Shown one piece after another: positions 1 through 64,000 of a stretch of DNA of 64,000 nt. Origin of the DNA: Pseudomonadota bacterium (GTDB lineage: Bacteria; Pseudomonadota; Gammaproteobacteria; Burkholderiales; Rhodocyclaceae). Within the stretch, counting starts at the first letter, position 1. Each line of letters opens with the position of its first letter. The DNA lies in the NCBI GenBank assembly GCA_018241725.1, contig JAFEDI010000114.1:1-64000 (forward strand). Reading direction: 5' to 3'. A program made the translations under genes and the position numbers. The notes below the pieces were generated by a model. That model had not been told where the DNA came from and did no database searches. It saw only the letters and a program-made list of their open reading frames with translations.

Positions 1-407
1 TCCTCGATCCACATGAAGATCTCGGTATAGACGGTCTGCGGGCACGAATAGCCGCACCACAGCCGCCCCGCCACCGCCGTGAAGAAGAACAGCGAATACG
101 CGCTGATGATCAGCAGGATCGCCAGAAAGAACACGTCCTGCGGCCAGAAGATCCAGCCAAAGATGTAGAACTTGCGCTGCACCACGTCCAGCAGCACGGC
201 CTGCCGCTCGTTCCACGGCAGCCAGCACAGCCCATAGAACAGAATCTGCGTCGCCCACACCAGGATCCACCGCCAGGTGGCGAAACGGCCCGTCACCGCA
301 CGGGGGTAAACCTTCTGGCGGACCGCGTAGAGGGTATCTTCAGTTTCCGCCCGCGCCTTGGCCTGGGTATCGGGGGGGATGATGGTTCGAGGGTCTGCTT
401 CGCTCAT
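1..407 (-). CDS. ccoG: Cytochrome c oxidase accessory protein CcoG (5' part only)
   Basis: The reverse strand reads from an ATG at 405-407 to the window edge, giving 135 codons of the N-terminus. Two hydrophobic membrane segments are visible, followed by the WCGYSCPQTVYTEIFMWIEE stretch typical of the CcoG/FixG/RdxA family, whose cysteines begin a polyferredoxin-like region. CcoG is an inner-membrane copper chaperone/reductase for assembly of cbb3-type cytochrome oxidase. The rest of the gene and any ccoNOQP neighbours lie outside the window. The identification is firm from this motif; the function is family knowledge. Confidence 0.9.
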   Translation of the reverse strand, partial: MSEADPRTIIPPDTQAKARAETEDTLYAVRQKVYPRAVTGRFATWRWILVWATQILFYGLCWLPWNERQAVLLDVVQRKFYIFGWIFWPQDVFFLAILLIISAYSLFFFTAVAGRLWCGYSCPQTVYTEIFMWIE

Positions 408-578
408 GGCTGCAAGGAACTCGCGTTGAAATGGGTCGGCACCACGACAGACTCTGCTGCACACAGCCGTGGCGGGTCACCCGATCCATAACAACATCCG
501 TGCCATCCGGTCCGGCTTCCGGAAATCGCCTGCGATCAAGGGCTTGGCCTGCGTCGGCACAGGTGGAGTACGCCGAAC

Positions 579-626
579 TGGCAGTTTTTTGACAGAAATA
601 CTGCCATACCTGGCAGTATTTCTGTC
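579..626. repeat. Perfect 16-bp inverted repeat with a third half-site
   Basis: GACAGAAATACTGCCA at 591-606 is followed after TACC by its exact reverse complement at 611-626. A further TGGCAGT at 579-585 can pair with ACTGCCA at 600-606, so two mutually exclusive hairpins are possible. It sits between the stop of the MFS gene and the start of ccoG, both on the minus strand. No T-tract follows in either direction, so an operator or attenuator is likelier than an intrinsic terminator. Confidence 0.7.
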
Positions 627-673
627 CGGAACACGCGGTGGCAAACCCATGCCCACCGCGACCGCAGCCCCAA

Positions 674-1936
674 TCAGCCGCGCAGCCCACGCACGGCGAG
701 CGCCGCCAGGGACGTCAGCATCGCCAGGCCAGTGACCGCCAGCCAGCCCCACTGGGCAAACAGCAGGCTGCCGGCCACCGCCCCCGCCGCCATGCCGACG
801 AACATGCTGACCACCAGGACCGCGTTCAGCCGGCTCCGCGCACCGCTGTCGAGGCCATACACGATGCTCTGGTGGGCGATCAGCGAGGCCTGCACGCCGA
901 GGTCGAAGCCCACCGTGGCAATCCCCAGCAGCACCAGCTGGACGGTCGGCGGCAGCTGCGTGCCGAGCCCCATCAGACCGAAGGACAGCGCCGCAAGGCC
1001 GGACGCCAGGCGGATCACCAGGGCCGGCCCGCGACGGTCCGCCAGGTGGCCGGCCATCGGCGCGGCCAGCGCACCCGCCGCGCCCGCCAGCCCGAAGGCT
1101 CCGGCCGCGGCACTTCCCAGATGGAAGGGAGCGCCGTGCAGCATCAGTGCCAGCGTGGACCAGAAGGCACTGAAACCCACTGACAGCAGCCCTTGGGCCA
1201 GCGCCGCACGGCGCAGCTCCCGATGGCGGCCCAGCAGCGCCGGCAACGACGCGAGCAGCGCCCGATAGGAGAGTTGCGTGGTCGGTGCGAACCGCGGCAG
1301 CCACCGCCACGCGGCCAGGCCGATGAGCGCAATGCCGGCCGCCGCCGCTGCGAACATCGCCCGCCAGCCCCAGTATTCGGCCACCAGGCCGCTGACGACA
1401 CGGGACAACAGGATGCCCATCAAGAGACCGGTCATCACCGTACCGACGATGCGCCCGCGGCTTTGCTCCGGTGCAAGGCTGGCGGCGGCCGGCACGAAAT
1501 CCTGGGCCAGCGTGGCGGTCAGGCCGATGGCCAGGCTGGCCAGCAGGAAACCGCCGAAATCCCCGGCCAGCCCGGCCGCCAGCAGGGCCAGCATCAGCAG
1601 CACCGACTTGCCGAGGATGATCTGGCGGCGGTCGTGGCGGTCGCCCAGCGGCGCCAGCAGCAGGATCCCCAGCGCGTAGCCGAGCTGGGTCAGGGTCGGC
1701 ACGAAGCCGGCTTCCCGCGCCCCTGCGCCGAACTCCGTCGCCAGCACGCCGAGCAGCGGCTGGCTGTAGTACAGGGATGCAACGGACAGGCCGGCGCCCG
1801 TGGCCAGCAGGAAGATCAGCGAGCGGGCCGGCTTGCGGATCTCCGGCTGCGCCGCTTCGAGCCGCTCAGGCAGTTCGGGCCGCTCCGGCACCAGCGGAAC
1901 GGCCAGCGGGTCATGCGCCTTACAAATGGAAGTCAT
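674..1936 (-). CDS. MFS transporter
   Basis: This is a 420-residue major facilitator superfamily permease. After a roughly 40-residue polar N-terminal tail come about twelve hydrophobic segments. The loop between segments 2 and 3 carries GDRHDRRQIILG, a good match to the MFS motif A. The overall look is of the drug/metabolite exporter branch (YnfM-like), but the substrate cannot be read from sequence. It is transcribed divergently from a LysR gene across a 94-bp intergenic region, which suggests that regulator controls it. The start at 1936 follows a purine-poor leader, so the true start could be a few codons downstream. Confidence 0.85.
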   Translation of the reverse strand: MTSICKAHDPLAVPLVPERPELPERLEAAQPEIRKPARSLIFLLATGAGLSVASLYYSQPLLGVLATEFGAGAREAGFVPTLTQLGYALGILLLAPLGDRHDRRQIILGKSVLLMLALLAAGLAGDFGGFLLASLAIGLTATLAQDFVPAAASLAPEQSRGRIVGTVMTGLLMGILLSRVVSGLVAEYWGWRAMFAAAAAGIALIGLAAWRWLPRFAPTTQLSYRALLASLPALLGRHRELRRAALAQGLLSVGFSAFWSTLALMLHGAPFHLGSAAAGAFGLAGAAGALAAPMAGHLADRRGPALVIRLASGLAALSFGLMGLGTQLPPTVQLVLLGIATVGFDLGVQASLIAHQSIVYGLDSGARSRLNAVLVVSMFVGMAAGAVAGSLLFAQWGWLAVTGLAMLTSLAALAVRGLRG

Positions 1937-2030
1937 GGCAAAACTCCTGTTTCATGGGTGAGCGAAGCTTGCCCGTCGCCCGGCCACCACGGTAGTAGCC
2001 TGACATGCAGATTTGTTATACGTTTGACGC

Positions 2031-3011
2031 ATGAAGAAGACGCTCATCACCGCCCCCGGCGAACCCCGCGCCCGTGCCGATGCCCCCGCCGCCGCATCAG
2101 CCACCGGCGACCGCCTGGAACTGATCCAGACCTTCGTGCGCATCATCGAGGCCGGCAACCTGTCGGCCGCTGCCACCCAGCTCGGCATGACCCAGCCGAC
2201 CATCAGCCGGCGCCTGCAGACCCTGGAGAAATCCCTCGGCGTGCGCCTGCTGCAGCGCTCCACCCACACCATGCGCCTGACGGTGGACGGCGAACGCTGC
2301 TACGAAGGCGCCAAGGCCCTGCTGGCCAACTGGGCAGCCTTCGAGTCGGGTCTGAAAGGCGCCCGCGAGGAACCGGAAGGCGTGCTGCGCGTCGTGGCGC
2401 CCCACGCCTTCGGCCAGGAACGTCTGGTCGGCCCGCTCGCCACCTATCTGCAGCGCTACCCGCGCATGAAGGTCGAATGGCTGCTGCACGACGACAGCGC
2501 GATCCAGGACTTCATCGCCGCCGGCATCGACTGCGCGATCCAGGTCGGAGAGATCGACGATTCTTCGCTGGTCGCCATCCAGCTCGCCGAGGTGCCGCGC
2601 ATCGTCGTGGCGGCGCCGTCGGTGCTCGCCGCCGGCGCCATGCCCCGCGAGCCGGAAGACCTCGCCAGCCTGCCGTGGCTGGCCCTGCGCACCTATTACC
2701 GGCACGAGATCGCGCTGCGCCACGTGACGACCGGCGAGCGCCGCGTCGTGCCGATCGAGCCACGCCTGAGCACCGACAGCCTCTACGCGCTGAAGAGCGC
2801 GGCCCTGATGGGCCTGGGCGTCGGCGTCGGCTCGGCATGGGTGATGACGGAAGCCCTGGCCGACGGACGCCTCGTGCAGCTGGTGCCAGACTGGCAGGCC
2901 GCACCGCTGCCGGTCAGCCTGGTCTATCCCTACGCCCGCTTCTACCCGGCCCGCCTGCGCTGCTTCATCGACGTGATGCGCGCAGCGCTGCCCCAGGCGA
3001 TCGCCGGTTGA
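2031..3011 (+). CDS. LysR-family transcriptional regulator
   Basis: 326 residues. A winged helix-turn-helix covers about residues 30-90 (SAAATQLGMTQPTISRRLQT is the recognition region), and a periplasmic-binding-like effector domain follows. The N-terminus has about 28 extra Ala/Pro/Arg-rich residues before the HTH, so translation may really begin further in. It is divergent from the MFS transporter gene (94-bp gap), the usual arrangement for a LysR regulator and its target. The effector is unknown. A nitroreductase gene follows on the same strand after about 130 bp. Confidence 0.9.
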   Translation: MKKTLITAPGEPRARADAPAAASATGDRLELIQTFVRIIEAGNLSAAATQLGMTQPTISRRLQTLEKSLGVRLLQRSTHTMRLTVDGERCYEGAKALLANWAAFESGLKGAREEPEGVLRVVAPHAFGQERLVGPLATYLQRYPRMKVEWLLHDDSAIQDFIAAGIDCAIQVGEIDDSSLVAIQLAEVPRIVVAAPSVLAAGAMPREPEDLASLPWLALRTYYRHEIALRHVTTGERRVVPIEPRLSTDSLYALKSAALMGLGVGVGSAWVMTEALADGRLVQLVPDWQAAPLPVSLVYPYARFYPARLRCFIDVMRAALPQAIAG

Positions 3012-3143
3012 ATGCCACACAGGGCAATTCGGATTCGCAGCTTAGTTTTGCGTCACAAGCATCCCAGGATTCCTTGTTTCACCCCGGCACAGGTCCGGAT
3101 GCATGATGAAGGCGTCTCTTCGATCACTTCCCCGGAGCCCCCG

Positions 3144-3740
3144 ATGACCCAGGCACGCCAAACCGATTACCCGATCGATCCCCTGTTCACACAACGCTGG
3201 TCGCCCCGCGCCTTCACCGGCGAACAGATCCCCGAGGAAAGCCTGCTCGCGCTGCTGGAGGCCGCGCGCTGGGCGCCATCGGCCTACAACGCGCAACCGT
3301 GGCGCTTCATCTACGCCCGCCGCGACACGCCGAGCTGGCAACCGGTCTTCGACAATCTCGTGGAGTTCAACCGCGGCTGGGCCCACAAGGCCGCGGCGCT
3401 GGTCGTCGTGCTGTCCCACAAGCAGTACACCGCGCCGGGCGCCGCCGAGAGCCAGCCCAACGCATGGCATTCCTTCGACACCGGCGCCGCGTGGGCCAGC
3501 CTGGCCTTCCAGGCCACCCTGTCGGGCTGGCACGCCCACGGCCTCGGCGGCTTCGACGCCAACGGCCTGCGCGCGAGCCTCGGCATTCCCGACGACTACG
3601 CGGTCGAGGCAGTCATCGCGGTGGGCAAGCTCGGCGACAAGGCCAGCCTGCCCGAAGCCCTGCAGGCGCGGGAAACACCCAACACCCGCCGCCCGCTGGC
3701 CGAGCTGGTGGCCGACGGCCGTTTCGACTTCGCGGCGTAA
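3144..3740 (+). CDS. Nitroreductase family protein
   Basis: 198 residues counted from the ATG at 3144, which has a GGAG seven bases upstream; an upstream in-frame extension exists but lacks this signal. The RWSPRAF motif near the N-terminus and RWAPSAYNAQPWRF shortly after are the FMN-contacting segments of the nitroreductase fold, and the GG(F/L) segment near residue 135 fits the flavin-binding C-terminal half. Family members use NAD(P)H to reduce nitro compounds, quinones or flavins. The substrate is not predictable. A strong bidirectional terminator follows immediately. Confidence 0.85.
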   Translation: MTQARQTDYPIDPLFTQRWSPRAFTGEQIPEESLLALLEAARWAPSAYNAQPWRFIYARRDTPSWQPVFDNLVEFNRGWAHKAAALVVVLSHKQYTAPGAAESQPNAWHSFDTGAAWASLAFQATLSGWHAHGLGGFDANGLRASLGIPDDYAVEAVIAVGKLGDKASLPEALQARETPNTRRPLAELVADGRFDFAA

Positions 3741-3746
3741 AAGCGG

Positions 3747-3790
3747 AAATGCCCGTCCGGCCTCCCCTTTCGGGTGCCGGACGGGCATTT
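3747..3790. terminator. Bidirectional intrinsic terminator
   Basis: AAATGCCCGTCCGG at 3747-3760 pairs perfectly with CCGGACGGGCATTT at 3777-3790 around a 16-nt loop. It lies between the convergent nitroreductase and acoR genes, and A/T ends on both sides let it serve either strand. Confidence 0.85.
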
Positions 3791-3815
3791 CACTCGGCCA
3801 GACGAAACGCGCTTG

Positions 3816-5837
3816 TCAGTGGTCCCGCCGGTTGGGCGGCACGATGTTGAGGCGTGTCAGCTTGCGGTAGAAGGTGGCCCTTGACAGGCCCAGTTCCTTT
3901 GCCGACACCGTCACCTGCCACTGATTACGCCGCAGCACCTCCAGCATGCGCTCGCGCAGCCGGGCATCCTTCTCCTTCAGCGGCGGCGCGGGCGGTTCCG
4001 GCAGCGATTCGCGCGGGCTGTGGATGCTGTGCTCATCCCGCGGCGCCAGCCGTGCCGACACCAGGCGTGGGCCGAAGAACAGGTCCGGCGGGAAATGCGC
4101 GGTGTGCAGCAGCGTGCTCTCGCAGATCGCACAGGCGTAGCGCATCGCGTGGCGCAGCTGGCGGATATTGCCGGGCCAGCCGTGGCGGATCAGCGCATCG
4201 CGGGTTTCCGGTGCCAGGCGTAGGGATTCCCGCCCCATCGCCTTGACCTCCTCCTCCAGCACCCGGTCGATCACCGTGCCGATGTCCTCTCGCTCGCGCA
4301 GCGGCGGCAGCACGAACACCGCGCCATTCAAACGGTAGTACAGATCCTCGCGGAAGCGTCCCTCCTCCACCAGGCGCGGCAGGTTCTGGTGGGTCGCGCA
4401 GATGATGTGCAGCTTCACCGGAATCGGCTGTTCGGCCCCCAGCGGCAGCACCTCTCCCTCCGCGAGCACACGCAGCAGGCGGCTCTGCAGCACCAACGGC
4501 ATGTCGCCGATCTCGTCGAGGAACAGGGTGCCTCCGTCCGACTGCACGATCTTGCCGCGGGCCCCCTTGGCCCGCGCCCCGGTAAAGGCGCCGTCCCGAT
4601 AACCGAAGAGCTCGCTCTCGATCAGGCTTTCCGGGATCGCCGCACAGTTGAGGGCGATGAAGGGCTGCCGGTGGCGGCTGCTGCAGTCGTGGATGGCCTT
4701 GGCGAAGGCTTCCTTGCCGGTGCCGGTCTCGCCCAGCAGCATCACCGGGATATCCCGGTTGGCCACCTTCAGGGCACGGCTCACGTTGGTACGCACCCGC
4801 GAATCGTCGGTGGCCAGATGGCCGAAGCCCCGCACCTCGTTGCAACCGTCGTCGTTGATCGAGCCGTGCTCCACATCGCTCGGCGCACGGCGCCGCGCAT
4901 CGGGCACCCGCAGCAGCGCGAAGAACCGTTCGCCGCTGTCCTGCACGCGCAGCGGAATGGCCTGCCCCGGCTGGGCGTGGGCCGCCGCCAGCAGATCGGC
5001 GGCCGAGCATTCGAAGAGGTCGGACACGCAGCTGATCATCCGCCCCGGCCGCTGCAGCAGTTCTTTGCGGGCCCGCCGATTGCCGCCGACGATCATGCCG
5101 GTATCGTCGAAGGCGAGCAGGTAGTCGGTCTGCACGTGCAGCAGCTCGGGGCTGCGGCCGAACTGCAATATCCAGTACTGGCGCAGGCTGTGGAACGCGA
5201 AGGCATCCTCGATCAGGCGCGCCTTCTCGACCACCATCTGGAACACCAGCAGCTGGCTGTCCCGGTTCTCCGGTGAATACAGCGCCGAGGCATCCAGCAC
5301 CGCCAGCGGCTGGTCGTCGATGCCGAGGATAGGCGCCGAGCTGCAGGTGAAGCCGATGTTGTGGGAGCGGAAATGCTCGCCCCGGTGCACCAGGATCGGC
5401 TGGCCATCCACCAGACAGGTGCCCACGCCACAGGTACCTTCATCCATTTCGGACCAGCGCGTGCCATTGCGGAACCCCTGGGCGCGGAATTCCTTGTCCA
5501 GTTCCGGCACCGTCCGGAAGTCAACGGTGACGCCGGTGGCGTCGGTCAGCAGTACGCAATAATTCGACGGGCGCAATTGTTCATGCAGGCGGTCCATACC
5601 CTCCCGCGCAATACGCATGAAGGCATCCAGACGATCGCGGTGCTCGCGCAATTCCTGCGCAGTCACCACCTGGGGCGTCGTCGCCAGCCCCGGATCGACC
5701 TGGTATTTGCTCAACGAGCGTTGCCACGAGCGCGTCAGCCGGTCCTGCGCCGGATGCCTGGGCAGCCGCGCGCCCCTCTCCACCACCTCGACCACGCGTT
5801 CCACGTGGCGGGCGATATCACCTTGTCCCCGCATCAT
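3816..5837 (-). CDS. acoR: Sigma-54-dependent activator of acetoin catabolism AcoR
   Basis: 673 residues. A GAF-type sensory region spans about residues 60-300. The central AAA+ domain has Walker A GETGTGKE at about 369-376, the sigma-54 contact loop GAFTGA at 416-421, and Walker [10 protein letters not shown] at about 437-445. A C-terminal Fis-type helix-turn-helix includes [19 protein letters not shown]. This is the standard architecture of AcoR, which senses acetoin (or a derivative) and activates the aco operon with RNA polymerase-sigma-54. It is divergent from acoX, with a -24/-12 promoter and candidate upstream activating sites in the 333-bp gap. Two adjacent in-frame ATGs (5837 and 5834) are possible starts. 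Confidence 0.93.
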
Positions 5838-5935
5838 TTTATTTCCCCCATATATATCGGGAGTGTTTTAGGAAAAACATCCTTTGGTAACGGCAAAGCG
5901 TATTCCGCTACGGCAATTAAATCAATGCTGACGTT

Positions 5936-6024
5936 TGTCTCCGTAAATTGAGACACCTGTCTCAGTTTCTCGTCTCTTTCTCGCCCCTTCGCCTCATTTC
6001 TCACTCTTTCTTTTCAGGTCTCAT
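5936..6024. promoter_or_regulatory. Candidate AcoR upstream activating sites
   Basis: The acoR-acoX gap contains a run of GTCTC/GAGAC half-sites: TGTCTC at 5936-5941, a perfect dyad TGAGACA-CC-TGTCTCA at 5949-5964, CGTCTC at 5971-5976 and GGTCTCA at 6018-6024. They sit about 90-180 bp upstream of the sigma-54 promoter, a normal enhancer distance. Assignment to AcoR is inferred from position; the repeats themselves are directly seen. Confidence 0.65.
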
Positions 6025-6116
6025 TTCACCGCACAGCAAGATCAAAAATAAAACTTCCATACATTTCACCTGCTTACAAAAAAAGCAGTGCACAAATCCG
6101 GTATTCAATCGGCAAT

Positions 6117-6132
6117 TGGCACGCCCCGTGCA
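6117..6132 (+). promoter_or_regulatory. Sigma-54 (-24/-12) promoter of the aco operon
   Basis: TGGCACGCCCCGTGCA carries the invariant GG (6118-6119) and GC (6130-6131) with their start positions 12 bp apart, matching TGGCAC-N5-TTGC except for one base in the -12 element. Transcription would start near 6143, about 28 bp before the acoX start codon. It is divergent from acoR, a sigma-54 activator gene. Confidence 0.85.
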
Positions 6133-6170
6133 CAAAGGAGCGTAATTCGCCAACCAATTGAAGCCCAATT

Positions 6171-7214
6171 GTGAAACACGACTTCCAAATTCCTCCGATC
6201 GGCATCCTGGCCAATCCCGCCTCGGGGCGGGACATCCGCCGGCTGACCAGCAAGGCGCTGGTTTTTCCGACGGTGGAGAAGGTCAACATGATCGAGCGCC
6301 TGCTCGGCGCCTTCGGCGCGGTGGGGGTACAGCGGGTCGTGATGATGCCGGACGTGGTGGGCATCGCCGCCGGCCTGACCCGCGCCATCGACGGCCACCG
6401 GGCCGACCGCGGCCAGCCGTGGCCGCAGGTGGAGTTCCTGCAGATGCCGCTGCGCCATGACGCCAGCGACACCACCGAGGCGATCCGCCGCATGCGGGCG
6501 GCCGGCGTGGCGGTCATCGTGGTGCTCGGCGGCGACGGCACGCACCGCGTGGTGGCCTCCGAATGCGGCGACATCCCGCTGGCGACCCTGTCGTCCGGCA
6601 CCAACAACGCCTTTCCCGAATTGCGCGAAGCGACGCTGACCGGCCTCGCCGCCGGCCTGCTGGCGAGCGGCGCCGTCGGTATTGACGAGGCCGCGGTGCC
6701 CAACAAGCAGCTGCGCGTACGCGTCGGCGATCGGGAAGAAATTGCGCTGGTGGATGTCTGCGTGACCCACCTGGACCACGTGGGCGCCCGCGCCGTGTGG
6801 GACCCGTCGAGCATCGCCGAGCTGTTCGTCAGCTTCGCCGAACCGGACGCCATCGGCCTCTCCAGCATCGCCGCGATGCTCGCCCCGGTGGGCCGCAACG
6901 AGTGGCACGGCGCCTGGGTGCAATGCGACGGCGCCACCTCGTCGGTGCTGGCCCCCATCGCGCCGGGGCTGGTCGTGCCGGTGCCGGTGGCCAACCACGG
7001 CCTGCTTCTGCCCGGCGAGCCCCGCCCGCTGCGCTGCCTGCGCGGCAGCCTGGCCCTCGACGGCGAACGGGAAATCGAACTGAACGGCCGCCAGCCGGCC
7101 AGCGTCACCCTCGAACTGGACGGCCCGCGCACGCTGGACGTACGCGCCACCCTCGCCGCAGCGGTCCACCACGGCGCGCTGCGGCGACCGCTGGCCACGG
7201 AGCTGCCGGCATGA
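6171..7214 (+). CDS. acoX: Acetoin catabolism protein AcoX (NAD-kinase-like)
   Basis: 347 residues. The N-terminus contains IGILANPASGRDIRR. A VLGGDGTHR segment near residue 125 and SGTNNAFPE near 145 resemble the nucleotide-binding GGDGT and neighbouring motifs of the ATP-NAD kinase superfamily. AcoX is consistently the first gene of proteobacterial aco operons, but its biochemical role is unsettled. The start is a GTG at 6171, the only one that keeps the conserved N-terminus, with a weak GAAG upstream. It is the first gene after the sigma-54 promoter; acoA follows after 145 bp. Confidence 0.88.
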   Translation: MKHDFQIPPIGILANPASGRDIRRLTSKALVFPTVEKVNMIERLLGAFGAVGVQRVVMMPDVVGIAAGLTRAIDGHRADRGQPWPQVEFLQMPLRHDASDTTEAIRRMRAAGVAVIVVLGGDGTHRVVASECGDIPLATLSSGTNNAFPELREATLTGLAAGLLASGAVGIDEAAVPNKQLRVRVGDREEIALVDVCVTHLDHVGARAVWDPSSIAELFVSFAEPDAIGLSSIAAMLAPVGRNEWHGAWVQCDGATSSVLAPIAPGLVVPVPVANHGLLLPGEPRPLRCLRGSLALDGEREIELNGRQPASVTLELDGPRTLDVRATLAAAVHHGALRRPLATELPA

Positions 7215-7359
7215 AGCCCCCCTTTATTCCCGCCTGCGGCCCACCCGCAGCCCTCAACCCCGGACGGCGCCCCGTGGCGCCGACCGCCACCGACCCCGGC
7301 GCGGGCAGCCCGCTCCGCACCGGAAGCACCACCCAAAAATCCACAATCTGGAGACAACC

Positions 7360-8334
7360 GTGACCAAGAAACTGACTCGCGATGACCTGCTGACGGCCTA
7401 CCGCACCATGCGCACCATCCGCGAATTCGAAGAGCGTCTGCACACCGACTTCGCCACCGGCGAGATCCCGGGCTTCGTCCACCTCTATGCAGGCGAAGAG
7501 GCGTCCGCCACCGGGGTGTGCATGAACCTCACCAAGGACGACCACATCGCCAGTACCCACCGCGGCCACGGCCACTGCATCGCCAAGGGCGTCGATCCGG
7601 TCGGCATGATGGCCGAGATCTGGGGCCGCAAGACCGGCACCTGCAAGGGCAAGGGCGGCTCGATGCACATCGCCGACCTGTCGGTGGGCATGCTCGGCGC
7701 CAACGGCATCGTCGGCGGCGGCGGCCCGCTGGTGTGCGGCACCGCGCTGGCGGCCAAGCTGCGCGGCACCCGCAACGTCAGCGTGTGCTTCTTCGGCGAC
7801 GGCGCCTCCAACCAGGGCACCATCTTCGAAGCCATGAACCTGGCCTCGGTGTGGAACCTGCCGGTGATCTTCCTGGCCGAGAACAACGGCTACGCGGAAG
7901 CCACCTCCTACAACTACTCGGTGGCCTGCGACACCATCGCCGACCGCGCCTCGGCCTTCGGCATGCCCGGCATCACGGTAGACGGTTTCGACTTCTTCGC
8001 CGTCCATGAAGCCGCTGGCGAAGCCATCGAGCGTGCCCGCAACGGCGGCGGCCCGTCCCTGGTGGAAGTGAAGCTGTCCCGCTACTACGGCCACTTCGAG
8101 GGCGATCAACAGACCTACCGCGCCCCCGGCGAAGTGCAGAACATCCGCGACACCAAGGATTGCCTGCTGCAGTTCTCCCGCCGCGTCACCGCCAGCGGCG
8201 AGCTCGCCCAGGCCGAACTGGACGCCATCGACGCCGAAGTGAAGGCCCTCATCGACGGCTCCGTGGTCAAGGCCAAGTCCGACCCGAAACCCACCGAAGC
8301 CGACCTGCTCACCGATGTGTACGTGAGCTACTGA
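7360..8334 (+). CDS. acoA: Acetoin dehydrogenase E1 component, alpha subunit
   Basis: 324 residues, similar to the alpha subunits of 2-oxoacid dehydrogenases. The thiamine-diphosphate motif runs from GDGASNQG (about residue 147) through AENN about 28 residues later. With AcoB it forms the TPP-dependent E1 that cleaves acetoin to acetaldehyde and passes an acetyl group to lipoyl-AcoC. The start is a GTG at 7360 giving (M)TKKLTRDDLL; GGAGACAACC precedes it. acoB follows after 34 bp. The high identity of motif order leaves little doubt about the assignment, which the downstream acoB and acoC confirm. Confidence 0.95.
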   Translation: MTKKLTRDDLLTAYRTMRTIREFEERLHTDFATGEIPGFVHLYAGEEASATGVCMNLTKDDHIASTHRGHGHCIAKGVDPVGMMAEIWGRKTGTCKGKGGSMHIADLSVGMLGANGIVGGGGPLVCGTALAAKLRGTRNVSVCFFGDGASNQGTIFEAMNLASVWNLPVIFLAENNGYAEATSYNYSVACDTIADRASAFGMPGITVDGFDFFAVHEAAGEAIERARNGGGPSLVEVKLSRYYGHFEGDQQTYRAPGEVQNIRDTKDCLLQFSRRVTASGELAQAELDAIDAEVKALIDGSVVKAKSDPKPTEADLLTDVYVSY

Positions 8335-8368
8335 TCACGCCCGCCCAAAGAATCCAGGAGACATAAAA

Positions 8369-9379
8369 ATGGCACGAAAGATTACCTACCAACAGGCCAT
8401 CAACGAGGCTCTCGACCAGGAAATGAGCCGCGACCAGAACGTCATCGTGATGGGCGAAGACGTGGCTGGCGGCTCCGGCGCACCGGGCGAGCAGGACGCC
8501 TGGGGCGGCGTGCTCGGCGTGACCCGCGGGCTGTACGCCAAGCATCCGGGCCGCGTCATCGACACCCCGATCTCCGAATCCGGCTACGTCGGCGCCGCCA
8601 TCGGCGCCGCCTGCTGCGGCATGCGCCCGGTGGCCGAGCTGATGTTCGTGGATTTCCTCGGCGTGTGCTTCGACCAGATCTTCAACCAGGCCGCCAAGTT
8701 CCGCTACATGTTCGGCGGCAAGGCCGAGACCCCGGTGGTCATCCGCGCCATGTACGGCGCCGGCTTCCGCGCCGCGGCCCAGCACTCCCAGTGCCTGTAC
8801 AACATCTTCACCCACATCCCGGGCCTGAAGGTGGTGGTGCCCTCCAACCCCTACGACGCCAAGGGCCTGCTGATCCAGTCGATCCGCGACAACGACCCGG
8901 TGATCTTCCTGGAACACAAAGCCCTCTACACGATGGAAGGCGAAGTGCCGGAAGAGCTGTACACCGTGCCCTTCGGCGAAGCCGCCGTGGTCCGCGAAGG
9001 CCACGACGTGACCATCGTGGCCTTCGGCCGCATGGTGCAGAAAGCCCAGGAGGCCGCAGCCGACCTGCAGAAGCAGGGCATCCACTGCGAGATCATCGAC
9101 CCGCGCACCACCTCGCCGCTGGACACCGACACCATCCTCGAAAGCGTCGAGAAGACCGGCCGCCTGGTCGTCGTGGATGAATCCCATCCCCGCTGCAGCA
9201 TGGCCTCCGACGTCGCCGGCCTGGTCGCCGAACAGGCCTTCGACAGCCTCAAGGCACCGATCCGTCAGGTTACCGGCTTCCACTCTCCGGTGCCGTTCAG
9301 CGACGCACTGGAAGAGCTTTACATCCCCAGCGCGGCGAAGATCGTCTCCGCCGTCAAGAGCGTCAAGGAGTACAAGTAA
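8369..9379 (+). CDS. acoB: Acetoin dehydrogenase E1 component, beta subunit
   Basis: 336 residues in the transketolase pyrimidine-binding plus C-terminal fold. Landmarks are VIVMGEDVAGG near the N-terminus, the DTPISESGYVGAAIGAA segment, and VVDESHPRC in the C-terminal domain. It partners AcoA in the alpha2-beta2 E1 heterotetramer, where the beta subunit helps bind the aminopyrimidine of TPP. AGGAG lies about eight bases before the ATG. Its TAA stop overlaps the acoC ATG by one base (TAATG), so acoB and acoC are translationally coupled. Confidence 0.95.
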   Translation: MARKITYQQAINEALDQEMSRDQNVIVMGEDVAGGSGAPGEQDAWGGVLGVTRGLYAKHPGRVIDTPISESGYVGAAIGAACCGMRPVAELMFVDFLGVCFDQIFNQAAKFRYMFGGKAETPVVIRAMYGAGFRAAAQHSQCLYNIFTHIPGLKVVVPSNPYDAKGLLIQSIRDNDPVIFLEHKALYTMEGEVPEELYTVPFGEAAVVREGHDVTIVAFGRMVQKAQEAAADLQKQGIHCEIIDPRTTSPLDTDTILESVEKTGRLVVVDESHPRCSMASDVAGLVAEQAFDSLKAPIRQVTGFHSPVPFSDALEELYIPSAAKIVSAVKSVKEYK

Positions 9380-10491
9380 TGTCTGCCATCCAAACCATCA
9401 CCATGCCGAAGTGGGGCCTTTCCATGCAGGAGGGAAAGGTCAACGGCTGGCTCAAGCAGGTCGGTGATGCCGTCGAGCAAGGCCAGGAAATCGTCGAAGT
9501 CGAGAGCGAGAAGATCGCCGGTGCCGTCGAAGCCGGTGCCACCGGTGTGCTGCGCCGCCAGCTCGCCAACGAAGAAGACGTGCTGCCGGTCGGCGGCCTG
9601 CTCGGCATCATCGCCGACGCCAGCGTGTCCGACGCCGACATCGACGCCTTCGTCGCCGACTTCCTGTCCAACTTCAAGCCGGCCGACGGCGAGGAGGAAG
9701 ACCAGGGCCCGACCACCCAGAAGATCGAGGTCAATGGCCACAAGCTGCGCTACCTCAAGCGCGGCGAAGGCGGCGAACCGATGCTGCTGATCCACGGCTT
9801 CGGCGGCGACCTCAACAACTGGCTGTTCAACCATGAAGCCCTGGCCGCCGACCGGGAGGTGTACGCCCTCGATCTGCCCGGCCACGGCGAATCCACCAAG
9901 GACGTCGGCGAGGGCAGTCTGGCTGCGCTGGCCGACACCGTGGCAGCCTTCCTCGACGCGGTCGGTGTCGCCTCGGCCCACCTGGTCGGCCACTCGATGG
10001 GCGGTGCGGTGTCCCTCACCGTCGCCCTGCGCCACCCGGCCAAGGTGCGCTCCCTGAGCCTGATCGGCAGCGCCGGCCTGGGCAACGAGATCAACACCGG
10101 CTACATCCAGGGCTTCGTCTCCGCCGCCAACCGCAACGCGCTCAAGCCGCTGCTGGCCGACCTGTTCGCCGACAGCAGCCTGGTGACCCGCCAACTGGTG
10201 GACGACCTGCTCAAGTACAAGCGCCTGGAAGGCGTCGGCGAGGCCCTTGCCACCTTGTCCGGCAATCTGTTCGCCGACGGCCGCCAGAACAGCGTGATGG
10301 CCGACCAGCTGGCCGCACTGGGCAAGCCGGTGCTGGTGATCTGGGGCGAGGAAGACCGCATCATCCCGGTCGCCCACGCCCACGCGGTGTCCGGCAAGGT
10401 GCAGGTGGAAGTGCTCGGCAACCGCGGCCACATGGTTCAGATGGAAGCCGCCAACGACGTCAATCGGGCCATTGCCCGCTTCGTCGGCTGA
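9379..10491 (+). CDS. acoC: Acetoin dehydrogenase E2 component (dihydrolipoyl acetyltransferase)
   Basis: 370 residues in two parts. Residues 1-80 are a lipoyl domain with the modified lysine in VESEKIAG (about residue 43). From about 115 an alpha/beta-hydrolase-like catalytic domain follows, with LLIHGFGG and the nucleophile elbow GHSMGG (serine near 208) and a late histidine in NRGHMV. This lipoyl-plus-hydrolase layout is peculiar to acetoin E2 and differs from pyruvate dehydrogenase E2. It accepts the acetyl unit from E1 and transfers it to CoA. No acoL (E3) gene follows in this window, so a shared dihydrolipoamide dehydrogenase must come from elsewhere. Confidence 0.94.
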   Translation: MSAIQTITMPKWGLSMQEGKVNGWLKQVGDAVEQGQEIVEVESEKIAGAVEAGATGVLRRQLANEEDVLPVGGLLGIIADASVSDADIDAFVADFLSNFKPADGEEEDQGPTTQKIEVNGHKLRYLKRGEGGEPMLLIHGFGGDLNNWLFNHEALAADREVYALDLPGHGESTKDVGEGSLAALADTVAAFLDAVGVASAHLVGHSMGGAVSLTVALRHPAKVRSLSLIGSAGLGNEINTGYIQGFVSAANRNALKPLLADLFADSSLVTRQLVDDLLKYKRLEGVGEALATLSGNLFADGRQNSVMADQLAALGKPVLVIWGEEDRIIPVAHAHAVSGKVQVEVLGNRGHMVQMEAANDVNRAIARFVG

Positions 10492-10640
10492 CCGGCTCCG
10501 CCGGCGGGCGGAACGCCGGCCCACGGGTACCCCCCCTCCCCGTGGGTTAGTGTCCGCCCTGCCGCGTGGGCCGCCGCAGGCCTGAAAACATCGGAGTCCG
10601 GCCTGAACCGGACCGCAAGCCCCCACCCCAAGGAGACATC

Positions 10641-11606
10641 ATGCCCACCGCCCACGCCACGCCCGTCAGCCTGCGCGGCGCCGACAAGCTGGCCCGCATC
10701 CCCGTGAAGGTGGACAGCCAGCGCGCCTCGCCGCCCAAGCCGCCCTGGCTGCGCGCCCGCGATCCGGGCACCGCGTCCGTGCGCGAGTTGCAGAAGCTGC
10801 TGCGTGAGCAGGAACTGCACACCGTCTGCGAGGAGGCCGACTGCCCCAACATCGGCGAGTGCTTCGCCCGCGGCACCGCCACCTTCATGATCATGGGCAG
10901 CATCTGCACCCGCCGCTGCCCCTACTGCGACGTGGCCCACGGCCGCCCCGCCCCCCTCGACGCCGACGAGCCGGCCCGGCTGGCACGCACCGTGGCGGCG
11001 ATGGCGCTGCGCTACGTGGTCATCACCTCGGTGGACCGGGACGACCTGCGCGACGGCGGCGCCGCCCATTTCGCGGCCTGCATCGCGGCGATCCGCAACA
11101 CCTCGCCGCAAGTGCAGATCGAGATCCTGACCCCCGACTTCCGCGGCCGCGAGCAGCTCGCGCTGGAAACCCTGGCCGACGCGCTGCCTGACGTCTTCAA
11201 CCACAACCTGGAAACCGTATCGCGCCTGTACCGGGCGGTGCGCCCCGGCGCCGACTACGCCGCGTCCCTGCGCCTGATCGCCGACATGAAGGCCCGCCAT
11301 CCGGCGCTGCCCACCAAGTCCGGGCTGATGCTCGGCCTCGGCGAGACCGACGAGGAAGTGCTCGCCGCGATGCGCGACCTGCGCGCCCACCACTGCGACA
11401 TCCTGACCCTCGGCCAGTACCTGCGCCCGTCCGCCTCCCACCTGCCGGTGGAGCGCTACGTGCCGCCGGAGGAGTTCGAACGCTGGCGGCACATCGCGCT
11501 GGAGATGGGCTTCGTCGAAGTCGCCGCCGGGCCTCTGGTGCGCTCCTCCTACCGGGCCGACCAGCTGGCCGCCGGCAGCGGGCTGATCGCGGAGGGCACA
11601 TCATGA
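10641..11606 (+). CDS. lipA: Lipoyl synthase
   Basis: 321 residues from the ATG at 10641, which has AAGGAG nearby; the upstream in-frame extension lacks such a signal. The auxiliary-cluster cysteines are in [12 protein letters not shown] (CX4CX5C). The radical-SAM cluster is CTRRCPYC (CX3CX2C), and the C-terminal VRSSYRADQ supplies the conserved RSSY serine ligand. It inserts two sulfurs into octanoyl-lysine to make lipoyl groups, the cofactor of AcoC. Its place in the aco operon suggests a dedicated copy besides the housekeeping lipA-lipB pair, which is not in this window. It overlaps thiS by four bases. Confidence 0.93.
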
Positions 11607-11809
11607 GCATCCCGATCCGTCTCAACGGCCAGACCCGCGAGATCCCCGCCCCGTGGCGGGTCGCCGACCTGGTCATCGACCTCGGCTACGCCGGCAAGCG
11701 GGTGGCCGTCGAAGTGAACGGGCAGATCGTGCCCAAGAGCCATTACGCCCACACCCCGCTGGTCGGGCAGGACCGGGTGGAAATCGTTGTCGCAGTCGGA
11801 GGAGGCTGA
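11603..11809 (+). CDS. thiS: Sulfur carrier protein ThiS
   Basis: 68 residues of ubiquitin-like fold ending in the diagnostic Gly-Gly (VVAVGGG) that is adenylated and thiocarboxylated. NG(Q/E) near the N-terminus and [15 protein letters not shown] are typical of ThiS. It carries the sulfur used by ThiG to build the thiazole of thiamine. The ATG overlaps the lipA stop (ATGA). thiG starts two bases after its stop, so lipA-thiS-thiG look translationally coupled. Being in an operon for a TPP enzyme, it may raise cofactor supply during growth on acetoin. Confidence 0.9.
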
Positions 11810-11810
11810 C

Positions 11811-12641
11811 ATGGGGAAAATGGGAAAACACGAAGCACATCACGTCACTACACCGCTGGACACGCCCTTCATCATGGGCGGCCAGACCTTCCGCTCGCGC
11901 CTGCTGGTGGGCACCGGCAAGTACCGGGACTTCGCCCAGACCCGCGACGCGGTCGAGGCCAGCGGCGCCCAGATCGTCACCGTGGCGATCCGCCGCACCA
12001 ACATCGGCCAGGACCCGGCCCAGCCGAGCCTGCTCGACGTCCTGAACCCGCGCCAATACACCCTGCTGCCCAACACCGCCGGCTGCTACAGCGCGATGGA
12101 AGCGGTCCGCACCCTGCGCCTCGCCCGCGAGCTGCTGGACGGCCACGACCTGGTCAAGCTCGAAGTGCTGGGCAGCGCCGAAACCCTCTACCCCAACATG
12201 CCGGAAACGCTCAAGGCCGCCGAAGTGCTGGTGCGCGACGGCTTCCGGGTGATGGTGTATTGCTCCGACGACCCGGTGCAGGCGCGCATGCTGGAGGACA
12301 TCGGCTGCGTGGCGATCATGCCGCTGGCCAGCCTGATCGGCTCGGGCATGGGCATCCTCAACCCATGGAACCTCAACCTCATCATCGACGCCGCACGCGT
12401 GCCGGTGATCGTCGATGCCGGCGTCGGCACCGCCTCGGACGCCGCCATCGCGATGGAGCTGGGCTGCGACGGCGTGCTGATGAACACCGCCATCGCCGCC
12501 GCCGGCGACCCGGTACGGATGGCCACCGCCATGCGCTTCGGCGTGGAAGCCGGCCGCCACGCCTTCCTGGCCGGCCGCATGCCGCGCCGCCTGTACCATG
12601 CCAGCGCCAGCTCGCCGCTGGAGGGTGTGATCGGGCGCTGA
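11811..12641 (+). CDS. thiG: Thiazole synthase ThiG
   Basis: 276 residues counted from ATG 11811, preceded by GGAGGAGG at ideal spacing; an in-frame codon at 11787 lies inside thiS and is unlikely. The TIM-barrel enzyme shows RLLVGTGKY near the N-terminus, the Schiff-base lysine in [20 protein letters not shown] for phosphate binding, and [14 protein letters not shown]. It condenses deoxyxylulose phosphate, dehydroglycine and ThiS-thiocarboxylate into the thiazole phosphate of thiamine. Glycine/tyrosine oxidase and adenylyltransferase partners (ThiO/ThiH, ThiF) are not in this window. It is the last gene of the aco transcription unit. Confidence 0.94.
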
Positions 12642-12644
12642 AAC

Positions 12645-12674
12645 GTCCCGCTGCCGGCCCACCGGCGGCGGGAC
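12645..12674 (+). terminator. Possible terminator hairpin after thiG
   Basis: GTCCCGCTGCCGG at 12645-12657 pairs with CCGGCGGCGGGAC at 12662-12674, with one G-T wobble and a four-base loop. It lies just after the thiG stop. No U-tract follows, so intrinsic termination is uncertain. Confidence 0.5.
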
Positions 12675-12767
12675 AAAACAGCGGGCAAGGGAACGCGCAC
12701 GCGCGACCACGACTCTCAAGGGCTTTCCCCATTAGCGGAGCCGGCGCCAGCCGCCGACAATGCGCCC

Positions 12768-13769
12768 ATGAAAGCCCTCAACCAGATCGCCCTGTCCATG
12801 CTCGACCTCGTCGCCGTCCGCGAAGGCGGCAGCGTGGCCGATGCCCTCGCCATCTCCCTGCGCACCGCACGCCACGTGGAGTCCCTCGGCTTCACCCGCT
12901 ACTGGCTGGCCGAACACCACAACATGGCCGGCATCGCCAGCTCGGCCACCGCCGTGCTGGTCGGCCACATCGCTGGCGGCACCAACCGCATCCGCGTCGG
13001 CTCCGGCGGCGTGATGCTGCCCAACCACGCCCCGCTGGTGGTCGCCGAAGCCTTCGGCACGCTGGCCGAGCTCTACCCCGGGCGCATCGATCTGGGCCTC
13101 GGCCGCGCCCCCGGCACCGACGGCCTGACCATGCGCGCCCTGCGCCGCGACCGCATCGAGCGCGAAGAAGACTTCCCCCGCGACGTGGCCGAACTGCAGC
13201 AGCTGCTCGCCGCCCCCCAGCCCGGCCAGAAGCTCATCGCCATGCCCGGCGCCGGCACCAATGTGCCGATCTGGCTGCTCGGCTCCAGCCTGTTCTCTGC
13301 CCGTCTCGCCGCCGAACGCGGCCTGCCCTACGCCTTCGCATCCCACTTCGCGCCGCGCCTGCTGCTGCAGGCCCTCGACATGTATCGCAGCAACTTCCGC
13401 CCGTCGGAACAGCTCGCCAAGCCCTACGCCATCGTCGGCGTACCGCTGATCGCAGCCCCCACCGACGAGGAGGCCGACTTCCTGGCCAGCAGCACCTATC
13501 GCCGCGTGCTGGGCATCCTGCGCGGCGACCGGCGCCGCCTGCAGCCGCCCGAAGAGCACTTCATGGCCAATCTGCATCCGGAAGAACGCGCCGCCATCGG
13601 CGATTTCCTCGGCGCCGCGGTGATCGGCAGCCCGGACAGCGTGCGCGCCGGCCTTACCCGCCTCGCCGAAGCGACCGACGCCGACGAGTTCATGCTGGTC
13701 AGCGACGTCTTCGACCCGGACCTGCGCCTGCGCGCCCTCGACATCGCCGCCCAGGTCTGCAAGGCTTGA
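12768..13769 (+). CDS. LLM-class flavin-dependent oxidoreductase
   Basis: 333 residues of the luciferase-like monooxygenase superfamily (YhbW/MsnO8 subgroup). Typical features are SMLDLV near the N-terminus, [10 protein letters not shown] with the conserved EHH, a [13 protein letters not shown] segment and ERVDLG-like [14 protein letters not shown]. These proteins use reduced FMN or F420; the betaproteobacterial ones are expected to use FMNH2. The substrate is unknown. It stands alone between the aco operon and pepD on the same strand, and nothing in the context fixes its role. Confidence 0.85.
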
Positions 13770-13803
13770 GGCCTTCCCCGATCAACCGACGCCTTCGCAT
13801 CCC

Positions 13804-15270
13804 ATGTCCGACTCTGTTTTTAGCGGCCTCGAACCGGCTGCCGTGTGGTCCCATTTCGCCACCCTGTGCCGCATTCCCCGTCAATCCAAGGCGGAGGACG
13901 CGCTGCGCGACCACCTGCTCGACTGGGCGCAGGGCCGCGGCCTCGCCGCCGCGGTGGACGGTGCCGGCAACCTGATCATCCGCAAGCCGGCCAGCCCCGG
14001 CCACGAGGCGGCCCCCGGCGTGGTACTGCAAGGCCACCTGGACATGGTCTGCCAGGCCAATGCCGACACGCCCCACGACTTCGCCCGCGATGCGATCCGC
14101 CCGCGCCGCGACGGCGGCTGGCTGGTGGCCGATGGCACCACCCTCGGCGCCGACAACGGCATCGGCGTGGCGCTGATCCTCGCCGCGCTGGAGGACAAAG
14201 CCCTCATCCACGGCCCCCTCGAAGCCCTGTTCACGGTCGATGAGGAAGCCGGCATGGGCGGCGCCCAGGGCCTGGCTCCCGGCGTGCTGCAAGGCAGCCT
14301 GATGCTCAACCTGGATACGGAAGACTGGGGCGAGTTCTACCTCGGCTGCGCCGGCGGTGCCGATGTCAACGTCCATCGCCCGGGCCACCCGGCACGCCTG
14401 CCCACCGGCTTCATCTGCCGGCGGATCCGCCTCGGCGGCCTGCGCGGCGGCCATTCCGGCGTGAACATCCACGAAGAACGCGGCAACGCGATCAAACTGC
14501 TGGTGCGCGTGCTGCGCAGCCTGGAGGCGGACTTTCCGCTGCGCCTGGCCAGCCTGCAGGGCGGCACCGCCCGCAACGCCCTGCCCCGCGAAGCCCAGGC
14601 GGTGGTGGCCCTGCCGACGACACAGGTCGCCGAACTGGAGGAAGCCCTCGCCGGCTGGCAGGCCCTGCTGCGCGAAGAGCTGGCCGGCGTGGACGACGGT
14701 GTCAGCCTGCACACGGGCCCGGCCACCGCCGACATGCTACTGGCCGAGACCGAACAGGCGGTGTGGCTGGCCTCCCTGCACGCAGCGCCCCATGGCGTGC
14801 GGCGCTGGAGCCTGGCCGTACCCGGCGTGGTGGAAACGTCCAACAACCTGGGCGTGGTGTCCGTGAGCCCCACCGAAGGCAGCGCCAACTTCATGGTGCG
14901 CTCCCTGCGCGACAGCGGCAGCACGGCGCTGGCGGAAGAGATCGTCAGCCTGTTCGCACTATCCGCCACGCCGGCTGAAATCTCCGGCCACTATCCGGGG
15001 TGGACGCCCAATCCCGCCTCGCCCTTGCTGGCCCTATGCCAGGCAGCCTACACACGGGAGTTCGGCGGCGAATCGCAGGTGAAGGTGATCCACGCCGGGC
15101 TGGAGTGCGGCATCATCGGCGCCAAGTATCCGGGGCTGGACACGGTCTCCTTCGGGCCGACGATCCGTGGCGCCCACGCCCCCGGCGAGCGCGTCGACAT
15201 CGACTCCGTCGGCCGCGCCTGGCAGCTGTTCACCGCCATCCTCGCCGACATCGCCCGCAGCCCGCGATGA
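13804..15270 (+). CDS. pepD: Aminoacyl-histidine dipeptidase (cytosol nonspecific dipeptidase)
   Basis: 488 residues of peptidase family M20 (PepD length is about 485). Zinc-site landmarks are GHLDMVCQ (about residue 80), the bridging aspartate in [11 protein letters not shown] (about 119), and the catalytic pair in TVDEEAGMG (about 150). The dimerization domain and the [10 protein letters not shown] segment near residue 430 complete the family pattern. It hydrolyses dipeptides such as carnosine and Xaa-His. Its TGA overlaps the start of the following small gene by four bases. Confidence 0.92.
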
Positions 15271-15491
15271 ACCCGGACGATCTGCAGGCGCTGGTCGAGT
15301 ACGTGATGCCCTTCGGCAAATACAAGGGACGCGTGCTGGCCGACCTGCCGGGCAACTACCTGGCCTGGTTCGCCCGCCAGGGCTTCCCGCCCGGGCGGCT
15401 GGGCCAGCTGCTGGCGCTGATGCTCGAGCTCGACCACAACGGGCTCAAGCCGCTGCTGGCTCCACTGCGCCGCCGACCGCCACCAGCATGA
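15267..15491 (+). CDS. DUF3820 family small protein
   Basis: 74 residues. The MPFGKYKGRVLADLP segment followed by YLAWF is the signature of the DUF3820 family, small cytoplasmic proteins annotated in places as quorum-regulated virulence factors without proven biochemistry. The ATG overlaps the pepD stop (ATGA), so it is translated with pepD. A terminator begins at its stop codon. Confidence 0.82.
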   Translation: MNPDDLQALVEYVMPFGKYKGRVLADLPGNYLAWFARQGFPPGRLGQLLALMLELDHNGLKPLLAPLRRRPPPA

Positions 15492-15525
15492 AAAATGCCG
15501 CCCCCTCACGGGAGCGGCATTTTTT
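15491..15525. terminator. Bidirectional intrinsic terminator
   Basis: AAAAATGCCGC at 15491-15501 pairs with GCGGCATTTTT at 15515-15525, with extra C-G pairs inside. It separates the DUF3820 gene from the convergent bacterioferritin operon and has A- and T-tracts suited to both directions. Confidence 0.88.
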
Positions 15526-15569
15526 CATTTCCTGGACGGCACTCGGTCATGAGTCCGTCCGACGGCAAC

Positions 15570-16052
15570 TCAACTGCCACCCGGCTCCATCTGCGACTGC
15601 AGGTAGTTGGGCAGGGTCACGTCGTCGATCAACGACAGCTGGGTTTCCAGCCAGTCGATGGCTTCTTCACAGGCTTCCAGCAGCTCCTGCAGCAGGTCGC
15701 GGCTGACGTAGTCGCCCAGCGACTCGCTCAGGGCAACGGCTTCGACCAGCAGCGGGTGCTGCACGTCCTGCTCGTACTTGAGGTCGCCTTCCAGGCATTC
15801 CCTGACGTTCTCGCCGATCAGCAGCTTGCCCAGGTTCTGCAGGTTGGGCAGGCCTTCCAGGAAGAGGATGCGCTCGATGATCTCGTCCGCTTCCTTCATC
15901 ACCCGGATCGACTGCTTGTAGTTGTAGTCGTTGAGCTTCTCGAAGCCCCAGTTGCGGAACATCCGGGCATGCAGGAAATACTGGTTGATCGAGGTCAGCT
16001 CGTTGGTGAGCGCCTTGTTCAGGATGTCGATGACCTTCTTTTCGCCTTTCAT
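15570..16052 (-). CDS. bfr: Bacterioferritin, haem-binding subunit lacking the ferroxidase centre
   Basis: 160 residues, the ferritin-like four-helix bundle of Bfr. Against E. coli Bfr, Met52 (haem ligand) is kept in VMKEAD, but the diiron ligands Glu51 and His54 are Val and Glu. At the C-terminal end the ExxH pair (127/130) is replaced in EACEEAIDWLE. Glu18 and Glu94 remain. It should bind haem at a subunit interface yet not oxidise iron by itself. It lies 15 bp downstream of the second bfr gene, whose product has the opposite pattern, so the two probably form a mixed 24-mer. Ribosome site AAAGG precedes the start. Confidence 0.9.
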   Translation of the reverse strand: MKGEKKVIDILNKALTNELTSINQYFLHARMFRNWGFEKLNDYNYKQSIRVMKEADEIIERILFLEGLPNLQNLGKLLIGENVRECLEGDLKYEQDVQHPLLVEAVALSESLGDYVSRDLLQELLEACEEAIDWLETQLSLIDDVTLPNYLQSQMEPGGS

Positions 16053-16067
16053 CGCGGACCTTTCTTG

Positions 16068-16553
16068 TTAGTTGGGGTGGCCAGGCTTCATCTGGCTTTG
16101 CAGGTAGTTGTGCAGGCCCACCGCATCGAGCAGGCGGAGCTGCTTTTCCAGATAGTAGGCGTGGTCCATCTCGGTGTCCTCGAGTTGCACCAGCAGCATG
16201 TCGCGGGTCACGTAGTCCTGGGCCTTCTCACAGGCCGCGATGGCCTTCTTGAGTTCGCCGACCACGTGGTATTCCAGCGCCAGGTCGGCCTCCAGCATGT
16301 CCTTCACGCCCTTGCCGACCTTGATCGCGCTGCGCTTGTCCACGTAGGCCGTGCCTTCCAGGAACTGGATGCGCTGGATCAGCGCGCGCGCATGCTGGCG
16401 CTCGTGGTCGGACTCGTGCAGGGCCTTCTCGGACAGGTGCACGTAACCCATGTCCGAATACATCTCGCCGTGAATCAGATATTGGTCAACGGCCGCCAGC
16501 TCTCCCGCCAGCAGGTCGTTGAGAATGCCAATGATTTTCTTGTCGCCTTTCAT
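16068..16553 (-). CDS. bfr: Bacterioferritin, ferroxidase-active subunit lacking the haem methionine
   Basis: 161 residues from the ATG at 16553, which has AAAGGAG eight bases upstream; a longer in-frame reading is less likely. All ferroxidase ligands are present: Glu18, Glu51, His54, Glu94 and the ExxH pair in LEDTEMDHAYYLE. The haem-ligand position 52 is Arg (HERQHA) rather than Met. It therefore looks catalytically able to oxidise Fe(II) but not to form the Met-haem-Met site. It is first in a two-gene operon with the complementary subunit. Paired subunits of this sort are known from Neisseria and Magnetospirillum. Confidence 0.9.
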   Translation of the reverse strand: MKGDKKIIGILNDLLAGELAAVDQYLIHGEMYSDMGYVHLSEKALHESDHERQHARALIQRIQFLEGTAYVDKRSAIKVGKGVKDMLEADLALEYHVVGELKKAIAACEKAQDYVTRDMLLVQLEDTEMDHAYYLEKQLRLLDAVGLHNYLQSQMKPGHPN

Positions 16554-16636
16554 GGGAGGACTCCTTTTATTCCAGCTTTTCAGGCTGGCATGGAAACGGC
16601 GTGGAATCAAGCCATTCCAGGGAGTAGCGCGACCTA

Positions 16637-18868
16637 TCAGAACTTCAGCGTCAGCCCCGCGTAGAGCGACCGCCCCATGCCCGGCACGCCAATGCCATAG
16701 GGTGCGCCGGCACCGTTGAGGGCCATGGTGGTGCCCTGGCCGATATACGCACCGCCTAGCGGCAAGGCATATTGCTTGTTGAAGGCGTTGTCGAGACCCA
16801 CATCGACGCGGTAATGCTTCTGCTCGTAGCTGCTGCGCAGGTTGAGCAAGCTGTAGCCAGCCGTGCGGATCTCGTTGCGGACCTGGGATACGTCATCCTT
16901 GGCCTTCACGAAGACACCTTCGACGCTGTTGATCCACGCCCCCACGCGCTGCTCGACGGTGAGCCGCGCGTTGAGCGGCATGATGTTGTAGAGGTGATCG
17001 TCGGTCTGCGCATTCTTGCCGCGCACATAGCCGACGACGGCCTTGCCGGTGAGGCTGCCGAAGCCCGCGCCCTCGGCCAGCAGCGTCTGCCCGGACAGGT
17101 CGATGCCTGCAATGCGCGCATCCGTATTGACGAGCTTCAGGTAATTGAAGCGCTGCGGCGTACAGGTGGTGAGGCAGCGCGCATCGATGTAGTTGTCGAT
17201 ATAGGAATAGTAGGGCGTGATCTTCAGCGCCCAGCGCTGGCTCTCCGTGTCGCGGAGATCGGCGCTGACGCTCACGGTGTGCCCCACCTCCGGCTTCAGC
17301 TCGATATCGCCCACGTAGCCGTTGCCGTCGTTGAGCCAGTTGTTCATGGTCATCGCCATGCCGTTGGTGGACCACGTATAGCGCTCGTAGAGGCTCGGCG
17401 AGCGGGTCTTGCGCGAATAGCCGCCCTCGAAGACGCGCCCGGCGACGGGCGTGAAGCGCAACATCAGCGTCGCATCCACGTTGTCGTCGGTCTTGCGGCG
17501 GTCGGCGGCATTGAAGCGTGCCGCATCGGCGCCGTACATCATCGCCATCGTGTTGTAGCCCTGCACCGTGCCGGCGTTCATGCGCATGGTGCTGCTGCGC
17601 ACACCGGCCAGCGAGGCCCACCGCGGCGTCCACTGGGCTTCCCATTCGCCATAGAGGTCGAAACGGTCGCGCTGACCATCGTTGATGTTCGAAAAGGTAT
17701 TCGGCGACATCATCATCGAGTTGGCCACCGGCGACCACCAGTCGTCCAGGCGATAGCGCTGGTACTCCGTGCCGACGCGCAGCGTGTCGCGCTCGTTGAG
17801 GTTGATCTCGGCTTTCAGTTGCGCGCCGATGTTGTTGCCCTTGGTGTCCATCGGCATGCCGGCCACGTTCTTCGCGGCGCCGTACCAGTACAGCTTGTCC
17901 TTGCCGAAATCCATCTGGTGGCGGGTCTGTTCCTGGTAGATCCGCCCCTGCAGGCGGCCCCATGCAAAAGTCCCCGTGTAATTGAAAGCAAAGCGGGAGC
18001 TCTTGTTATCCGTCATATCCATGTGCTGGTTCGGGAATCCCTGGTAGGGAATGTGCTGCAGCCCGGCCTTCAGCTCGAACAGATGGTTGCCATTGCGCAA
18101 GGCCACATCCAGCGCCTGGTTGATGGACTTGTAAGCCGACGAGGCGACTTCGTCACCGGCGATCCAGTGCGAACCGGCCAGCGTATCGAGCGCCGTCGTC
18201 CCGCTCTTGAAGGCCTTGGCCGACCGGTAATTGCGCGACTCCGCCTCCGAGCCGGCGTAGGTGACGCTCAGGTTCTCGCTGGCCCAGGTCGCCGTCGTAT
18301 TGAAGCCGTGCGCATCGCCATTGGAACGGTAGAACGCCCCAAGCTCGCCAGTCGTCAGCGTACCCTCGCCCGCCGCCGCAAAGCGCGGTGCACGGGAATC
18401 GACGACCACCGTCGCGCCGATGCTGTCGCCCCCCAGGCTCACTGGCCGCACGCCGGAATAAACCTGAATCTCGCCAATGCGCGTCGGATCGATATAGGAC
18501 AGCGGCGGATTCATGTGATTGCCACAGGCCGAGATCAGGTCCATGCCATCCACCTGGATGCGATTACGGTCGTCCGCCAGCCCCTGGATGACCGGCAAGC
18601 TCGACACCCCACCCGCCGTCGACATCGCCGCCCCCGGCACACCCAGCAGCAAGGCTGCCGAATCGCTCGTCGCGGCCCGCTGGCGCGCGATCCACGACCG
18701 CTCCACGCCCTGCTTACCATTCACGGGCTCGACACGCGACGCCGACACCGCCACCTCCGACAACTCGGCTGGCGCATCTGCCGCCCACGCAACCGGAACG
18801 GAAACCAGGGGGAACAACGAGGCAATCATCAGGGCAAGCCGGGAGGGCACGGGCGCAACACGTCGCAT
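16637..18868 (-). CDS. oprC: TonB-dependent outer-membrane receptor, OprC/NosA-like (copper)
   Basis: 743 residues from ATG 18868 (GGAAG upstream); a GTG 18 bases earlier is the alternative. A signal peptide ends near AWAAD. A plug domain contains SACGNHMNPPLSYIDP and YSGVRPVSLGGDSIGATV, matching the OprC/NosA group, and a 22-strand barrel ends in the C-terminal aromatic LTLKF. The CGNHM gives the CxxxM, and NQHMDM gives the HxM-type methionine site, both associated with copper binding in OprC. The substrate assignment rests on these motifs. It is 83 bp downstream of the bacterioferritin pair on the same strand, so iron or haem cannot be wholly excluded. Confidence 0.8.
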   Translation of the reverse strand: MRRVAPVPSRLALMIASLFPLVSVPVAWAADAPAELSEVAVSASRVEPVNGKQGVERSWIARQRAATSDSAALLLGVPGAAMSTAGGVSSLPVIQGLADDRNRIQVDGMDLISACGNHMNPPLSYIDPTRIGEIQVYSGVRPVSLGGDSIGATVVVDSRAPRFAAAGEGTLTTGELGAFYRSNGDAHGFNTTATWASENLSVTYAGSEAESRNYRSAKAFKSGTTALDTLAGSHWIAGDEVASSAYKSINQALDVALRNGNHLFELKAGLQHIPYQGFPNQHMDMTDNKSSRFAFNYTGTFAWGRLQGRIYQEQTRHQMDFGKDKLYWYGAAKNVAGMPMDTKGNNIGAQLKAEINLNERDTLRVGTEYQRYRLDDWWSPVANSMMMSPNTFSNINDGQRDRFDLYGEWEAQWTPRWASLAGVRSSTMRMNAGTVQGYNTMAMMYGADAARFNAADRRKTDDNVDATLMLRFTPVAGRVFEGGYSRKTRSPSLYERYTWSTNGMAMTMNNWLNDGNGYVGDIELKPEVGHTVSVSADLRDTESQRWALKITPYYSYIDNYIDARCLTTCTPQRFNYLKLVNTDARIAGIDLSGQTLLAEGAGFGSLTGKAVVGYVRGKNAQTDDHLYNIMPLNARLTVEQRVGAWINSVEGVFVKAKDDVSQVRNEIRTAGYSLLNLRSSYEQKHYRVDVGLDNAFNKQYALPLGGAYIGQGTTMALNGAGAPYGIGVPGMGRSLYAGLTLKF

Positions 18869-19582
18869 GGGGACTTCCTTATCCACTCAATTTCGTCAGG
18901 CCCGGATTCTCTTACCTCGCGAAATGATTGCCGATGCGACAAGATGCCGCAGCAAGACGGCGGCATGACGCTTCAATGGCATCGCCATGGAACATGTTTG
19001 AGCGTGCGGATGTCATGTTGACGACTGCGCATCGAATGCGGGCCGGTGCACGAACAGCGTGCACGCGGCGACATGCCATGTTGCGATGTCAATATGCTTC
19101 GAGGCGCCGGCAGCATTCAATACTGACAACGCACCGTGCAATATCACTACAGCAATATTCGACTGCCACGCCGCAACATTGTCCGTTCACGCCGCAAGAT
19201 GCTTGCAGAGAGATGCAGCATGCATCGTGCACTGCTCACGCCCCTATCTGCGCGCAGCAGCATCACATCTCAACCCGTGCACAGTCGATCAACCCATTGT
19301 CGCAACGTCCTGCGCTGGCCAAACAACTCATTCAGCATCACTCGCATCGCATGCAGAACGTGAAGAATGTAAACTGCGCCGCTGCGGAAACGTCGCTCCA
19401 CCACCGAGAATAAGGAACAGTGTTCGGCCAGGTGCTGACGGTCACGAGCGACGGCGTCAGCCATGCTTCTCTGTTTTCCAACCTCTGAACCAATCGCATG
19501 AAGGAGTTGGTGCACGATGACATCATTCCGTGATGCAGAAGAGCCGGTGAGACTGCCTTCAAGTCTTTCAATCACAAAAGAA
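18869..19582. other. Gene-poor stretch with unusual TGCA/CATG-rich composition
   Basis: About 700 bp between the TonB receptor and the OmpA-type gene. I see no ORF with recognisable protein features. The part from about 18990 to 19350 is crowded with CATG, TGCA and GCATGC words and short A/T patches (for example GTGCAC twice within 19040-19065). A seven-base-pair hairpin (GCTGACG 19434-19440 with CGTCAGC 19455-19461) lies near the 3' end. An AAGGAG at 19501-19506 precedes an alternative ATG at 19517. A decayed gene or an untranslated RNA are both possible. Confidence 0.4.
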
Positions 19583-20632
19583 ATGGCGGACATGTTGCAC
19601 AAAATCATCCTGGGTGCGCGCACATTGTTCATCGCCGCTTCGGCGATGGCGCTTCTTCAAGCAGCCCATGCGGGAGACTTCCCGAAGGACGTTCCGGGAT
19701 CGAGCGATCCGGCGCTCATCAAGCGCTTCGCCGGTTCCACCTTGATCGGCTACAAGGCCGAGCCCTGGGAGGCTGCGCGCTTTCCTGTGTCTGCGGTTAT
19801 CAACAAAGACATGCAGGGCAAGCCGTTCCGGGATGTGGTCACTGTAGAGGGCAAGCGCACGCGTGCTGTTTACCTGTCGCCGGCCGGCAAGAGCCCCCTC
19901 GAGGTCTATCGCAACCATGAGCAGGCATTAAGCGCAGCCGGGTTCAAGAAGAAATTCTCGTGCGAGGTGGCGTGCAGCGATCAGTACTTCGCCTTGACCC
20001 CCCTTGAATTCGACAAGGGCCTCGTGTGGTCGCGCGGCTCCGTTCCCGCAGTGGGGTCAAATGCCACATACAACCCGGATGCCGCAGTCGCATTCGAAGA
20101 AGGGCGCATGTGGGTCGGCACACTGGTTCAGGGCGGCGTCGAGAAATGGGTCTTGCTGTATGTGAGCAAGGCGGTCAACGCGAACACCAACTACAGCGCG
20201 GCCTTTATCGAAGTGGTGGAGCCCAAGGCCATGCAGACCGGGCAGGTGACCGTGCTGAAGGCGTCCGACATCCAGTCCGGCCTGCAGAAGGACGGCAAGG
20301 TGGCCTTCTATGGCCTGTACTTCGATACCGGCAAGGCCGAGATCAAGCCCAACTCCAAACTGCAACTCGAAGAGATGGGCAAGCTGCTCAAGTCACAGCC
20401 GTCTTTACAGGTCTATGTGGTGGGGCACACCGATGGGCAGGGTCAGCTCGATGCCAATCTGCTGCTTTCACAACAGCGCGCCCAGGCTGTGGTCGATGCC
20501 CTGGTCAAGGATCAGCGCATCGACGCCAGGCGTTTGATGGCAAAGGGGGTGGCCAGCCTTGCACCGCTGGATACGAACGCGACCGAAGATGGGCGCGCAC
20601 GCAATCGGCGGGTAGAGTTGGTGGTGCGCTGA
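19583..20632 (+). CDS. DUF4892-like/OmpA C-terminal domain outer-membrane protein
   Basis: 349 residues if translation starts at 19583; starts at 19517 (good AAGGAG but a poor N-terminus) and 19592 are alternatives. A signal peptide ends at about QAAHAG. The N-terminal half, beginning SDPALIKRFAGSTLIGYK, resembles the DUF4892 region. The C-terminal 110 residues are an OmpA-like peptidoglycan-binding domain with YFDTGKAEIKPNS, VVGHTDGQGQLDANLLLSQQRA and NRRVELV. Such proteins sit in the outer membrane or periplasm and bind peptidoglycan; the specific role is unknown. A short convergent gap (14 bp) separates it from the carbonic anhydrase gene. Confidence 0.82.
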   Translation: MADMLHKIILGARTLFIAASAMALLQAAHAGDFPKDVPGSSDPALIKRFAGSTLIGYKAEPWEAARFPVSAVINKDMQGKPFRDVVTVEGKRTRAVYLSPAGKSPLEVYRNHEQALSAAGFKKKFSCEVACSDQYFALTPLEFDKGLVWSRGSVPAVGSNATYNPDAAVAFEEGRMWVGTLVQGGVEKWVLLYVSKAVNANTNYSAAFIEVVEPKAMQTGQVTVLKASDIQSGLQKDGKVAFYGLYFDTGKAEIKPNSKLQLEEMGKLLKSQPSLQVYVVGHTDGQGQLDANLLLSQQRAQAVVDALVKDQRIDARRLMAKGVASLAPLDTNATEDGRARNRRVELVVR

Positions 20633-20646
20633 GCCCGGCTGGCCCC

Positions 20647-21321
20647 CTACCCGACCATCGCCTGAATGGATGCCTTGTCGTTCAACCAGGTGTCATCGAA
20701 GAAGGTCACTTCGCCAGTGGCCAGATCGTGCTTGGCGCCGATGATGCCGATCTTGCCGGCGGTGACCATGTGTTCGAGGATGTAGCTGCGGTTGATGATC
20801 GAGCGCACCGAATGGCGTACGTTCAGGTTGGCAACATTCTCGACGAACGCCGGGTTCTTCGAATTGCGCTTTGCCGGCTCCAGCGTCTGGCTCTCCTGAT
20901 ACACGGCGGGCTGGATCTTCGACAGCAGTTCGGTCAGGTTCCCGAGTTCCACGTGGTCGCAGGCGCCTTTGATGGCACCGCACGAGGAGTGTCCGAGCAC
21001 CACGATGAGTCTCGACCCTGCCACGTTGCAGGCAAACTCGAGGCTGCCGAGGATGTCGGTGTTGATCACATTGCCGGCGATACGCACGGAGAAGATATCC
21101 CCGAGGCCCTGGTCGAAGATGAGTTCGGCCGATGTACGACTGTCGATGCAGCTGACGATGGTGGCGAACGGCCACTGACCATCGCGCGTCGCATTGGCCT
21201 GCTGCAACAGGTCGCGGCTCACGCGCAGGTTGTTGACGAAGCGTGCGTTGCCTTCCTTGAGGAATTGCAGGGCAAGTGCAGGGGTGACGGTGGCCTGGGT
21301 TTGCGAGGTGTGCGTTTTCAT
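20647..21321 (-). CDS. can: Beta-class carbonic anhydrase
   Basis: 224 residues. Zinc ligands and catalytic pair appear in SCIDSRTSAE (Cys and the Asp-Arg dyad) and GHSSCGA (His and Cys), in the correct spacing for beta carbonic anhydrases. It interconverts CO2 and bicarbonate. It is divergent from a LysR regulator across 107 bp that hold an inverted repeat, suggesting regulation by that protein. An IAGNVINTD segment is typical of the plant-like subgroup. The N-terminal 15 residues are polar and show no signal peptide, so a cytoplasmic site is expected. Confidence 0.93.
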   Translation of the reverse strand: MKTHTSQTQATVTPALALQFLKEGNARFVNNLRVSRDLLQQANATRDGQWPFATIVSCIDSRTSAELIFDQGLGDIFSVRIAGNVINTDILGSLEFACNVAGSRLIVVLGHSSCGAIKGACDHVELGNLTELLSKIQPAVYQESQTLEPAKRNSKNPAFVENVANLNVRHSVRSIINRSYILEHMVTAGKIGIIGAKHDLATGEVTFFDDTWLNDKASIQAMVG

Positions 21322-21395
21322 GGTGAGTCGTGTCTGGCTTTCCAGCGGTTGGGCTGGGACGCAATACTACCGACGGGAGGAAATAAGCAATAATC

Positions 21396-21427
21396 GATAT
21401 TTGCAATGATATTGATCGACAAATATC
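21396..21427. promoter_or_regulatory. Inverted repeat in the carbonic anhydrase-LysR intergenic region
   Basis: GATATTTG at 21396-21403 is matched by CAAATATC at 21420-21427 in an AT-rich patch. The second arm abuts the LysR start codon. The position suits an autoregulatory LysR operator, though this is inferred. Confidence 0.6.
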
Positions 21428-21428
21428 T

Positions 21429-22343
21429 ATGAACGCCACCTTTCGCCAGTTGCGCCTCTTCCTCGCACTGGCCGAGCGCGGCAGTATCACCGCTGCCGCC
21501 GAAGCCTGCCACGTCACTCAGCCGACGGTGTCGATGCAGTTGCGCGAGCTGGCCGAGGCTGCCGGTCTGCCGCTTTACGAGCAGATCGGCAAACGTCTGT
21601 TCCTTACTCCTGCCGGCGAGGCGCTGGCCACGACCGCACGGGCGATGCTCGACGAGTGGCTCACATTCGAGCAGACCCTCAATGCCATGAAGGGGCTGGA
21701 ACAGGGACGCTTGCGCGTCGCGCTGGTGAGCACCGCGAAGTACTTCGTGCCGCGCCTGCTGGGCAACTTTTGCACGGAACACCCGAACATCGAGATCGCG
21801 CTCGAGATCCTCAATCGCGACGGCGTGGTCGCACGCCTGCGCGAGAACCGTGACGATCTGTACATCATGTCGATGCCGCCCGAGAACCTCGACCTCGAAC
21901 AGCACGCCTTCCTGCCCAATCCATTGGTCCTGATTGCCCCCGAGGAGCACCGACTGAAGGGGCGCCATCTGGAACTCGCCGATCTCGCGGCAGAGCGCTT
22001 CATCCTGCGGGAGCGTGGTTCGGGCACGCGCCTCGCATGCGACGCGTTCTTCTCGCGCGCGGGCTTCGTGCCGCAGGTCAGGCTCGAGTTGGGCAGCAAC
22101 GAGGCGATCAAACAGGCGGTTGCCGGCGGCCTCGGTCTTGCCGTGATCTCGCGCCACGCGCTTGCTGCACGGCCGGCGGACGATCAACTGACCATTCTGG
22201 ATGTGGACGGTTTTCCACTCCAATCCCGGTGGTTCACACTGTATCCCCGCGGCAAAAGGCTTTCGCCGGTTGCCACGGTCTTTCTCGCACATCTCGCACG
22301 AACAGCCCTGGAATGGAATGAGCGGCGCGAGTCGGGCTCATAG
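21429..22343 (+). CDS. LysR-family regulator (CbbR-like)
   Basis: 304 residues with an N-terminal HTH (GSITAAAEACHVTQPTVSMQ at about 18-37) and a LysR effector domain. TPAGEAL ends the HTH region as usual. The overall pattern, with RFILRERGSGTR in the effector domain and GLGLAVISRHAL further on, is that of the CbbR/CysB-like subgroup. CbbR proteins control CO2 fixation genes, and the divergent neighbour is carbonic anhydrase, so control of inorganic-carbon supply is plausible. No RuBisCO genes are in the window. The ATG at 21429 begins MNATFRQLRLF, the expected N-terminus. Confidence 0.9.
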   Translation: MNATFRQLRLFLALAERGSITAAAEACHVTQPTVSMQLRELAEAAGLPLYEQIGKRLFLTPAGEALATTARAMLDEWLTFEQTLNAMKGLEQGRLRVALVSTAKYFVPRLLGNFCTEHPNIEIALEILNRDGVVARLRENRDDLYIMSMPPENLDLEQHAFLPNPLVLIAPEEHRLKGRHLELADLAAERFILRERGSGTRLACDAFFSRAGFVPQVRLELGSNEAIKQAVAGGLGLAVISRHALAARPADDQLTILDVDGFPLQSRWFTLYPRGKRLSPVATVFLAHLARTALEWNERRESGS

Positions 22344-22403
22344 GCGGCAAGGACGGCTCAGAAACAATGGCCTTAGCGAATATCGGGACACTACAAAGTG
22401 CCC

Positions 22404-22913
22404 ATGCTGATCCGTATTGCCCAACCTGAAGACGCCGAGCTCGTCGGCGCGATCCGCGTCGCAGCCTGGCGGGCCGGCTATCGTGCCCTCCTGCCCGCCG
22501 CCTATCTCGCCGCTCTCGATCCAGGTGCGAATCTCGAAGGACTTCGCGCCGCCTTGCATGCGGATACGCCGCCATTCACGCTGCGCATCGCTGAAATTGA
22601 CGGGCAGCCGGTCGCCTTCTCCATCCTGGGCCGCCCACGCTATGACGCCGATCAGTCCGTTGCCGAGCTGTGGGCCTTGAATGTTCACCCTGCCTACTGG
22701 CGGAAAGGCGCAGGCCTGGGGCTTGTGAAACAGGCCATCCGCGATGCCGGGGAACAGCACTTTGCCCGCCTGGAGCTCTGGTGCATGCGAGACAATCCGG
22801 CCGCCCGGCATCTGTACGAAAGTTGTGGTTTCGTACCCAACGGGCAGGTTCGCATCATCGACGCTCTGACAGGCTACCCACTGCATGAACTGGCGTATGC
22901 GTTGGCGCTCTGA
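22404..22913 (+). CDS. GNAT-family N-acetyltransferase
   Basis: 169 residues from the ATG at 22404 (a GTG at 22398 is in frame). The acetyl-CoA site is the VHPAYWRKGAGLGLVKQA segment (about residues 93-110), which fits the R/Q-x-x-G-x-G/A rule, and the C-terminal part has NPAARHLYESCGF. It transfers acetyl groups to an amine on an unknown substrate. It lies 60 bp after the LysR gene on the same strand. Nothing in the context identifies the acceptor. Confidence 0.88.
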   Translation: MLIRIAQPEDAELVGAIRVAAWRAGYRALLPAAYLAALDPGANLEGLRAALHADTPPFTLRIAEIDGQPVAFSILGRPRYDADQSVAELWALNVHPAYWRKGAGLGLVKQAIRDAGEQHFARLELWCMRDNPAARHLYESCGFVPNGQVRIIDALTGYPLHELAYALAL

Positions 22914-23030
22914 GCGCGCGGTCAGCGGGTACTCCGTTCGGCAGAAGAGCCGCCGTGGATCTCGACGATGTCATGGATCAGGAGCATCCGCAGCACGCGA
23001 TTGGTCCAAGTGGCGTGGAGTGCATGGTTT

Positions 23031-23909
23031 TCAGTTCGTCAGGATGTCTGCGAAGGTCCGTGCGAGTAATGTCGGCTGGATGGGGAGGACAAGAGCACAG
23101 GTGGATCTGGCATCTTCGTCGCTCAGCTGCACGAACACGATGCTCTGGCCGCCGAGCGTCGTCATGCGCTCAGGCACGATGGCAATCCCCCGCCCGGCAG
23201 CGACGAGATTCAGCATCGAGGTCTTGGGGGAAACGATCCGGGCGGTGCTGGGCACGAAGCCGCGCTGCAGGCACAGATCCGTGACGACCCGCGCCAGGCC
23301 GCCGCGCTCCCGATACACGGCGGAAACGAACAGTTCGTGCTGAAGGCTGGCCACCGGGACGCTTTCCTGGCCGGCCATCGGATGATCTGCAGGGAAGGCG
23401 ACCCACAGGGGCTCGGCCTCCAGTTCGACAAAGCGCACGCGCGAATCCCGCCGCAGCACGGGCAGCCGGATGACGCCCACATCGGCGTTGCCATTGGCCA
23501 CCAGCGAAACCTGCTCCTCGGACGACGCCCGGTCCAGCTCGACCCGCGCCTTTTGACAACGTGCGGTGAACGCATCGAGAACCGGCATCAAACTCGTCGC
23601 CGGAATCGTGCTGGAGTGCAGCAGCTTCAGCACGCCCGACTCGCCGCGCGCCAGTTGCAGGCCCTCCTCCGCAGCGGACGCCAGGGTGGTCGGAATGGTC
23701 GCGACCCGCTCCCGATAAACCGCGCCGGCCGGCGTCAATCGCACGCCGCGCGGTTCCCGCTCGAACAGGATGAAGCCCAACTCCTCTTCCAGTTGCGAGA
23801 TCTGCCGGCTCAAGGCCGACTGGGCGATGAACAGGCTGGCAGCGGCCGGGGTGAAGCCGCCCAGATCGGCAACGGTCAGGAAATACTGGATTTGCCGAAA
23901 GCTGGGCAT
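23031..23909 (-). CDS. LysR-family transcriptional regulator
   Basis: 292 residues, HTH at about 17-36 (FTPAAASLFIAQSALSRQIS), then a LysR effector domain. The FEREPRGVRLTPAG segment and the VELDRASSEEQVSLV part fit the BenM/CatM-like branch, but the effector is unknown. It is divergent from a YdcZ-type membrane protein gene across 96 bp containing an inverted repeat. The ATG at 23909 gives the expected MPSFRQIQYFL N-terminus. Confidence 0.9.
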   Translation of the reverse strand: MPSFRQIQYFLTVADLGGFTPAAASLFIAQSALSRQISQLEEELGFILFEREPRGVRLTPAGAVYRERVATIPTTLASAAEEGLQLARGESGVLKLLHSSTIPATSLMPVLDAFTARCQKARVELDRASSEEQVSLVANGNADVGVIRLPVLRRDSRVRFVELEAEPLWVAFPADHPMAGQESVPVASLQHELFVSAVYRERGGLARVVTDLCLQRGFVPSTARIVSPKTSMLNLVAAGRGIAIVPERMTTLGGQSIVFVQLSDEDARSTCALVLPIQPTLLARTFADILTN

Positions 23910-23939
23910 GCCGAAACGAGATGAATGGAGGGCCGATTT

Positions 23940-23956
23940 GGTATTTGTCTTATACC
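23940..23956. promoter_or_regulatory. LysR-type operator candidate
   Basis: GGTAT-TTGTCTT-ATACC forms an interrupted palindrome that fits the T-N11-A LysR box. It lies between the divergent LysR gene and ydcZ, 50 bp before the latter. Confidence 0.6.
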
Positions 23957-24005
23957 GGCCCGCTCCACAGAATGAAACACCCCACTCACGTCTCCGGAGT
24001 CATCC

Positions 24006-24458
24006 GTGTCCATCACGTCCCATGCCTTGTCGTACCTGCTGGTGGTGTTCGCCGGTGCGAGCGTCGCGCTGCAACAACTGCTAAACGCCAATCTCCGCGC
24101 ACATCTCGGTTCCCCGTGGTGGGCCGGTTCCGTCAGCTATCTGGTCGGCCTCGCGGCAATGCTCGCCGTCGCACTCATCGCACCGGGGCCGCGCTTCAGC
24201 GAATCGTTTTCGGGGGCGGCGCCCTGGACCTCCTGGACCGGCGGCCTGTTCGGGGCCCTCTTCATCGGCATCGCCATCCTGATGGTCCCGCGCCTGGGCG
24301 CGGCAACCACGCTGGCCCTGATCGTCGTCGGACAAATGATCGGCTCACTGGCCTTCGACCACTTCGGCGTGCTGGGCATCCAGCAGCAGCCCGCCACGCT
24401 GATCCGGATGGCCGGCGCAGCGTGTCTGATTCTGGGTGTGGTGCTGATCCGCGCCTGA
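24006..24458 (+). CDS. YdcZ/DUF606 family membrane protein (DMT superfamily)
   Basis: 150 residues with five hydrophobic helices covering nearly the whole chain. The N-terminal segment VALQQLLNANLRAHLGSPWWAG and the later ALIVVGQMIGSLAFDHFGVLG are hallmarks of the DUF606/YdcZ family. These half-size drug/metabolite-type transporters are thought to work as dimers; substrates are mostly unknown. It is divergent from a LysR regulator that may control it. The start GTG at 24006 places the first helix at the very N-terminus, as in relatives. Confidence 0.87.
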   Translation: MSITSHALSYLLVVFAGASVALQQLLNANLRAHLGSPWWAGSVSYLVGLAAMLAVALIAPGPRFSESFSGAAPWTSWTGGLFGALFIGIAILMVPRLGAATTLALIVVGQMIGSLAFDHFGVLGIQQQPATLIRMAGAACLILGVVLIRA

Positions 24459-24562
24459 GGTTCCGCCCTCCTCCGCAATGCGACGTCATGCCGCATTGTT
24501 GATTCGCAGCGCTCGCCAGAGAATCCACGGCCATTTCGACAACATGCCCAGAGGATTCTCAC

Positions 24563-26200
24563 ATGAGCAGACCGGCCATCCGTTTCGCATTGACCGCCAT
24601 TTCCACGGCCCTCCTCTCCGCCTGCGGTGGCGGCGGAGGTGGTGGAGGGGCCGCAACCACTTCACTCAGCGGGACGGTAGCCGACGGCTATCTGAAGGGC
24701 GCGACAGTGTGCCTCGACGTCAATACCAACAGCCTGTGCGACAGCGGAGAGCCGACCACGACCACCGCCGACGGTGGCAAGTACACCCTGTCCGGTGTGA
24801 CGGCCGGCGACGAGACGAAGTACCCGGTGCTGGTCCTCGTTCCGGCCAGCGCCGTCGATAGCGACAACCCCGGCACTACCGTCGGCAAGGGCTACTTCCT
24901 GTCCAGCCCGGCCGGCAAGGGCGGCTTCGTCAGCCCGCTCACGACCCTGATCCAGCAGAAGGTCGCCGCCGGCGCCACCCTCGATGCCGCCGAAAACAGC
25001 GTCAAGGCGTTGCTGGCCATCAACGACAACGCGGTAAGCCTGCTCAGCGACTATGTGGCCGCCCAGGGCAGCGCCGTCCAGACCGATGCCACCTCGGCCG
25101 GTCGCTTCGCCCGCGCCCACGAAGCGGCCAAGGTCATCGCCGCGTCCCTGCAGGCCGGCTACGACACGCTCAAGTCCGACACCAGCGCCAAGGCGGTGCA
25201 AAAGGTTCTCCTCGCCCAGGCCGAAGATGCTCTCACCGTCCAGGCGGCCACGTCCACCGACACGGCCAACCCGACCTTCTCCACCACCGGCGTGGTCGCC
25301 GCGGACAGCGCCAATACGCTGAAGGCGCGCGTCGCCTACGAGAAATACGGCAGCACAGCTGCCACCCAGGCAGTCTCCATCGACTTCGACGTGACCGCCG
25401 GCGGCCAGGCCGTCACCTGCGGCGCCACCCTCACCGGGCTCGGCACCAAGGGGACCAGCGGCCAGGTCCGCGACCTGCGCTTCTATATCGCCAACGTGAT
25501 GCTGATCGATGCCCAGGGCAACGCGGTGCCGCTCAAGCTCGACGACAACGCCAACCAGTCCCGCGGCGTGGCGCTGGTGGACTTCGAAGATGCGACCGGC
25601 AAGTGCCCGACCAGCACCGGCACCGCCGCCACCTACAAGACCATCTCCGGCAAGGTCGCGCCGGGCAACTACGTCGGCGTGGCGATGACCCTCGGCGTGC
25701 CGGTCCGCTCAGCCGACGCCGACAAGGTCGCCCTCAATCACAGCGACACCACCGCCGCGACCACCCCGGCGCTGCTGGGCAATTCGGCAATGGCCTGGTC
25801 CTGGCAGTCCGGCCGCAAGTTCAGCAAGATCGAGTTCGTGCCGGACGCACCCATCGTGCGCCCCAGCGGCACCACCACCGCCTGGAACGTCCACCTCGGC
25901 TCCACCGGCTGCAAGGGAGATCCCACCAAGGGCGTGGTGACAGCGTGCACCAACCCCAACCGCATGGACTTCTCCTTCGCGGCCTTCAATGCCGGCACGC
26001 AGAAGATCGTTCTCGACCTGGCCGAGCTGTTCAAGTACTCGGACCTGTCCTACGACGGCGGCGGCGCAGCCGGCTGCATGTCCGGCACCACCGACCCGGA
26101 ATGCCCCGGCATCTTCCAGGCCCTGCAGATCGATCTGGCGAGCGGCCTGCCGATCAATGGCGGTGCGGCCCAGACCGTGTTCGTCGTGAAGAGCAAGTAA
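24563..26200 (+). CDS. mbnP: MbnP-like four-Cys lipoprotein with an N-terminal extension
   Basis: 545 residues. A lipoprotein signal ends in LLSAC, followed by a poly-Gly linker. Residues 30-250 form an extra region that starts with SGTVADGYLKGATVCLDVN, a carboxypeptidase-regulatory-like beta sandwich, then an Ala-rich helical part. The C-terminal 270 residues match MbnP (metallo-mystery pair four-Cys protein): VSIDFDVTAGGQAVTCGATL, LRFYIANVMLID, ALVDFEDATGKC, AMAWSWQSGRKF and STGCKGDP. MbnP carries a copper site built on a tryptophan oxidised to kynurenine by MbnH. Two mbnH-type genes follow. The N-terminal extension is not part of the usual, shorter MbnP. Confidence 0.82.
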   Translation: MSRPAIRFALTAISTALLSACGGGGGGGGAATTSLSGTVADGYLKGATVCLDVNTNSLCDSGEPTTTTADGGKYTLSGVTAGDETKYPVLVLVPASAVDSDNPGTTVGKGYFLSSPAGKGGFVSPLTTLIQQKVAAGATLDAAENSVKALLAINDNAVSLLSDYVAAQGSAVQTDATSAGRFARAHEAAKVIAASLQAGYDTLKSDTSAKAVQKVLLAQAEDALTVQAATSTDTANPTFSTTGVVAADSANTLKARVAYEKYGSTAATQAVSIDFDVTAGGQAVTCGATLTGLGTKGTSGQVRDLRFYIANVMLIDAQGNAVPLKLDDNANQSRGVALVDFEDATGKCPTSTGTAATYKTISGKVAPGNYVGVAMTLGVPVRSADADKVALNHSDTTAATTPALLGNSAMAWSWQSGRKFSKIEFVPDAPIVRPSGTTTAWNVHLGSTGCKGDPTKGVVTACTNPNRMDFSFAAFNAGTQKIVLDLAELFKYSDLSYDGGGAAGCMSGTTDPECPGIFQALQIDLASGLPINGGAAQTVFVVKSK

Positions 26201-26220
26201 GCCATCCGCCCAGCATTCCG

Positions 26221-27396
26221 ATGAAACGCCACGCCCCCGCCGGGGCGTGCGCCGCCGCCCTGCTCGCGAGCCTCGTGTTCGCCGGCTGTGGCGGCGGTGG
26301 CACGTCCACCACCGATACCAGCCTTGCCACCAACACCGACGCATCCTGGAACTGGAGCCTGCCGGTGAATTTCGCCACGCCGGCAGTGCCCGCCGACAAC
26401 CCCATGTCGGAAGAGAAGTTCCAGCTCGGCCGGCGCCTGTTCTACGACACCCGCCTGTCCGGCAACGGCACCCAGTCCTGCGCGTCCTGCCATTTCCAGA
26501 ACCTCGCCTTCACCGATGGCAAGGCCGTCTCCACTGGCTCCACCGGCCAGCTCACCGCGCGCAGCGCGATGCCCATCGCCAATTCAGCCTACCACCCGAC
26601 CCTCACCTGGGCCAACCCGACGCTCACCTCCCTGGAAAAGCAGATGGAGGTGCCCCTCTACGGCACCAACCCGGTGGAGCTGGGCATCAATGACGGCAAC
26701 AAGGCAATCGTGCTGCAGCGCTTCCAGACCGACAGCGACTACACGGCGCGCTTCGCCCGCGCCTTCCCCGGCGAGGCCAACCCGCTCAATTTCACCAACA
26801 TCATCAAGGCCATCGCCACTTTCGAGCGAGGCATGCTGTCCGGCGACGCGAAGTACGACCGCTACCAGAAGGGACAAACCACCCTCAGTGCGGCTGAAGA
26901 GCGCGGCCGGTCCCTGTTCTTTGGCGAGAAGGCCGAGTGCTTCCACTGCCACGGCAGCTTCAACTTCAACGATCAGCTGCGCCACGCCGGTTCCCGCGAG
27001 GTGGAAACCCCTTTCCACAACACCGGCCTCTACAACATCGACGGCAAGGGTGCTTATCCATCGCCCAACCGGGGCGTCTTCGAGATCACCGGCAAAGCCG
27101 AAGACATGGGAGCCTTCCGCGCCCAGAGCCTGCGCAACGTAGCGGTAACTGCGCCCTACATGCACGACGGCAGCCTCGCCACCCTCGAAGAAGTGCTCGA
27201 CTTCTACGCCGCCGGAGGGCGCAACCTGACAACCGGCCCCTATTCCGGCGACGGCCGCGCCAACCCGTACAAGAGCGACCTGATCTCGCGCATCGATCTC
27301 AATGCCCAGGAGAAGGCCGACCTCATCGCCTTCCTCAAGACCCTGACGGACGAGAGCCTGCTCACCAGCAGCCGCTTCGCCAATCCTTTCCAGTAA
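26221..27396 (+). CDS. mbnH: MbnH-type di-haem enzyme (copy 1, lipoprotein)
   Basis: 391 residues of the di-haem cytochrome c peroxidase/MauG family. The signal has a lipobox-like LVFAGC followed by a glycine run. SCASCHFQ (about residue 87) and ECFHCHGS (about 240) are the two CXXCH haem sites. WNWSLPVNF, DNPMSEEKFQLGRRLFYDTR and PYMHDGSLATLEEVL are conserved in the MbnH subgroup. In the characterised MbnPH pair the bis-Fe(IV) state oxidises a Trp of MbnP; here that is inferred from the neighbours. It lies 20 bp after mbnP and 9 bp before a paralogue. Confidence 0.85.
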   Translation: MKRHAPAGACAAALLASLVFAGCGGGGTSTTDTSLATNTDASWNWSLPVNFATPAVPADNPMSEEKFQLGRRLFYDTRLSGNGTQSCASCHFQNLAFTDGKAVSTGSTGQLTARSAMPIANSAYHPTLTWANPTLTSLEKQMEVPLYGTNPVELGINDGNKAIVLQRFQTDSDYTARFARAFPGEANPLNFTNIIKAIATFERGMLSGDAKYDRYQKGQTTLSAAEERGRSLFFGEKAECFHCHGSFNFNDQLRHAGSREVETPFHNTGLYNIDGKGAYPSPNRGVFEITGKAEDMGAFRAQSLRNVAVTAPYMHDGSLATLEEVLDFYAAGGRNLTTGPYSGDGRANPYKSDLISRIDLNAQEKADLIAFLKTLTDESLLTSSRFANPFQ

Positions 27397-27405
27397 AGCC
27401 CGATC

Positions 27406-28548
27406 ATGCGCCACGCCTCCCTGATCGCCTCCGTCGCCCTGGCTTCGAGCGTACTCGCCGGCCTTGCCACCGAACACGTGCTGCAGCCGCAGCCAGCCTG
27501 GCGATGGTCCCTGCCCGCCTATCTCAAGCCGCCGCGGATACCCGCCGACAATCCCATGTCGGAAGAGAAGTTCCAGCTCGGCCGGCGCCTGTTTTACGAC
27601 ACCCGCCTGTCCGGCAACGGTACCCAGGCCTGTGCCTCCTGCCACCTGCAGAAGCTCGCCTTCACCGATGGCAAGGCCGTCTCCACCGGCTCCACCGGCG
27701 AGACCACCGCCCGCAGCGCGCCTTCCATCGCCAACAGCGCCTGGTATCCCACGCTGACCTGGGCCAATTACTCCATCCTCGACCTCGAACGCCACATGCT
27801 CGTCCCGATGTTCGGCGAGAACCCGGTAGAGCTGGGCATCAACGACAGCACCAAGGAAACGGTGCTGCAGCGCTTCCGCGCCGACCCGGACTACCGGACC
27901 CGCTTCGCGCGGGCCTTCGGCCCCGGCAACGAGGCCATCAGCTTTGCCCACCTGATCCAGGCCATCGCCGTGTTCCAGCGCGGCGTGGTGTCGGTGAATT
28001 CCCGCTACGACCGCTTCCTGCAGGGCCAGCTCACCCTCAGCGACGCCGAGGCCCGCGGCCGAGCGCTGTTCTATTCGGAGCGCGGCCAATGCGGCAACTG
28101 CCACAGCGGACCGAATTTCAGCGACCAACACGCGGACGTCCAGACGCGAACGGTGCAGACCCCTTACCACAACACCGGCCTCTACAACCTCGACGGCAAG
28201 GGCGCCTACCCCGAGGACAACCGCGGCATCCTCGAACTCTCCGGCCAGCCCCGCGACATGGGCCAGTTCCGCGCACCCAGCCTGCGCAATGTGGCCGTCA
28301 CCGCTCCCTACATGCACGACGGCAGCATCCCCACGCTGGAGGCCGTGCTCGACCACTACGCCGTCCACGGCCGGCGCATCGCCGACGGCCCCCGCGCCGG
28401 CGACGGCAGCCGCAGCCCGCTCAAGGACGCCCGGCTCGACCTCATCCGCCTGAACGCCGACGACAAGGCCGACCTGATCGCCTTTCTCAAGACCCTGACC
28501 GATGAAGACCTGCTCACCAATCCCCGCTATGCCGACCCGTTCAAGTAG
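27406..28548 (+). CDS. mbnH: MbnH-type di-haem enzyme (copy 2)
   Basis: 380 residues, clearly a paralogue of the preceding gene: the DNPMSEEKFQLGRRLFYDTR stretch is identical. Haem motifs are CASCH (about residue 83) and CGNCH (about 230). Unlike copy 1 it has no lipobox cysteine; the N-terminus ASVALASSVLAGLA looks like an uncleaved anchor or signal peptide. Having two adjacent copies suggests two different oxidation steps or targets. Its 3' end overlaps the next gene. Catalytic activity is inferred from the family only. Confidence 0.83.
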   Translation: MRHASLIASVALASSVLAGLATEHVLQPQPAWRWSLPAYLKPPRIPADNPMSEEKFQLGRRLFYDTRLSGNGTQACASCHLQKLAFTDGKAVSTGSTGETTARSAPSIANSAWYPTLTWANYSILDLERHMLVPMFGENPVELGINDSTKETVLQRFRADPDYRTRFARAFGPGNEAISFAHLIQAIAVFQRGVVSVNSRYDRFLQGQLTLSDAEARGRALFYSERGQCGNCHSGPNFSDQHADVQTRTVQTPYHNTGLYNLDGKGAYPEDNRGILELSGQPRDMGQFRAPSLRNVAVTAPYMHDGSIPTLEAVLDHYAVHGRRIADGPRAGDGSRSPLKDARLDLIRLNADDKADLIAFLKTLTDEDLLTNPRYADPFK

Positions 28549-29728
28549 CCGCCTCGCCGCCCTCCTGCTCCTGCTGGCCGGGCCGGCCGGTGCTCACGAG
28601 GCCCACGACACCGGCAACGGCGAGCGGCTGAGCATCATCGGCGGCATCGGCCTGATGTCGCTGCACGCCGACGATCCCTACCCGCGCCCCCGCCTGCCCG
28701 GCGTACTCGAAGCCGGCAGCCCGCGGGCCGACGAGCGCCGCGACGGCCTCGACTTCGCCGAGATCGGCCTGCGCGCCCGCTTCACGGATCAACTCCAGGG
28801 CTACCTCAAAGTCGGCCACCACGGCGGCCGCGACGCCCGCAACGAAACCGAGGAAGCCTGGCTGGACGGCCACGCCGAACCCGTCGCCGACCATCGGGCC
28901 AGCCTGCGCGCAGGCCGCCAGCTTGTGCCGCTGGGACTGCTCAACCCCATCCACGCCCATGCCTGGGACTTCGGCATTGCGCCCATCGCCCTGCGCGCCG
29001 CGGTCAATGAATCCTGGCGGGCCGACGGCTTCAAGGCCGACTGGAATTTCCCCGGCGGCTGGAGCGCCGGCCTCGGCGCCTGGCGCAACCAGGGCTTTCC
29101 GGGTGCAGACGCCGGCGGTCTCAAGCTCGTCACCGCGCGCGGCGGCTGGCGCAACGACAGCCTGCGCATCGAGGCGGGCTACGCCAACGTGAATGCGGAC
29201 GGCCGTGCCCTGCTCAGTACCGGCAACATGGGCCACACCCACAGCGTTCCCAGCTGCACCCGCATCGCCAGCGACCGGGTGTGCTTCTTCGGCACCGCCC
29301 AGCTCCTCACCCTGGCGGCCCGCTGGCAGCCAGCCGAAAGCCCCTATTGGGTGGGCGGCGAATGGTGGCTCAAGCGCGAGGACGGACGCCTGGACGGCAT
29401 CAACGGCAACCCGGGCTACACCGGCACCCTCAACGGCGGCTGGCTGGATGCCGGCTGGCGCCCGGCTCCAGGCTGGGAAACCATCCTGCGTGTCGAACGG
29501 ACGGTGGCGCGGCACGACCTCGTCGGCGCCAACGCCGGCCTGGTCGCCAACCAGTCGGGCATCGCCGATTCCGGCCACGCCCTGCGCGCCATTGGCGCGG
29601 TCGTCCAGTGGCGCCCCGCCGGCGGCCACCGCCTGGCCGCCGAATGGCACCGGGAACAAGGCGGCGGACCGGCCAACAACGTCTATCTGCTGCGCTACCA
29701 GTTTCTATTCGAGAAAGGCGTGTTCTGA
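28529..29728 (+). CDS. Outer-membrane beta-barrel protein of the MbnP/MbnH cluster
   Basis: 399 residues from the ATG at 28529; an in-frame ATG at 28502 is possible and would enlarge the overlap with the preceding gene. A signal peptide ends at AGPAGAHE. The rest shows alternating short beta-strands and turns, with many Gly, Trp and Tyr and a terminal aromatic (YQFLFEKGVF) typical of outer-membrane barrels. Only two cysteines occur (SCTRIASDRVC), possibly a loop disulfide. The overlap with mbnH copy 2 places it in the same transcript. Transport or export of a metal or peptide is a guess from context. It ends four bases from the convergent response-regulator gene. Confidence 0.7.
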   Translation: MPTRSSSRLAALLLLLAGPAGAHEAHDTGNGERLSIIGGIGLMSLHADDPYPRPRLPGVLEAGSPRADERRDGLDFAEIGLRARFTDQLQGYLKVGHHGGRDARNETEEAWLDGHAEPVADHRASLRAGRQLVPLGLLNPIHAHAWDFGIAPIALRAAVNESWRADGFKADWNFPGGWSAGLGAWRNQGFPGADAGGLKLVTARGGWRNDSLRIEAGYANVNADGRALLSTGNMGHTHSVPSCTRIASDRVCFFGTAQLLTLAARWQPAESPYWVGGEWWLKREDGRLDGINGNPGYTGTLNGGWLDAGWRPAPGWETILRVERTVARHDLVGANAGLVANQSGIADSGHALRAIGAVVQWRPAGGHRLAAEWHREQGGGPANNVYLLRYQFLFEKGVF

Positions 29729-29732
29729 GGCT

Positions 29733-30353
29733 TCATGCGCCAAGCCCGCTCAAACGTTCCACCATCCGCACCAGATCCGGCAACCGCGTCACACCCATCT
29801 TCTGCATGATGTTGTGGCGGTGCACCTTGACGGTCATCTCGGACACGCCGAGTTCGGCGGCGGCTTGTTTATTGAGTGCGCCCTTGACGATGAAAGCGAT
29901 CACCTCGCGTTCGCGGGCGGTCAGGGAGTCGTAGCGACGGCGGATCTCGCCGACCTCGCTTTCGTCCTTGTACGACGCCCGCGCGCGTTCGAGGGCGGCG
30001 TGGATGGCGGCCAGCAGGTCGTCGTCGCGGAAGGGCTTGGACAGGAATTCGACGGCGCCCTTCTTCATTGCCAGCACGGCCATCGGAATGTCGCCGTGGC
30101 CGGTGATGAAGATGATCGGGATCGACAGGCCGTCCTGCGCCAGCCGCGTCTGCAGTTCCAGCCCGTTGAGGCCGGGCATGCGGATATCGAGGATCAGGCA
30201 GGCCACGCCATGCGGGCACTGCGCGGCAAGGAAGTCCTCTGCCGAGGAGAAGGTCTCGACAGGCAGCCCGACCGAGCGGATCAGGCTGCTCAGCGCCTCC
30301 CGCACCGACAGGTCGTCATCGACCACATATACCCGTTCGGGGCTGTCCACCAT
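29733..30353 (-). CDS. todT: TodT-like response regulator (FixJ/NarL type)
   Basis: 206 residues from the ATG at 30353. The receiver domain has the acidic pocket VVDDD (10-14), phospho-acceptor Asp56 in LILDIRMPG, and Lys in LSKPF. A LuxR-type HTH near 145-190 contains LTAREREVIAFIVKGALNKQ and VHRHNIMQKMG. Length and motifs match TodT/TutB/StyR, the activators of aromatic-degradation operons. It is 17 bp downstream of the hybrid kinase gene. The target is most likely the tmo operon upstream, where a matching box is seen. Confidence 0.9.
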   Translation of the reverse strand: MVDSPERVYVVDDDLSVREALSSLIRSVGLPVETFSSAEDFLAAQCPHGVACLILDIRMPGLNGLELQTRLAQDGLSIPIIFITGHGDIPMAVLAMKKGAVEFLSKPFRDDDLLAAIHAALERARASYKDESEVGEIRRRYDSLTAREREVIAFIVKGALNKQAAAELGVSEMTVKVHRHNIMQKMGVTRLPDLVRMVERLSGLGA

Positions 30354-30370
30354 GCTGTCTCCGTGTGTTT

Positions 30371-33280
30371 TCAATTGTCGGGGATCGTGAAGCGGAAGCA
30401 GGCGCCCGGCCCGGCGCCGCGTTCCAGCCACAGGCGCCCGCCGTGGTTTTCGACGATGCCGCGGCTGATCGCCAGCCCCATGCCGAGTCCATCCTGCTTG
30501 GTGGTGTAGAAGGCGTCGAAGAGCCGGGCCTCCACACCTTCGGGCACACCTGGGCCGCTGTCCTGCACCGAGAACAACAGCCCGCCGGCGGGAGCCGGCT
30601 CGACGCGGATGTGCAGCAGGCGCTCGTGGCCGGGCAGCTCACGCATGGCATCCACCGCGTTGACGATCAGGTTGAGGATCACCTGCTGCAACTGCACCGC
30701 ATCGGCGATCAGGCATGGCGTGGGTGCCGGCAGCTCGACACGCACCTGCACACCGGCGTCGACGAGCATCGCCTGCAGCATCTGCAGGAGTTCGTCGAGC
30801 ATGCGCGCGACGTCCACCGGCTCGCGCCGGATCTCGCCGGCGCGCAGAAAGCCGCGGATGCGCGAGATCACCGAGCCGGCCAGGCTGGCGTCCCGATTGA
30901 CCCGCTGCAGGGCGGCCTCCACCTCGCCGAGGTCCGGTGCCGGCCGGGCCAGCCAGCGAAGCGCGGCCTGGCTGTTGGTGATCACCGCCGACAGCGGCTG
31001 GTTGATCTCGTGGGCGATGGACGCCACCAGCTCGCCCATCGCGGTAAAGCGCGCCACGCGGGTCAGCTCGCCACGCGTCGCCGCCAGCGAGCGTTCTGCC
31101 TCCATGCGCAGCGTGACATCCTCGACGATCACCGCCAGCATCGGCCCGTCCTGGGCCATGGCCGGAATGCGCGACGCGCACACGTTGGCCCACAGGTAGC
31201 CGCCGTCCTTCTTCTCGTAGCGCTTCTGGGTCTTGTAGCCGGGCAGCTCGCCGTCGAACAGTCCATACACGTTGCGCTGGGCGGTGGCGCGCTCGGACGG
31301 CTCGGTGATCTCGATCAACGACACGCCGACGATCTCGTCGGCGCCGTAGCCGAGCATGCGCTGCAGCGCCGGGTTGGCCGACAGGATGCGCCCTTCCCGG
31401 TCGGCCAGCGCGATGCCCACCGCGGTGTTCTCGTAGAGGCCGAGCCAGCGCCGGTCGGACACCTGCAGCGCGGTAAAGCTGCGTTGCAGGGTCTTGCGGC
31501 TCTCGACCAGCCCCGACGTGAGTTCGAGGATGTCCGAAGCCTGGGAGTTGAGCTCCCGCTGCAGGATGTCCACGGTGCGCTTCACCGCCACCAGGTTGCG
31601 CGCGCGGGTGCACAGCTCCTGGGCCGAGAAGGGCTTGATCAGGTAGTCCTGCACCAGGTTCTCGAGGAGATTGGAGCGCAGCGCGTCATCGGCCCGCGCC
31701 GACAACACCAGCACCGGCACATTGGGATAGTCCGGCCGCTCGGCCAGCGCCCGCACGAAGCGCTCGCCGTCCCAGCGCGGCATCATCAGGTCGGTGACGA
31801 TCAGGTCCGGCGGATCGGCCACTGCCGCCTCAAAGGCCGCCTCCCCGTCCTCGCACAGCACCACGTTGTACTCGTCCGACAGCACGTCGTGCAGGAAGAG
31901 GCGCAGGTCCGGGTTGTCCTCGGCCACCAGCACCTTCGGCTTGCCCGGCTGGAAGGCGCCCGGGTGGAAAGCCTCCTCACCGGGCAAGAGCAAGCCCGCA
32001 GCAGGGGACGGCACAGCTTCCGCCGCGAGCAGGCCTTCGCGCCCCGCCCCCGCACGCACGAAGGCTCCATCCGGCGCGCGGGCCGGCAGTTCCACCTGGA
32101 AGCAGGCGCCGCCGCCCGGCGCATCGACCACCACCACCGTACCCCGGTGCAGCTCGACAAACTCCTTGACGATGTTGAGCCCCAGCCCGCTGCCGCCCGC
32201 GCCGAGGCCTTCGCGCCCCTGGGTGAAGCGGTCGAAGATGTGCTGCTTCATCTCGTCCGGCACCCCCGGCCCGGTGTCCTGCACGCTGATCAGCACACGG
32301 CCGCCCGGCAGATGCTCGAAGCCGCAGGCGATGCGCCCGCCCGGCGGCGTGAACTTGAAGGCGTTGGACAGCAGGTTCTCCACCACGCGGGCGAACTTAG
32401 CCCGGTCCACGTCGGCGTACAGCTCGTCCTCGCCGCGCAGGCTCAGGGTGATGCGGCGGTCCTCCGCCGCCGCGTCGAAGCCAGCGGCGATCTCGCGCAC
32501 CAGGGCCACCAGGTTGGCCTGCACGTAAGCCATCGGCATCCGGTCGGCGTCGATACGGGCCAGGTCGAGCAGGTTGTTCACCTGCTGCAATAGGGAGCGC
32601 GCGTTGCGCTGGATCGCCGCCAGGCGGAAGCGCTCCCGCTCGCCGAGGCCAGTGCCTTCATGGATGAGCTGCTCCACCGGGCCGAGGATCAGGGCCAGCG
32701 GCGTACGCAGCTCATGGCTCACGTTGGCGAAGAAGCGGGTCTTGTAACCATCGAGCTCCTTCAGGCGCTCCAGCGCCGCCTGCAGCTCGCCGTTCTTGCG
32801 CGACAGCTCGGCGCTGCCGGCAATCTTCTCGGTGATGTTGCGCCCTTCGGGCAGCAGGAAGGCCACCTGCCCCGCGTCGTCGAGGATGGGCGTCAGCGAG
32901 AAGTCGATGACGATGGTACGGCTGCCGTGCAGGTCGCCAAAGACCTCGAAGTCGCAGCGCGCGAAGCGCCCGGTGCGGGCCTCCTCGATCATCTCGCGGA
33001 CCCGCTGGCGCACCTCTTCCGACACCTCCCACCAGCGCGCCTGCCAGAAGGGTTTGCCGATCACGTCTTCCAGCGCCAGGCCGGCCCCATCCAGCGCCGC
33101 CTGGTTGATCTCCAGCACATTGCCGTCCAGGTCCAGCAGGCCCAGAAACTGGTACATGGAATCGAGGATGATCCGCGCCATCTTCTGGCGGCGCACATCC
33201 ATCGCATCGCCGGCCTCGATGACGACCCCACGCACCGAGGTCTGCCTGGCCACCCTGCAAATCTTGTCGTCGGGATTCAT
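30371..33280 (-). CDS. todS: TodS-like hybrid sensor histidine kinase
   Basis: 969 residues from the ATG at 33280 (GGGGGAAG upstream). Domain order is PAS1 (about 35-150), histidine kinase 1 with His189 in NVSHELRTP, HATPase, receiver with Asp497 in LIVTDLMMPRWDG, PAS2 (about 610-725), and histidine kinase 2 with His757 in SIAHEINQPLS. This double-kinase architecture is that of TodS/TutC/TmoS, whose phosphorelay residues sit at nearly the same positions. PAS1 is the aromatic-binding domain, and Phe78 lies where TodS has a toluene-contacting Phe. It passes phosphate to the TodT-like regulator. The early PAS lacks any membrane segment, so it is cytoplasmic. Confidence 0.92.
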   Translation of the reverse strand: MNPDDKICRVARQTSVRGVVIEAGDAMDVRRQKMARIILDSMYQFLGLLDLDGNVLEINQAALDGAGLALEDVIGKPFWQARWWEVSEEVRQRVREMIEEARTGRFARCDFEVFGDLHGSRTIVIDFSLTPILDDAGQVAFLLPEGRNITEKIAGSAELSRKNGELQAALERLKELDGYKTRFFANVSHELRTPLALILGPVEQLIHEGTGLGERERFRLAAIQRNARSLLQQVNNLLDLARIDADRMPMAYVQANLVALVREIAAGFDAAAEDRRITLSLRGEDELYADVDRAKFARVVENLLSNAFKFTPPGGRIACGFEHLPGGRVLISVQDTGPGVPDEMKQHIFDRFTQGREGLGAGGSGLGLNIVKEFVELHRGTVVVVDAPGGGACFQVELPARAPDGAFVRAGAGREGLLAAEAVPSPAAGLLLPGEEAFHPGAFQPGKPKVLVAEDNPDLRLFLHDVLSDEYNVVLCEDGEAAFEAAVADPPDLIVTDLMMPRWDGERFVRALAERPDYPNVPVLVLSARADDALRSNLLENLVQDYLIKPFSAQELCTRARNLVAVKRTVDILQRELNSQASDILELTSGLVESRKTLQRSFTALQVSDRRWLGLYENTAVGIALADREGRILSANPALQRMLGYGADEIVGVSLIEITEPSERATAQRNVYGLFDGELPGYKTQKRYEKKDGGYLWANVCASRIPAMAQDGPMLAVIVEDVTLRMEAERSLAATRGELTRVARFTAMGELVASIAHEINQPLSAVITNSQAALRWLARPAPDLGEVEAALQRVNRDASLAGSVISRIRGFLRAGEIRREPVDVARMLDELLQMLQAMLVDAGVQVRVELPAPTPCLIADAVQLQQVILNLIVNAVDAMRELPGHERLLHIRVEPAPAGGLLFSVQDSGPGVPEGVEARLFDAFYTTKQDGLGMGLAISRGIVENHGGRLWLERGAGPGACFRFTIPDN

Positions 33281-33303
33281 CCCGTCTTCCCCCAATGCGG
33301 ACA

Positions 33304-33334
33304 GGCCGCGGGGACAAAATCTGTCCCCGCGGCC
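33304..33334 (-). promoter_or_regulatory. Strong 13-bp hairpin between todX and todS
   Basis: GGCCGCGGGGACA (33304-33316) and TGTCCCCGCGGCC (33322-33334) are perfectly complementary around a five-base loop. It lies after the todX stop and 23 bp before the todS start, read on the minus strand. No T-tract follows on that strand, so it may attenuate or protect the transcript rather than end it. Confidence 0.6.
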
Positions 33335-33361
33335 GCCCTTTTTCCTGCCAAGGATGCGCGT

Positions 33362-34768
33362 TCAGAAGCGATAGGTATAGGCCAGCGTTGCGTTGTCCTG
33401 AGCGTGGCTCACCCGGATCGGCGCCGAGGTGTTAGGCAGGCTGCCGTTATCCATGCTCTCCTGGAAAGCGTGGGACCACGCGAAATCCACGCTGGAATTC
33501 GGCGACACCGCATAGCCGAAGCCCGCCGACAAATGCTTGCGCGGAATCGCCGGAATCACCGCAAACAGCGTCGAACTGGGCAAGGCCTGCTGCGCAAAAC
33601 GGAAGCCGCCGCGGATTGTCCAGCGGGAATCTGCCTGCCAGGCGCCGCCCACCGCCAGGATGGTCTGGTCCTTGTAGTTCTGCGGCAGCAGGATGTTCAG
33701 GTCGCCCCCGGCATCGGCAGCAAAGCCCACCTTGATGTCCTTCATCACGCTGGACCAATACACCCGCGACAGATCCGCCGCCAGCGTGAGGCGCTCATTC
33801 ACCCGCTGGCTGACGCCGAGGTTGAGCACCGCCGGCATCTGGAAGTCGCGGATGCTGATCCGGCCCTGCAGCGGCACCTGCCCCGCCACGCCATCGGCAG
33901 CCGTCAACGTCGCCCGGCCCTCCATGTCCGACACATGGCTGCGGCCGGTGTAGGCCGCGCCGACACGGGTCGCCTCGGAGACCGCGTAGGTCATGCCGAC
34001 CCGCGGCGTGTAGCCCCAGGCGCCGATGCCGCTCGCCACCGGCGAATTGCGGGTCAGGCTGAAGTGCGCGCCACGCAGGTCCGGCAGGCCGCCGAGCACC
34101 GGCAGCAGCGAACCCGACACCCGCCCGGCGCCGATCAGGCTGCCCACCTGGTCGGCCCCCAGCAGCAGGTTGAGGTTCATGCCCTGCCAGGTGGCGTCGA
34201 TACCGGCACCGACGGTCAGCGCTTCCGACACACGGAAGCTGGCCGCAAACGGAATGTTCAGCACCAGCAGGCGGCTCGAATTCTCCAGCCCGGTATCCAG
34301 CCCGCCGGTCGCGCGGGACAGGAAGCTGCTGCGGCCGAACTCGGTGCCCAGCCCGCCCTGCGCAAAGGCGCCGACGCCGAAGGTCCACTCGCCCACGCGG
34401 CGGCTGTAGGCCACCTGCGGCGCGTAGTAAGGGCCACGGTTGGCGCTGTGGTTGCCGGAACTCACGCTCTCGCCGGTGCTCTGGTTGCGCACGTCGATGT
34501 CGGTGGTCACCAGATCCACGCCGAGCAGGAAGGCGTTGTCGGTCTGCATCAGCGACAAGGTCGCCGGGTTGGTCATCATGCCGGCGGGGCCGGTGTCGAA
34601 CGCCGTCGCCGCGCCCCCCATGCTGCGGGAAACCGCCCCGAAGCCCTCCAGGCGGAACACATCGGTGGCGCAGGCGCTGCCGCTGGCCGCGGCGAGGGCC
34701 AGCGCCAGCGCGCTGACGGCCACACCGCGACGCTGCGCGCCCTGCCCCTTCGAATACCGTCTTCTCAT
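33362..34768 (-). CDS. todX: TodX/FadL-family aromatic-hydrocarbon channel
   Basis: 468 residues with a signal peptide ending near SACATD. DVFRLEGFGAVSRSMGGAATAF is the FadL-family N-terminal hatch, and PAGMMTNPATLSLM follows. The C-terminus ends ATLAYTYRF, the usual outer-membrane aromatic. TodX, TbuX and XylN are members that move toluene-like compounds across the outer membrane by lateral diffusion. It lies 31 bp after tmoF and 81 bp before todS, all on the minus strand, so it belongs to the toluene locus. The assignment to aromatics rests on that context. Confidence 0.88.
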   Translation of the reverse strand: MRRRYSKGQGAQRRGVAVSALALALAAASGSACATDVFRLEGFGAVSRSMGGAATAFDTGPAGMMTNPATLSLMQTDNAFLLGVDLVTTDIDVRNQSTGESVSSGNHSANRGPYYAPQVAYSRRVGEWTFGVGAFAQGGLGTEFGRSSFLSRATGGLDTGLENSSRLLVLNIPFAASFRVSEALTVGAGIDATWQGMNLNLLLGADQVGSLIGAGRVSGSLLPVLGGLPDLRGAHFSLTRNSPVASGIGAWGYTPRVGMTYAVSEATRVGAAYTGRSHVSDMEGRATLTAADGVAGQVPLQGRISIRDFQMPAVLNLGVSQRVNERLTLAADLSRVYWSSVMKDIKVGFAADAGGDLNILLPQNYKDQTILAVGGAWQADSRWTIRGGFRFAQQALPSSTLFAVIPAIPRKHLSAGFGYAVSPNSSVDFAWSHAFQESMDNGSLPNTSAPIRVSHAQDNATLAYTYRF

Positions 34769-34799
34769 TGTTGTCTCCGCATCGGTTCCAGCCGGAACC

Positions 34800-35813
34800 T
34801 CAAAAGAATCGATCGAAATGGATCTGCTCGAAGGGCACCCGGTGATCGACCATCAGCATTTCCTGCAGGGCCTGGGTCATCGGCGGTGGGCCGGCAAAGT
34901 AGAACTCGTAGCTGGAGAGGGCGGCCGGCAGGGCCTGGGGAAGGCGGGTGTGCACGAAGCCCGTGGCACCCGCCCAGCCCTCTACGCCCGGGGAGGAGAC
35001 CACCGGACAGTAGACGATGTGCTCACCGAAGCCGTCGAGCGCGGCGAGCATCGACTCGCCGCACACGTCACGAGGCTCCCGTGCGCCGTAAAAGAAATAG
35101 AGTTTGCGCGGACCGAGCATGTCTGCCTCCACCGCCCCGCGGGCGATGGAGATCATCGGCGCGAGACCGGAGCCGCCCGCCACGCAGACCAGGTCGCGCG
35201 GCGACTCGGTGCGCAGCCAGGCCACGCCGTAGGGGCCGTCCAGCCCGATCTCCATGCCCGGCCGCAGCAGGTTGAACAGGGCGTAGGTGCCCTTGCCTTG
35301 CCCCACCCGGCGGATCTGGAAATGCCACTCGCCGGTCTTGTTGGGCGTGTTGGACAGGGAATAGGCACGGGACGTCCCGACACCCGGCAGATCGAGCATC
35401 GCGAACTGGCCGGGCCGGAAATCCGCCGGGCCCTCGCAGTGGAAGCGGAACTCCCGAATGTCGTGGGTAATGTCGGTGACGCCGGTCAGCACCGCCCGGC
35501 GCCGCTTCGGCGGGATGGCCGGCACGTACTCCTTGCCGGTCGGCGCCTTGATGGTCACATCGCCCACCGCCCGGCACTGGCAGGCCAGATGACGCCCGCG
35601 GCGGCGGTCGCGCTCGCCGAGGCCCGGCGCGTCGGGCCACAGGTCCTCGACCTCACCGTTCAGCAGCTCGAACTTGCAGCCGCCGCAACCGCCGGAGTTG
35701 CATTCGTAGGAGAGGCCGATGCCGCCCCGCAGCGCGGCGCGGAGGATGGTGTCCCCCGGCGCCTGCTCGAAGCGGCTGCCGTCCCGCTCATTCAGGATCA
35801 ATGGCGCGTTCAT
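34800..35813 (-). CDS. tmoF: Toluene monooxygenase NADH:ferredoxin reductase subunit
   Basis: 337 residues. The N-terminal 2Fe-2S domain has ECNSGGCGGCKFEL (CX4CX2C) and the distant CQC of LACQCRA. The FAD domain follows with RAYSLSNTP (about 183-191), and the NAD domain has GGSGLAPMISIARG. It passes electrons from NADH through the plant-type cluster to the Rieske ferredoxin TmoC. Length matches TmoF (326-340). It is the last of the six tmo genes and is 15 bp downstream of tmoE. The start ATG at 35813 places the ferredoxin domain at the N-terminus as expected. Confidence 0.93.
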   Translation of the reverse strand: MNAPLILNERDGSRFEQAPGDTILRAALRGGIGLSYECNSGGCGGCKFELLNGEVEDLWPDAPGLGERDRRRGRHLACQCRAVGDVTIKAPTGKEYVPAIPPKRRRAVLTGVTDITHDIREFRFHCEGPADFRPGQFAMLDLPGVGTSRAYSLSNTPNKTGEWHFQIRRVGQGKGTYALFNLLRPGMEIGLDGPYGVAWLRTESPRDLVCVAGGSGLAPMISIARGAVEADMLGPRKLYFFYGAREPRDVCGESMLAALDGFGEHIVYCPVVSSPGVEGWAGATGFVHTRLPQALPAALSSYEFYFAGPPPMTQALQEMLMVDHRVPFEQIHFDRFF

Positions 35814-35828
35814 GGCGTTTCGGCCCGA

Positions 35829-36815
35829 TCAGAGGCCCAGGCCGCGGCGAAAGTCGCGGGTGGCGGCCTTGGCGGCTTCGGCGGCGCCCGGCACATCGGG
35901 CAGCGCGGTGCAGTAGGCGTCGATGGCGCGGTCGGCCAGCGGCTCCCACTTGGCGATCCAGCCCTGCATCAGCTCCTTGTTGCCCGGCGTCTCCTGGGCC
36001 ATCGCGGCAAAGGCCGTCGCCCAGCGGCGGTGACGGGCCACGTCGGTCAGCTGCGCGTCGGTGATCAGGCCCAGCAGGGTGTCGCCGTTGTGACGGGCGG
36101 ATTCGCCGAGGCGGCGCAGCACGGTCTCCTCGACCGCCGGCTTGACCACCAGGTTCAGCACCACGACGGCCTCACCCCAGTCCCACACGGTCAGCGCCTT
36201 TTCCATCAGCTCGCGGAAGCCCTGCCAGGCGGAATCCTCTTCCCAGTAGCGCCGCTCGTCCGCGCCGAAGCCCTTGTCGGCGAAGGTCTGGGACAGCTCC
36301 TTGGTACGGTAGGCGGTGTGGCTCAGCCAGCGCAGGCTGTCGGCCATCTGGAAGTAATTGCAGTTGGTCAGCGTGCTGGCCGGCGACACCTGGCCGACAT
36401 AGGCCGACGCCATCTGCAGGGTGTGGAACAGGTAACGGGCCGGGGTGTACAGGCGGGCCAGCGTGCCGGCCCAGCGCGGGTCGAGGGCCTTGTCGTGCTC
36501 GCGCTCGTTGAACTGGTCGAACAGGCCGAAAACATAGGTCTCCTGGCCGTCCTGCATCAGGTTGTAGGTGCGGTAGACCACCTCGTCCGGATCGCGGAAG
36601 GCGTTCCAGTCGGCATGCTTCAGCGCGGTACCGAAGGTGTTCTTCTTGTACCACTGGTTCATGAACATGTTCGGGTCCAGCTCGTAGGGCGAGTCCGGGC
36701 GCTTGTCGTTGTAGTGCAGGTTGGTACTGACGATCTCGTATTCGCTCGGCTTGCGGCGGCGGGCGGCCAGGTGGCTCCAGGTCTTCTGGGGCTTCAGGAC
36801 TTGAATCTCGGACAT
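35829..36815 (-). CDS. tmoE: Toluene monooxygenase hydroxylase, beta subunit
   Basis: 328 residues (TmoE is 326-327). It begins with LKPQKTWSHLAARRRKPSEYE, a conserved signature of four-component aromatic monooxygenase beta subunits, and contains DPNMFMNQWYKKN. It is a ferritin-like fold without the diiron ligands. It forms the alpha2-beta2-gamma2 hydroxylase core with TmoA and TmoB. It stands 49 bp after tmoD on the minus strand. Confidence 0.92.
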   Translation of the reverse strand: MSEIQVLKPQKTWSHLAARRRKPSEYEIVSTNLHYNDKRPDSPYELDPNMFMNQWYKKNTFGTALKHADWNAFRDPDEVVYRTYNLMQDGQETYVFGLFDQFNEREHDKALDPRWAGTLARLYTPARYLFHTLQMASAYVGQVSPASTLTNCNYFQMADSLRWLSHTAYRTKELSQTFADKGFGADERRYWEEDSAWQGFRELMEKALTVWDWGEAVVVLNLVVKPAVEETVLRRLGESARHNGDTLLGLITDAQLTDVARHRRWATAFAAMAQETPGNKELMQGWIAKWEPLADRAIDAYCTALPDVPGAAEAAKAATRDFRRGLGL

Positions 36816-36864
36816 GCGGTGTCTCCTCGCGTCGTTCTTGTCTGGGGTGGCGGTCTGCGGCCGC

Positions 36865-37179
36865 TCAGAGCGTCTTGTTGAAATAGAAGCGGATCTGGTC
36901 GTCGCGGCTCTCGATCTGGCCGGCGAAGGAGCTCAGGTCCACCTCCAGGTCGTTCATGCGGAACGGGCGCCCCAGTTCCTCTTCGATGGTGGCCTGGCGC
37001 AGGATCATTTCCTGGTCGGCGTGGATGCGGATGTAGGCGCGCTTGTCATCTACGAAGATTTCCTTGCCCGGGTTGTCCACCTTGGCGGCCTCGATGACCG
37101 CCTGGGCCAGATCGCCGGCGCGCATCACCGGGCCGACCAGGTTGTTGTGATAGGCCTGCGCCGAAGTTGCAGTGCTCAT
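36865..37179 (-). CDS. tmoD: Toluene monooxygenase effector protein
   Basis: 104 residues (TmoD is 103), the MmoB/DmpM-type small coupling protein without cofactor. It contains NNLVGPVMRAGDLAQAVIEAA near the N-terminus and ends with RDDQIRFYFNKTL. It binds the hydroxylase near the diiron centre and speeds O2 activation. AAAAGGACAC precedes the start. It sits between tmoC (39 bp gap) and tmoE. Confidence 0.93.
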   Translation of the reverse strand: MSTATSAQAYHNNLVGPVMRAGDLAQAVIEAAKVDNPGKEIFVDDKRAYIRIHADQEMILRQATIEEELGRPFRMNDLEVDLSSFAGQIESRDDQIRFYFNKTL

Positions 37180-37218
37180 GCTCGTGTCCTTTTAAATAGA
37201 GGTGGCCTGCAGCGGCGC

Positions 37219-37554
37219 TCAGCTGTGGGCAAACAGGGGCTCGACGCCCTCGGTGCTGACGAACACATCGTCGCCATCGATCTTCACCGGATAGCTCGCC
37301 AGCGCGCAGTCGTCCGGGTTGATGCCCTTGCCGGTGCCGGCATCGAACTGCCACAGATGGGCGCGGCAGATCAGCTTCTTGCCATCGAACTTGCCTTCCG
37401 ACAGCGCGATGTCCTGGTGCGGGCAGATCGCCTGGAAGGCCTTGATCTCGCCGCCATCGGCGCAGACCAGCAGCACCTCGTGGCCATTGACGGTGTAGGG
37501 CGCCATCTCCCCTTCCCACACGTCATCGACCGTACATACCTTGGTGAAACTCAT
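37219..37554 (-). CDS. tmoC: Toluene monooxygenase Rieske ferredoxin
   Basis: 111 residues counted from ATG 37554, the TmoC length. The Rieske 2Fe-2S motif is CPH (residues 45-47) and CRAHLW (64-69), the C-X-H and C-X2-H pattern. It carries electrons from TmoF to the diiron hydroxylase. GAGGAGCAAGAGC stands upstream of the start; in-frame codons further upstream lie inside tmoB and are unlikely starts. It follows tmoB by 28 bp. Confidence 0.93.
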   Translation of the reverse strand: MSFTKVCTVDDVWEGEMAPYTVNGHEVLLVCADGGEIKAFQAICPHQDIALSEGKFDGKKLICRAHLWQFDAGTGKGINPDDCALASYPVKIDGDDVFVSTEGVEPLFAHS

Positions 37555-37582
37555 GCTCTTGCTCCTCGATCCGGCAGGTGCC

Positions 37583-37843
37583 TCAAGCGGCTTGCCAGAT
37601 GATGTCCACCGTCTCGGTGGGCTTGAAACCCGCGTCGGCAACCTTCAGGTTGCGCGGCAAAAACTCGGTGCTGCCGTGGCGACGCACCCGCAGGATGTGG
37701 CCCGGCCGGTCGCGCACGCGGCGGCCTACCGAATGCACGGCGGCGGCAGCCGCCACCTCGTCCATGGTGTGCTCCGTATCCACGGGCACCAGCTGCAGGA
37801 CGAAATCCCCCTCGAAATTGGAGGTCAATGGAAAAAGGGCCAT
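37583..37843 (-). CDS. tmoB: Toluene monooxygenase hydroxylase, gamma subunit
   Basis: 86 residues (TmoB is 84) of ubiquitin-like fold with MALFPLTSNFEGDFVLQLVPVD at the start and GFKPTETVDIIWQ near the end. The ATG at 37843 has GAGGAG nine bases upstream, favouring it over an in-frame codon at 37876. It completes the hydroxylase with TmoA and TmoE. It is 83 bp downstream of tmoA. Confidence 0.92.
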   Translation of the reverse strand: MALFPLTSNFEGDFVLQLVPVDTEHTMDEVAAAAAVHSVGRRVRDRPGHILRVRRHGSTEFLPRNLKVADAGFKPTETVDIIWQAA

Positions 37844-37926
37844 GGTGTAAATCTCCTCGTGTGGCACGCGGCGCACCGGCAGCAGGCCTGCCGGGCGCGC
37901 CGCATAAGGGGGTCAATGGGGAAAGA

Positions 37927-39432
37927 TCAACCCGCCTTACGGGTCTCGCGCAGGGCGCGGTAAACCTCGGCCCAGGCATAGTTGTGGGCGTCGTCGCCGA
38001 TCTCGCCGGGGGCCAGGCCCATGTACTGCAGGGCGCCGCCCAGATCCATCGGCTGGATCATCCCGGCCAGGAAGCGATCGACGATGGACAGGTGGCCGGC
38101 GTAGCGCTCCGGCTCCTGCTGGAACACCCAGCGATCCACCTCGGAGCCGAAGTGGTACAGGCGGCCGTTGTATTCGAGGGGGTAGTCCTTCACGTCCCAG
38201 CCCTTGCCCGGCACGCCGAGGATGGGCAGCTGGCACATGTTGCAGACGTAGGGCAGCGTTTCCGGATAGGTCTTGGCCATGTTGCCGTCGACCACGTTGT
38301 CGATGAACACGTCCCAGCACTGGCCCCAGGTGTCGTTCCAGCCGGGATACTTCTCCTCCAGCCAGGCGCGCTCGTCCGGGGTCACGCCGGCGGCCGGGTT
38401 CCACCACAGGGTCGGGCGCCAGAAGTAGGAGCCCAGATGCATGCCGTGGTGGGTCTGGCCGATGTCCTTCAGGAAGATGTCCCAGTACCAGGGCAGGTCC
38501 AGGCCCATGTCGGTGAGGGCACGCTCGAACTGGGCGACGATCCACTCCTCCATGAACTCCTTGAAGGACTGCTTGCGGTGCTCCAGCGGGGTGTAATAGT
38601 CCATGATCGGACCGGTCAGCACCGAGAACAGCTTCCAGGCGCCCCACACCGCAATATCCACGCGCTTCTGGGCTTCTTCCTTCTTGCCGTTCTCGATCAG
38701 CACCTTCAGGGCCGGGCCGCCGATCTGCGCATGGCGCGACTCGTCCGTCTGGATGCTGGAGATCAGGTTGGCAAAGGTGTGGTCGCCCGCCTCCGCCGCA
38801 TCCGCCGCCAGACCGAGGAACTGCATGTTGGTGAAGCCGGTCTCGAAGCTGAAGGTCAGCATGATGGAAACGCTGATCGCGTCCCGCGTCATCATGATGT
38901 CGTCGAAGAAATGGCGGGCCGCGATCATCGCCCACTCATTGGTGTCGTAGGCCTTGAAGGCCCAGTCCATCTGGCGGTCCTTCGCCACGTGCTCGTGAGG
39001 GAAGTAGAGCTGCATCTGGCCGTGGCGGATCTCGTCCATACAGCCCAGCGTGGACATGTTGCGCATGCCCGGCGCCTTGGAGAAACGCATCATCCGCGCC
39101 TCGGCGCTGGCCGCCGCGTATTCGCCGCGGGCAATGGCGCCGTAGTGGGCCTTCATCACCGACTTCCAGCCCGGATCGGCATTCTCGAAAATCCGGCTGC
39201 GCTCCAGCGCCGCCTTCACCGAATAAGCCCCCGCGTCCTTCTCGCGCTGGACCTTCACGTATTCCGGATAGGTCTGCTTGTAGGGCTCGTCGTAGTTTTC
39301 CCAGGCGCTCAGCGGCAGACCGAATTCGCCCGACAGCTTGGGCGGAAACAGTTCGTCCTCGGTAACGTACTTGGGTGTCCAGTTGGTGGAACGGGCCAGG
39401 TCATACCAGTCCATCCGATTGAGTACGGCCAT
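37927..39432 (-). CDS. tmoA: Toluene monooxygenase hydroxylase, alpha subunit
   Basis: 501 residues, the same length as TmoA of toluene-4-monooxygenase. All six diiron ligands are present at the standard positions: Glu104, Glu134 and His137 (DEIRH), Glu197, Glu231 and His234 (DESRH). Active-site residues Ile100, Gly103, Ala107, Phe176, Phe196, Thr201 and Phe205 match T4MO numbering, and Gln228 (the gate) is kept. Gly103 is the T4MO-type state, which favours para hydroxylation; the real regiochemistry cannot be settled here. AAGGAG precedes the start. It is the first gene of the minus-strand operon tmoABCDEF-todX. Confidence 0.95.
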   Translation of the reverse strand: MAVLNRMDWYDLARSTNWTPKYVTEDELFPPKLSGEFGLPLSAWENYDEPYKQTYPEYVKVQREKDAGAYSVKAALERSRIFENADPGWKSVMKAHYGAIARGEYAAASAEARMMRFSKAPGMRNMSTLGCMDEIRHGQMQLYFPHEHVAKDRQMDWAFKAYDTNEWAMIAARHFFDDIMMTRDAISVSIMLTFSFETGFTNMQFLGLAADAAEAGDHTFANLISSIQTDESRHAQIGGPALKVLIENGKKEEAQKRVDIAVWGAWKLFSVLTGPIMDYYTPLEHRKQSFKEFMEEWIVAQFERALTDMGLDLPWYWDIFLKDIGQTHHGMHLGSYFWRPTLWWNPAAGVTPDERAWLEEKYPGWNDTWGQCWDVFIDNVVDGNMAKTYPETLPYVCNMCQLPILGVPGKGWDVKDYPLEYNGRLYHFGSEVDRWVFQQEPERYAGHLSIVDRFLAGMIQPMDLGGALQYMGLAPGEIGDDAHNYAWAEVYRALRETRKAG

Positions 39433-39577
39433 TCATGTCTCCTTCATAACGGGATGCAGGAGCCCTGCAGCTCCCCCTCGTATCCGGTCGATCTGCGCCG
39501 ACCGGAGCGACTGATCGAAGCGACGCTGCGTTTCGATCGTGTGGAGGAAAGTTATAAGGAAACGAAAACGCGGGGTA

Positions 39578-39594
39578 TTAGACGATGGTTTAGG
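39578..39594 (-). promoter_or_regulatory. TodT-box-like pseudopalindrome upstream of tmoA
   Basis: On the minus strand the sequence is CCTAAACCATCGTCTAA, a close match to the Pseudomonas putida TodT box, whose core is AAACCATCGTTT. Its centre is about 154 bp upstream of the tmoA start. A TATAAC at 39551-39556 (minus strand) could serve as -10. Only one box is apparent, whereas PtodX has three. Recognition by the local TodT-like protein is inferred. Confidence 0.7.
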
Positions 39595-39664
39595 TGCTGT
39601 GCAACATGGGGGGCGACGAACGTCAGGCAAAACGAGAGGCAGGCGCGCCACAGATACCGCACCC

Positions 39665-39697
39665 CCTGGGCCAGCATCGAACACGCCCACAGGTAAT
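39665..39697 (-). repeat. 33-bp remnant of the 91-codon gene seen at 56 kb
   Basis: This 33-bp stretch differs at one base from part of the gene at 56130-56405 and from the fragment at 53963-54071. On the minus strand it still reads YLWACSMLAQ. It lies upstream of the toluene operon and has no start or stop context of its own, so it is a leftover. The surrounding 39433-39814 holds no other gene except the TodT-like box and the short frame below. Confidence 0.7.
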
Positions 39698-39700
39698 CCA

Positions 39701-39805
39701 ATGCCTCACCAGGTGGATGTCGAATGTCCCCGGTGTGGCCTAAGCGCAGAATTCGAGTTCGCCAGGGTTTGCCGTATCGAACGAAAAACTGAGCACCATG
39801 CGTAG
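39701..39805 (+). pseudogene. 34-codon fragment with a CPxCG zinc-ribbon start
   Basis: An ATG-initiated frame of 34 codons begins MPHQVDVECPRCGLSAEFEF and stops after RKTEHHA. A single CPRCG pair and one later cysteine suggest the front of a longer zinc-ribbon protein cut short. No ribosome site is obvious, and it adjoins the 33-bp remnant above. I treat it as a truncated gene; it could also be chance. Confidence 0.35.
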
Positions 39806-39814
39806 CGATGAAAT

Positions 39815-40339
39815 CTAGATGATGTCCAGGTGACTGACTACCTGACGGACGATTTCAGGAGTGGCCAGGCTGAGCGTATCCAGACGGAATTCAGGCGCTT
39901 CGGGGGGCTCGTACGGGGCATCCCAGCCGGTGAGCCCGCAGATCTCGCCGGCCCGTGCCTTGGCGTACAGGCCTTTCGGGTCGCGCCGCATGCACTCCTC
40001 CAGTGGCGTGCTCAGGTGAATTTCGATGAACTGTCCGTTGGGAACCCGGTTTCTGGCCTGTTCCCTGTCGGCTCTGAAGGGCGAGACAAAGGCGCATATC
40101 ACGTCCAGCCCCGCGCTCCACATCAGCCGGGCGACTTCGCCAGCGCGCCGGATATTCTCGCTGCGGTCCTCGGGCGAGAGCCCCAGGTCGGCACACAGAC
40201 CTTTGCGCAGTTCGTCCCCATCGAGTACGAAAGCTTGCCGCCCTCGATCCTTCAGCGCGGTGGCGAGCGCGTGGGCGAGTGTCGTCTTTCCAGCGGCAGG
40301 CAAGCCGGTGATCCAGTAAATTCGCGGTGGGGCAGCCAT
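39815..40339 (-). CDS. cysC: Adenylylsulfate (APS) kinase
   Basis: 174 residues. The P-loop is GLPAAGKTT (about 12-20), followed by LDGDELRKGL and SPEDRSENIRR, the APS-binding signature of CysC. It phosphorylates APS to PAPS, the universal sulfuryl donor. It is not beside cysDN or cysH, as an assimilatory copy would usually be. Instead it lies downstream of the giant surface-protein gene, after a strong terminator, and on the same strand as a sulfotransferase gene. It should have its own promoter in 40340-40458. Confidence 0.92.
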   Translation of the reverse strand: MAAPPRIYWITGLPAAGKTTLAHALATALKDRGRQAFVLDGDELRKGLCADLGLSPEDRSENIRRAGEVARLMWSAGLDVICAFVSPFRADREQARNRVPNGQFIEIHLSTPLEECMRRDPKGLYAKARAGEICGLTGWDAPYEPPEAPEFRLDTLSLATPEIVRQVVSHLDII

Positions 40340-40458
40340 AAGGGGCGTCGGGTCAGGTTATGTAGATATGACCAAATGTTGGGCGTTGGAGCACGATGCT
40401 CGCGCAGCAAATTACCATGAGGGGCGGCGGCTGCATGCAGCCTCGCGATTTTGAGATC

Positions 40459-40486
40459 AAAAAAAGACGGGGGATTTCCCCCCGTC
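40459..40486 (-). terminator. Rho-independent terminator of the giant surface-protein gene
   Basis: On the minus strand GACGGGGGG-AAAT-CCCCCGTC forms a stable hairpin followed by seven T residues. It lies 34 bp after the stop at 40520 and separates that gene from cysC. Confidence 0.92.
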
Positions 40487-40519
40487 AAAGATCTGAATCG
40501 CCTTGTTGGCCCCCGCGCC

Positions 40520-43500
40520 TTACGGCAGGAAGCGGTCGTGGTACTCGGTGGTCTGCGTGAACAAGCCGATGACCTCCGTGACGGGCATGCCGTCATCCAG
40601 CTTGCCCATCCAGTAGTCGAACCCGGCCGGCTCGGGGGTGCGTCCAAGCAGGCCGACGTAGTCCAGCGTCACGCCGACGGCCTGATCGGTCGCGGCCCGG
40701 GCTTCGGCGGACTGGGTGATCTCCAGCAACACGTCGCTGCGGCTGCTCCCGCTGGTCAGGCGGTCCTGCCAGTAGGTCTGCCCGGCCGTGTCCGGGGCCC
40801 GATCCAGCACGTGCTGGTAGAGCTGGCTCAGGAAGCCGGCGTTGTCGAGCCCGTCATACAGGCCCTTGAACTCGGCGCTGCCGGCAAAGTCCGCACCGAT
40901 CGTGGCGAGGCTGTGGTCGCTCAGACGTTCCGCCATCCAGTAGTCCATCCCGGCCTTGTCGGGCAGGCGACCGAAGGCGCCGAGGTAAAGCCGTGCGAGC
41001 CCTCCCGCGCCGTCCTGGAATTCCGGCGACTCAAGAAAGCGCTGGGCGACCTCGTCGCGGGTCAGCGTCCCTGAGCCGATCTGATCCATCCAGTAGTTCA
41101 GGCCGCCGCTTTCCGCTTCACGGAACAGGGTGTCGCGATAAAGCTGCATGACGAAGAACTTCGTGCTGCCGAAGACGTCGTTGTCCTTGGTGCCGACGGT
41201 CAGGCCATTGGCCGCTTCCAGCGCATCGGGGAACTGATCGTTGTCGCTGTCGCTGCTGCTGGTCGTGGCCCGATAGCCGGGCGCGCCCGGATCGCTGATC
41301 ACGCCGTTCTTGACGCCGTCACTGTCGAACTCGCTCCCGTCGGTGATCTGGAAGTCCAGGCGCGTCTTGCCGCCTTCGGTGACGACCTGCCCGCCGTATG
41401 GGGCGCTGGCCAGGTTGACCCAGTCGCCGGCCGCATCCTGCTTCCAGTAGCCGTTGATGGGGATGCTGCCATCCACATACAGGCTGAAGTGCTCCGTCCC
41501 GCCGACGGTGGCGAGCTCCGCCTGGAAGCCGATCAGCCCCAGCGGCATGGCGAGGTCGGCGGGCTTGTCGGCCGGGGCGTCGAGCTGCTGAACGGCCTTG
41601 AGGACCGTGGGCGTGGCCTGGGTCGTATCGGTCTTGCCATTGATCGAGTCGCTGACCAGCGTCACGAAGACCGGCGGGGCGTCGCCCGGATGGCTCTGGG
41701 CGGTGTCGGTGTTGAGGAACGGTACCGACGTGACATTGGCCTGCAGGCCATCGGCGACCCCATCGCCGTTGCCATCCCCCGTGACACCGCCGGCCTCGAG
41801 TACCGGGACGAGTTGCTCCGTGGAGGACGGAACGTTGTCGCCGTCATCCGCGGTGTCGATGGTGACGGACAGGCTGGGGGAGGCGAGGCTGACGTTGCCG
41901 ACCGTGTCGAGGGCTTTGGCGGTCAGCGTATGGACACCGTTGTCCAGGGCACTGGCGGTGATGCTCCAGTGGCCGCTGTCGTCCGCCACGGTCGAGCCGA
42001 GCAAGGTGGTGCCGTCGGTGTCGTAGAGGGCGACGGCCATGCCGGCCTGAGCGGTGCCGACGAAGGTCGGTGTCGTGCTGGAGGTCAGGTTGTCGCTGGA
42101 GGAAGTGCCGGTATCGCTGGCCGGGGTCAGGTCCGGCGCGGAGGGGGCATTGGGTGCCAGCGTGGCCACCGTGATGGTGCGCGTCGCCGTGTTGCCGACG
42201 TTGCCGGCCGCATCGGTCTGGGTTGCGCCGATCGTCTTGACGCCCTCGCCCATCGCCGCGATGTCGGCAGCGACCAGCGTGTAACTCCAGCTCGTGCCGT
42301 CGACGGTGGCTGTGCGCGTGTTGCCCCCCAGGCTCAGCGCGACGGTGGCGCCGGCCTCGTTGCTGCCGGTGAGCGTGGTGCCGACTTCCTGTGCGTTGAT
42401 GATGTCGTCGGCGGCAACGACGTGGATGTCCGGCGCCGCGGGCGCAAGGGTATCCACGGCATAGTTGAGCGTGCTGGCGGTGCCCGCACCGGTGTTGCCG
42501 GCCGCATCGGCCACGCCGGTGTTATCCAGCGTGATGAGGTTGCTGGTGTCCGTGACGCCGGCGGTCGGCGTGTAAGTCGCCGTCCAGGTGAGGCCGCCGT
42601 CGCTGGAACTGACGGCGGACAGGGTGCCGTTGGCGACGCTCAGGTCGGCATTGCTGAAGCCACTCACCGCTTCGCTGAAGGTGACGGTGACGGTGGCCGT
42701 ATCGCCGATCTTGAGGGCGGTATCGGACAGCGCGATCGTTGCCGTCGGGCGCTGCGTGTCGATGGCGTAGGGGGCCGAGTCGGTGCTGCCCGTACCGGCA
42801 TTGCCGGCCACGTCGGTGATGCCGGCGTTATCCAGCGTGATGAGGTTGGCGGTACTCTCGACGCCGGCCGTCGGCGTGTAGATCGCCGTCCAGGTGGTCC
42901 CGCCGTCGTTGGAACTGACGGCGGACAGGGTGCCGTTGGCAACGCTCAGGTCGGCATTGCTGAAGCCGGTGACCGCTTCGCTGAAGGTGACGGTGACGGT
43001 GGCCGTATCGCCGATCTTGAGGGCGCTGTCGGACAGCGCAATCGTTGCCGTCGGGCGCTGCGTGTCGATGGCGTAGGGGGCCGAGTCGGTGCTGCCCGTG
43101 CCGGCATTGCCCGCCGCGTCGGCCACGCCGGCGTTGTTCAGCGTGATGACGTTGCTGGCGTCCGTGAGGTTGGCCGTCGGCGTGTAGGTCGCCGTCCAGG
43201 TGGTCCCGCCGTCGTTGGAACCGACGGCGGACAGGGTGCCGTTGGCAACGCTCAGGTCGGCATTGGTGAAGCCGGTGACCGCTTCGCTGAAGGTGACGGT
43301 GACGGTGGCCGTATCGCCGACCTTGAGGGCGGTATCGGACAGCGCGATCGTCGCCGTCGGGCGCTGCGTGTCGACGGCGTAGGGGGCCGAGTCGGTGCTG
43401 CCGCTACCGGCGTTGCCCGCCGCATCGGCCACGCCGGCGTTGTTCAGCGTGATGGCGTTGCTGGCGTCCGTGACGTTGGCCGTCGGCGTGTAGATCGCCG

Positions 43501-46500
43501 TCCAGGTGATCCCGCCGTCGCTGGAACCGACGGCGGACAGGGTGCCGTTGGCGACGCTCAGGTCGGCATTGCTGAAGCCGGTGACCGCTTCGCTGAAGGT
43601 CACGGTGACGGTGGCCGTATCGCCGATCTTGAGGGCGCTGTCGGACAGCGCAATCGTTGCCGTCGGACGCTGCGTGTCGATGGCGTAGGGGGCCGAGTCG
43701 GTGCTGCCCGTGCCGGCATTGCCCGCCACGTCGGTGATGCCGGCGTTGTTCAGCGTGATGAGGTTGCTGGCGTCCGTGACGTTGGCCGTCGGCGTGTAGA
43801 TCGCCGTCCAGGTGATCCCGCCGTCGCTGGAGCCGACGGCGGACAGGGTGCCGTTGGCGATGCTCAGGTCGGCATTGCTGAAGCCGGTGACCGCTTCGCT
43901 GAAGGTGACGGTGACGGTGGCCGTATCGCCGACCTTGAGGGCGGTGTCGGACAGCGCGATCGTCGCCGTCGGACGCTGCGTGTCGACGGCGTAGTTGGCC
44001 GAATCGACGCTCCCCGAGCCGGTGTTGCCGGCCGCATCCGTAATGCCGGTGTAGTCCAGCGTGAGGGCGTTGGTCGCGGCGGTGGTGCCAGCCGTCGGGG
44101 TCAGCGTGGCGGTCCAGGTGAGGCCGCCGTCGTTGCTGCTGAGGTTGGACAGGCTGCCGTTGGCGACCGTCACATCGGCAGTCGTGAAGCCGGTGACGGC
44201 TTCCGTGAAGGCGAAGGTGACGGTGGCCGTGTCGCCGATCTTGAGGGCCGTATCCGAGATCGCGATGCTTGAGGCGAGGCTCGGGCGCACGGTATCGACC
44301 GCGTAGCTGGCACTGTCGGCCGTGCCGGTACCGGCATTGCCGGCCGCGTCGGCGATGCCGGTGTAGTCCAGTGTGAGGACGTTGCTGGCCGCGGTGGCGC
44401 CGGCGGCCGGGGTCAGCGTGGCGGTCCAGGTGAGGCCGCCGTCGCTGCTGCTGAGCTTGGAGAGGCTGCCATTGGCGACCGTCACGTCGGCGGTCGTGAA
44501 GCCGGTGACGGCTTCCGTGAAGGCGAAGGTGACGGTGGCGGTATCGCCGATCTTGAGGGCCGTGTCCGAGATCGTGATGCTTGAGGCGAGGCTCGGACGC
44601 ACGGTATCGATGGCGTAGTTCGGCGAATTACTCGTCCCCGAGCCGGCATTGCCGGCCAGGTCGGTGATGCCGCTATTGTTCAGCGTAAGGACGTTGGTGG
44701 CGGCCGTGATGCTGGACGTCGGGGTCAGCGTGGCGGTCCAGGTCGTGCCGCCGTCGCTGGAGCTGAGCTTGGAGAGGCTGCCATTGGCGACCGTCACATC
44801 GGCCGCGGTGAAGCCGGTGACGGCTTCCGTGAAGGCGAAGGTGACGGTGGCGGTATCGCCGATCTTGAGGGCCGTGTCGGAAATCGCGATGGTCGACGCG
44901 AGGCTCGGGCGCACCGTGTCGATCGCATAGTTGCCACTTTTGACCGTGCCGGTGCCGGCATTGCCGGCCGCGTTGGTCACCCCCGTGTAGTCCAGCGTGA
45001 GGACGTTGGTCGCGGCGGTGGTGCCGGCCGCCGGGGTCAGCGTGGCGGTCCAGGTCGTGCCGCCGTCACTGCTGCTGAGATTGCTGAGGGTGCCATGGGA
45101 CACCGTCACGTCGGCGGTCGTGAAACCGCTGACCGCATCCATGAAAGTGAAGGTGACGGTGGCGGTATCGCCGATCTTGAGCGCCGTGTCGGAAATCCCG
45201 ATGGCCGATGCGAGGGTCGGGCGCTGCGTGTCGATGGCGTAGTTCGGCGAATCGACGGTCCCCGAACCGGCATTGCCGGCCGCATCCGTAATGCCGGTGT
45301 AGTCCAGCGTAAGGATGTTGGCGGTGTCAGCGACATTGTCCGTCGGGGTCAGCGTGGCGGTCCAGGTCGTGCCGCCGTCGCTGCTGCTGAGCTTGGAGAG
45401 GCTGCCATTGGCGACCGTCACATCGGCCACGGTGAAGTCGCTGACGGCTTCCGTGAAGGTGAAGGTGACGGTGGCGGTATCGCCGATCTTGAGCGCCGTG
45501 TCAGAAATCGTGATGTCCGACGCAAGGGTCGGGCGCACCGTATCGATCGCGTAGTTGGCACTGTCGAGGGTGCCGGTGCCGGCATTGCCGGCCGTGTCGG
45601 TCACCCCCGTGTAGTCCAGCGTGATGACGTTGGTCGCCGAGCTGATGCTGGCATCGGGGGTCAGCGTGGCGGTCCAGGTGATGCCGCCGTCCGACGAACT
45701 CAAGTCGCTGATCTTGCCGTTATCTGCAAGCAGATCGGCGGTGGTGAAGCCGCTGACCGCCTCCGTGAAGGTGAAGGTGACGGTGGATGTGTCGCCGATC
45801 TTGAGCGCCGTATCGGACAGCGAAATCGTCGCGGTCGGGCGCTGCGTGTCGACGGCGTAGTTCGGCGAATCGACAGTGCCCGAGCCGGCGTTGCCGGCCG
45901 CATCGCTGATGCCCGTGTAGTCCAGCGTGAGGACGTTGGTCGCCGCGGTGGTGCTGGCACTGGGCGTCAGCGTGGCGGTCCAGGTCGTGCCGCCATCACT
46001 GCTGCTGAGGTTGGAGAGCGTGCCATGGGGCACCGTCACGTCGGCGGTGGTGAAGCCGCTGACCGCTTCCGTGAAGGTGAAGGTGGCCGTGGCGGTGTCG
46101 CCGATCTTGAGCGCCGTGTCCGAGATCGTGATGGCCGATGCCAAGCTCGGGCGCAGGGTGTCGATCTTGTAGTTCGGCGAATTGCTCGTCCCTGTGCCGG
46201 CATTGCCGGCCAGGTCGGCGATGCCGGTGTTGTCCAGGGTGAGGATGTTGGTGGCGTCCTCGATGTCGGCCGTCGGCGTCAGGGTTGCCGTCCAGGTGGT
46301 GCCGCCGTCACTGCTGCTGAGCTTGGAGAGGGTGCCATTGGCGACCGTCACGTCGGCGGTGGTGAAATCGCTGACCGCTTCCGTGAAGGTGAAGGTCACC
46401 GTCGAGGTGTCGCCGACCTTGAGTGCCGTGTCGGACAGCTTGATGGCACTGGCCAGGGCGGGCGCCGTGTTGTCGATCTCCACGGTGGTGGCCGGGGATG

Positions 46501-49500
46501 CCGCGCTGACGTTGCCGGCCACGTCGGTCACTTCGAGGGTGACGCTGTGCGTACCGGCACTCAGGCTCGAACTGGTGACCGACCACTTGCCCAAGGCGTC
46601 GGCGGTCGTGGTGCCGATGACGGTCTTGCCGTCGGTATCGAACAGCTTGACGGCGGCGAAGGCTTCCGTCGAGCCGGAGAAGTCCAGGGTGGTGAGATTG
46701 GTGATGCCGTCCGAGCTGGAGACACCGGAGTCGGAGCTGGCGGACAGCGTCGGCGCGGCCGGTGTGCTGGGAGGCGTGGTATCGACGGTCACGCTGAGCG
46801 CAGAGGACGCCGCGCTGGTGTTGCCGCCGGCATCGGTGGCCTTGGTGGTGAGGGTGTGGCTGCCCTCGCTCAGGGTGCTGCTGGTGATGGACCAGTTGCC
46901 CTTGCCATCGGCGGTCGCCGTGCCCAGCACGGTGGTGCCGTCGGTGTCGTAGAGCGTGACGGTGGAATTGGCTTCGGCGGTGCCGGTGACGGTGGGCGTG
47001 GTGGCGTTGGTGAGCTTGTCGGTGCTGGAGCTGCCGGTGTCGCTGCCGCTCGCCAGGTCCGGCGTGCCGGGGCTGCTCGGTGCGGTGGTGTCGAGGGTGA
47101 CCGTCAGCTCTCCGCTGGCGACGCTGGTGTTGCCCGCCGTGTCCACCGCCTTGGTGGTGAGGGTGTGGCTGCCCTCGGCGAGCGTGCTGCTGGTGATCGA
47201 CCAGTTGCCGCTGCCGTCGGCGGTCGCCGTGCCCAGCACGGTGCTGCCGTCGGTGTCGTAGAGGGTGACGGTGGAATTGGCTTCCGCCGTGCCGGTGAAG
47301 GTCGGCGTGGTCGCTGAAGTGAGGTCGTCGCTGTTCGAACTGCCCGTATCGCTTCCCGCATCGAGGTTCGGCGCCGACGGGGCCGCTGGAGCGGCAGTGT
47401 CGATCGTGACGCTGAGGGTAGACGACAGCGCGCTCTGATTGCCGGCGGCATCGGAAACCTTGGCTCCAATGGTATGGTCGCCGTCGCCGAGCTTGCTGCT
47501 GGTGATGCTCCACTTGCCGGCACCATTGACCGTGCCGGTGCCGACTACGGTGGTGCCATCGGTGTCATACAAGGTCACCGTGGAGCCGATTGTGCCCGTG
47601 CCAATGAAGGTCAGAGTGGTCTTGTTGGTGATGTTGTCGTTGGAGGACACGCCGCTGTCGGTTCCCGCCGTCAAGTCCGGCGCCGATGGCGCACCGGGAG
47701 CCGTCGTATCGATGGTGACGGACAAGCCGGCAGATGCACTGCTGACATTGCCGGCCGTGTCGGTGGCCTTGGTGGTGAGGGTGTGGCCGCCCTCGCTCAG
47801 GGTACTGCTGGTGATGGACCAGTTTCCGCTGCCGTCGGCCGTGGCGGTGCCCAGTACGGTGGTGCCGTCGGTGTCGTAGAGGGTGACGGTGGCGTTGGCT
47901 TCCGCCGTGCCGCTCAGGGTGGGCGTGGTATCGCTGGTGATGTCGTCAGAGTTACTTGAGCCGGTGTCGCTGCCTGCATCCAGATCCGGCGTCGACGGTG
48001 CCGCCGGCGCAATGCCGTCAATCACCACCGCCGAGGTTTCCGCCAGCGAATGACCGCTGCTGGTGCCGGGCAGGGTCAGGTCCGCCGCGCTGCCATTGGC
48101 CACCGAGACGATCGCGCCGCTATTCAAATCAAATGAAGCGGTGTCGAAATACTGCAGATCGGCGCTGCTGTCGCCAGCCTGAACGGTATAGGCAAACTCC
48201 AGGTCTTGGCTGCCACTGCCGGAGACATAAGCCGCATATTCGTCGTTGGTACCGGTCTCAAGCAGAATGCGCGGCGTGCCATTGGTGTCGTCAACCACCA
48301 CCGCCTGGTCGAAGCTGACCTTGAAGGTCACGATGTCCCCGACCTTGTAACTCTTGTCGCCCGAGGTCTGGATCACCTCGGAGATTACTGGCGGGGGGGT
48401 CACCACGGTCAAGGCATTGGTGGTATCTGCCACCGTCGTGACTTCGGTATTCCAGTAGATCGCCGCACTCAAATTATAGGTTTTGCCGTCGCTCGCCTTC
48501 GTACCGTCCTTATCCAGCAAAGCCGAGAAGGCAGCAATGTCAGTGCTGTTCAGCGTCACCGAGAAGCTGGTCGCCGACGTCACATCCACATCGCCCGACG
48601 TCAGCGTGTAGTCGACTCCGCCCAGGCCCGTCAGGGTCAGCTTGGGAATCGTCACATCGTTGGCGCCTTGCAGCGCAACCATGTTCTGCCCGGTGGCCGT
48701 CAATACATGGGTGCTGGTGTTGTAGGTCGCCGAGGAAATCGTCGGCACCACTACGCCCGACGCCGACCCCGGGTTGATCACTGCCGGCGTGCCGGCATAG
48801 TTGTCCGGGGAGTAAGCGAACGATGTATTCCATCCGGCGGCCGCTGCAATGTGGTAGGAATACCCATTCAGATTGCTTGTGCCGTCTTGGTTCATCAGTC
48901 CATCGATGAACAATTGATCGGCGGCATTCAGTTGAATCGTAAAGCCGGTCGTTCCCGTTACGGTCACCGCGCCCGCACTGTAGGGCGTGGTCAGGGTATA
49001 GCTGGCCTTCGTCGTGCCGGAATCGATCAATTCCAGCGTGAGCTTGGTCGGATCGACGGTATCGTTAACCGTGTCGAGCCCGCTCCCGACAAAGGTCATC
49101 AAACCCGCCGAAGCGCCGCTGACCACATACGAAGCCTGAGTGATGCTGGCAATCCCGCTCACCGTCATGCCCGTGCCGGAGAACGCGCTGTCCTGCGTGC
49201 CGGCAACACCGGTATCCCAGCCTTCGGCCGTGCTGACCGAATAAGTCTTACCGTTGAAAGAACTGGTCCCGTTCTTGGTCAGAATTTGCTGCAGAGCGGC
49301 CTGATCGGTGGCCGACACGGCGATCTGAAAACTGGTGGAAGACGAAATCTCCACATCCGCCGTGTCGGTCAGCGTATAGGAGCCCCCTTGCCCCTTGAAA
49401 GTGAACAACGAGGCGTCGATATCCTTGCCGCTGGCGAGCGCGACGAAACCGGTGCCGGTAACGGTGAGCACCCCGGAACGCTCGTCATACGCAATGGACG

Positions 49501-51316
49501 AGACCACCGGCGAGGTATCCACCACGGTCACCGTCAGGGCGCTTGTTGCCGAGCTCATGTTGCCGGCGGTATCGCCCGCCTTGGCGGTAATCGTATGCAC
49601 CCCGCCACTCAGGGCACCGGACCCGGTAATGGACCATTTGCCGGATCCATTGACGGTGCTATGACCGATTTCGGTGGTGCCGTCGGTATCGTAGATATAC
49701 ACCACGGACCCGATTTCACCTGTTCCGATAAAGGTGGGTGTGGTGGCGTCGGTAATGTTGTCGGTCGAAGAGGTCCCGATATCCGTGCCGGCGGTCAGAT
49801 CGGGGGTACTCGGCGTGGCCGGAGCGGTGGTGTCGAGCTGATAGGTATGCGAATAAGCCGTTGCGCTGCCGCCGCTGTTGCTCACGCGCACCTGGAAAGT
49901 ATTACTGCCCGACAGGGTCGTGTCGGTATACCAGTCGCTTGAGTCGACAGTGTAATTGGTCGCATTGCTCCAGGTGGTGCCGTTGTCGAATGAGACTTCG
50001 ACATACTCCCCCGTGGCCAATTTGGAGGACAGGGTGCCGCTGATGCGCTGAGCCGAAGTATTGGTAATGAAGTCGGAGCTGCTCACCCCCGTGTCAGCGG
50101 ACATCGAGGCCGAGGCCACCGTGGTGGTGGGGGCGACGACCAAGCCTTTTATATTGGTCAGCGCAATCGTGTCCACTGCTACGTAGTGGATGTTTCCGCT
50201 CAAGGCGGTCATTTTCAAGTAGGTAATATCTGTAAAACCGGCAAAAGTTGCGGTGTTTACAGTGGCTGCCTTGGTCGACAACACCAAATTGGTTGCGGTT
50301 CCAACCTTATTGTTGGATGCGTCATACCCTTGAAAAACCAGCGTTTGAGACTTCGTCCCATAATTCATAATGTCAACCGCGTTGGCGGTGAACATATTTC
50401 CTGCGGCGAAACTGAAGGTGACCGAGGTTTCACCCGCCCCCGTCGTCGCAGAATCGTTGGCATCCACCAGGAAATAATTGACGCCTGGGCCGTTGTTGTA
50501 GTGGTAAACGGGCTGGGTTGCACCGTTTGCATGGAGATCGTAATTGCTATCGCCATTGATCCTATACACCACATCGACCGATGCGTCCTTATGACTCCCG
50601 GTGCTGATCAAGTTGGCGCTGTTGTAATCAAAACCCACAGTCGCACTGGCTATATCCAACACGCTGGCATACAAACCTGCCAGACGGCTGTCTACCACGA
50701 CTGCTGTTTCAATATTGCCGAGTTTTACCTCCAGATCCCAATCGCCGCCCAGCGCTGCCGCACCAGTCAAGTCGTTTGAAGCGGCGACATCCGCGCCGGT
50801 GGCAATCGCCAGATCATTGACCAGTTCGCGCCCGGCCTCGCCGGCGCCGACATTACAGCCGTAGATGAGGAAATCCGCATCCGGGCTCAGGCTCTGCCCG
50901 ATCTGCTGCAATTCGCTCTGATGGAGCGCCAGCTGCGTCTTGTCCAGCAGCAGGCTGCCCAGGTCTACCGCGCCGGCCTTGCCGTGGGACAGCAGATGGA
51001 TCGCGTCGATGCCGCTGCGCCCGGCCAGGATCTGCGCCATCTGCGCGAGGCCGTCCTGCTCCGGGTCGAGCACATGGACTTCCCGGCCAGCGCCCATGCC
51101 TTGCAACAACTCATCCAGGTTCGGCAGGTTGCCTTCGACAAACACCACTTCCTGACGACTGGAATTCAGGGCCAGAGCCCCCAGGCCCAGCGCCGGGTCA
51201 CTGACAACCATCAAGTCATCGAGGTTCGCCGCAGTCGGCGTCGGGGAGGTCGTGCTGACATCGCCACCGAGGATCTGAAATTGGGTATCGGTCGGGAAAA
51301 CGCCATCGTTCATCAT
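40520..51316 (-). CDS. Giant DUF4347/Ig-repeat/DUF4214 surface protein
   Basis: 3598 residues. About residues 30-215 are a DUF4347 domain ([49 protein letters not shown]). The middle holds seven Ig-like units of type DTTAPxAPSxPDL...[20 protein letters not shown] and thirteen units of about 102 residues ([22 protein letters not shown]...[14 protein letters not shown]). Near the end are calcium-type [10 protein letters not shown] and [12 protein letters not shown] segments, then DUF4214 modules ([22 protein letters not shown] and three similar). No Sec signal and no GGxGxDxLx nonapeptides were seen, so export may be type I-like but is unproven. The start overlaps the sulfotransferase stop (ATGA). 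An adhesin or matrix protein is the likeliest role. Confidence 0.85.
42458..46476 (-). repeat. Thirteen tandem Ig-type repeats of about 306-312 bp
   Basis: Inside the giant gene, thirteen consecutive copies of one Ig-like module follow each other. The five most 3' copies (about 42.46-43.99 kb) keep an exact 306-bp period and near-identical DNA, so they look like recent amplification; the others have drifted more. Adjacent copies alternate linkers DTQRPTA and DTVRPSL. Such arrays are prone to copy-number change and assembly collapse. Confidence 0.9.
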
Positions 51317-52158
51317 TCAATTTCCTTGGCTTTGGGTTTCGGCGCGATGACATTGGCGGCACTGCCGCTCGGATCGGTCCAGAAAGTCAATTGGCTGTAT
51401 TTTTCAAACAAGTCCGGGGGCAGGACGGAGCGGCGCTCGCTGAAGCTGACCTTGGGCCGGACGCGGTGCAGGCCCGGAACGCCCAGTTGCAGATCGAAAT
51501 CCGGTGCGTCGTATTCGACATGCTCAAAGTCATGCTCGAAATACGGCTCGCCCAGAAAGCTATAGACCAGTGGCATCACTTTTTCAGGTGCCTGGGCCAG
51601 CAAATCGTAATCGACCACCAGCAGGCGGCTGGCATGCTCGCCGTAAAAGGCTTCGCGCAGGGCCGCCCACGCAAAGCCGACCAGCTGCTCGTGCTGCGCC
51701 AGGCTTTCCAGGCGCTGGTAGACGGTGCTGCGGCCGGGGTTGCCGCCAAACAGCTTGGTGTATTCGTAAGGGTTGCTGCGGTACTTGCGCTCGATGCTGT
51801 CCATCACCCACGCGACATTGCGCGCGCAGGCAATCACCTTGGCTTCCGGAAACAGGTCCTGCAGCAAAGGCATGCGGGCGCACCACAGGCGGTTCGTATC
51901 GAAGATGACTTCCTTGTCCTGCTCCCCCTGGTAATAGGAATGGAACAAGCCGGTCAGCAGGTTTTTGCGCTGGGTGTTGTCGACCTGGGCAGCAAACTCG
52001 CTGCCGGCACTGACCTGAGCCAAAAGGCTACTGACAAAGCCGCCTACCGGGCTGCTCATGCCGGCCTGAAAGCGCGGGTTCTGCCGCAGGATGGCCGACA
52101 GCAGCGTCGAGCCGGAACGCGGCAGGCCGCTGATGAAATGAAAACGATGTGCACTCAT
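51313..52158 (-). CDS. PAPS-dependent sulfotransferase family protein
   Basis: 281 residues. The 5'-phosphosulfate loop is [19 protein letters not shown] (about 9-27), and the 3'-phosphate site is [19 protein letters not shown] (about 116-134). It fits the sulfotransferase_3 type of bacterial enzymes, similar in these motifs to tyrosylprotein sulfotransferases. Its acceptor is unknown; the gene for a 3598-residue surface protein overlaps its stop by four bases, and a methyltransferase ends nine bases upstream of its start. An APS kinase gene lies at the other end of the cluster. Sulfation of the surface protein or of its glycans is inferred. Confidence 0.88.
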
Positions 52159-52167
52159 GTCAGCGGG

Positions 52168-53727
52168 TCAGGAGGATTCAGTTGATCGGACCCGGGCGAT
52201 CAACAACGCCTTCAGGATGGGGAGCTGCTTGGCGGCGAAAGCTCTCGCTCGGGCGGTCAGTTCGGCGAGGTTCTCCTCAGGGCTTTCCAGCGTCCTGCCT
52301 TCCACAACCAGTCGCTGGCCCTGGACTGCCATGATTTGCCACGCGTCCTGTACCCACTCGGCCGGCTCCTCCTTGCCTGCCGCATGCGCAGCAAGGAACA
52401 ACTGCTGGAAGCGGTTCAGGGCGATCCCCCCACCGGTCACCGGGCTGGACAGGAAGCCAAGCTCATTGCTCCCCCGCGCTTTCCGGCACAGGTGAGCATT
52501 GAGCCGGTCGGCCTGCGGCTTGGCCCGGGCAATCACGCGGTCGTCTTGCACCATCGCCACGTGCCCCGCGCCGGTGAGCACCATCACGACCTCGACGATC
52601 TGTCTCAAGCTGAGTCCTGCGCCCGCCACGGCGCGCTCGATCTCGCCAAGACTACGCACCCGATGATCCGCGAGCAGATCGAGGATGGGGTGATAGACCG
52701 ACTCGGTCAGCGTCGCCTCCCCCACCGTGGTACGAAGCTTCAGCGACACATCGGGGCGACCAGTGGTCAGGATTACCCGCTGAGCACGCAGGGCCTCGGC
52801 CCTCTCCAACTCATTGAGCTTGCGCGCCCCCCTGACCCAGTAATCGCGCCGGAACTGCTGATTGATCAGAAAATCGCGCGTGGTCTCGCGGAACATCGGG
52901 TCGGGAATGTCTCTCAGGAAAGCCTGCTGTTCACCGGACAGGCTCAGCGCCTCGATGTGGTCGAGACAATGCGCGGAGCAGGCGTAATCGAGCTTGGCCG
53001 GCGCCAGCCACTTGGCCATCGTCGCAAAATGCATCGGATGCCAGTCGCGGTTGAAATACTCATGCGCAAGGTACTGGCGGCTATGCTCCTTGAGCTTCTG
53101 TAGGCGCTCGGCCACGAAGGGATTGGCCTGGCTGAAAGCCGGGTTCAAGCCCAGCAACTTGTCGGCAAAAGCCAGGGCACCATCGATCCGTTTGACGATA
53201 CCGTGCCCCTCCGCCCCCAGAACCTCCGCATGCTCGGTGAGCAGATGGCGCATCGGCGCAAAAGACGCCCAGCCCGGCTGCGTGTTGTAGCTGATGTACA
53301 GAACGCCCCCGACCTTGAGCTTGCGCCGGACGAAGTCGACGATGACCTGGCGATTCTCGTCCGAGATCCAGCTCCAGATGCCGTGCAGGCCGATGAAGTC
53401 GAAATCGGGCAAATCGGTCCGCGCTGCAAAATCGGCAAAGGCCTCGTCGAACAACTGGGCGCCAGCACCGGAGGCGGCGGCGAGTTCCTGCGCAAAGCCT
53501 GCCTGACTGGGGTTGAAATCGGTGCCGCACCACTGCACGACACTGGCCGCAGCGTGGAGATTGGCCGACAAGCCCTGACCAAAACCAAGCTCACAGGCAC
53601 TCCCCACCTCGGGGAACACGAGCCCCTGATACAGGAACGCGAGCCTGGCGCGCTGCGGATTCAGTTCCGTGTAATAGCCATAGGTATACCCAATATCGGC
53701 CACATAGCCCGCAGTCCAGTCATTCAT
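52168..53727 (-). CDS. SAM-dependent methyltransferase with regulatory domain
   Basis: 519 residues. A class I methyltransferase fold spans about 40-200, with ACELGFGQGLS as the SAM-binding glycine motif and DFDFIGLHGIWSWI as motif-II-like. The C-terminal half resembles the methyltransferase regulatory domain (PF10119 type) seen in proteins encoded near surface-polymer genes. The substrate is unknown. It heads the operon methyltransferase-sulfotransferase-giant protein, so modification of the surface protein or a glycan is plausible. Upstream DNA (53728-53962) shows no gene. Confidence 0.85.
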   Translation of the reverse strand: MNDWTAGYVADIGYTYGYYTELNPQRARLAFLYQGLVFPEVGSACELGFGQGLSANLHAAASVVQWCGTDFNPSQAGFAQELAAASGAGAQLFDEAFADFAARTDLPDFDFIGLHGIWSWISDENRQVIVDFVRRKLKVGGVLYISYNTQPGWASFAPMRHLLTEHAEVLGAEGHGIVKRIDGALAFADKLLGLNPAFSQANPFVAERLQKLKEHSRQYLAHEYFNRDWHPMHFATMAKWLAPAKLDYACSAHCLDHIEALSLSGEQQAFLRDIPDPMFRETTRDFLINQQFRRDYWVRGARKLNELERAEALRAQRVILTTGRPDVSLKLRTTVGEATLTESVYHPILDLLADHRVRSLGEIERAVAGAGLSLRQIVEVVMVLTGAGHVAMVQDDRVIARAKPQADRLNAHLCRKARGSNELGFLSSPVTGGGIALNRFQQLFLAAHAAGKEEPAEWVQDAWQIMAVQGQRLVVEGRTLESPEENLAELTARARAFAAKQLPILKALLIARVRSTESS

Positions 53728-53962
53728 CGCTCGTCCTCGTCCCTTTCTCTCGGCAGCATCGGTTGTGATTCCGCGCGATTATGGCATCAAGCCGGCAAGC
53801 CCAATCCCCCCGATAGTGGCCAACGAGCGGTGTGTTTCACAAGTTCATGCTTGTACCAGATGAAACCTCGCCGGCTTCCCTGAATCCCGAGAAAAAACCA
53901 TCGCGAACCCTCACCGCCCCACGAGAATGCCCACGCCCGGAACGCGTCCGGGCACGGGCCGA

Positions 53963-54071
53963 TCAGGACGTCCTCTCAGCCGCCCGCAGCGCCTCGAACA
54001 GATCCCGCATCTCCTGCGCCAGCATCGAGCACGCCCACAGGTAATTGTCCTGCAGCGTCGGATTCATGCGC
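53963..54071 (-). pseudogene. 3' fragment of the 91-codon gene (displaced copy)
   Basis: Bases 53985-54071 match 56161-56247 at 86 of 87 positions. The fragment reads MNPTLQDNYLWACSMLAQEM and then RDLFEALR before diverging to AAERTS and a stop. It is the C-terminal third of the gene at 56130-56405, in the same orientation. With that gene it brackets the DUF4276-AAA pair as a direct repeat. The remaining 180 bp up to 54251 hold nothing recognisable. Confidence 0.85.
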
Positions 54072-54251
54072 TCGCTCGACATGAGCGAGCGCCGAGAACT
54101 TATTGCCCTGCCAGTTGGGCCTTGACTGCTCTGACAGCCAGGATTTCATGCTGATGATGGCGTGTGTCAGCGGAGCGAATTGCGCAGACTCCAGAAGCGA
54201 ACACGTGCGCCTGAACATGCTGGGAGGCCAGCAGGCCGATTCGCAGAATCG

Positions 54252-54905
54252 CTACAGCGCCACTGACTCAAGCCGCTTCAGCCACGCATCGAAATGCGGG
54301 CATGCGGCCCGTATGGCATCCAAGCCGATATCGCAGGCGATGAGCGGGCCATGAATGGTCTTTTGATAACCGGGCATGGCCGCCAATACACGCTTCGATG
54401 GGGCACTCTGCGGACCATCATTGATCTCTTCAGGCGGTGCCGCACTTCGCGCAGACCTCAGGGGCTCCAGCATGCGGTCGTTGTCGGTCCACGCTGCGAA
54501 CGCATCGACCTGAGTCAGCAATAGCGCTTCGAATTCATGAACAAGCAGATTGGGAATGAAATTCGTGGCCCCGATATCTTTTCCCAATGCGGCCTCAAGG
54601 AACCCGGCTTTCATGTGTCCGTTCCCGTTGCGGGGATACGCCGGCTCAGCCTTGCCCGGAAAATCGCCGGGCAGCGCATAGAGATCGAACAAGGTGGAAA
54701 CGTGGGCGCCCGCATCCTGCTTGCACAACTTCTCGATCTGGGGCTTGATCTTGGCGTAGCTCACGACGCCCCCCTTGTGGCCGGGGCTGGTACGCACAAG
54801 GATGGGGATGAGGTACAGGCCCTGCCTCTCGTAATGAGGCGCCAGGAGTTCGGTGACAAAAGCTTCTTCCGTCTGCCCTTCGACCAGAAGATAAACGCGG
54901 CTCAT
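54252..54905 (-). CDS. DUF4276 (Toprim-like) protein of an ATPase pair
   Basis: 217 residues. The N-terminal MSRVYLLVEGQTEEAFVTEL is the DUF4276 signature, with the acidic VEGxTEE of Toprim-like folds. FDLYALPGDFPG and LLVHEFEALLL carry further acidic residues suited to a metal site. DUF4276 proteins are commonly coupled to an AAA ATPase, forming a split OLD-like nuclease arrangement. Here the ATG overlaps the stop of the ATPase gene by four bases. Antiphage function is likely by analogy but not shown. Confidence 0.85.
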   Translation of the reverse strand: MSRVYLLVEGQTEEAFVTELLAPHYERQGLYLIPILVRTSPGHKGGVVSYAKIKPQIEKLCKQDAGAHVSTLFDLYALPGDFPGKAEPAYPRNGNGHMKAGFLEAALGKDIGATNFIPNLLVHEFEALLLTQVDAFAAWTDNDRMLEPLRSARSAAPPEEINDGPQSAPSKRVLAAMPGYQKTIHGPLIACDIGLDAIRAACPHFDAWLKRLESVAL

Positions 54906-56002
54906 CGCCCCGGCCTCCCACCGAGCAGATTCTTCTTCCAGAGATCCCCAAGGCTGTATTCACCCAGCCACTCCGTCAGCGCCCCCGTATCCAGCCGGCT
55001 GAAGACAGACGCACCTCCGCGCTTGTCGACAACGATCAGGTCTTCCGCATCGAATTCATTGACCAATTCAACCGACTGGGTCGACACGATCAATTGATGC
55101 TGTTGCGCCGCGGATTTCATCAACCCGCCGAGCACGCTGATGGCGAACGGGTGCAACCCCAGCTCCGGCTCGTCGATCAAGATGGCCGCCGGAATGAATG
55201 CGTCCGGTTGCAAAAGCACCGTCGCCAGGCAGATGAAGCGCAGGGTGCCGTCCGACAGAGCGCTCGCGGAAAACGGCTCGTCCTGCCCTTTCTCCGTCCA
55301 TTCGAGCTGGATCTTCTCCCGGTTGTCCACCGTGGGACGCAGATGGAAATCACCGAAGAAGGGTGCAACCAGTCCAATCGCCTTCACGATGCGCCGGTAG
55401 TGGGCCTCGTGATGGTTCTTGAGCCGGAGCAGAAAAGCCGCGAGGTTGCGCGCGTCGTCCCGCAGGTATTCGTTGTCGTTGATGTTGTGGATCTGCTTGA
55501 CCAGCGCACTGCCGCTCGTGTCATGAAAGTGGTACAGGCGCCAGCTGCGCATCGGCGGCACGACGTAGTCATAGATACGCGTGTGCGCCTTCTGCTCCTC
55601 CACATAGGTCTCGAAGTGGCCGGAGCGAGGCCGCCAGTCACCGTGCCGGTTCCACCACAGCGCCTCGTGGGCAAACATCATCCGGTTGTCCTGGGTGGGC
55701 CGCAGCGTGAAGCGGTAACCGTTGTTGCCGAAATACAGCTCGGCGTCCAGGGTCTCCGTCTTCTTGCGGCCGAAGTGCAGCAGCACATCCGGCCCGCCTG
55801 CCAACCCGACCGCACTCTGCAACTGTTCATCCAGAATCCGGTTGATCAGGCGAAAGAAGCCGATGAGGTTGGACTTGCCCGCGCCATTAGCGCCGATCAA
55901 CACATTGAGCCGGCCCAGGGGCAGATCGCACTCCGCGATGGACTTGTAACCACGCAGCACGAGACGTGAAATATGGCCCGAATTGTTCACCTGCTTGATC
56001 AC
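54902..56002 (-). CDS. AAA/RecF-like ATPase paired with DUF4276
   Basis: 366 residues counted from a GTG at 56002, which has GAGGGGAG just upstream. Longer in-frame readings lack such a site. Walker A is GANGAGKSN (about 36-44), the ABC signature SASALSDGTLRF, Walker B AAILIDEPELGLHP, and a D-loop/H-loop follows with VSTQSVELVNEF. This is the AAA_21 ABC-type ATPase found in OLD family systems. It is translationally coupled to the DUF4276 gene and is bracketed by direct repeats. Confidence 0.88.
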   Translation of the reverse strand: MIKQVNNSGHISRLVLRGYKSIAECDLPLGRLNVLIGANGAGKSNLIGFFRLINRILDEQLQSAVGLAGGPDVLLHFGRKKTETLDAELYFGNNGYRFTLRPTQDNRMMFAHEALWWNRHGDWRPRSGHFETYVEEQKAHTRIYDYVVPPMRSWRLYHFHDTSGSALVKQIHNINDNEYLRDDARNLAAFLLRLKNHHEAHYRRIVKAIGLVAPFFGDFHLRPTVDNREKIQLEWTEKGQDEPFSASALSDGTLRFICLATVLLQPDAFIPAAILIDEPELGLHPFAISVLGGLMKSAAQQHQLIVSTQSVELVNEFDAEDLIVVDKRGGASVFSRLDTGALTEWLGEYSLGDLWKKNLLGGRPGR

Positions 56003-56129
56003 TGCACTCCCCTCAACTACGACGCCACTCCTCAACGCTCCAGCCCGCCGCCGGGCCTCTCCGGCGCAGCGCCAACCCATGCCCAATCCACCAAGACATT
56101 AGCACGCCGCGCCGATCCGGGCCCGCTCG

Positions 56130-56405
56130 TCAGTCCAGCGGGTGCTCCCCCCTCCTCTCCCGCAGCGCCTCGAACAGATCCCGCATCTCCTGGGCCAGCA
56201 TCGAGCACGCCCACAGGTAATTGTCCTGCAGCGTCGGATTCATGCGCCGGAAGGCATCCCCCGCGTCGCCATAGGTCATGGCCAGCAAGGACAGCAACTG
56301 CACCTGACGGGCGGAAAGCTGATCGACGATGGCCAGCGCATTGGCCTCCTCGGCCAGCCGGTAGAACGGCCCCGCCGGCGCGGGGAAAGTGAACGGCGTA
56401 TTCAT
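56130..56405 (-). CDS. Small hypothetical protein whose 3' end is duplicated nearby
   Basis: 91 residues with no recognised family. It has an N-terminal PAPAGPFYRLAEEANALAIVDQ and a conserved NPTLQDNYLWACSMLAQEMR stretch; a helical soluble protein is likely. Part of its 3' end recurs at 53985-54071 (86/87) and at 39665-39697 (32/33). The ATG overlaps the stop of a 37-codon leader (ATGA), so it is probably translated by coupling. Confidence 0.72.
   Translation of the reverse strand: MNTPFTFPAPAGPFYRLAEEANALAIVDQLSARQVQLLSLLAMTYGDAGDAFRRMNPTLQDNYLWACSMLAQEMRDLFEALRERRGEHPLD
56161..56247 (-). repeat. 87-bp direct repeat, right copy
   Basis: This segment of the 91-codon gene is repeated with one mismatch at 53985-54071. 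The 2.1 kb between the copies is occupied by the AAA-DUF4276 pair. Confidence 0.9.
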
Positions 56406-56515
56406 CGCAGCGCCCTCCCCTCGCCCCGCGCCCGGCGCGGAAGAGGCGAAACAATTACGAAGGCATTACGGATGGACGCGTGCGAACCGACGCACGCCAG
56501 GGTGGAAACGACCAT
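56402..56515 (-). CDS. 37-codon leader ORF overlapping the 91-codon gene
   Basis: An ATG at 56515 with AAGGAG eight bases upstream opens a 37-residue frame (MVVSTLACVGSHASIRNAFV, then a basic tail). Its TGA overlaps the start of the downstream gene. The strong ribosome site and the overlap argue that it is translated. It resembles the short leader ORFs of the P4 Ash type in layout only; no function is known. Confidence 0.6.
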   Translation of the reverse strand: MVVSTLACVGSHASIRNAFVIVSPLPRRARGEGRALR

Positions 56516-56671
56516 GGTGCGGACTCCTTGTTTGGAACACTTCCGCTCTCCGTCGCCAAACGGGGGGCGGGCCAAAGCAGGGTTGGCGAACCGGAAACAA
56601 GGAACCGGCAGGGCCGAAGCCCTCCCCACCCGGCCCGCCATTGATCATGGACGCACCAAGGGTGCACGGAC

Positions 56672-56692
56672 AAAAAAAGCCGCAACGCGGCT
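56672..56692 (-). terminator. Hairpin with T-tract upstream of the leader ORF
   Basis: On the minus strand AGCCGC-GTT-GCGGCT is followed by six more T residues, a compact intrinsic terminator. Since the leader ORF lies 157 bp further on, it may act as an attenuator for that unit or end a transcript entering from the right. Confidence 0.7.
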
Positions 56693-57091
56693 CACCATCC
56701 GCCTTGTTTTCAGCAGGTCGCCAAACCTGATCGCTGTTGTTTCAGCGACGGGCGGGAGTATCGGCTGGGGGTCGCGGGGGCGTCAAGGGAGGGGGATGAC
56801 GGGGGCGAATGGGGAAATCGTCAAAGAACTGGTGAGTCTGTGAAATTTGAAAAATGTGAAGTGGTTCGCTGCAAAGGGGGCGAGCCTAGTGAGATACCCC
56901 ATAATATCCGACATAAAACAACGTTCCCAGCGAGGAGCGAACTAAGGAAGCAGAGTGACTCTCGTCACAGCCGAAATCGCGGCCCTTGATTTCAGCGAAA
57001 CATCGCTCAGCAACGACTGCAGTGAGCAATGCCCTCAAACACCTTTTCAACACTACCAAAAATCAATAAATATTCTACTGAGAAATAAAAC
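56693..57091. other. Intergenic stretch at the edge of an AT-rich island
   Basis: No gene seen. The base composition changes from GC-rich to AT-rich near 56830. The last 100 bp before the ATPase gene are rich in A and T, with GAGAAATAAAAC before its ATG acting as ribosome site. Confidence 0.5.
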
Positions 57092-58561
57092 ATGACACAG
57101 AAAACAATAACATTTGACGACGCAACAATAGAAAAACTCTTTGGTAACGAAGCAGCCGATTACGAGAACATTGACAGACTCCGAGAGTACTACTTCAAGA
57201 GCAAAATATACAGTCGAGTAACAGCCGACCTGCCTTTAAGAATTATCGTCGGCCACAAGGGTGTTGGAAAGTCCGCTTTAATAAGGTATGCCATGCATGA
57301 AGATTATATGAATGGCACTTTGCCGATCCTTATTAAGCCGGACGATGTCGTGGAGGTTGCCAAGAGCAACGTAGACTTTCTTCAGCGAATTAAGGACTGG
57401 AAGACTGGGCTTTCCCAAGTCATAGGAAAGAAAGCACTCGAAGACTTTGGGATTGGCGATAACGCGACACTACAGATTTTCACACAACCCGGCGGGAAAC
57501 TGCTCAACTTAATTCACGATTCAATTTCAGGCTTTCTTCAGAAGACGGGAGTTAATATCGGACCAACAAAGGAAAGCATAGCAAGACGGTTTCTTGAAAA
57601 GAAAAAGATTCGAGTATACATTGATGATCTTGACCGCGGCTGGGCGGCCAGGAAAGATGAAATCAATCGAATTTCCGCCCTCCTGAGTGCCATTCTTGAT
57701 ATGTGCACAGAATACCCTGGACTCCAATTTAGAGTAGCACTTCGGTCAGATGTTTATTTTTTATATCGAACGTCGGATGAATCTACGGACAAGACGGAAG
57801 GATCTGTTGTCTGGTTCTCGTGGACCAATCATGAGATCCTTGTACTTCTAGCAAAAAGGGTGGAAACATATTTTGGACGCACCACTCCCGATGAGTTAGA
57901 AAAACTTCCACAAAGAGATTTAGCGAAATTTCTATTGCCAGTCATGGAGGAAAGATTCCATGGTGCAGGAAAGTGGGAAAATGCCCCGATACACAGAATT
58001 CTGATGACACTTATCAGGCGTCGCCCCAGAGACTTGGTGAAGTTGTGCTCTTTAGCTGCGCGGCATGCTCATGAGCGGGGGCAGTCTAAGATCTACACAG
58101 AAGACTTTGAGGCAATATTCGAAGAGTATTCCCAAGGCAGATCACAAGACACATTCAATGAGTACAAGAGCGAACTCCCTCAGATTCAAAGGCTCATTGA
58201 AGGCATGAGGCCAACAGCTAAAGAAGTCAAAGAGGGCAAGGGCTGGATCTATAGCACAGATGCTCTAAACAAGAAAATTGCAAACATCTGCCAACAAGGC
58301 TCGTTCACATTTTCAAGCGGAACAAAAGCCACCCCAAAAGAATTGGCGCAATTCCTATACAAAATCAATTTTCTAATAGCAAGAAAAGACTACGACAGCG
58401 ATGGACTAATTGAAAGAAGATACTTTGAAGAGAATAGATACATCTCTTCCGAGTTTCGTGACTTTGGCTACGACTGGGAAATTCACCCTGCATTTCGCAA
58501 GCATCTTCAACCAGAAAATATTTTTTCGCTCTCGAGATTCATTGCCCTGAGCGCAGATTAA
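57092..58561 (+). CDS. Sll1717-family P-loop ATPase (probable defence or stress protein)
   Basis: 489 residues. Walker A GHKGVGKSA sits at about 54-62, Walker B VYIDDLDRGW at about 177-186, and a sensor-like RVALRSDVYFLYR follows. The C-terminal 200 residues are helical and include RRRPRDLVKLC. It resembles the Sll1717 group of P-loop ATPases, which has no settled role but occurs in defence islands. Base composition and codon use (AAA, ATA, AGA) are far more AT-rich than the neighbours, so it was acquired recently. An IS256 remnant lies downstream. No obvious partner gene is next to it. Confidence 0.75.
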   Translation: MTQKTITFDDATIEKLFGNEAADYENIDRLREYYFKSKIYSRVTADLPLRIIVGHKGVGKSALIRYAMHEDYMNGTLPILIKPDDVVEVAKSNVDFLQRIKDWKTGLSQVIGKKALEDFGIGDNATLQIFTQPGGKLLNLIHDSISGFLQKTGVNIGPTKESIARRFLEKKKIRVYIDDLDRGWAARKDEINRISALLSAILDMCTEYPGLQFRVALRSDVYFLYRTSDESTDKTEGSVVWFSWTNHEILVLLAKRVETYFGRTTPDELEKLPQRDLAKFLLPVMEERFHGAGKWENAPIHRILMTLIRRRPRDLVKLCSLAARHAHERGQSKIYTEDFEAIFEEYSQGRSQDTFNEYKSELPQIQRLIEGMRPTAKEVKEGKGWIYSTDALNKKIANICQQGSFTFSSGTKATPKELAQFLYKINFLIARKDYDSDGLIERRYFEENRYISSEFRDFGYDWEIHPAFRKHLQPENIFSLSRFIALSAD

Positions 58562-58702
58562 AATCAAGCGAAGATGGATTTAACAGCATCACAAATACAA
58601 AGCTGCACCATTCCATTGGGGGCGCAACATCGTTATTGGATCTTATTGTTGAGTGTTTTTTCAGAAACGTCACTTCAACTCTGGATAGTTACGAGGTTCT
58701 AG

Positions 58703-58990
58703 GACCCGGGAGTGTCAGAATTTCTGTGTGTGAGGCTTGAAGAGACTTCTCCACCGAGCCGCCGCCAGGGGGCTCGGTGGAGAAGTCGGTAGTTATTCTA
58801 GTCGCGTATCGCTTCAAAGCGTTCGGCGTAAAGGATGGCAAAACGGTTCATTGCCTCTTTCCAGTCCCCGGCTGCCCACCCCAGCCCGCGGTGATGTTGC
58901 GCAGGGCCAGCCAGATCAGTTTGGTCGCGGCCTCGTCGCTCGGGAAATCCGATGTCGTTGGGCCAAGCAGCACTTACCGACCAGAACATT
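58703..58990 (-). mobile_element. IS256-family remnant (transposase 3' end and terminal repeat)
   Basis: On the minus strand 58976-58798 reads, in two frames joined near 58869, FPSDEAATKLIWLALRNIT then GDWKEAMNRFAILYAERF, the C-terminus of an IS256-type transposase. A frameshift separates the halves and the 5' part is missing. A GGGAGTGTCAGAATTTCTGT at about 58709 looks like the right terminal inverted repeat, and a perfect 16-bp hairpin (58745-58760 with 58771-58786) lies between. The element is dead. Confidence 0.8.
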
Positions 58991-59410
58991 GCTCCCACTG
59001 CCCCCCGCGCCCAAGCATCGGAGCTTTTCACGCAGTGCAGCTCCCTCCACACTGAACCCACTTCCCTCCCAGCCGCGATCACTTCCCTCTGCGCCCCACC
59101 CTTGATGCTCCGATTTGAACTTGCTCCGCTCCAAGCTGAACAAGTTCAAATCACCGTTGAGCCGGCCTCCCTCCGATTGGAACCAGCTTCCCTCCGATTG
59201 GAGGCAGCCTCCCTCCGAGCATCAAGAGCCTCCCTCTGAGCACCGATAGCTCATCTCCGAGGATCTCGAGCTCCGCTCGCCGCGTCAAAAGTTCAGGTCC
59301 GGGGATCTCGAGTCCACGTCTGAGCTGAACAAGTTCAAGTCCGGGCTTCGATGGTTCAAATCGGAAGGTCGAGCACTTCGTTCCGAACCCGGATGTGTTC
59401 GAAATCTTGT
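58990..59410. repeat. Degenerate 21-bp periodic tract
   Basis: About twenty units of roughly 21 bp follow one another, clearest at 59165-59240 (CCTCCCTCCGATTGGA and variants) and recognisable to 59400 as TTCAAGTCCGG/TTCGAxx. Because 21 is a multiple of three, both strands show seven-residue periodic peptides (such as LGGRLPP/IGGKLVP on the minus strand), but no convincing gene. It starts where the IS256 remnant ends. Confidence 0.7.
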
Positions 59411-59412
59411 GC

Positions 59413-59664
59413 TCAGGCTTCCTCCAGCGCCATCGCTTGATAGCGTACCCCGTTCCTGGCCTGCGCTTCGGCGGTGGGGGCGAAGCCGAAGGCCGCGTAC
59501 GTGGGCACTGCATGGAGGGACGAATTCACCGTGAAGCGGGAGGTGTCGCCGGCGCCGGCCTTGAGGCGTTGCCACAGGGCACGGGCCACGCCTTGGCCGA
59601 TCAGGCCGGCAATAGCGGGCGCATCGGCAGGCTGGGCGGGGCGGAGCGTGAATGAAAGAGGCAT
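59413..59664 (-). pseudogene. Internally deleted GNAT acetyltransferase
   Basis: 83 codons. The first 20 residues (FTLRPAQPADAPAIAGLI) are a GNAT beta1-alpha1. The chain then jumps to GQGVARALWQRL, the acetyl-CoA loop helix, and ends with VPTYAAFGFAPTAEAQ. About 50 residues with the beta2-beta4 core are missing, so it cannot fold as a normal GNAT. The frame remains open, which suggests a clean in-frame deletion. Confidence 0.65.
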
Positions 59665-59877
59665 GGGCAGGACTCCAGGGATGATTTTATTTTCAGATTT
59701 AGTTTGCTATGTCACTCAATAGTGCGTATGGTGAAACACAGCGATTTCCAGTTGTGTCGTGATTTTGTTGGTCTAGTATCCGCAGTCCTGCGGCAGCATT
59801 CCCCCATTTTTACCTGGCCCTCTCGATCTCGCCCCATTCAGGGGCTACGCCCCGTCATTTTTTCGGAGATTCAAGAT

Positions 59878-60081
59878 ATGGCAGCAGGTACTGTGAAGTG
59901 GTTTAACGATTCCAAGGGTTTTGGTTTCATTACGCCGGACGACGGCGGCGATGACCTCTTCGCCCACTTTTCCGCGATTCAATCCTCGGGTTTCAAGAGC
60001 CTGGCCGAAGGTCAGCGCGTCAATTTCGACGTGACGACCGGCCCGAAGGGCAAGCAAGCCAGCAACATCCAGATCGCCTGA
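59878..60081 (+). CDS. Cold-shock protein (CspA family)
   Basis: 67 residues, a single OB fold. RNP1 is KGFGFI and RNP2 is LFAHFSAI, both intact, with [11 protein letters not shown] at the start. It binds single-stranded RNA as a chaperone. GGAG lies about 10 bases before the ATG at 59878. A GGGGC-TAC-GCCCC hairpin followed by TTTTTT stands at about 59840-59863, just upstream, and a long leader (from about 59720) would suit temperature-dependent translation. It heads a run of short same-strand genes to 61393. Confidence 0.93.
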
Positions 60082-60103
60082 TTTTTCCGGCGTCTGTCTC
60101 AAA

Positions 60104-60193
60104 GGCGGCTGAGTCCTGTCAGCCGCTTGCAAGCTCTTGTGCCGACTTGATTGGTCGGCACAGGCATGGAATCGGTTCTTCCCGATTTCCATG
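60104..60193 (+). other. Three consecutive hairpins after the cold-shock gene
   Basis: GCGGCTGA/TCAGCCGC (60105-60126), TGTGCCGAC/GTCGGCACA (60138-60162) and GCATGGAATCGG/CCGATTTCCATGC (about 60165-60193) follow each other within 90 bp. Only the first sits where a terminator would; none has a good T-tract. The remaining 60194-60445 shows no credible gene, although an open frame exists. Confidence 0.6.
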
Positions 60194-60445
60194 CAAATCC
60201 AGCAATAAATCAATCAATCCACAGCAGCACGGAGCGAAGGCTCATGCGCGCTATTCCCACACGCGCCCATTGCCGCCCTGCCCTGCGAAGACGCCTGGTG
60301 GCGCCCGATGCCTCAATCGGGTCGTCGCGAATTGGCCGGTCTGTCTCATGCCGACCTTCATCGTTTATCCAGCCCCCTGCGATGAGACGCAAGCGGCGCG
60401 CGAGCGGCCTTCAACGCACGCCGTTTCAACGACATGGAGTACAGC

Positions 60446-60808
60446 ATGACCAATGCCATTCAGCGAACCGAGCTGAGGACCTTCTACTACACCCCGGTCC
60501 ATTGTCCGTTCTGCGGCACGCGGGTGATGGGTGCGGACCCGGTGGACGAAACCCTTATCACTGCCTGCCCCCATACCTTGTTCATTGCCCATGACACGGC
60601 TTTCGAATACCGCTCCGAGCGATTCGACAGGAACCTCGATCTGCATGGCTTGAGCGACCGAGAGGTGGAAGAACGATGGCGCGGGGAGGCCGGCGGGATC
60701 GACGGTTTCACCAACCAGGTCACTCTGGCGGACGCGATCAAGCTTGCGGCCTATGCGCCGGAGCCTTCGCCCTACGGTTCTTACTACGGCTTTGCGCCGA
60801 CCGAATAA
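60446..60808 (+). CDS. Hypothetical protein with a CPFCG motif
   Basis: 120 residues from ATG 60446 (GGAG upstream); an ATG 12 bases earlier is in frame. A single CPFCG knuckle at about residues 20-24 and one later cysteine (TACPHTLF) suggest a zinc-binding site. The C-terminal half is acidic (DREVEERWRGEAGG), with Tyr and Pro toward the end. I do not recognise a family with confidence. It lies between the cold-shock gene and infA on the same strand, so a translation- or stress-related task is possible. Confidence 0.65.
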   Translation: MTNAIQRTELRTFYYTPVHCPFCGTRVMGADPVDETLITACPHTLFIAHDTAFEYRSERFDRNLDLHGLSDREVEERWRGEAGGIDGFTNQVTLADAIKLAAYAPEPSPYGSYYGFAPTE

Positions 60809-60868
60809 GCATCACCCCTGAGCCCCGTTTCTTTCGGGCTTACCTAATTTACCCCAGGAGAAATGACA

Positions 60869-61126
60869 ATGGCCAAGGAAGATCTGCTTGAAATGCAAGG
60901 TGTCGTGATGGAAGTGCTGCCGGATTCGCGCTTTCGCGTCACCCTCGATAACGGACACATGCTGGTAGCCTATAGCGGCGGCAAGATGCGCAAGAATCAT
61001 ATCCGCGTGCTGGCCGGCGACAAGGTGTCCCTCGAAATGTCCCCTTACGATCTGAGCAAGGGCCGGATCACCTTCCGCCATATCGAGGGCCGCACGCCCC
61101 ACGCGCCGCGGGCACAACGCCGTTAA
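60869..61126 (+). CDS. infA: Translation initiation factor IF-1 with C-terminal extension
   Basis: 85 residues from ATG 60869 (AGGAG eight bases upstream); ATG 60863 is too close to that site. The OB fold of IF-1 is intact: [40 protein letters not shown] and [12 protein letters not shown]. Beyond the usual end at about residue 70 there are some 14 extra basic residues ([13 protein letters not shown]). It lies away from any ribosomal-protein operon, so it is probably a second infA. Its company suggests cold or stress use. Confidence 0.92.
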
Positions 61127-61204
61127 AACGTATCGGACGCGCCCGTCTTTCCGCGCGGAACATCGTCGTTCATCCGGCCTATTGGGCCCTCAGTAGGAGC
61201 CATC

Positions 61205-61393
61205 ATGGCTAAGCCAAACTACCAGTTCGAGAAGCGCCAGCGAGATCTGGCCAAGAAGCAGAAGCAGGAAGAGAAGCGTCGCGAGAAACTTGCGAACAAG
61301 GCGGCCAACGCCAGCGATTTGCAGACGGCGGAGCCGGAAGCCGGCGTGCCGGAGGACGGGAACGGCACGGATTCCGGGACTGCATCGGCTTAA
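61205..61393 (+). CDS. Small basic-acidic hypothetical protein
   Basis: 62 residues. The first half is strongly basic and coiled-coil-like (FEKRQRDLAKKQKQEEKRRE), the second half acidic and low-complexity (EAGVPEDGNGTDSGTASA). It looks like the small conserved proteins often found near cold-shock genes in betaproteobacteria. A good ribosome site (AGTAGGAG) precedes it and a terminator follows. Confidence 0.7.
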   Translation: MAKPNYQFEKRQRDLAKKQKQEEKRREKLANKAANASDLQTAEPEAGVPEDGNGTDSGTASA

Positions 61394-61418
61394 GCCTGCC
61401 GCACCGTAGCAAGCCCTG

Positions 61419-61456
61419 ACGTCTGGCGCCCCCAATCGGGACCGCCAGACGTTTTT
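61419..61456 (+). terminator. Rho-independent terminator
   Basis: ACGTCTGGCG at 61419-61428 pairs perfectly with CGCCAGACGT at 61443-61452 around a 14-nt loop and is followed by TTTT. It closes the cold-shock/infA gene run. Confidence 0.88.
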
Positions 61457-61529
61457 GCATTCAAGCACACCCCACACGGTAAAATCACGACAATCCGCAG
61501 GTATTCGCCGCACTGACTTCATTCGTCCC

Positions 61530-62531
61530 ATGCTTTTGCATTCTCTTCTGACGGAACGCTTTGACAGCAATCACAACAGTGATGAATTGCTGCAACTTCT
61601 GGCTTCGGTGCTGAACGCGTTCCCCGTTGCGTGTTTCCTGATCAATAGCGAACACCGGGTGATCCACTGGAATATGGCGTGCGAGATTCTGACCGGCGTG
61701 TCTGCACGGGCCATCGTAGGCACCAAGGATCAGGGAAAGGCGTTCTACGGCTGCGACCGGATGGTCATGGCCGATCTGGTCCTCGATGGCGCGGCGAACA
61801 ATCAGGTCGATGCGCTCTACCACGGCAAGTTCCGGCCTTCTTCAATCATCCCCGGCACCTATGAGGCGGAGGATTTCTTTCCCGACTTTGGCAAGGAAGG
61901 GCGCTGGCTGTATTTCACGGCCGTCCGCATCTGCGACGTGCATGGCACGCCCATCGGAGCGATCGAAACCTTGCAGGATGTGACGGCGCGCCGGCAGGCC
62001 GAGACGGCCCTGCACTTGAGCAATGAACGCTTCAAGGCGCTCAGCTGGGTCGACGATCTGACGCAGCTCTACAATTCGCGCCGGTTTCATGAGGTGCTCG
62101 ACACCGAGATTTCGCGGGCCGCACGCTACGCCCATCCCCTGTCGTTGATGGTGTTTGACATCGATTACTTCAAGCAGATCAACGATACCCATGGGCATCA
62201 GGAAGGCGACCGCGTCCTGCGGCTGATTGCCGAGCACCTGCGCCAGTGGCAGCGCGAGGCCGACCATCTGTTTCGGTTTGGCGGGGATGAGTTTGCGGTC
62301 ATCCTGCCGGAGACCAATACGGCCGCGGCGCACGCCGCCGCAACGCGATTGGTTGAGGAATGGCGGCAATTAAACGGCAACGGAGCCGACGCAGTGACCC
62401 ATGGCAGTACGCTCAGCGTCGGCGTTACCCAGTTGAAAGCGGATGACACGGCCGAGACGTTTGTTCGCCGGGCCGATCAAGCGGCCTATGAGGCCAAGCG
62501 CCTCGGACGGGACCGGGTTATCGGCGCGTAA
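61530..62531 (+). CDS. PAS-GGDEF diguanylate cyclase
   Basis: 333 residues from ATG 61530; an in-frame ATG at 61455 overlaps the terminator and is unlikely. A PAS domain spans about 20-155 (NAFPVACFLINSEHRVIHWN and a PAC-like end GAIETLQDVTARRQAE). The GGDEF domain follows with the active-site motif FRFGGDEFAVILPE. It makes cyclic di-GMP from GTP. No membrane segment is seen, so a soluble sensor is expected. Confidence 0.9.
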   Translation: MLLHSLLTERFDSNHNSDELLQLLASVLNAFPVACFLINSEHRVIHWNMACEILTGVSARAIVGTKDQGKAFYGCDRMVMADLVLDGAANNQVDALYHGKFRPSSIIPGTYEAEDFFPDFGKEGRWLYFTAVRICDVHGTPIGAIETLQDVTARRQAETALHLSNERFKALSWVDDLTQLYNSRRFHEVLDTEISRAARYAHPLSLMVFDIDYFKQINDTHGHQEGDRVLRLIAEHLRQWQREADHLFRFGGDEFAVILPETNTAAAHAAATRLVEEWRQLNGNGADAVTHGSTLSVGVTQLKADDTAETFVRRADQAAYEAKRLGRDRVIGA

Positions 62532-62633
62532 AGCCTGCTCGATCGTCGGCGTTTGTCGTTCCGTACAGCCGCGGCCCCGTCGCTCTCCCAGCGGGCCGGG
62601 CTTCCACAGTTCGAATCGTAAGGGCGAGTGCCC

Positions 62634-63587
62634 TCACGCGCACACGCAGTTCCGCCCCTTGCGTTTGGCCCGGTAGAGCTTCTCGTCGGCACGTTCGATC
62701 ATGGCCACGTGATCGCCAGGGCCGTCGGGCACCATGGTGCTGAGGCCGGCGCTGATGGTGACGATACCGGCCGGGGACATGGCGTGGGGGAGTTCCAGAT
62801 CCGCAACGATCCGGCGGCATTTCTCGGCGATCTGCAGGGCGGCGTCGGCCGGGGTTTCGGGCAGGATCAGCGTGAACTCTTCGCCGCCGTAGCGGGCAAA
62901 CAGGTCGCTGGAGCGCACGGGCATGGCGCTGATCGCCTCGGCGATGCGCTGCAGGCAGGCGTCGCCGCGCACGTGGCCGTAGTGGTCGTTGTAGTTCTTG
63001 AAGTAGTCCACGTCGAACATCAACAGGGACAGCGGTTGCCCGCTGCGCCGGGCGCGCGCCCATTCGGCGGCGATGGTCTGCTCGAACATCCGGCGGTTGG
63101 CGATACCGGTCAGCTCGTCCTGCTTGGCCAGGGCTTCGAGCTTGCGGTTGAGCTGGAGCACCTTGTCTTCCATCTGCTTGCGTTCGGTGATGTCGAACAT
63201 GAAGCCGACCAGGTCGGTGGTGGCGCCGTTCGCGTCGCGGATCACATGCACCACGTCGCGGATCCACACATAGCTGCCGTCGGCCTTCAGGGCGCGGTAG
63301 TCGGCTTCGTGATCGACGCCCTGCTCCGACTGGCGGATGCAGAAACTGGCGGTGCGCTCCCGGTCTTCTTCATGGATGCGCTCGATCCAGTCCATCGCCC
63401 CCAGCCAGCTGTCCCGCGGCCAGCCGAGCAGGCTTTCGATCTGCGGGCCGATGTAGTCGAACTGCTTGGTCTGCCAGTTGATCTTCCATGGAATCGCCTT
63501 GGTCGATTCGAGCAGGGTCTTGTACACACCCCAGTCGTCGCTGCGTTCCAGCCTGTCGATACCATTGAAAGTCTGCGCTTCTGCCAT
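62634..63587 (-). CDS. PAS-GGEEF diguanylate cyclase
   Basis: 317 residues from ATG 63587 (GAGAGAAG upstream); the longer open frame has a non-domain extension. A PAS domain with PAC covers about 10-140 (GTxx PWKINWQTKQFDYIGPQ; DLVGFMFDITERKQ), then a GGDEF domain with the GGEEF variant ARYGGEEFTLILPE, which is catalytically competent. It is convergent with the other cyclase gene. A perfect 7-bp inverted repeat (63692-63709) lies about 105 bp upstream. Confidence 0.9.
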   Translation of the reverse strand: MAEAQTFNGIDRLERSDDWGVYKTLLESTKAIPWKINWQTKQFDYIGPQIESLLGWPRDSWLGAMDWIERIHEEDRERTASFCIRQSEQGVDHEADYRALKADGSYVWIRDVVHVIRDANGATTDLVGFMFDITERKQMEDKVLQLNRKLEALAKQDELTGIANRRMFEQTIAAEWARARRSGQPLSLLMFDVDYFKNYNDHYGHVRGDACLQRIAEAISAMPVRSSDLFARYGGEEFTLILPETPADAALQIAEKCRRIVADLELPHAMSPAGIVTISAGLSTMVPDGPGDHVAMIERADEKLYRAKRKGRNCVCA

Positions 63588-63691
63588 CGTCTTCTCTCGC
63601 ACGGGGTCTCTCCGGCCCGCCTTCGCCCGAGAGACTAACGCGGGAATTTTGCAGGGAACGACGGCGCAGAGCGGGACTGCGGTACTAGTGC

Positions 63692-63709
63692 ACACTTTGG
63701 GTAAAGTGT
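63692..63709. promoter_or_regulatory. Inverted repeat upstream of the diguanylate cyclase gene
   Basis: ACACTTT-GGGT-AAAGTGT is a perfect 7-bp dyad in the gap between the cyclase gene and parD. It could bind a regulator of the cyclase; nothing identifies it. Confidence 0.5.
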
Positions 63710-63830
63710 CATAAAGCGTTAAGAGGCGTGGCATGGATGGGCGCGTGAGCTTACAACCTGAACCGCGCCACCGACTCCCGCCAGCTTTATGGCGTGCCTT
63801 GACGCTGGTGACGCTCGATGGCTTACTACA

Positions 63831-63841
63831 TGTTATTAACA
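63831..63841. promoter_or_regulatory. TGTTATTAACA palindrome upstream of parD
   Basis: TGTTA-T-TAACA lies 17 bp before the parD start codon in an AT-rich patch. Autoregulatory operators of type II antitoxins sit in this position, so this is a reasonable operator/-10 candidate. Confidence 0.55.
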
Positions 63842-63858
63842 GTTAGTGAGCCGCCATC

Positions 63859-64000
63859 ATGCCTACCAGTGTCGCTCTGGGCAGCCATTTCGAGAGTTTT
63901 GTCCGGGAGCAGGTTCAGACGGGCCGCTTCAACAACGCAAGTGAGGTGGTCCGCGCCGGCCTGCGCCTGCTCGAAGAAAGCGAGCAGCGACGGCAGCTTG
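63859..64000 (+). CDS. parD: Type II antitoxin of the ParD family (5' part)
   Basis: 47 codons up to the window edge. [20 protein letters not shown] and [20 protein letters not shown] are the ribbon-helix-helix DNA-binding half of the ParD/CC2985 family. The toxin (ParE) and the antitoxin tail lie outside the window. The ATG at 63859 follows a palindromic stretch. Confidence 0.85.

Follow-up and report, generated by a model that had tools for sequence, protein, structure and literature searches.

Gene order and gene products at the locus

The window, that is, the whole stretch of 64,000 nucleotides analysed here, carries on its minus strand a head-to-tail group of genes for a methyltransferase, a sulfotransferase (ST) of the RaxST kind and a giant repeat protein, which is followed by a terminator-like stem and an APS kinase gene. 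The open frames agree with the layout given in a preliminary description of this DNA: the methyltransferase and ST genes are separated by a 9-bp gap, the ST and giant genes overlap by 4 bp, and the kinase gene lies on the same strand beyond the stem. The features are:

53727-52168 (minus): methyltransferase, 519 aa, PF10119 MethyTransf_Reg at 1.7e-33, by sequence kin to outer-membrane protein lysine methyltransferases
52158-51313 (minus): ST of the RaxST kind, 281 aa, PF13469 Sulfotransfer_3 at 3.9e-16
51316-40520 (minus): giant repeat protein, presumed substrate, 3598 aa, called from its open frame and domain matches
50657..51148 (minus): DUF4347 domain in the N-terminal part of the giant, 1.1e-54, the domain with which this ST clade is paired
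41276..41566 (minus): choice-of-anchor U (choice_anch_U) domain of the giant, residues 3251-3347, 2.3e-19
40694..40891 (minus): DUF4214 of the giant, residues 3476-3541, the best among three stretches
40486-40466 (minus): intrinsic-terminator-like stem of 9 pairs with a run of seven T, 3' of the giant gene
40339-39815 (minus): APS kinase (CysC), presumed PAPS supply, 174 aa, APS_kinase at 2.3e-58

The giant contains DUF4347, Big_12 (13 stretches), Big_13 (7), DUF4214 (3), choice_anch_U and Ca_tandemer domains, and its composition includes 390 Ser, 600 Thr, 82 Tyr and 71 Lys. Terminator-like sites occur at chance level over the whole region (9 found, 8.9 expected), and the stem between the giant and kinase genes was therefore assessed on its position and strength.

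The ST residues R14, R113 and S121 are invariant in an alignment of 47 relatives. R14 and S121 align, with the same spacing, with R11 (the 5'-PSB Arg) and S118 (the 3'-PB Ser) of RaxST. The window ST is 43.8% identical by alignment (45% over query positions 6-270) to the ST of locus L285, which was called RaxST from R11, H50, S118, R129 and its gene order. The window ST has S53 and E132 in place of H50 and R129, both of which are needed for RaxST function. Since PMC6637879 proposes that these two RaxST residues bind RaxX, a different substrate is expected for the window enzyme. In the PDB, the ST profile scores best against the protein-tyrosine sulfotransferases TPST1 and TPST2 (8e-12 and 1.5e-9, profile positions 5-206), and the sole NCBIfam match of the ST is to NoeE, far below its cut-off. 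The P-loop starts seven residues from the start of the protein, too early for a signal peptide to precede it, so the ST is predicted to be cytoplasmic.

The methyltransferase, to which the preliminary description gave no specific identity, has PKMT2 (5doo, 4.1e-14) and PKMT1 (5dnk, 4.3e-11) as PDB relatives, and its Asp70 and His115 align with AdoMet-contact residues named in PMC11784438. Relatives of at least 56% identity adjoin RTX or DUF4214-like proteins at L217 (two copies), L218 and L219. This kinship to outer-membrane lysine methyltransferases suggests that the giant may bear two modifications.

Linkage of the sulfotransferase to exoproteins in other genomes

The ST gene is linked to an exoprotein gene in many genera and across several secretion routes. 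Among its 80 best relatives, 75 end within 250 bp of the start of a DUF4347 giant on the same strand, and the exact 4-bp overlap recurs in 21. Across 40 Xanthomonadales loci, a secreted-like giant on the same strand is found no more than 300 bp from 19 of the 41 ST ORFs and from 6 of the 363 other ORFs; all four of the Xanthomonadales giants tested carry a type V extended signal peptide (ESPR). Besides DUF4347 giants, the ST partners include autotransporters, two-partner (TPS) exoproteins and type I exoproteins. On one strand of a Caballeronia plasmid, an M10-type exoprotein, an ST, an APS kinase, an ABC transporter with C39, HlyD and OEP (TolC) are encoded together, and a Nostoc plasmid carries genes for an RTX protein, an ST and cysC. 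The order is exoprotein, two STs and a type I system (T1SS) at L175, and ST, ShlB and TPS exoprotein at L040.

The linkage has exceptions. No same-strand giant was seen in 19 of the 40 Xanthomonadales loci, which comprise one divergent TPS pair, two with a C39 exporter, nine with a TonB receptor and a GH2-type ORF (by Pfam on one of the nine) and seven with nothing recognised. Seven Burkholderiales genomes have an ST at E<1e-70, and two of them (G217, G277) show no giant. No giant was seen within 4.2 kb at L022, and none is listed, in an incomplete gene table, for three Acetobacteraceae regions with an ST near 38%. A 496-aa ORF at L213 resembles a sulfotransferase in its P-loop-like motif; it has no Pfam match and was left out of the counts.

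This comparison backs the proposal of the preliminary description that the ST modifies the giant, insofar as the pairing recurs in the best ST relatives and with other exoprotein classes. Co-occurrence of the four genes, which that description named as a check, holds for the ST and giant and fails for the layout as a whole: an APS kinase is present in 32 of the 80 loci and a methyltransferase gene neighbours the ST in two, so the four genes form no conserved unit and a single four-gene system was rejected. Among the literature matches listed, no description of the ST-giant pairing was found. The Pseudomonas fuscovaginae mutant Pfv480 was set aside as genetic evidence; its publication gives the gene as that of a bifunctional sulfurylase-kinase and draws no tie to the locus.

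Proposed acceptor, sulfate donor and export

Tyrosine is our first guess for the acceptor, because RaxST sulfates tyrosine. The preliminary description had argued from acidic tyrosine contexts, and the motifs that it named are present in the window giant (LYDTDG five times, LDYTG six times). Of the ST-linked giants, 14 of 68 contain LYDxDG, as do none of 35 unlinked giants. Also on the side of that argument, the mean number of D/E within five residues of Tyr, relative to shuffled sequences, is 1.10 for ST-linked, 1.09 for unlinked and 1.17 for the window giant. Strongly acidic sites, however, are not in excess. Of the 82 Tyr in the window giant, two have at least three D/E within five residues (6.3 in shuffles), and D/E directly flank Tyr 24 times (17.1±3.8 in shuffles). 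Strongly acidic contexts account for 1.3% of Tyr in ST-linked giants against 13.4% in unlinked giants. These samples comprised 73 ST-linked and 43 unlinked giants (68 and 35 in a second count), together with 14 ESPR giants and five other exoproteins. Within the ST-linked DUF4347 giants, Asp is in excess at Tyr +3 (486 against 157 expected) and Tyr -4 (323 against 157), as is D/E at Tyr +1 (269 against 204), which also speaks for the argument; we tentatively attribute these excesses to the Ig-repeat motifs. Against it, the ST-linked giants taken together have D/E beside Tyr at chance level (median ratio 0.96), and the LYDxDG and Asp +3 signals were not seen in the autotransporter partners of the ST. 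The Tyr contexts are thus mixed and for the most part at or below chance, and strongly acidic Tyr sites were not upheld as evidence of tyrosine sulfation on the counts in the window giant and in the linked, unlinked, ESPR and other exoproteins. The position of Tyr216, at the DUF4347 end, holds Tyr in 78 of the 83 rows linked to an ST (two gaps, two W, one F) and in 15 of 47 unlinked rows. The two sets of rows come for the most part from separate clades, however, and independent pairs on the tree do not decide the matter; Tyr216 was set aside as the acceptor and is a weak lead.

The lack of excess of acidic Tyr, together with a mannosyltransferase-like ORF at some ST loci, means that the acceptor could be Tyr, another residue or a glycan. 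That the ST modifies no amino acid and sulfates a sugar, on a glycan attached to the giant, a lipid-linked precursor or a separate surface glycan, is the strongest alternative, and we hold it to be rather unlikely. It draws on 17 of the 80 loci (Pseudomonas), where a PMT_2 (mannosyltransferase-type) ORF, its identity checked by Pfam on one of the 17, ends at a point between 28 bp within the ST gene and 177 bp short of it; no such ORF was found in 49 DUF4347-sample loci or in 40 Xanthomonadales loci. The Ser/Thr-rich composition of the giants, the NoeE match and the nine STs that adjoin a TonB receptor and GH2-type ORF point the same way. Against it, no glycosyltransferase gene stands beside the window ST and giant, and the remaining 63 of the 80 loci gave no glycosyltransferase match with a single PMT query. 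The nearest solved structures are moreover protein-tyrosine sulfotransferases, and the substrate of RaxST, which the 44% identical L285 enzyme fits, is a peptide.

The kinase exceeds the curated cut-offs for its family (TIGR00455, 205.5 bits against 138.7; PF01583, 197 against 21.1). An APS kinase lies within 3 kb upstream at 17 of 74 ST loci and at none of 33 DUF4347 loci lacking an ST (4 kb examined; p=0.0013), an association that supports the earlier suggestion that the kinase would feed the ST. No APS kinase was seen in the available surrounding DNA of 48 of the 80 ST loci. The same suggestion placed the kinase away from cysDN and cysH, which agrees with the genome: APS kinases occur only on the window contig (C16) and on C31, both away from cys genes, and CysD/CysH-type genes lie on other contigs (PF01507 matches on C145 and C66). 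That the kinase serves ordinary sulfate assimilation and adjoins the giant by chance, which is compatible with the preferred explanation, appears somewhat less likely again than a sugar acceptor. In favour of this, the family score is that of a standard CysC, and the terminator-like stem separates the kinase gene from the giant gene; set against it are the second APS kinase, the distant CysD/CysH-type genes, the absence of the kinase near ST-less giants, the APS kinase (cysC) gene directly 3' of the ST in Caballeronia and Nostoc, and the ST accompanied by a fused sulfurylase-kinase at L282.

Among the ORFs that flank the ST and giant in the window, no exporter or dedicated T1SS genes were seen. 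Candidate exporter sets lie elsewhere in this genome (L214, L215), and the two tandem ABC genes that follow the giant at L065 and L077 have the same arrangement at L215. The M50-HlyD protein of L047, near other DUF4347 giants, was discarded as part of the exporter when one query found no match in the genome of the window.

On these genomic associations we favour, with some confidence, a surface-protein modification locus as the reading of these genes. With PAPS made locally by the APS kinase, the cytoplasmic ST would sulfate the DUF4347/Ig/DUF4214 giant, whose gene comes next and overlaps that of the ST; a type I exporter, with its genes at another place in the genome, would then secrete the giant. 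The substrate, the export route and the timing of sulfation are what we infer. It is improbable that the enzymes adjoin the giant through regulation or transfer only, with another secreted or outer-membrane protein or a metabolite as the ST target: most DUF4347 giants are without an ST (DUF4347 in 48 and ST in 3 of 369 genomes of the class), certain STs are without a giant and the ST distribution is patchy (none in eight listed genomes of the window's family), but the linkage holds through changes of exoprotein class (DUF4347, ESPR, TPS, T1SS) and the 4-bp overlap recurs.

The giant surface protein is thus probably sulfated, and perhaps also lysine-methylated, in a new form of RaxST-type sulfation. 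The many other bacteria compared suggest that this little-known modification is widespread. More tentatively, sulfation may be general and overlooked in giant bacterial surface proteins, with RaxST-kind enzymes serving the adjacent exoprotein from local PAPS, irrespective of how that protein is exported (by a type I, two-partner, autotransporter or DUF4347 exporter route), with RaxX as a miniature late offshoot and with the window giant doubly modified by sulfate and lysine methylation. If so, two surface-protein modifications are joined within a single gene group, and the surface charge of the giant would be a controlled property. The RaxST homologues gain a concrete substrate class for testing, giant surface proteins, and culturable relatives with the ST-giant pair, among them Massilia, Duganella and Undibacterium strains, are now pointed to.

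Comparison with known systems

Adhesins of the SiiE and LapA kind are type I secreted proteins with Ig repeats. The window giant resembles them in its long Ig-like repeat stalk (Big_12, Big_13) and Ca_tandemer repeats, and differs in its DUF4347 and DUF4214 ends and in the modification genes alongside. TPST1 and TPST2, the closest PDB matches to the ST profile, share sequence kinship with the ST over the PAPS-binding part. Their GEETR stretch, however, aligns with mostly GM(S/T)SP here and is absent from the RaxST-like protein too, and strongly acidic Tyr sites are not in excess in the presumed substrates.

For the methyltransferase, the precedent in PMC11784438 is KmtA with the giant surface protein AtaA of Acinetobacter sp. 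Tol 5, beside Rickettsia PKMT1/2 with OmpB. Shared are a PKMT1/2-similar methyltransferase with two AdoMet residues, the likeness to KmtA being drawn through PKMT1/2, and a giant surface protein as the likely target, with 3630 aa in that system and 3598 aa in the window. The target there is a trimeric autotransporter, whereas it would be an Ig-repeat DUF4347/DUF4214 protein here, and in the window an ST gene stands between the methyltransferase and giant genes.

RaxX is the worked bacterial example of protein sulfation in the literature examined, and RaxST homologues have been published with substrates unknown (PMC6637879). The raxX-raxSTAB system of Xanthomonas described there shares with the window the PAPS motifs and their spacing, in an ST 44% identical to the RaxST-like enzyme of L285, an adjacent gene for the substrate (presumed in the window) and, on the reading favoured here, sulfation coupled with type I-like export. 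The window lacks RaxA/RaxB-type exporter genes and differs at H50 and R129; its presumed substrate is a 3598-aa surface protein instead of a 60-residue peptide, and APS kinase and methyltransferase genes are adjacent.

Gene order of the locus and linkage of the sulfotransferase to giant proteins

The sulfotransferase (ST) locus of the window is encoded on the minus strand, in the following order of transcription.

53727-52168, minus: methyltransferase
52158-51313, minus: sulfotransferase (ST)
51316-40520, minus: giant protein of 3598 residues
40486-40466, minus: terminator-like stem between the giant and the APS kinase
40339-39815, minus: APS kinase

The spacing reported in the preliminary description, a 9-base gap between methyltransferase and ST and a 4-base overlap of ST and giant, is confirmed in the window. 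The giant contains an N-terminal DUF4347 domain and a choice-of-anchor U domain, together with stretches of Big_13 (seven), Big_12 (thirteen) and DUF4214 (three). Two long plus-strand open frames opposite it (41489-44272 and 45095-47317; 927 and 740 aa) are most likely by-products of the GC-rich repeats. At 54252-58561, DUF4276 and AAA_21 genes that overlap by 4 bases, together with a gene for a P-loop ATPase of the Sll1717 family, resemble genes for phage defence.

When genome contigs were scanned with ST, 153 relatives were recovered, and the top 80 (62–82% identical; Acidovorax, Undibacterium, Massilia, Duganella, Pseudomonas, Methylobacter and others) were retained. A DUF4347 ORF starts less than 250 bases from the ST end on the same strand in 75 of the 80 loci, with the exact 4-base overlap in 21. 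Outside the 75, the called DUF4347 ORF starts inside ST (L064 and L087; −580 and −541), lies 314 bases beyond it (L088) or is replaced by a ShlB transporter and a TPS exoprotein (L040), and L022 has no giant within the 4.2 kb of sequence at its ST locus. Because the loci were picked by ST similarity, they show that this ST accompanies such giants and not the reverse. The reverse indeed fails: among 369 genomes of the class, 48 have DUF4347 but three, the window's own included, have ST, and in all three a DUF4347 ORF adjoins the best ST; in 300 genomes of the window's order, the counts are 48 and 10. ST-linked domains cluster in a tree of 126 DUF4347 domains (9 label changes versus 37.5 in shuffles).

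The DUF4347 domain (window 50657-51148) has His-Gly (H111, G112) and Y-G-C (C154) motifs that are conserved in linked and unlinked domains and are reminiscent of the His/Cys motifs in cysteine peptidases of clan CD; a one-sequence PDB search with DUF4347 found no relative. Phage tail collar proteins (PF07484) are encoded near ST-linked DUF4347 giants in 47 of the 80 loci and a GNAT acetyltransferase in 44, and both also occur near DUF4347 giants without ST; such neighbours of DUF4347 giants are seen at L123, L164, L171, L172 and L247-L249. Aspartyl hydroxylase-like, second sulfotransferase-like and GNAT genes stand head to tail at L177:3-3682, perhaps as another modification set, and L034:6339-7349 is grouped with this observation.

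The ten ST-bearing genomes of the order comprise seven at E<1e-70 and three weak ones (24–27% identical). DUF4347 adjoins ST in four of the seven (the window's own, G177, G208 and G269), the last three of which are apparently the same contigs as L088, L071 and L086 and thus provide no new evidence. In G037, two ST copies are accompanied by an exoprotein and a C39-ABC/HlyD/TolC-like set; G217 and G277, also at E<1e-70, show no giant near ST. One of the three weak matches (L178) lies beside genes for a ShlB transporter and a protein with MBG repeats. Fifteen plasmid records matched ST, and five regions were examined: a Caballeronia plasmid encodes an M10-type exoprotein, ST, APS kinase, ABC with C39, HlyD and OEP on one strand; a Nostoc plasmid encodes an RTX protein, then ST, then cysC; and three Acetobacteraceae regions (ST about 38%) have no giant in the gene table, which is itself incomplete.

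Xanthomonadales, the order of the Rhodanobacter genome of L079, were searched in 338 genomes. ST is present at E<=1e-10 in 71, with up to four per genome and the stronger ones 44–67% identical; one locus each from 40 of the 71, all at E<1e-70, was studied. In 19 of the 40 loci, ST has a secreted-like giant no more than 300 bases away on the same strand; in two more, the giant is 0.9 and 3.2 kb off. As a control within these loci, with ORFs selected by length and giants by composition, a giant lies within 300 bases of 19/41 ST ORFs versus 6/363 other ORFs. The DUF4347 kind makes up 3 of the 21 giants; the type V extended signal peptide motif (ESPR), judged by eye, starts 16 of the 18 others and was detected by Pfam in 4 of 4 tested, two of which have an autotransporter barrel. 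Among the 19 loci without such a giant, L253 has a divergent ShlB-TPS pair, and L284 and L285 have C39-ABC and HlyD genes. TonB-receptor-sized and GH2-sized ORFs, assigned by Pfam on L263 and by size and likeness on the rest, stand by ST in nine loci (L263, L265, L272, L274, L277, L278, L280, L282 and L283), the STs of which form one clade; nothing was recognised by ST in seven loci, including L266, which ends at the contig end. In the ST tree, partner-class labels need 16 changes versus 47 in shuffles, given a short search, long branches (L285 and L229), author-assigned labels and a few duplicate rows. A single ST family thus keeps to giant secreted proteins across many lineages while the protein class and export route vary.

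Proposed PAPS supply, methylation and export

An APS kinase is encoded in at least 32 of the 80 ST loci. In 17/74 loci it lies within 3 kb upstream of ST, whereas none was seen over the upstream 4 kb in 33 DUF4347 loci that lack ST (Fisher p=0.0013); flank lengths differ between loci, so that the APS kinase counts are lower bounds. An APS kinase match occurs in 3 of the 40 Xanthomonadales loci, and at L282, of the TonB/GH2 clade, a fused ATP sulfurylase-APS kinase starts 2 bases after ST. The kinase had been described as standing apart from cysDN/cysH, which is correct for CysD/CysH-type genes: the two APS kinases of the window's genome are on contigs C16 and C31, and CysD/CysH-type genes (PF01507, a family that covers both types) are on C145 and C66. 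The other APS kinase (L213, G000:C31:56000-72000) has a DUF4214-like ORF and large ORFs for glycosyltransferases around it.

The window methyltransferase (METHYLTRANSFERASE) is related to Rickettsia PKMT2 (4.1e-14) and PKMT1 (4.3e-11) and keeps both AdoMet-contact residues. As described in PMC11784438, KmtA is similar to PKMT1/2 and methylates more than 130 lysine residues of AtaA, an adhesin of 3630 aa. A match at E<=1e-40 is present in 15 of 300 genomes of the order, the window's included. From nine of the 14 remaining genomes, ten genes were examined for their neighbours. Among genes at least 56% identical, both copies of L217 adjoin RTX proteins, that of L218 adjoins a 1270-aa ORF with a DUF4214-like match, and that of L216 has a 397-aa DUF4214-like ORF 6 kb off. 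L219:1-7592 encodes, on one strand, an OM PKMT-like gene (also at least 56%), a TPR-sulfotransferase and a DUF4214 giant of 1331 aa, which match the window's methyltransferase, ST and giant in function, the sulfotransferase being of another class. The five genes below 53% (L220-L224) have no giant among their neighbours. The proposed four-gene layout did not hold up in the co-occurrence check: a methyltransferase is near ST in only 2 of the 80 loci (L018 and L074, both divergent) and in none of the 40 Xanthomonadales loci. The methyltransferase is an accessory of the ST-giant locus, outside its core.

Among the ORFs flanking the giant in the window, none for an exporter was seen. Two sets lie elsewhere in the genome, one HlyD-ABC-OEP-like (L214) and one with tandem ABC, HlyD and a TolC-like protein (L215); in both, ABC is named by match and the other components by our own reading. 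Because tandem ABC genes also lie behind the giants of L065 and L077, L215 is our guess for the exporter of the window giant. An M50-peptidase/HlyD fusion is found near DUF4347 giants in 35/80 ST loci and in 14/49 loci of a DUF4347 comparison sample, and further HlyD proteins and OEP accompany it (L047, L135, L143, L148 and others); one ABC query matched only six and two of these loci, respectively, and one query with the fusion gave no match in the window's genome.

The linkage is observed, and the chemistry that it suggests is likely the following: PAPS would be made locally, the giant would be sulfated in the cytoplasm and then exported, and lysine methylation would be a second modification.

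Side chain or glycan as possible acceptor

The preliminary description had pointed to tyrosines next to Asp, an argument that fares unevenly and mostly poorly. In its favour, 24 acids directly adjoin Tyr in the window giant, versus 17.1±3.8 in shuffles, and the LYDxDG motif occurs in 14/68 ST-linked versus 0/35 unlinked giants. However, at least three acids lie within five residues for only 2 of the 82 Tyr (6.3±2.4 in shuffles), and, for giants above 800 aa, the observed/shuffled ratio of acids beside Tyr has a median of 0.96 when linked (68 giants) and 1.03 when unlinked (35). In 14 ESPR giants, an acid precedes Tyr 22 times versus 31 expected and follows it 32 times versus 31. ST-linked DUF4347 giants carry Asp at positions +3 and −4 relative to Tyr two to three times as often as expected, which may reflect Ig-repeat motifs. 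The case for a glycan acceptor is strengthened by a glycosyltransferase ORF of the PMT_2 type (mannosyltransferase family): in 17/80 loci (L032, L038, L041, L046 and 13 more, all Pseudomonas), its end falls anywhere from 28 bases inside ST to 177 bases ahead of it. The 49 DUF4347-sample and the 40 Xanthomonadales loci have no such ORF, and none is beside ST in the window. Either a side chain or a glycan may be the acceptor.

Relation to TPST and RaxST

The closest solved structures to a profile of 47 STs are protein-tyrosine sulfotransferases 1 and 2 (8e-12 and 1.5e-9), and the AlphaFold model of ST is confident (pLDDT 89.9). The catalytic Glu of TPST sits in GEETR, in place of which the ST family mostly has GM(S/T)SP and L285 has ADVTSPV. 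Since the RaxST-like L285 also lacks GEETR, its absence is no argument against tyrosine. The L285 gene order, ST, HlyD, C39-ABC, is that of raxST-raxA-raxB. The L285 ST shares 44% identity with the window ST and carries Arg11, His50, Ser118 and Arg129, the residues that PMC6637879 names for RaxST. R14 and S121 of the window ST occupy the places of R11 and S118, and H50 and R129 are replaced by S and E. PMC6637879 also reports RaxST homologues, about 40% identical, from Proteobacteria and Cyanobacteria; their contexts are varied and their substrates are given as unknown. Among the matches listed in the open-access literature, none describes the ST-giant system. As a kind, the system is RaxST-type protein sulfation, for which the giant would be a new class of substrate.
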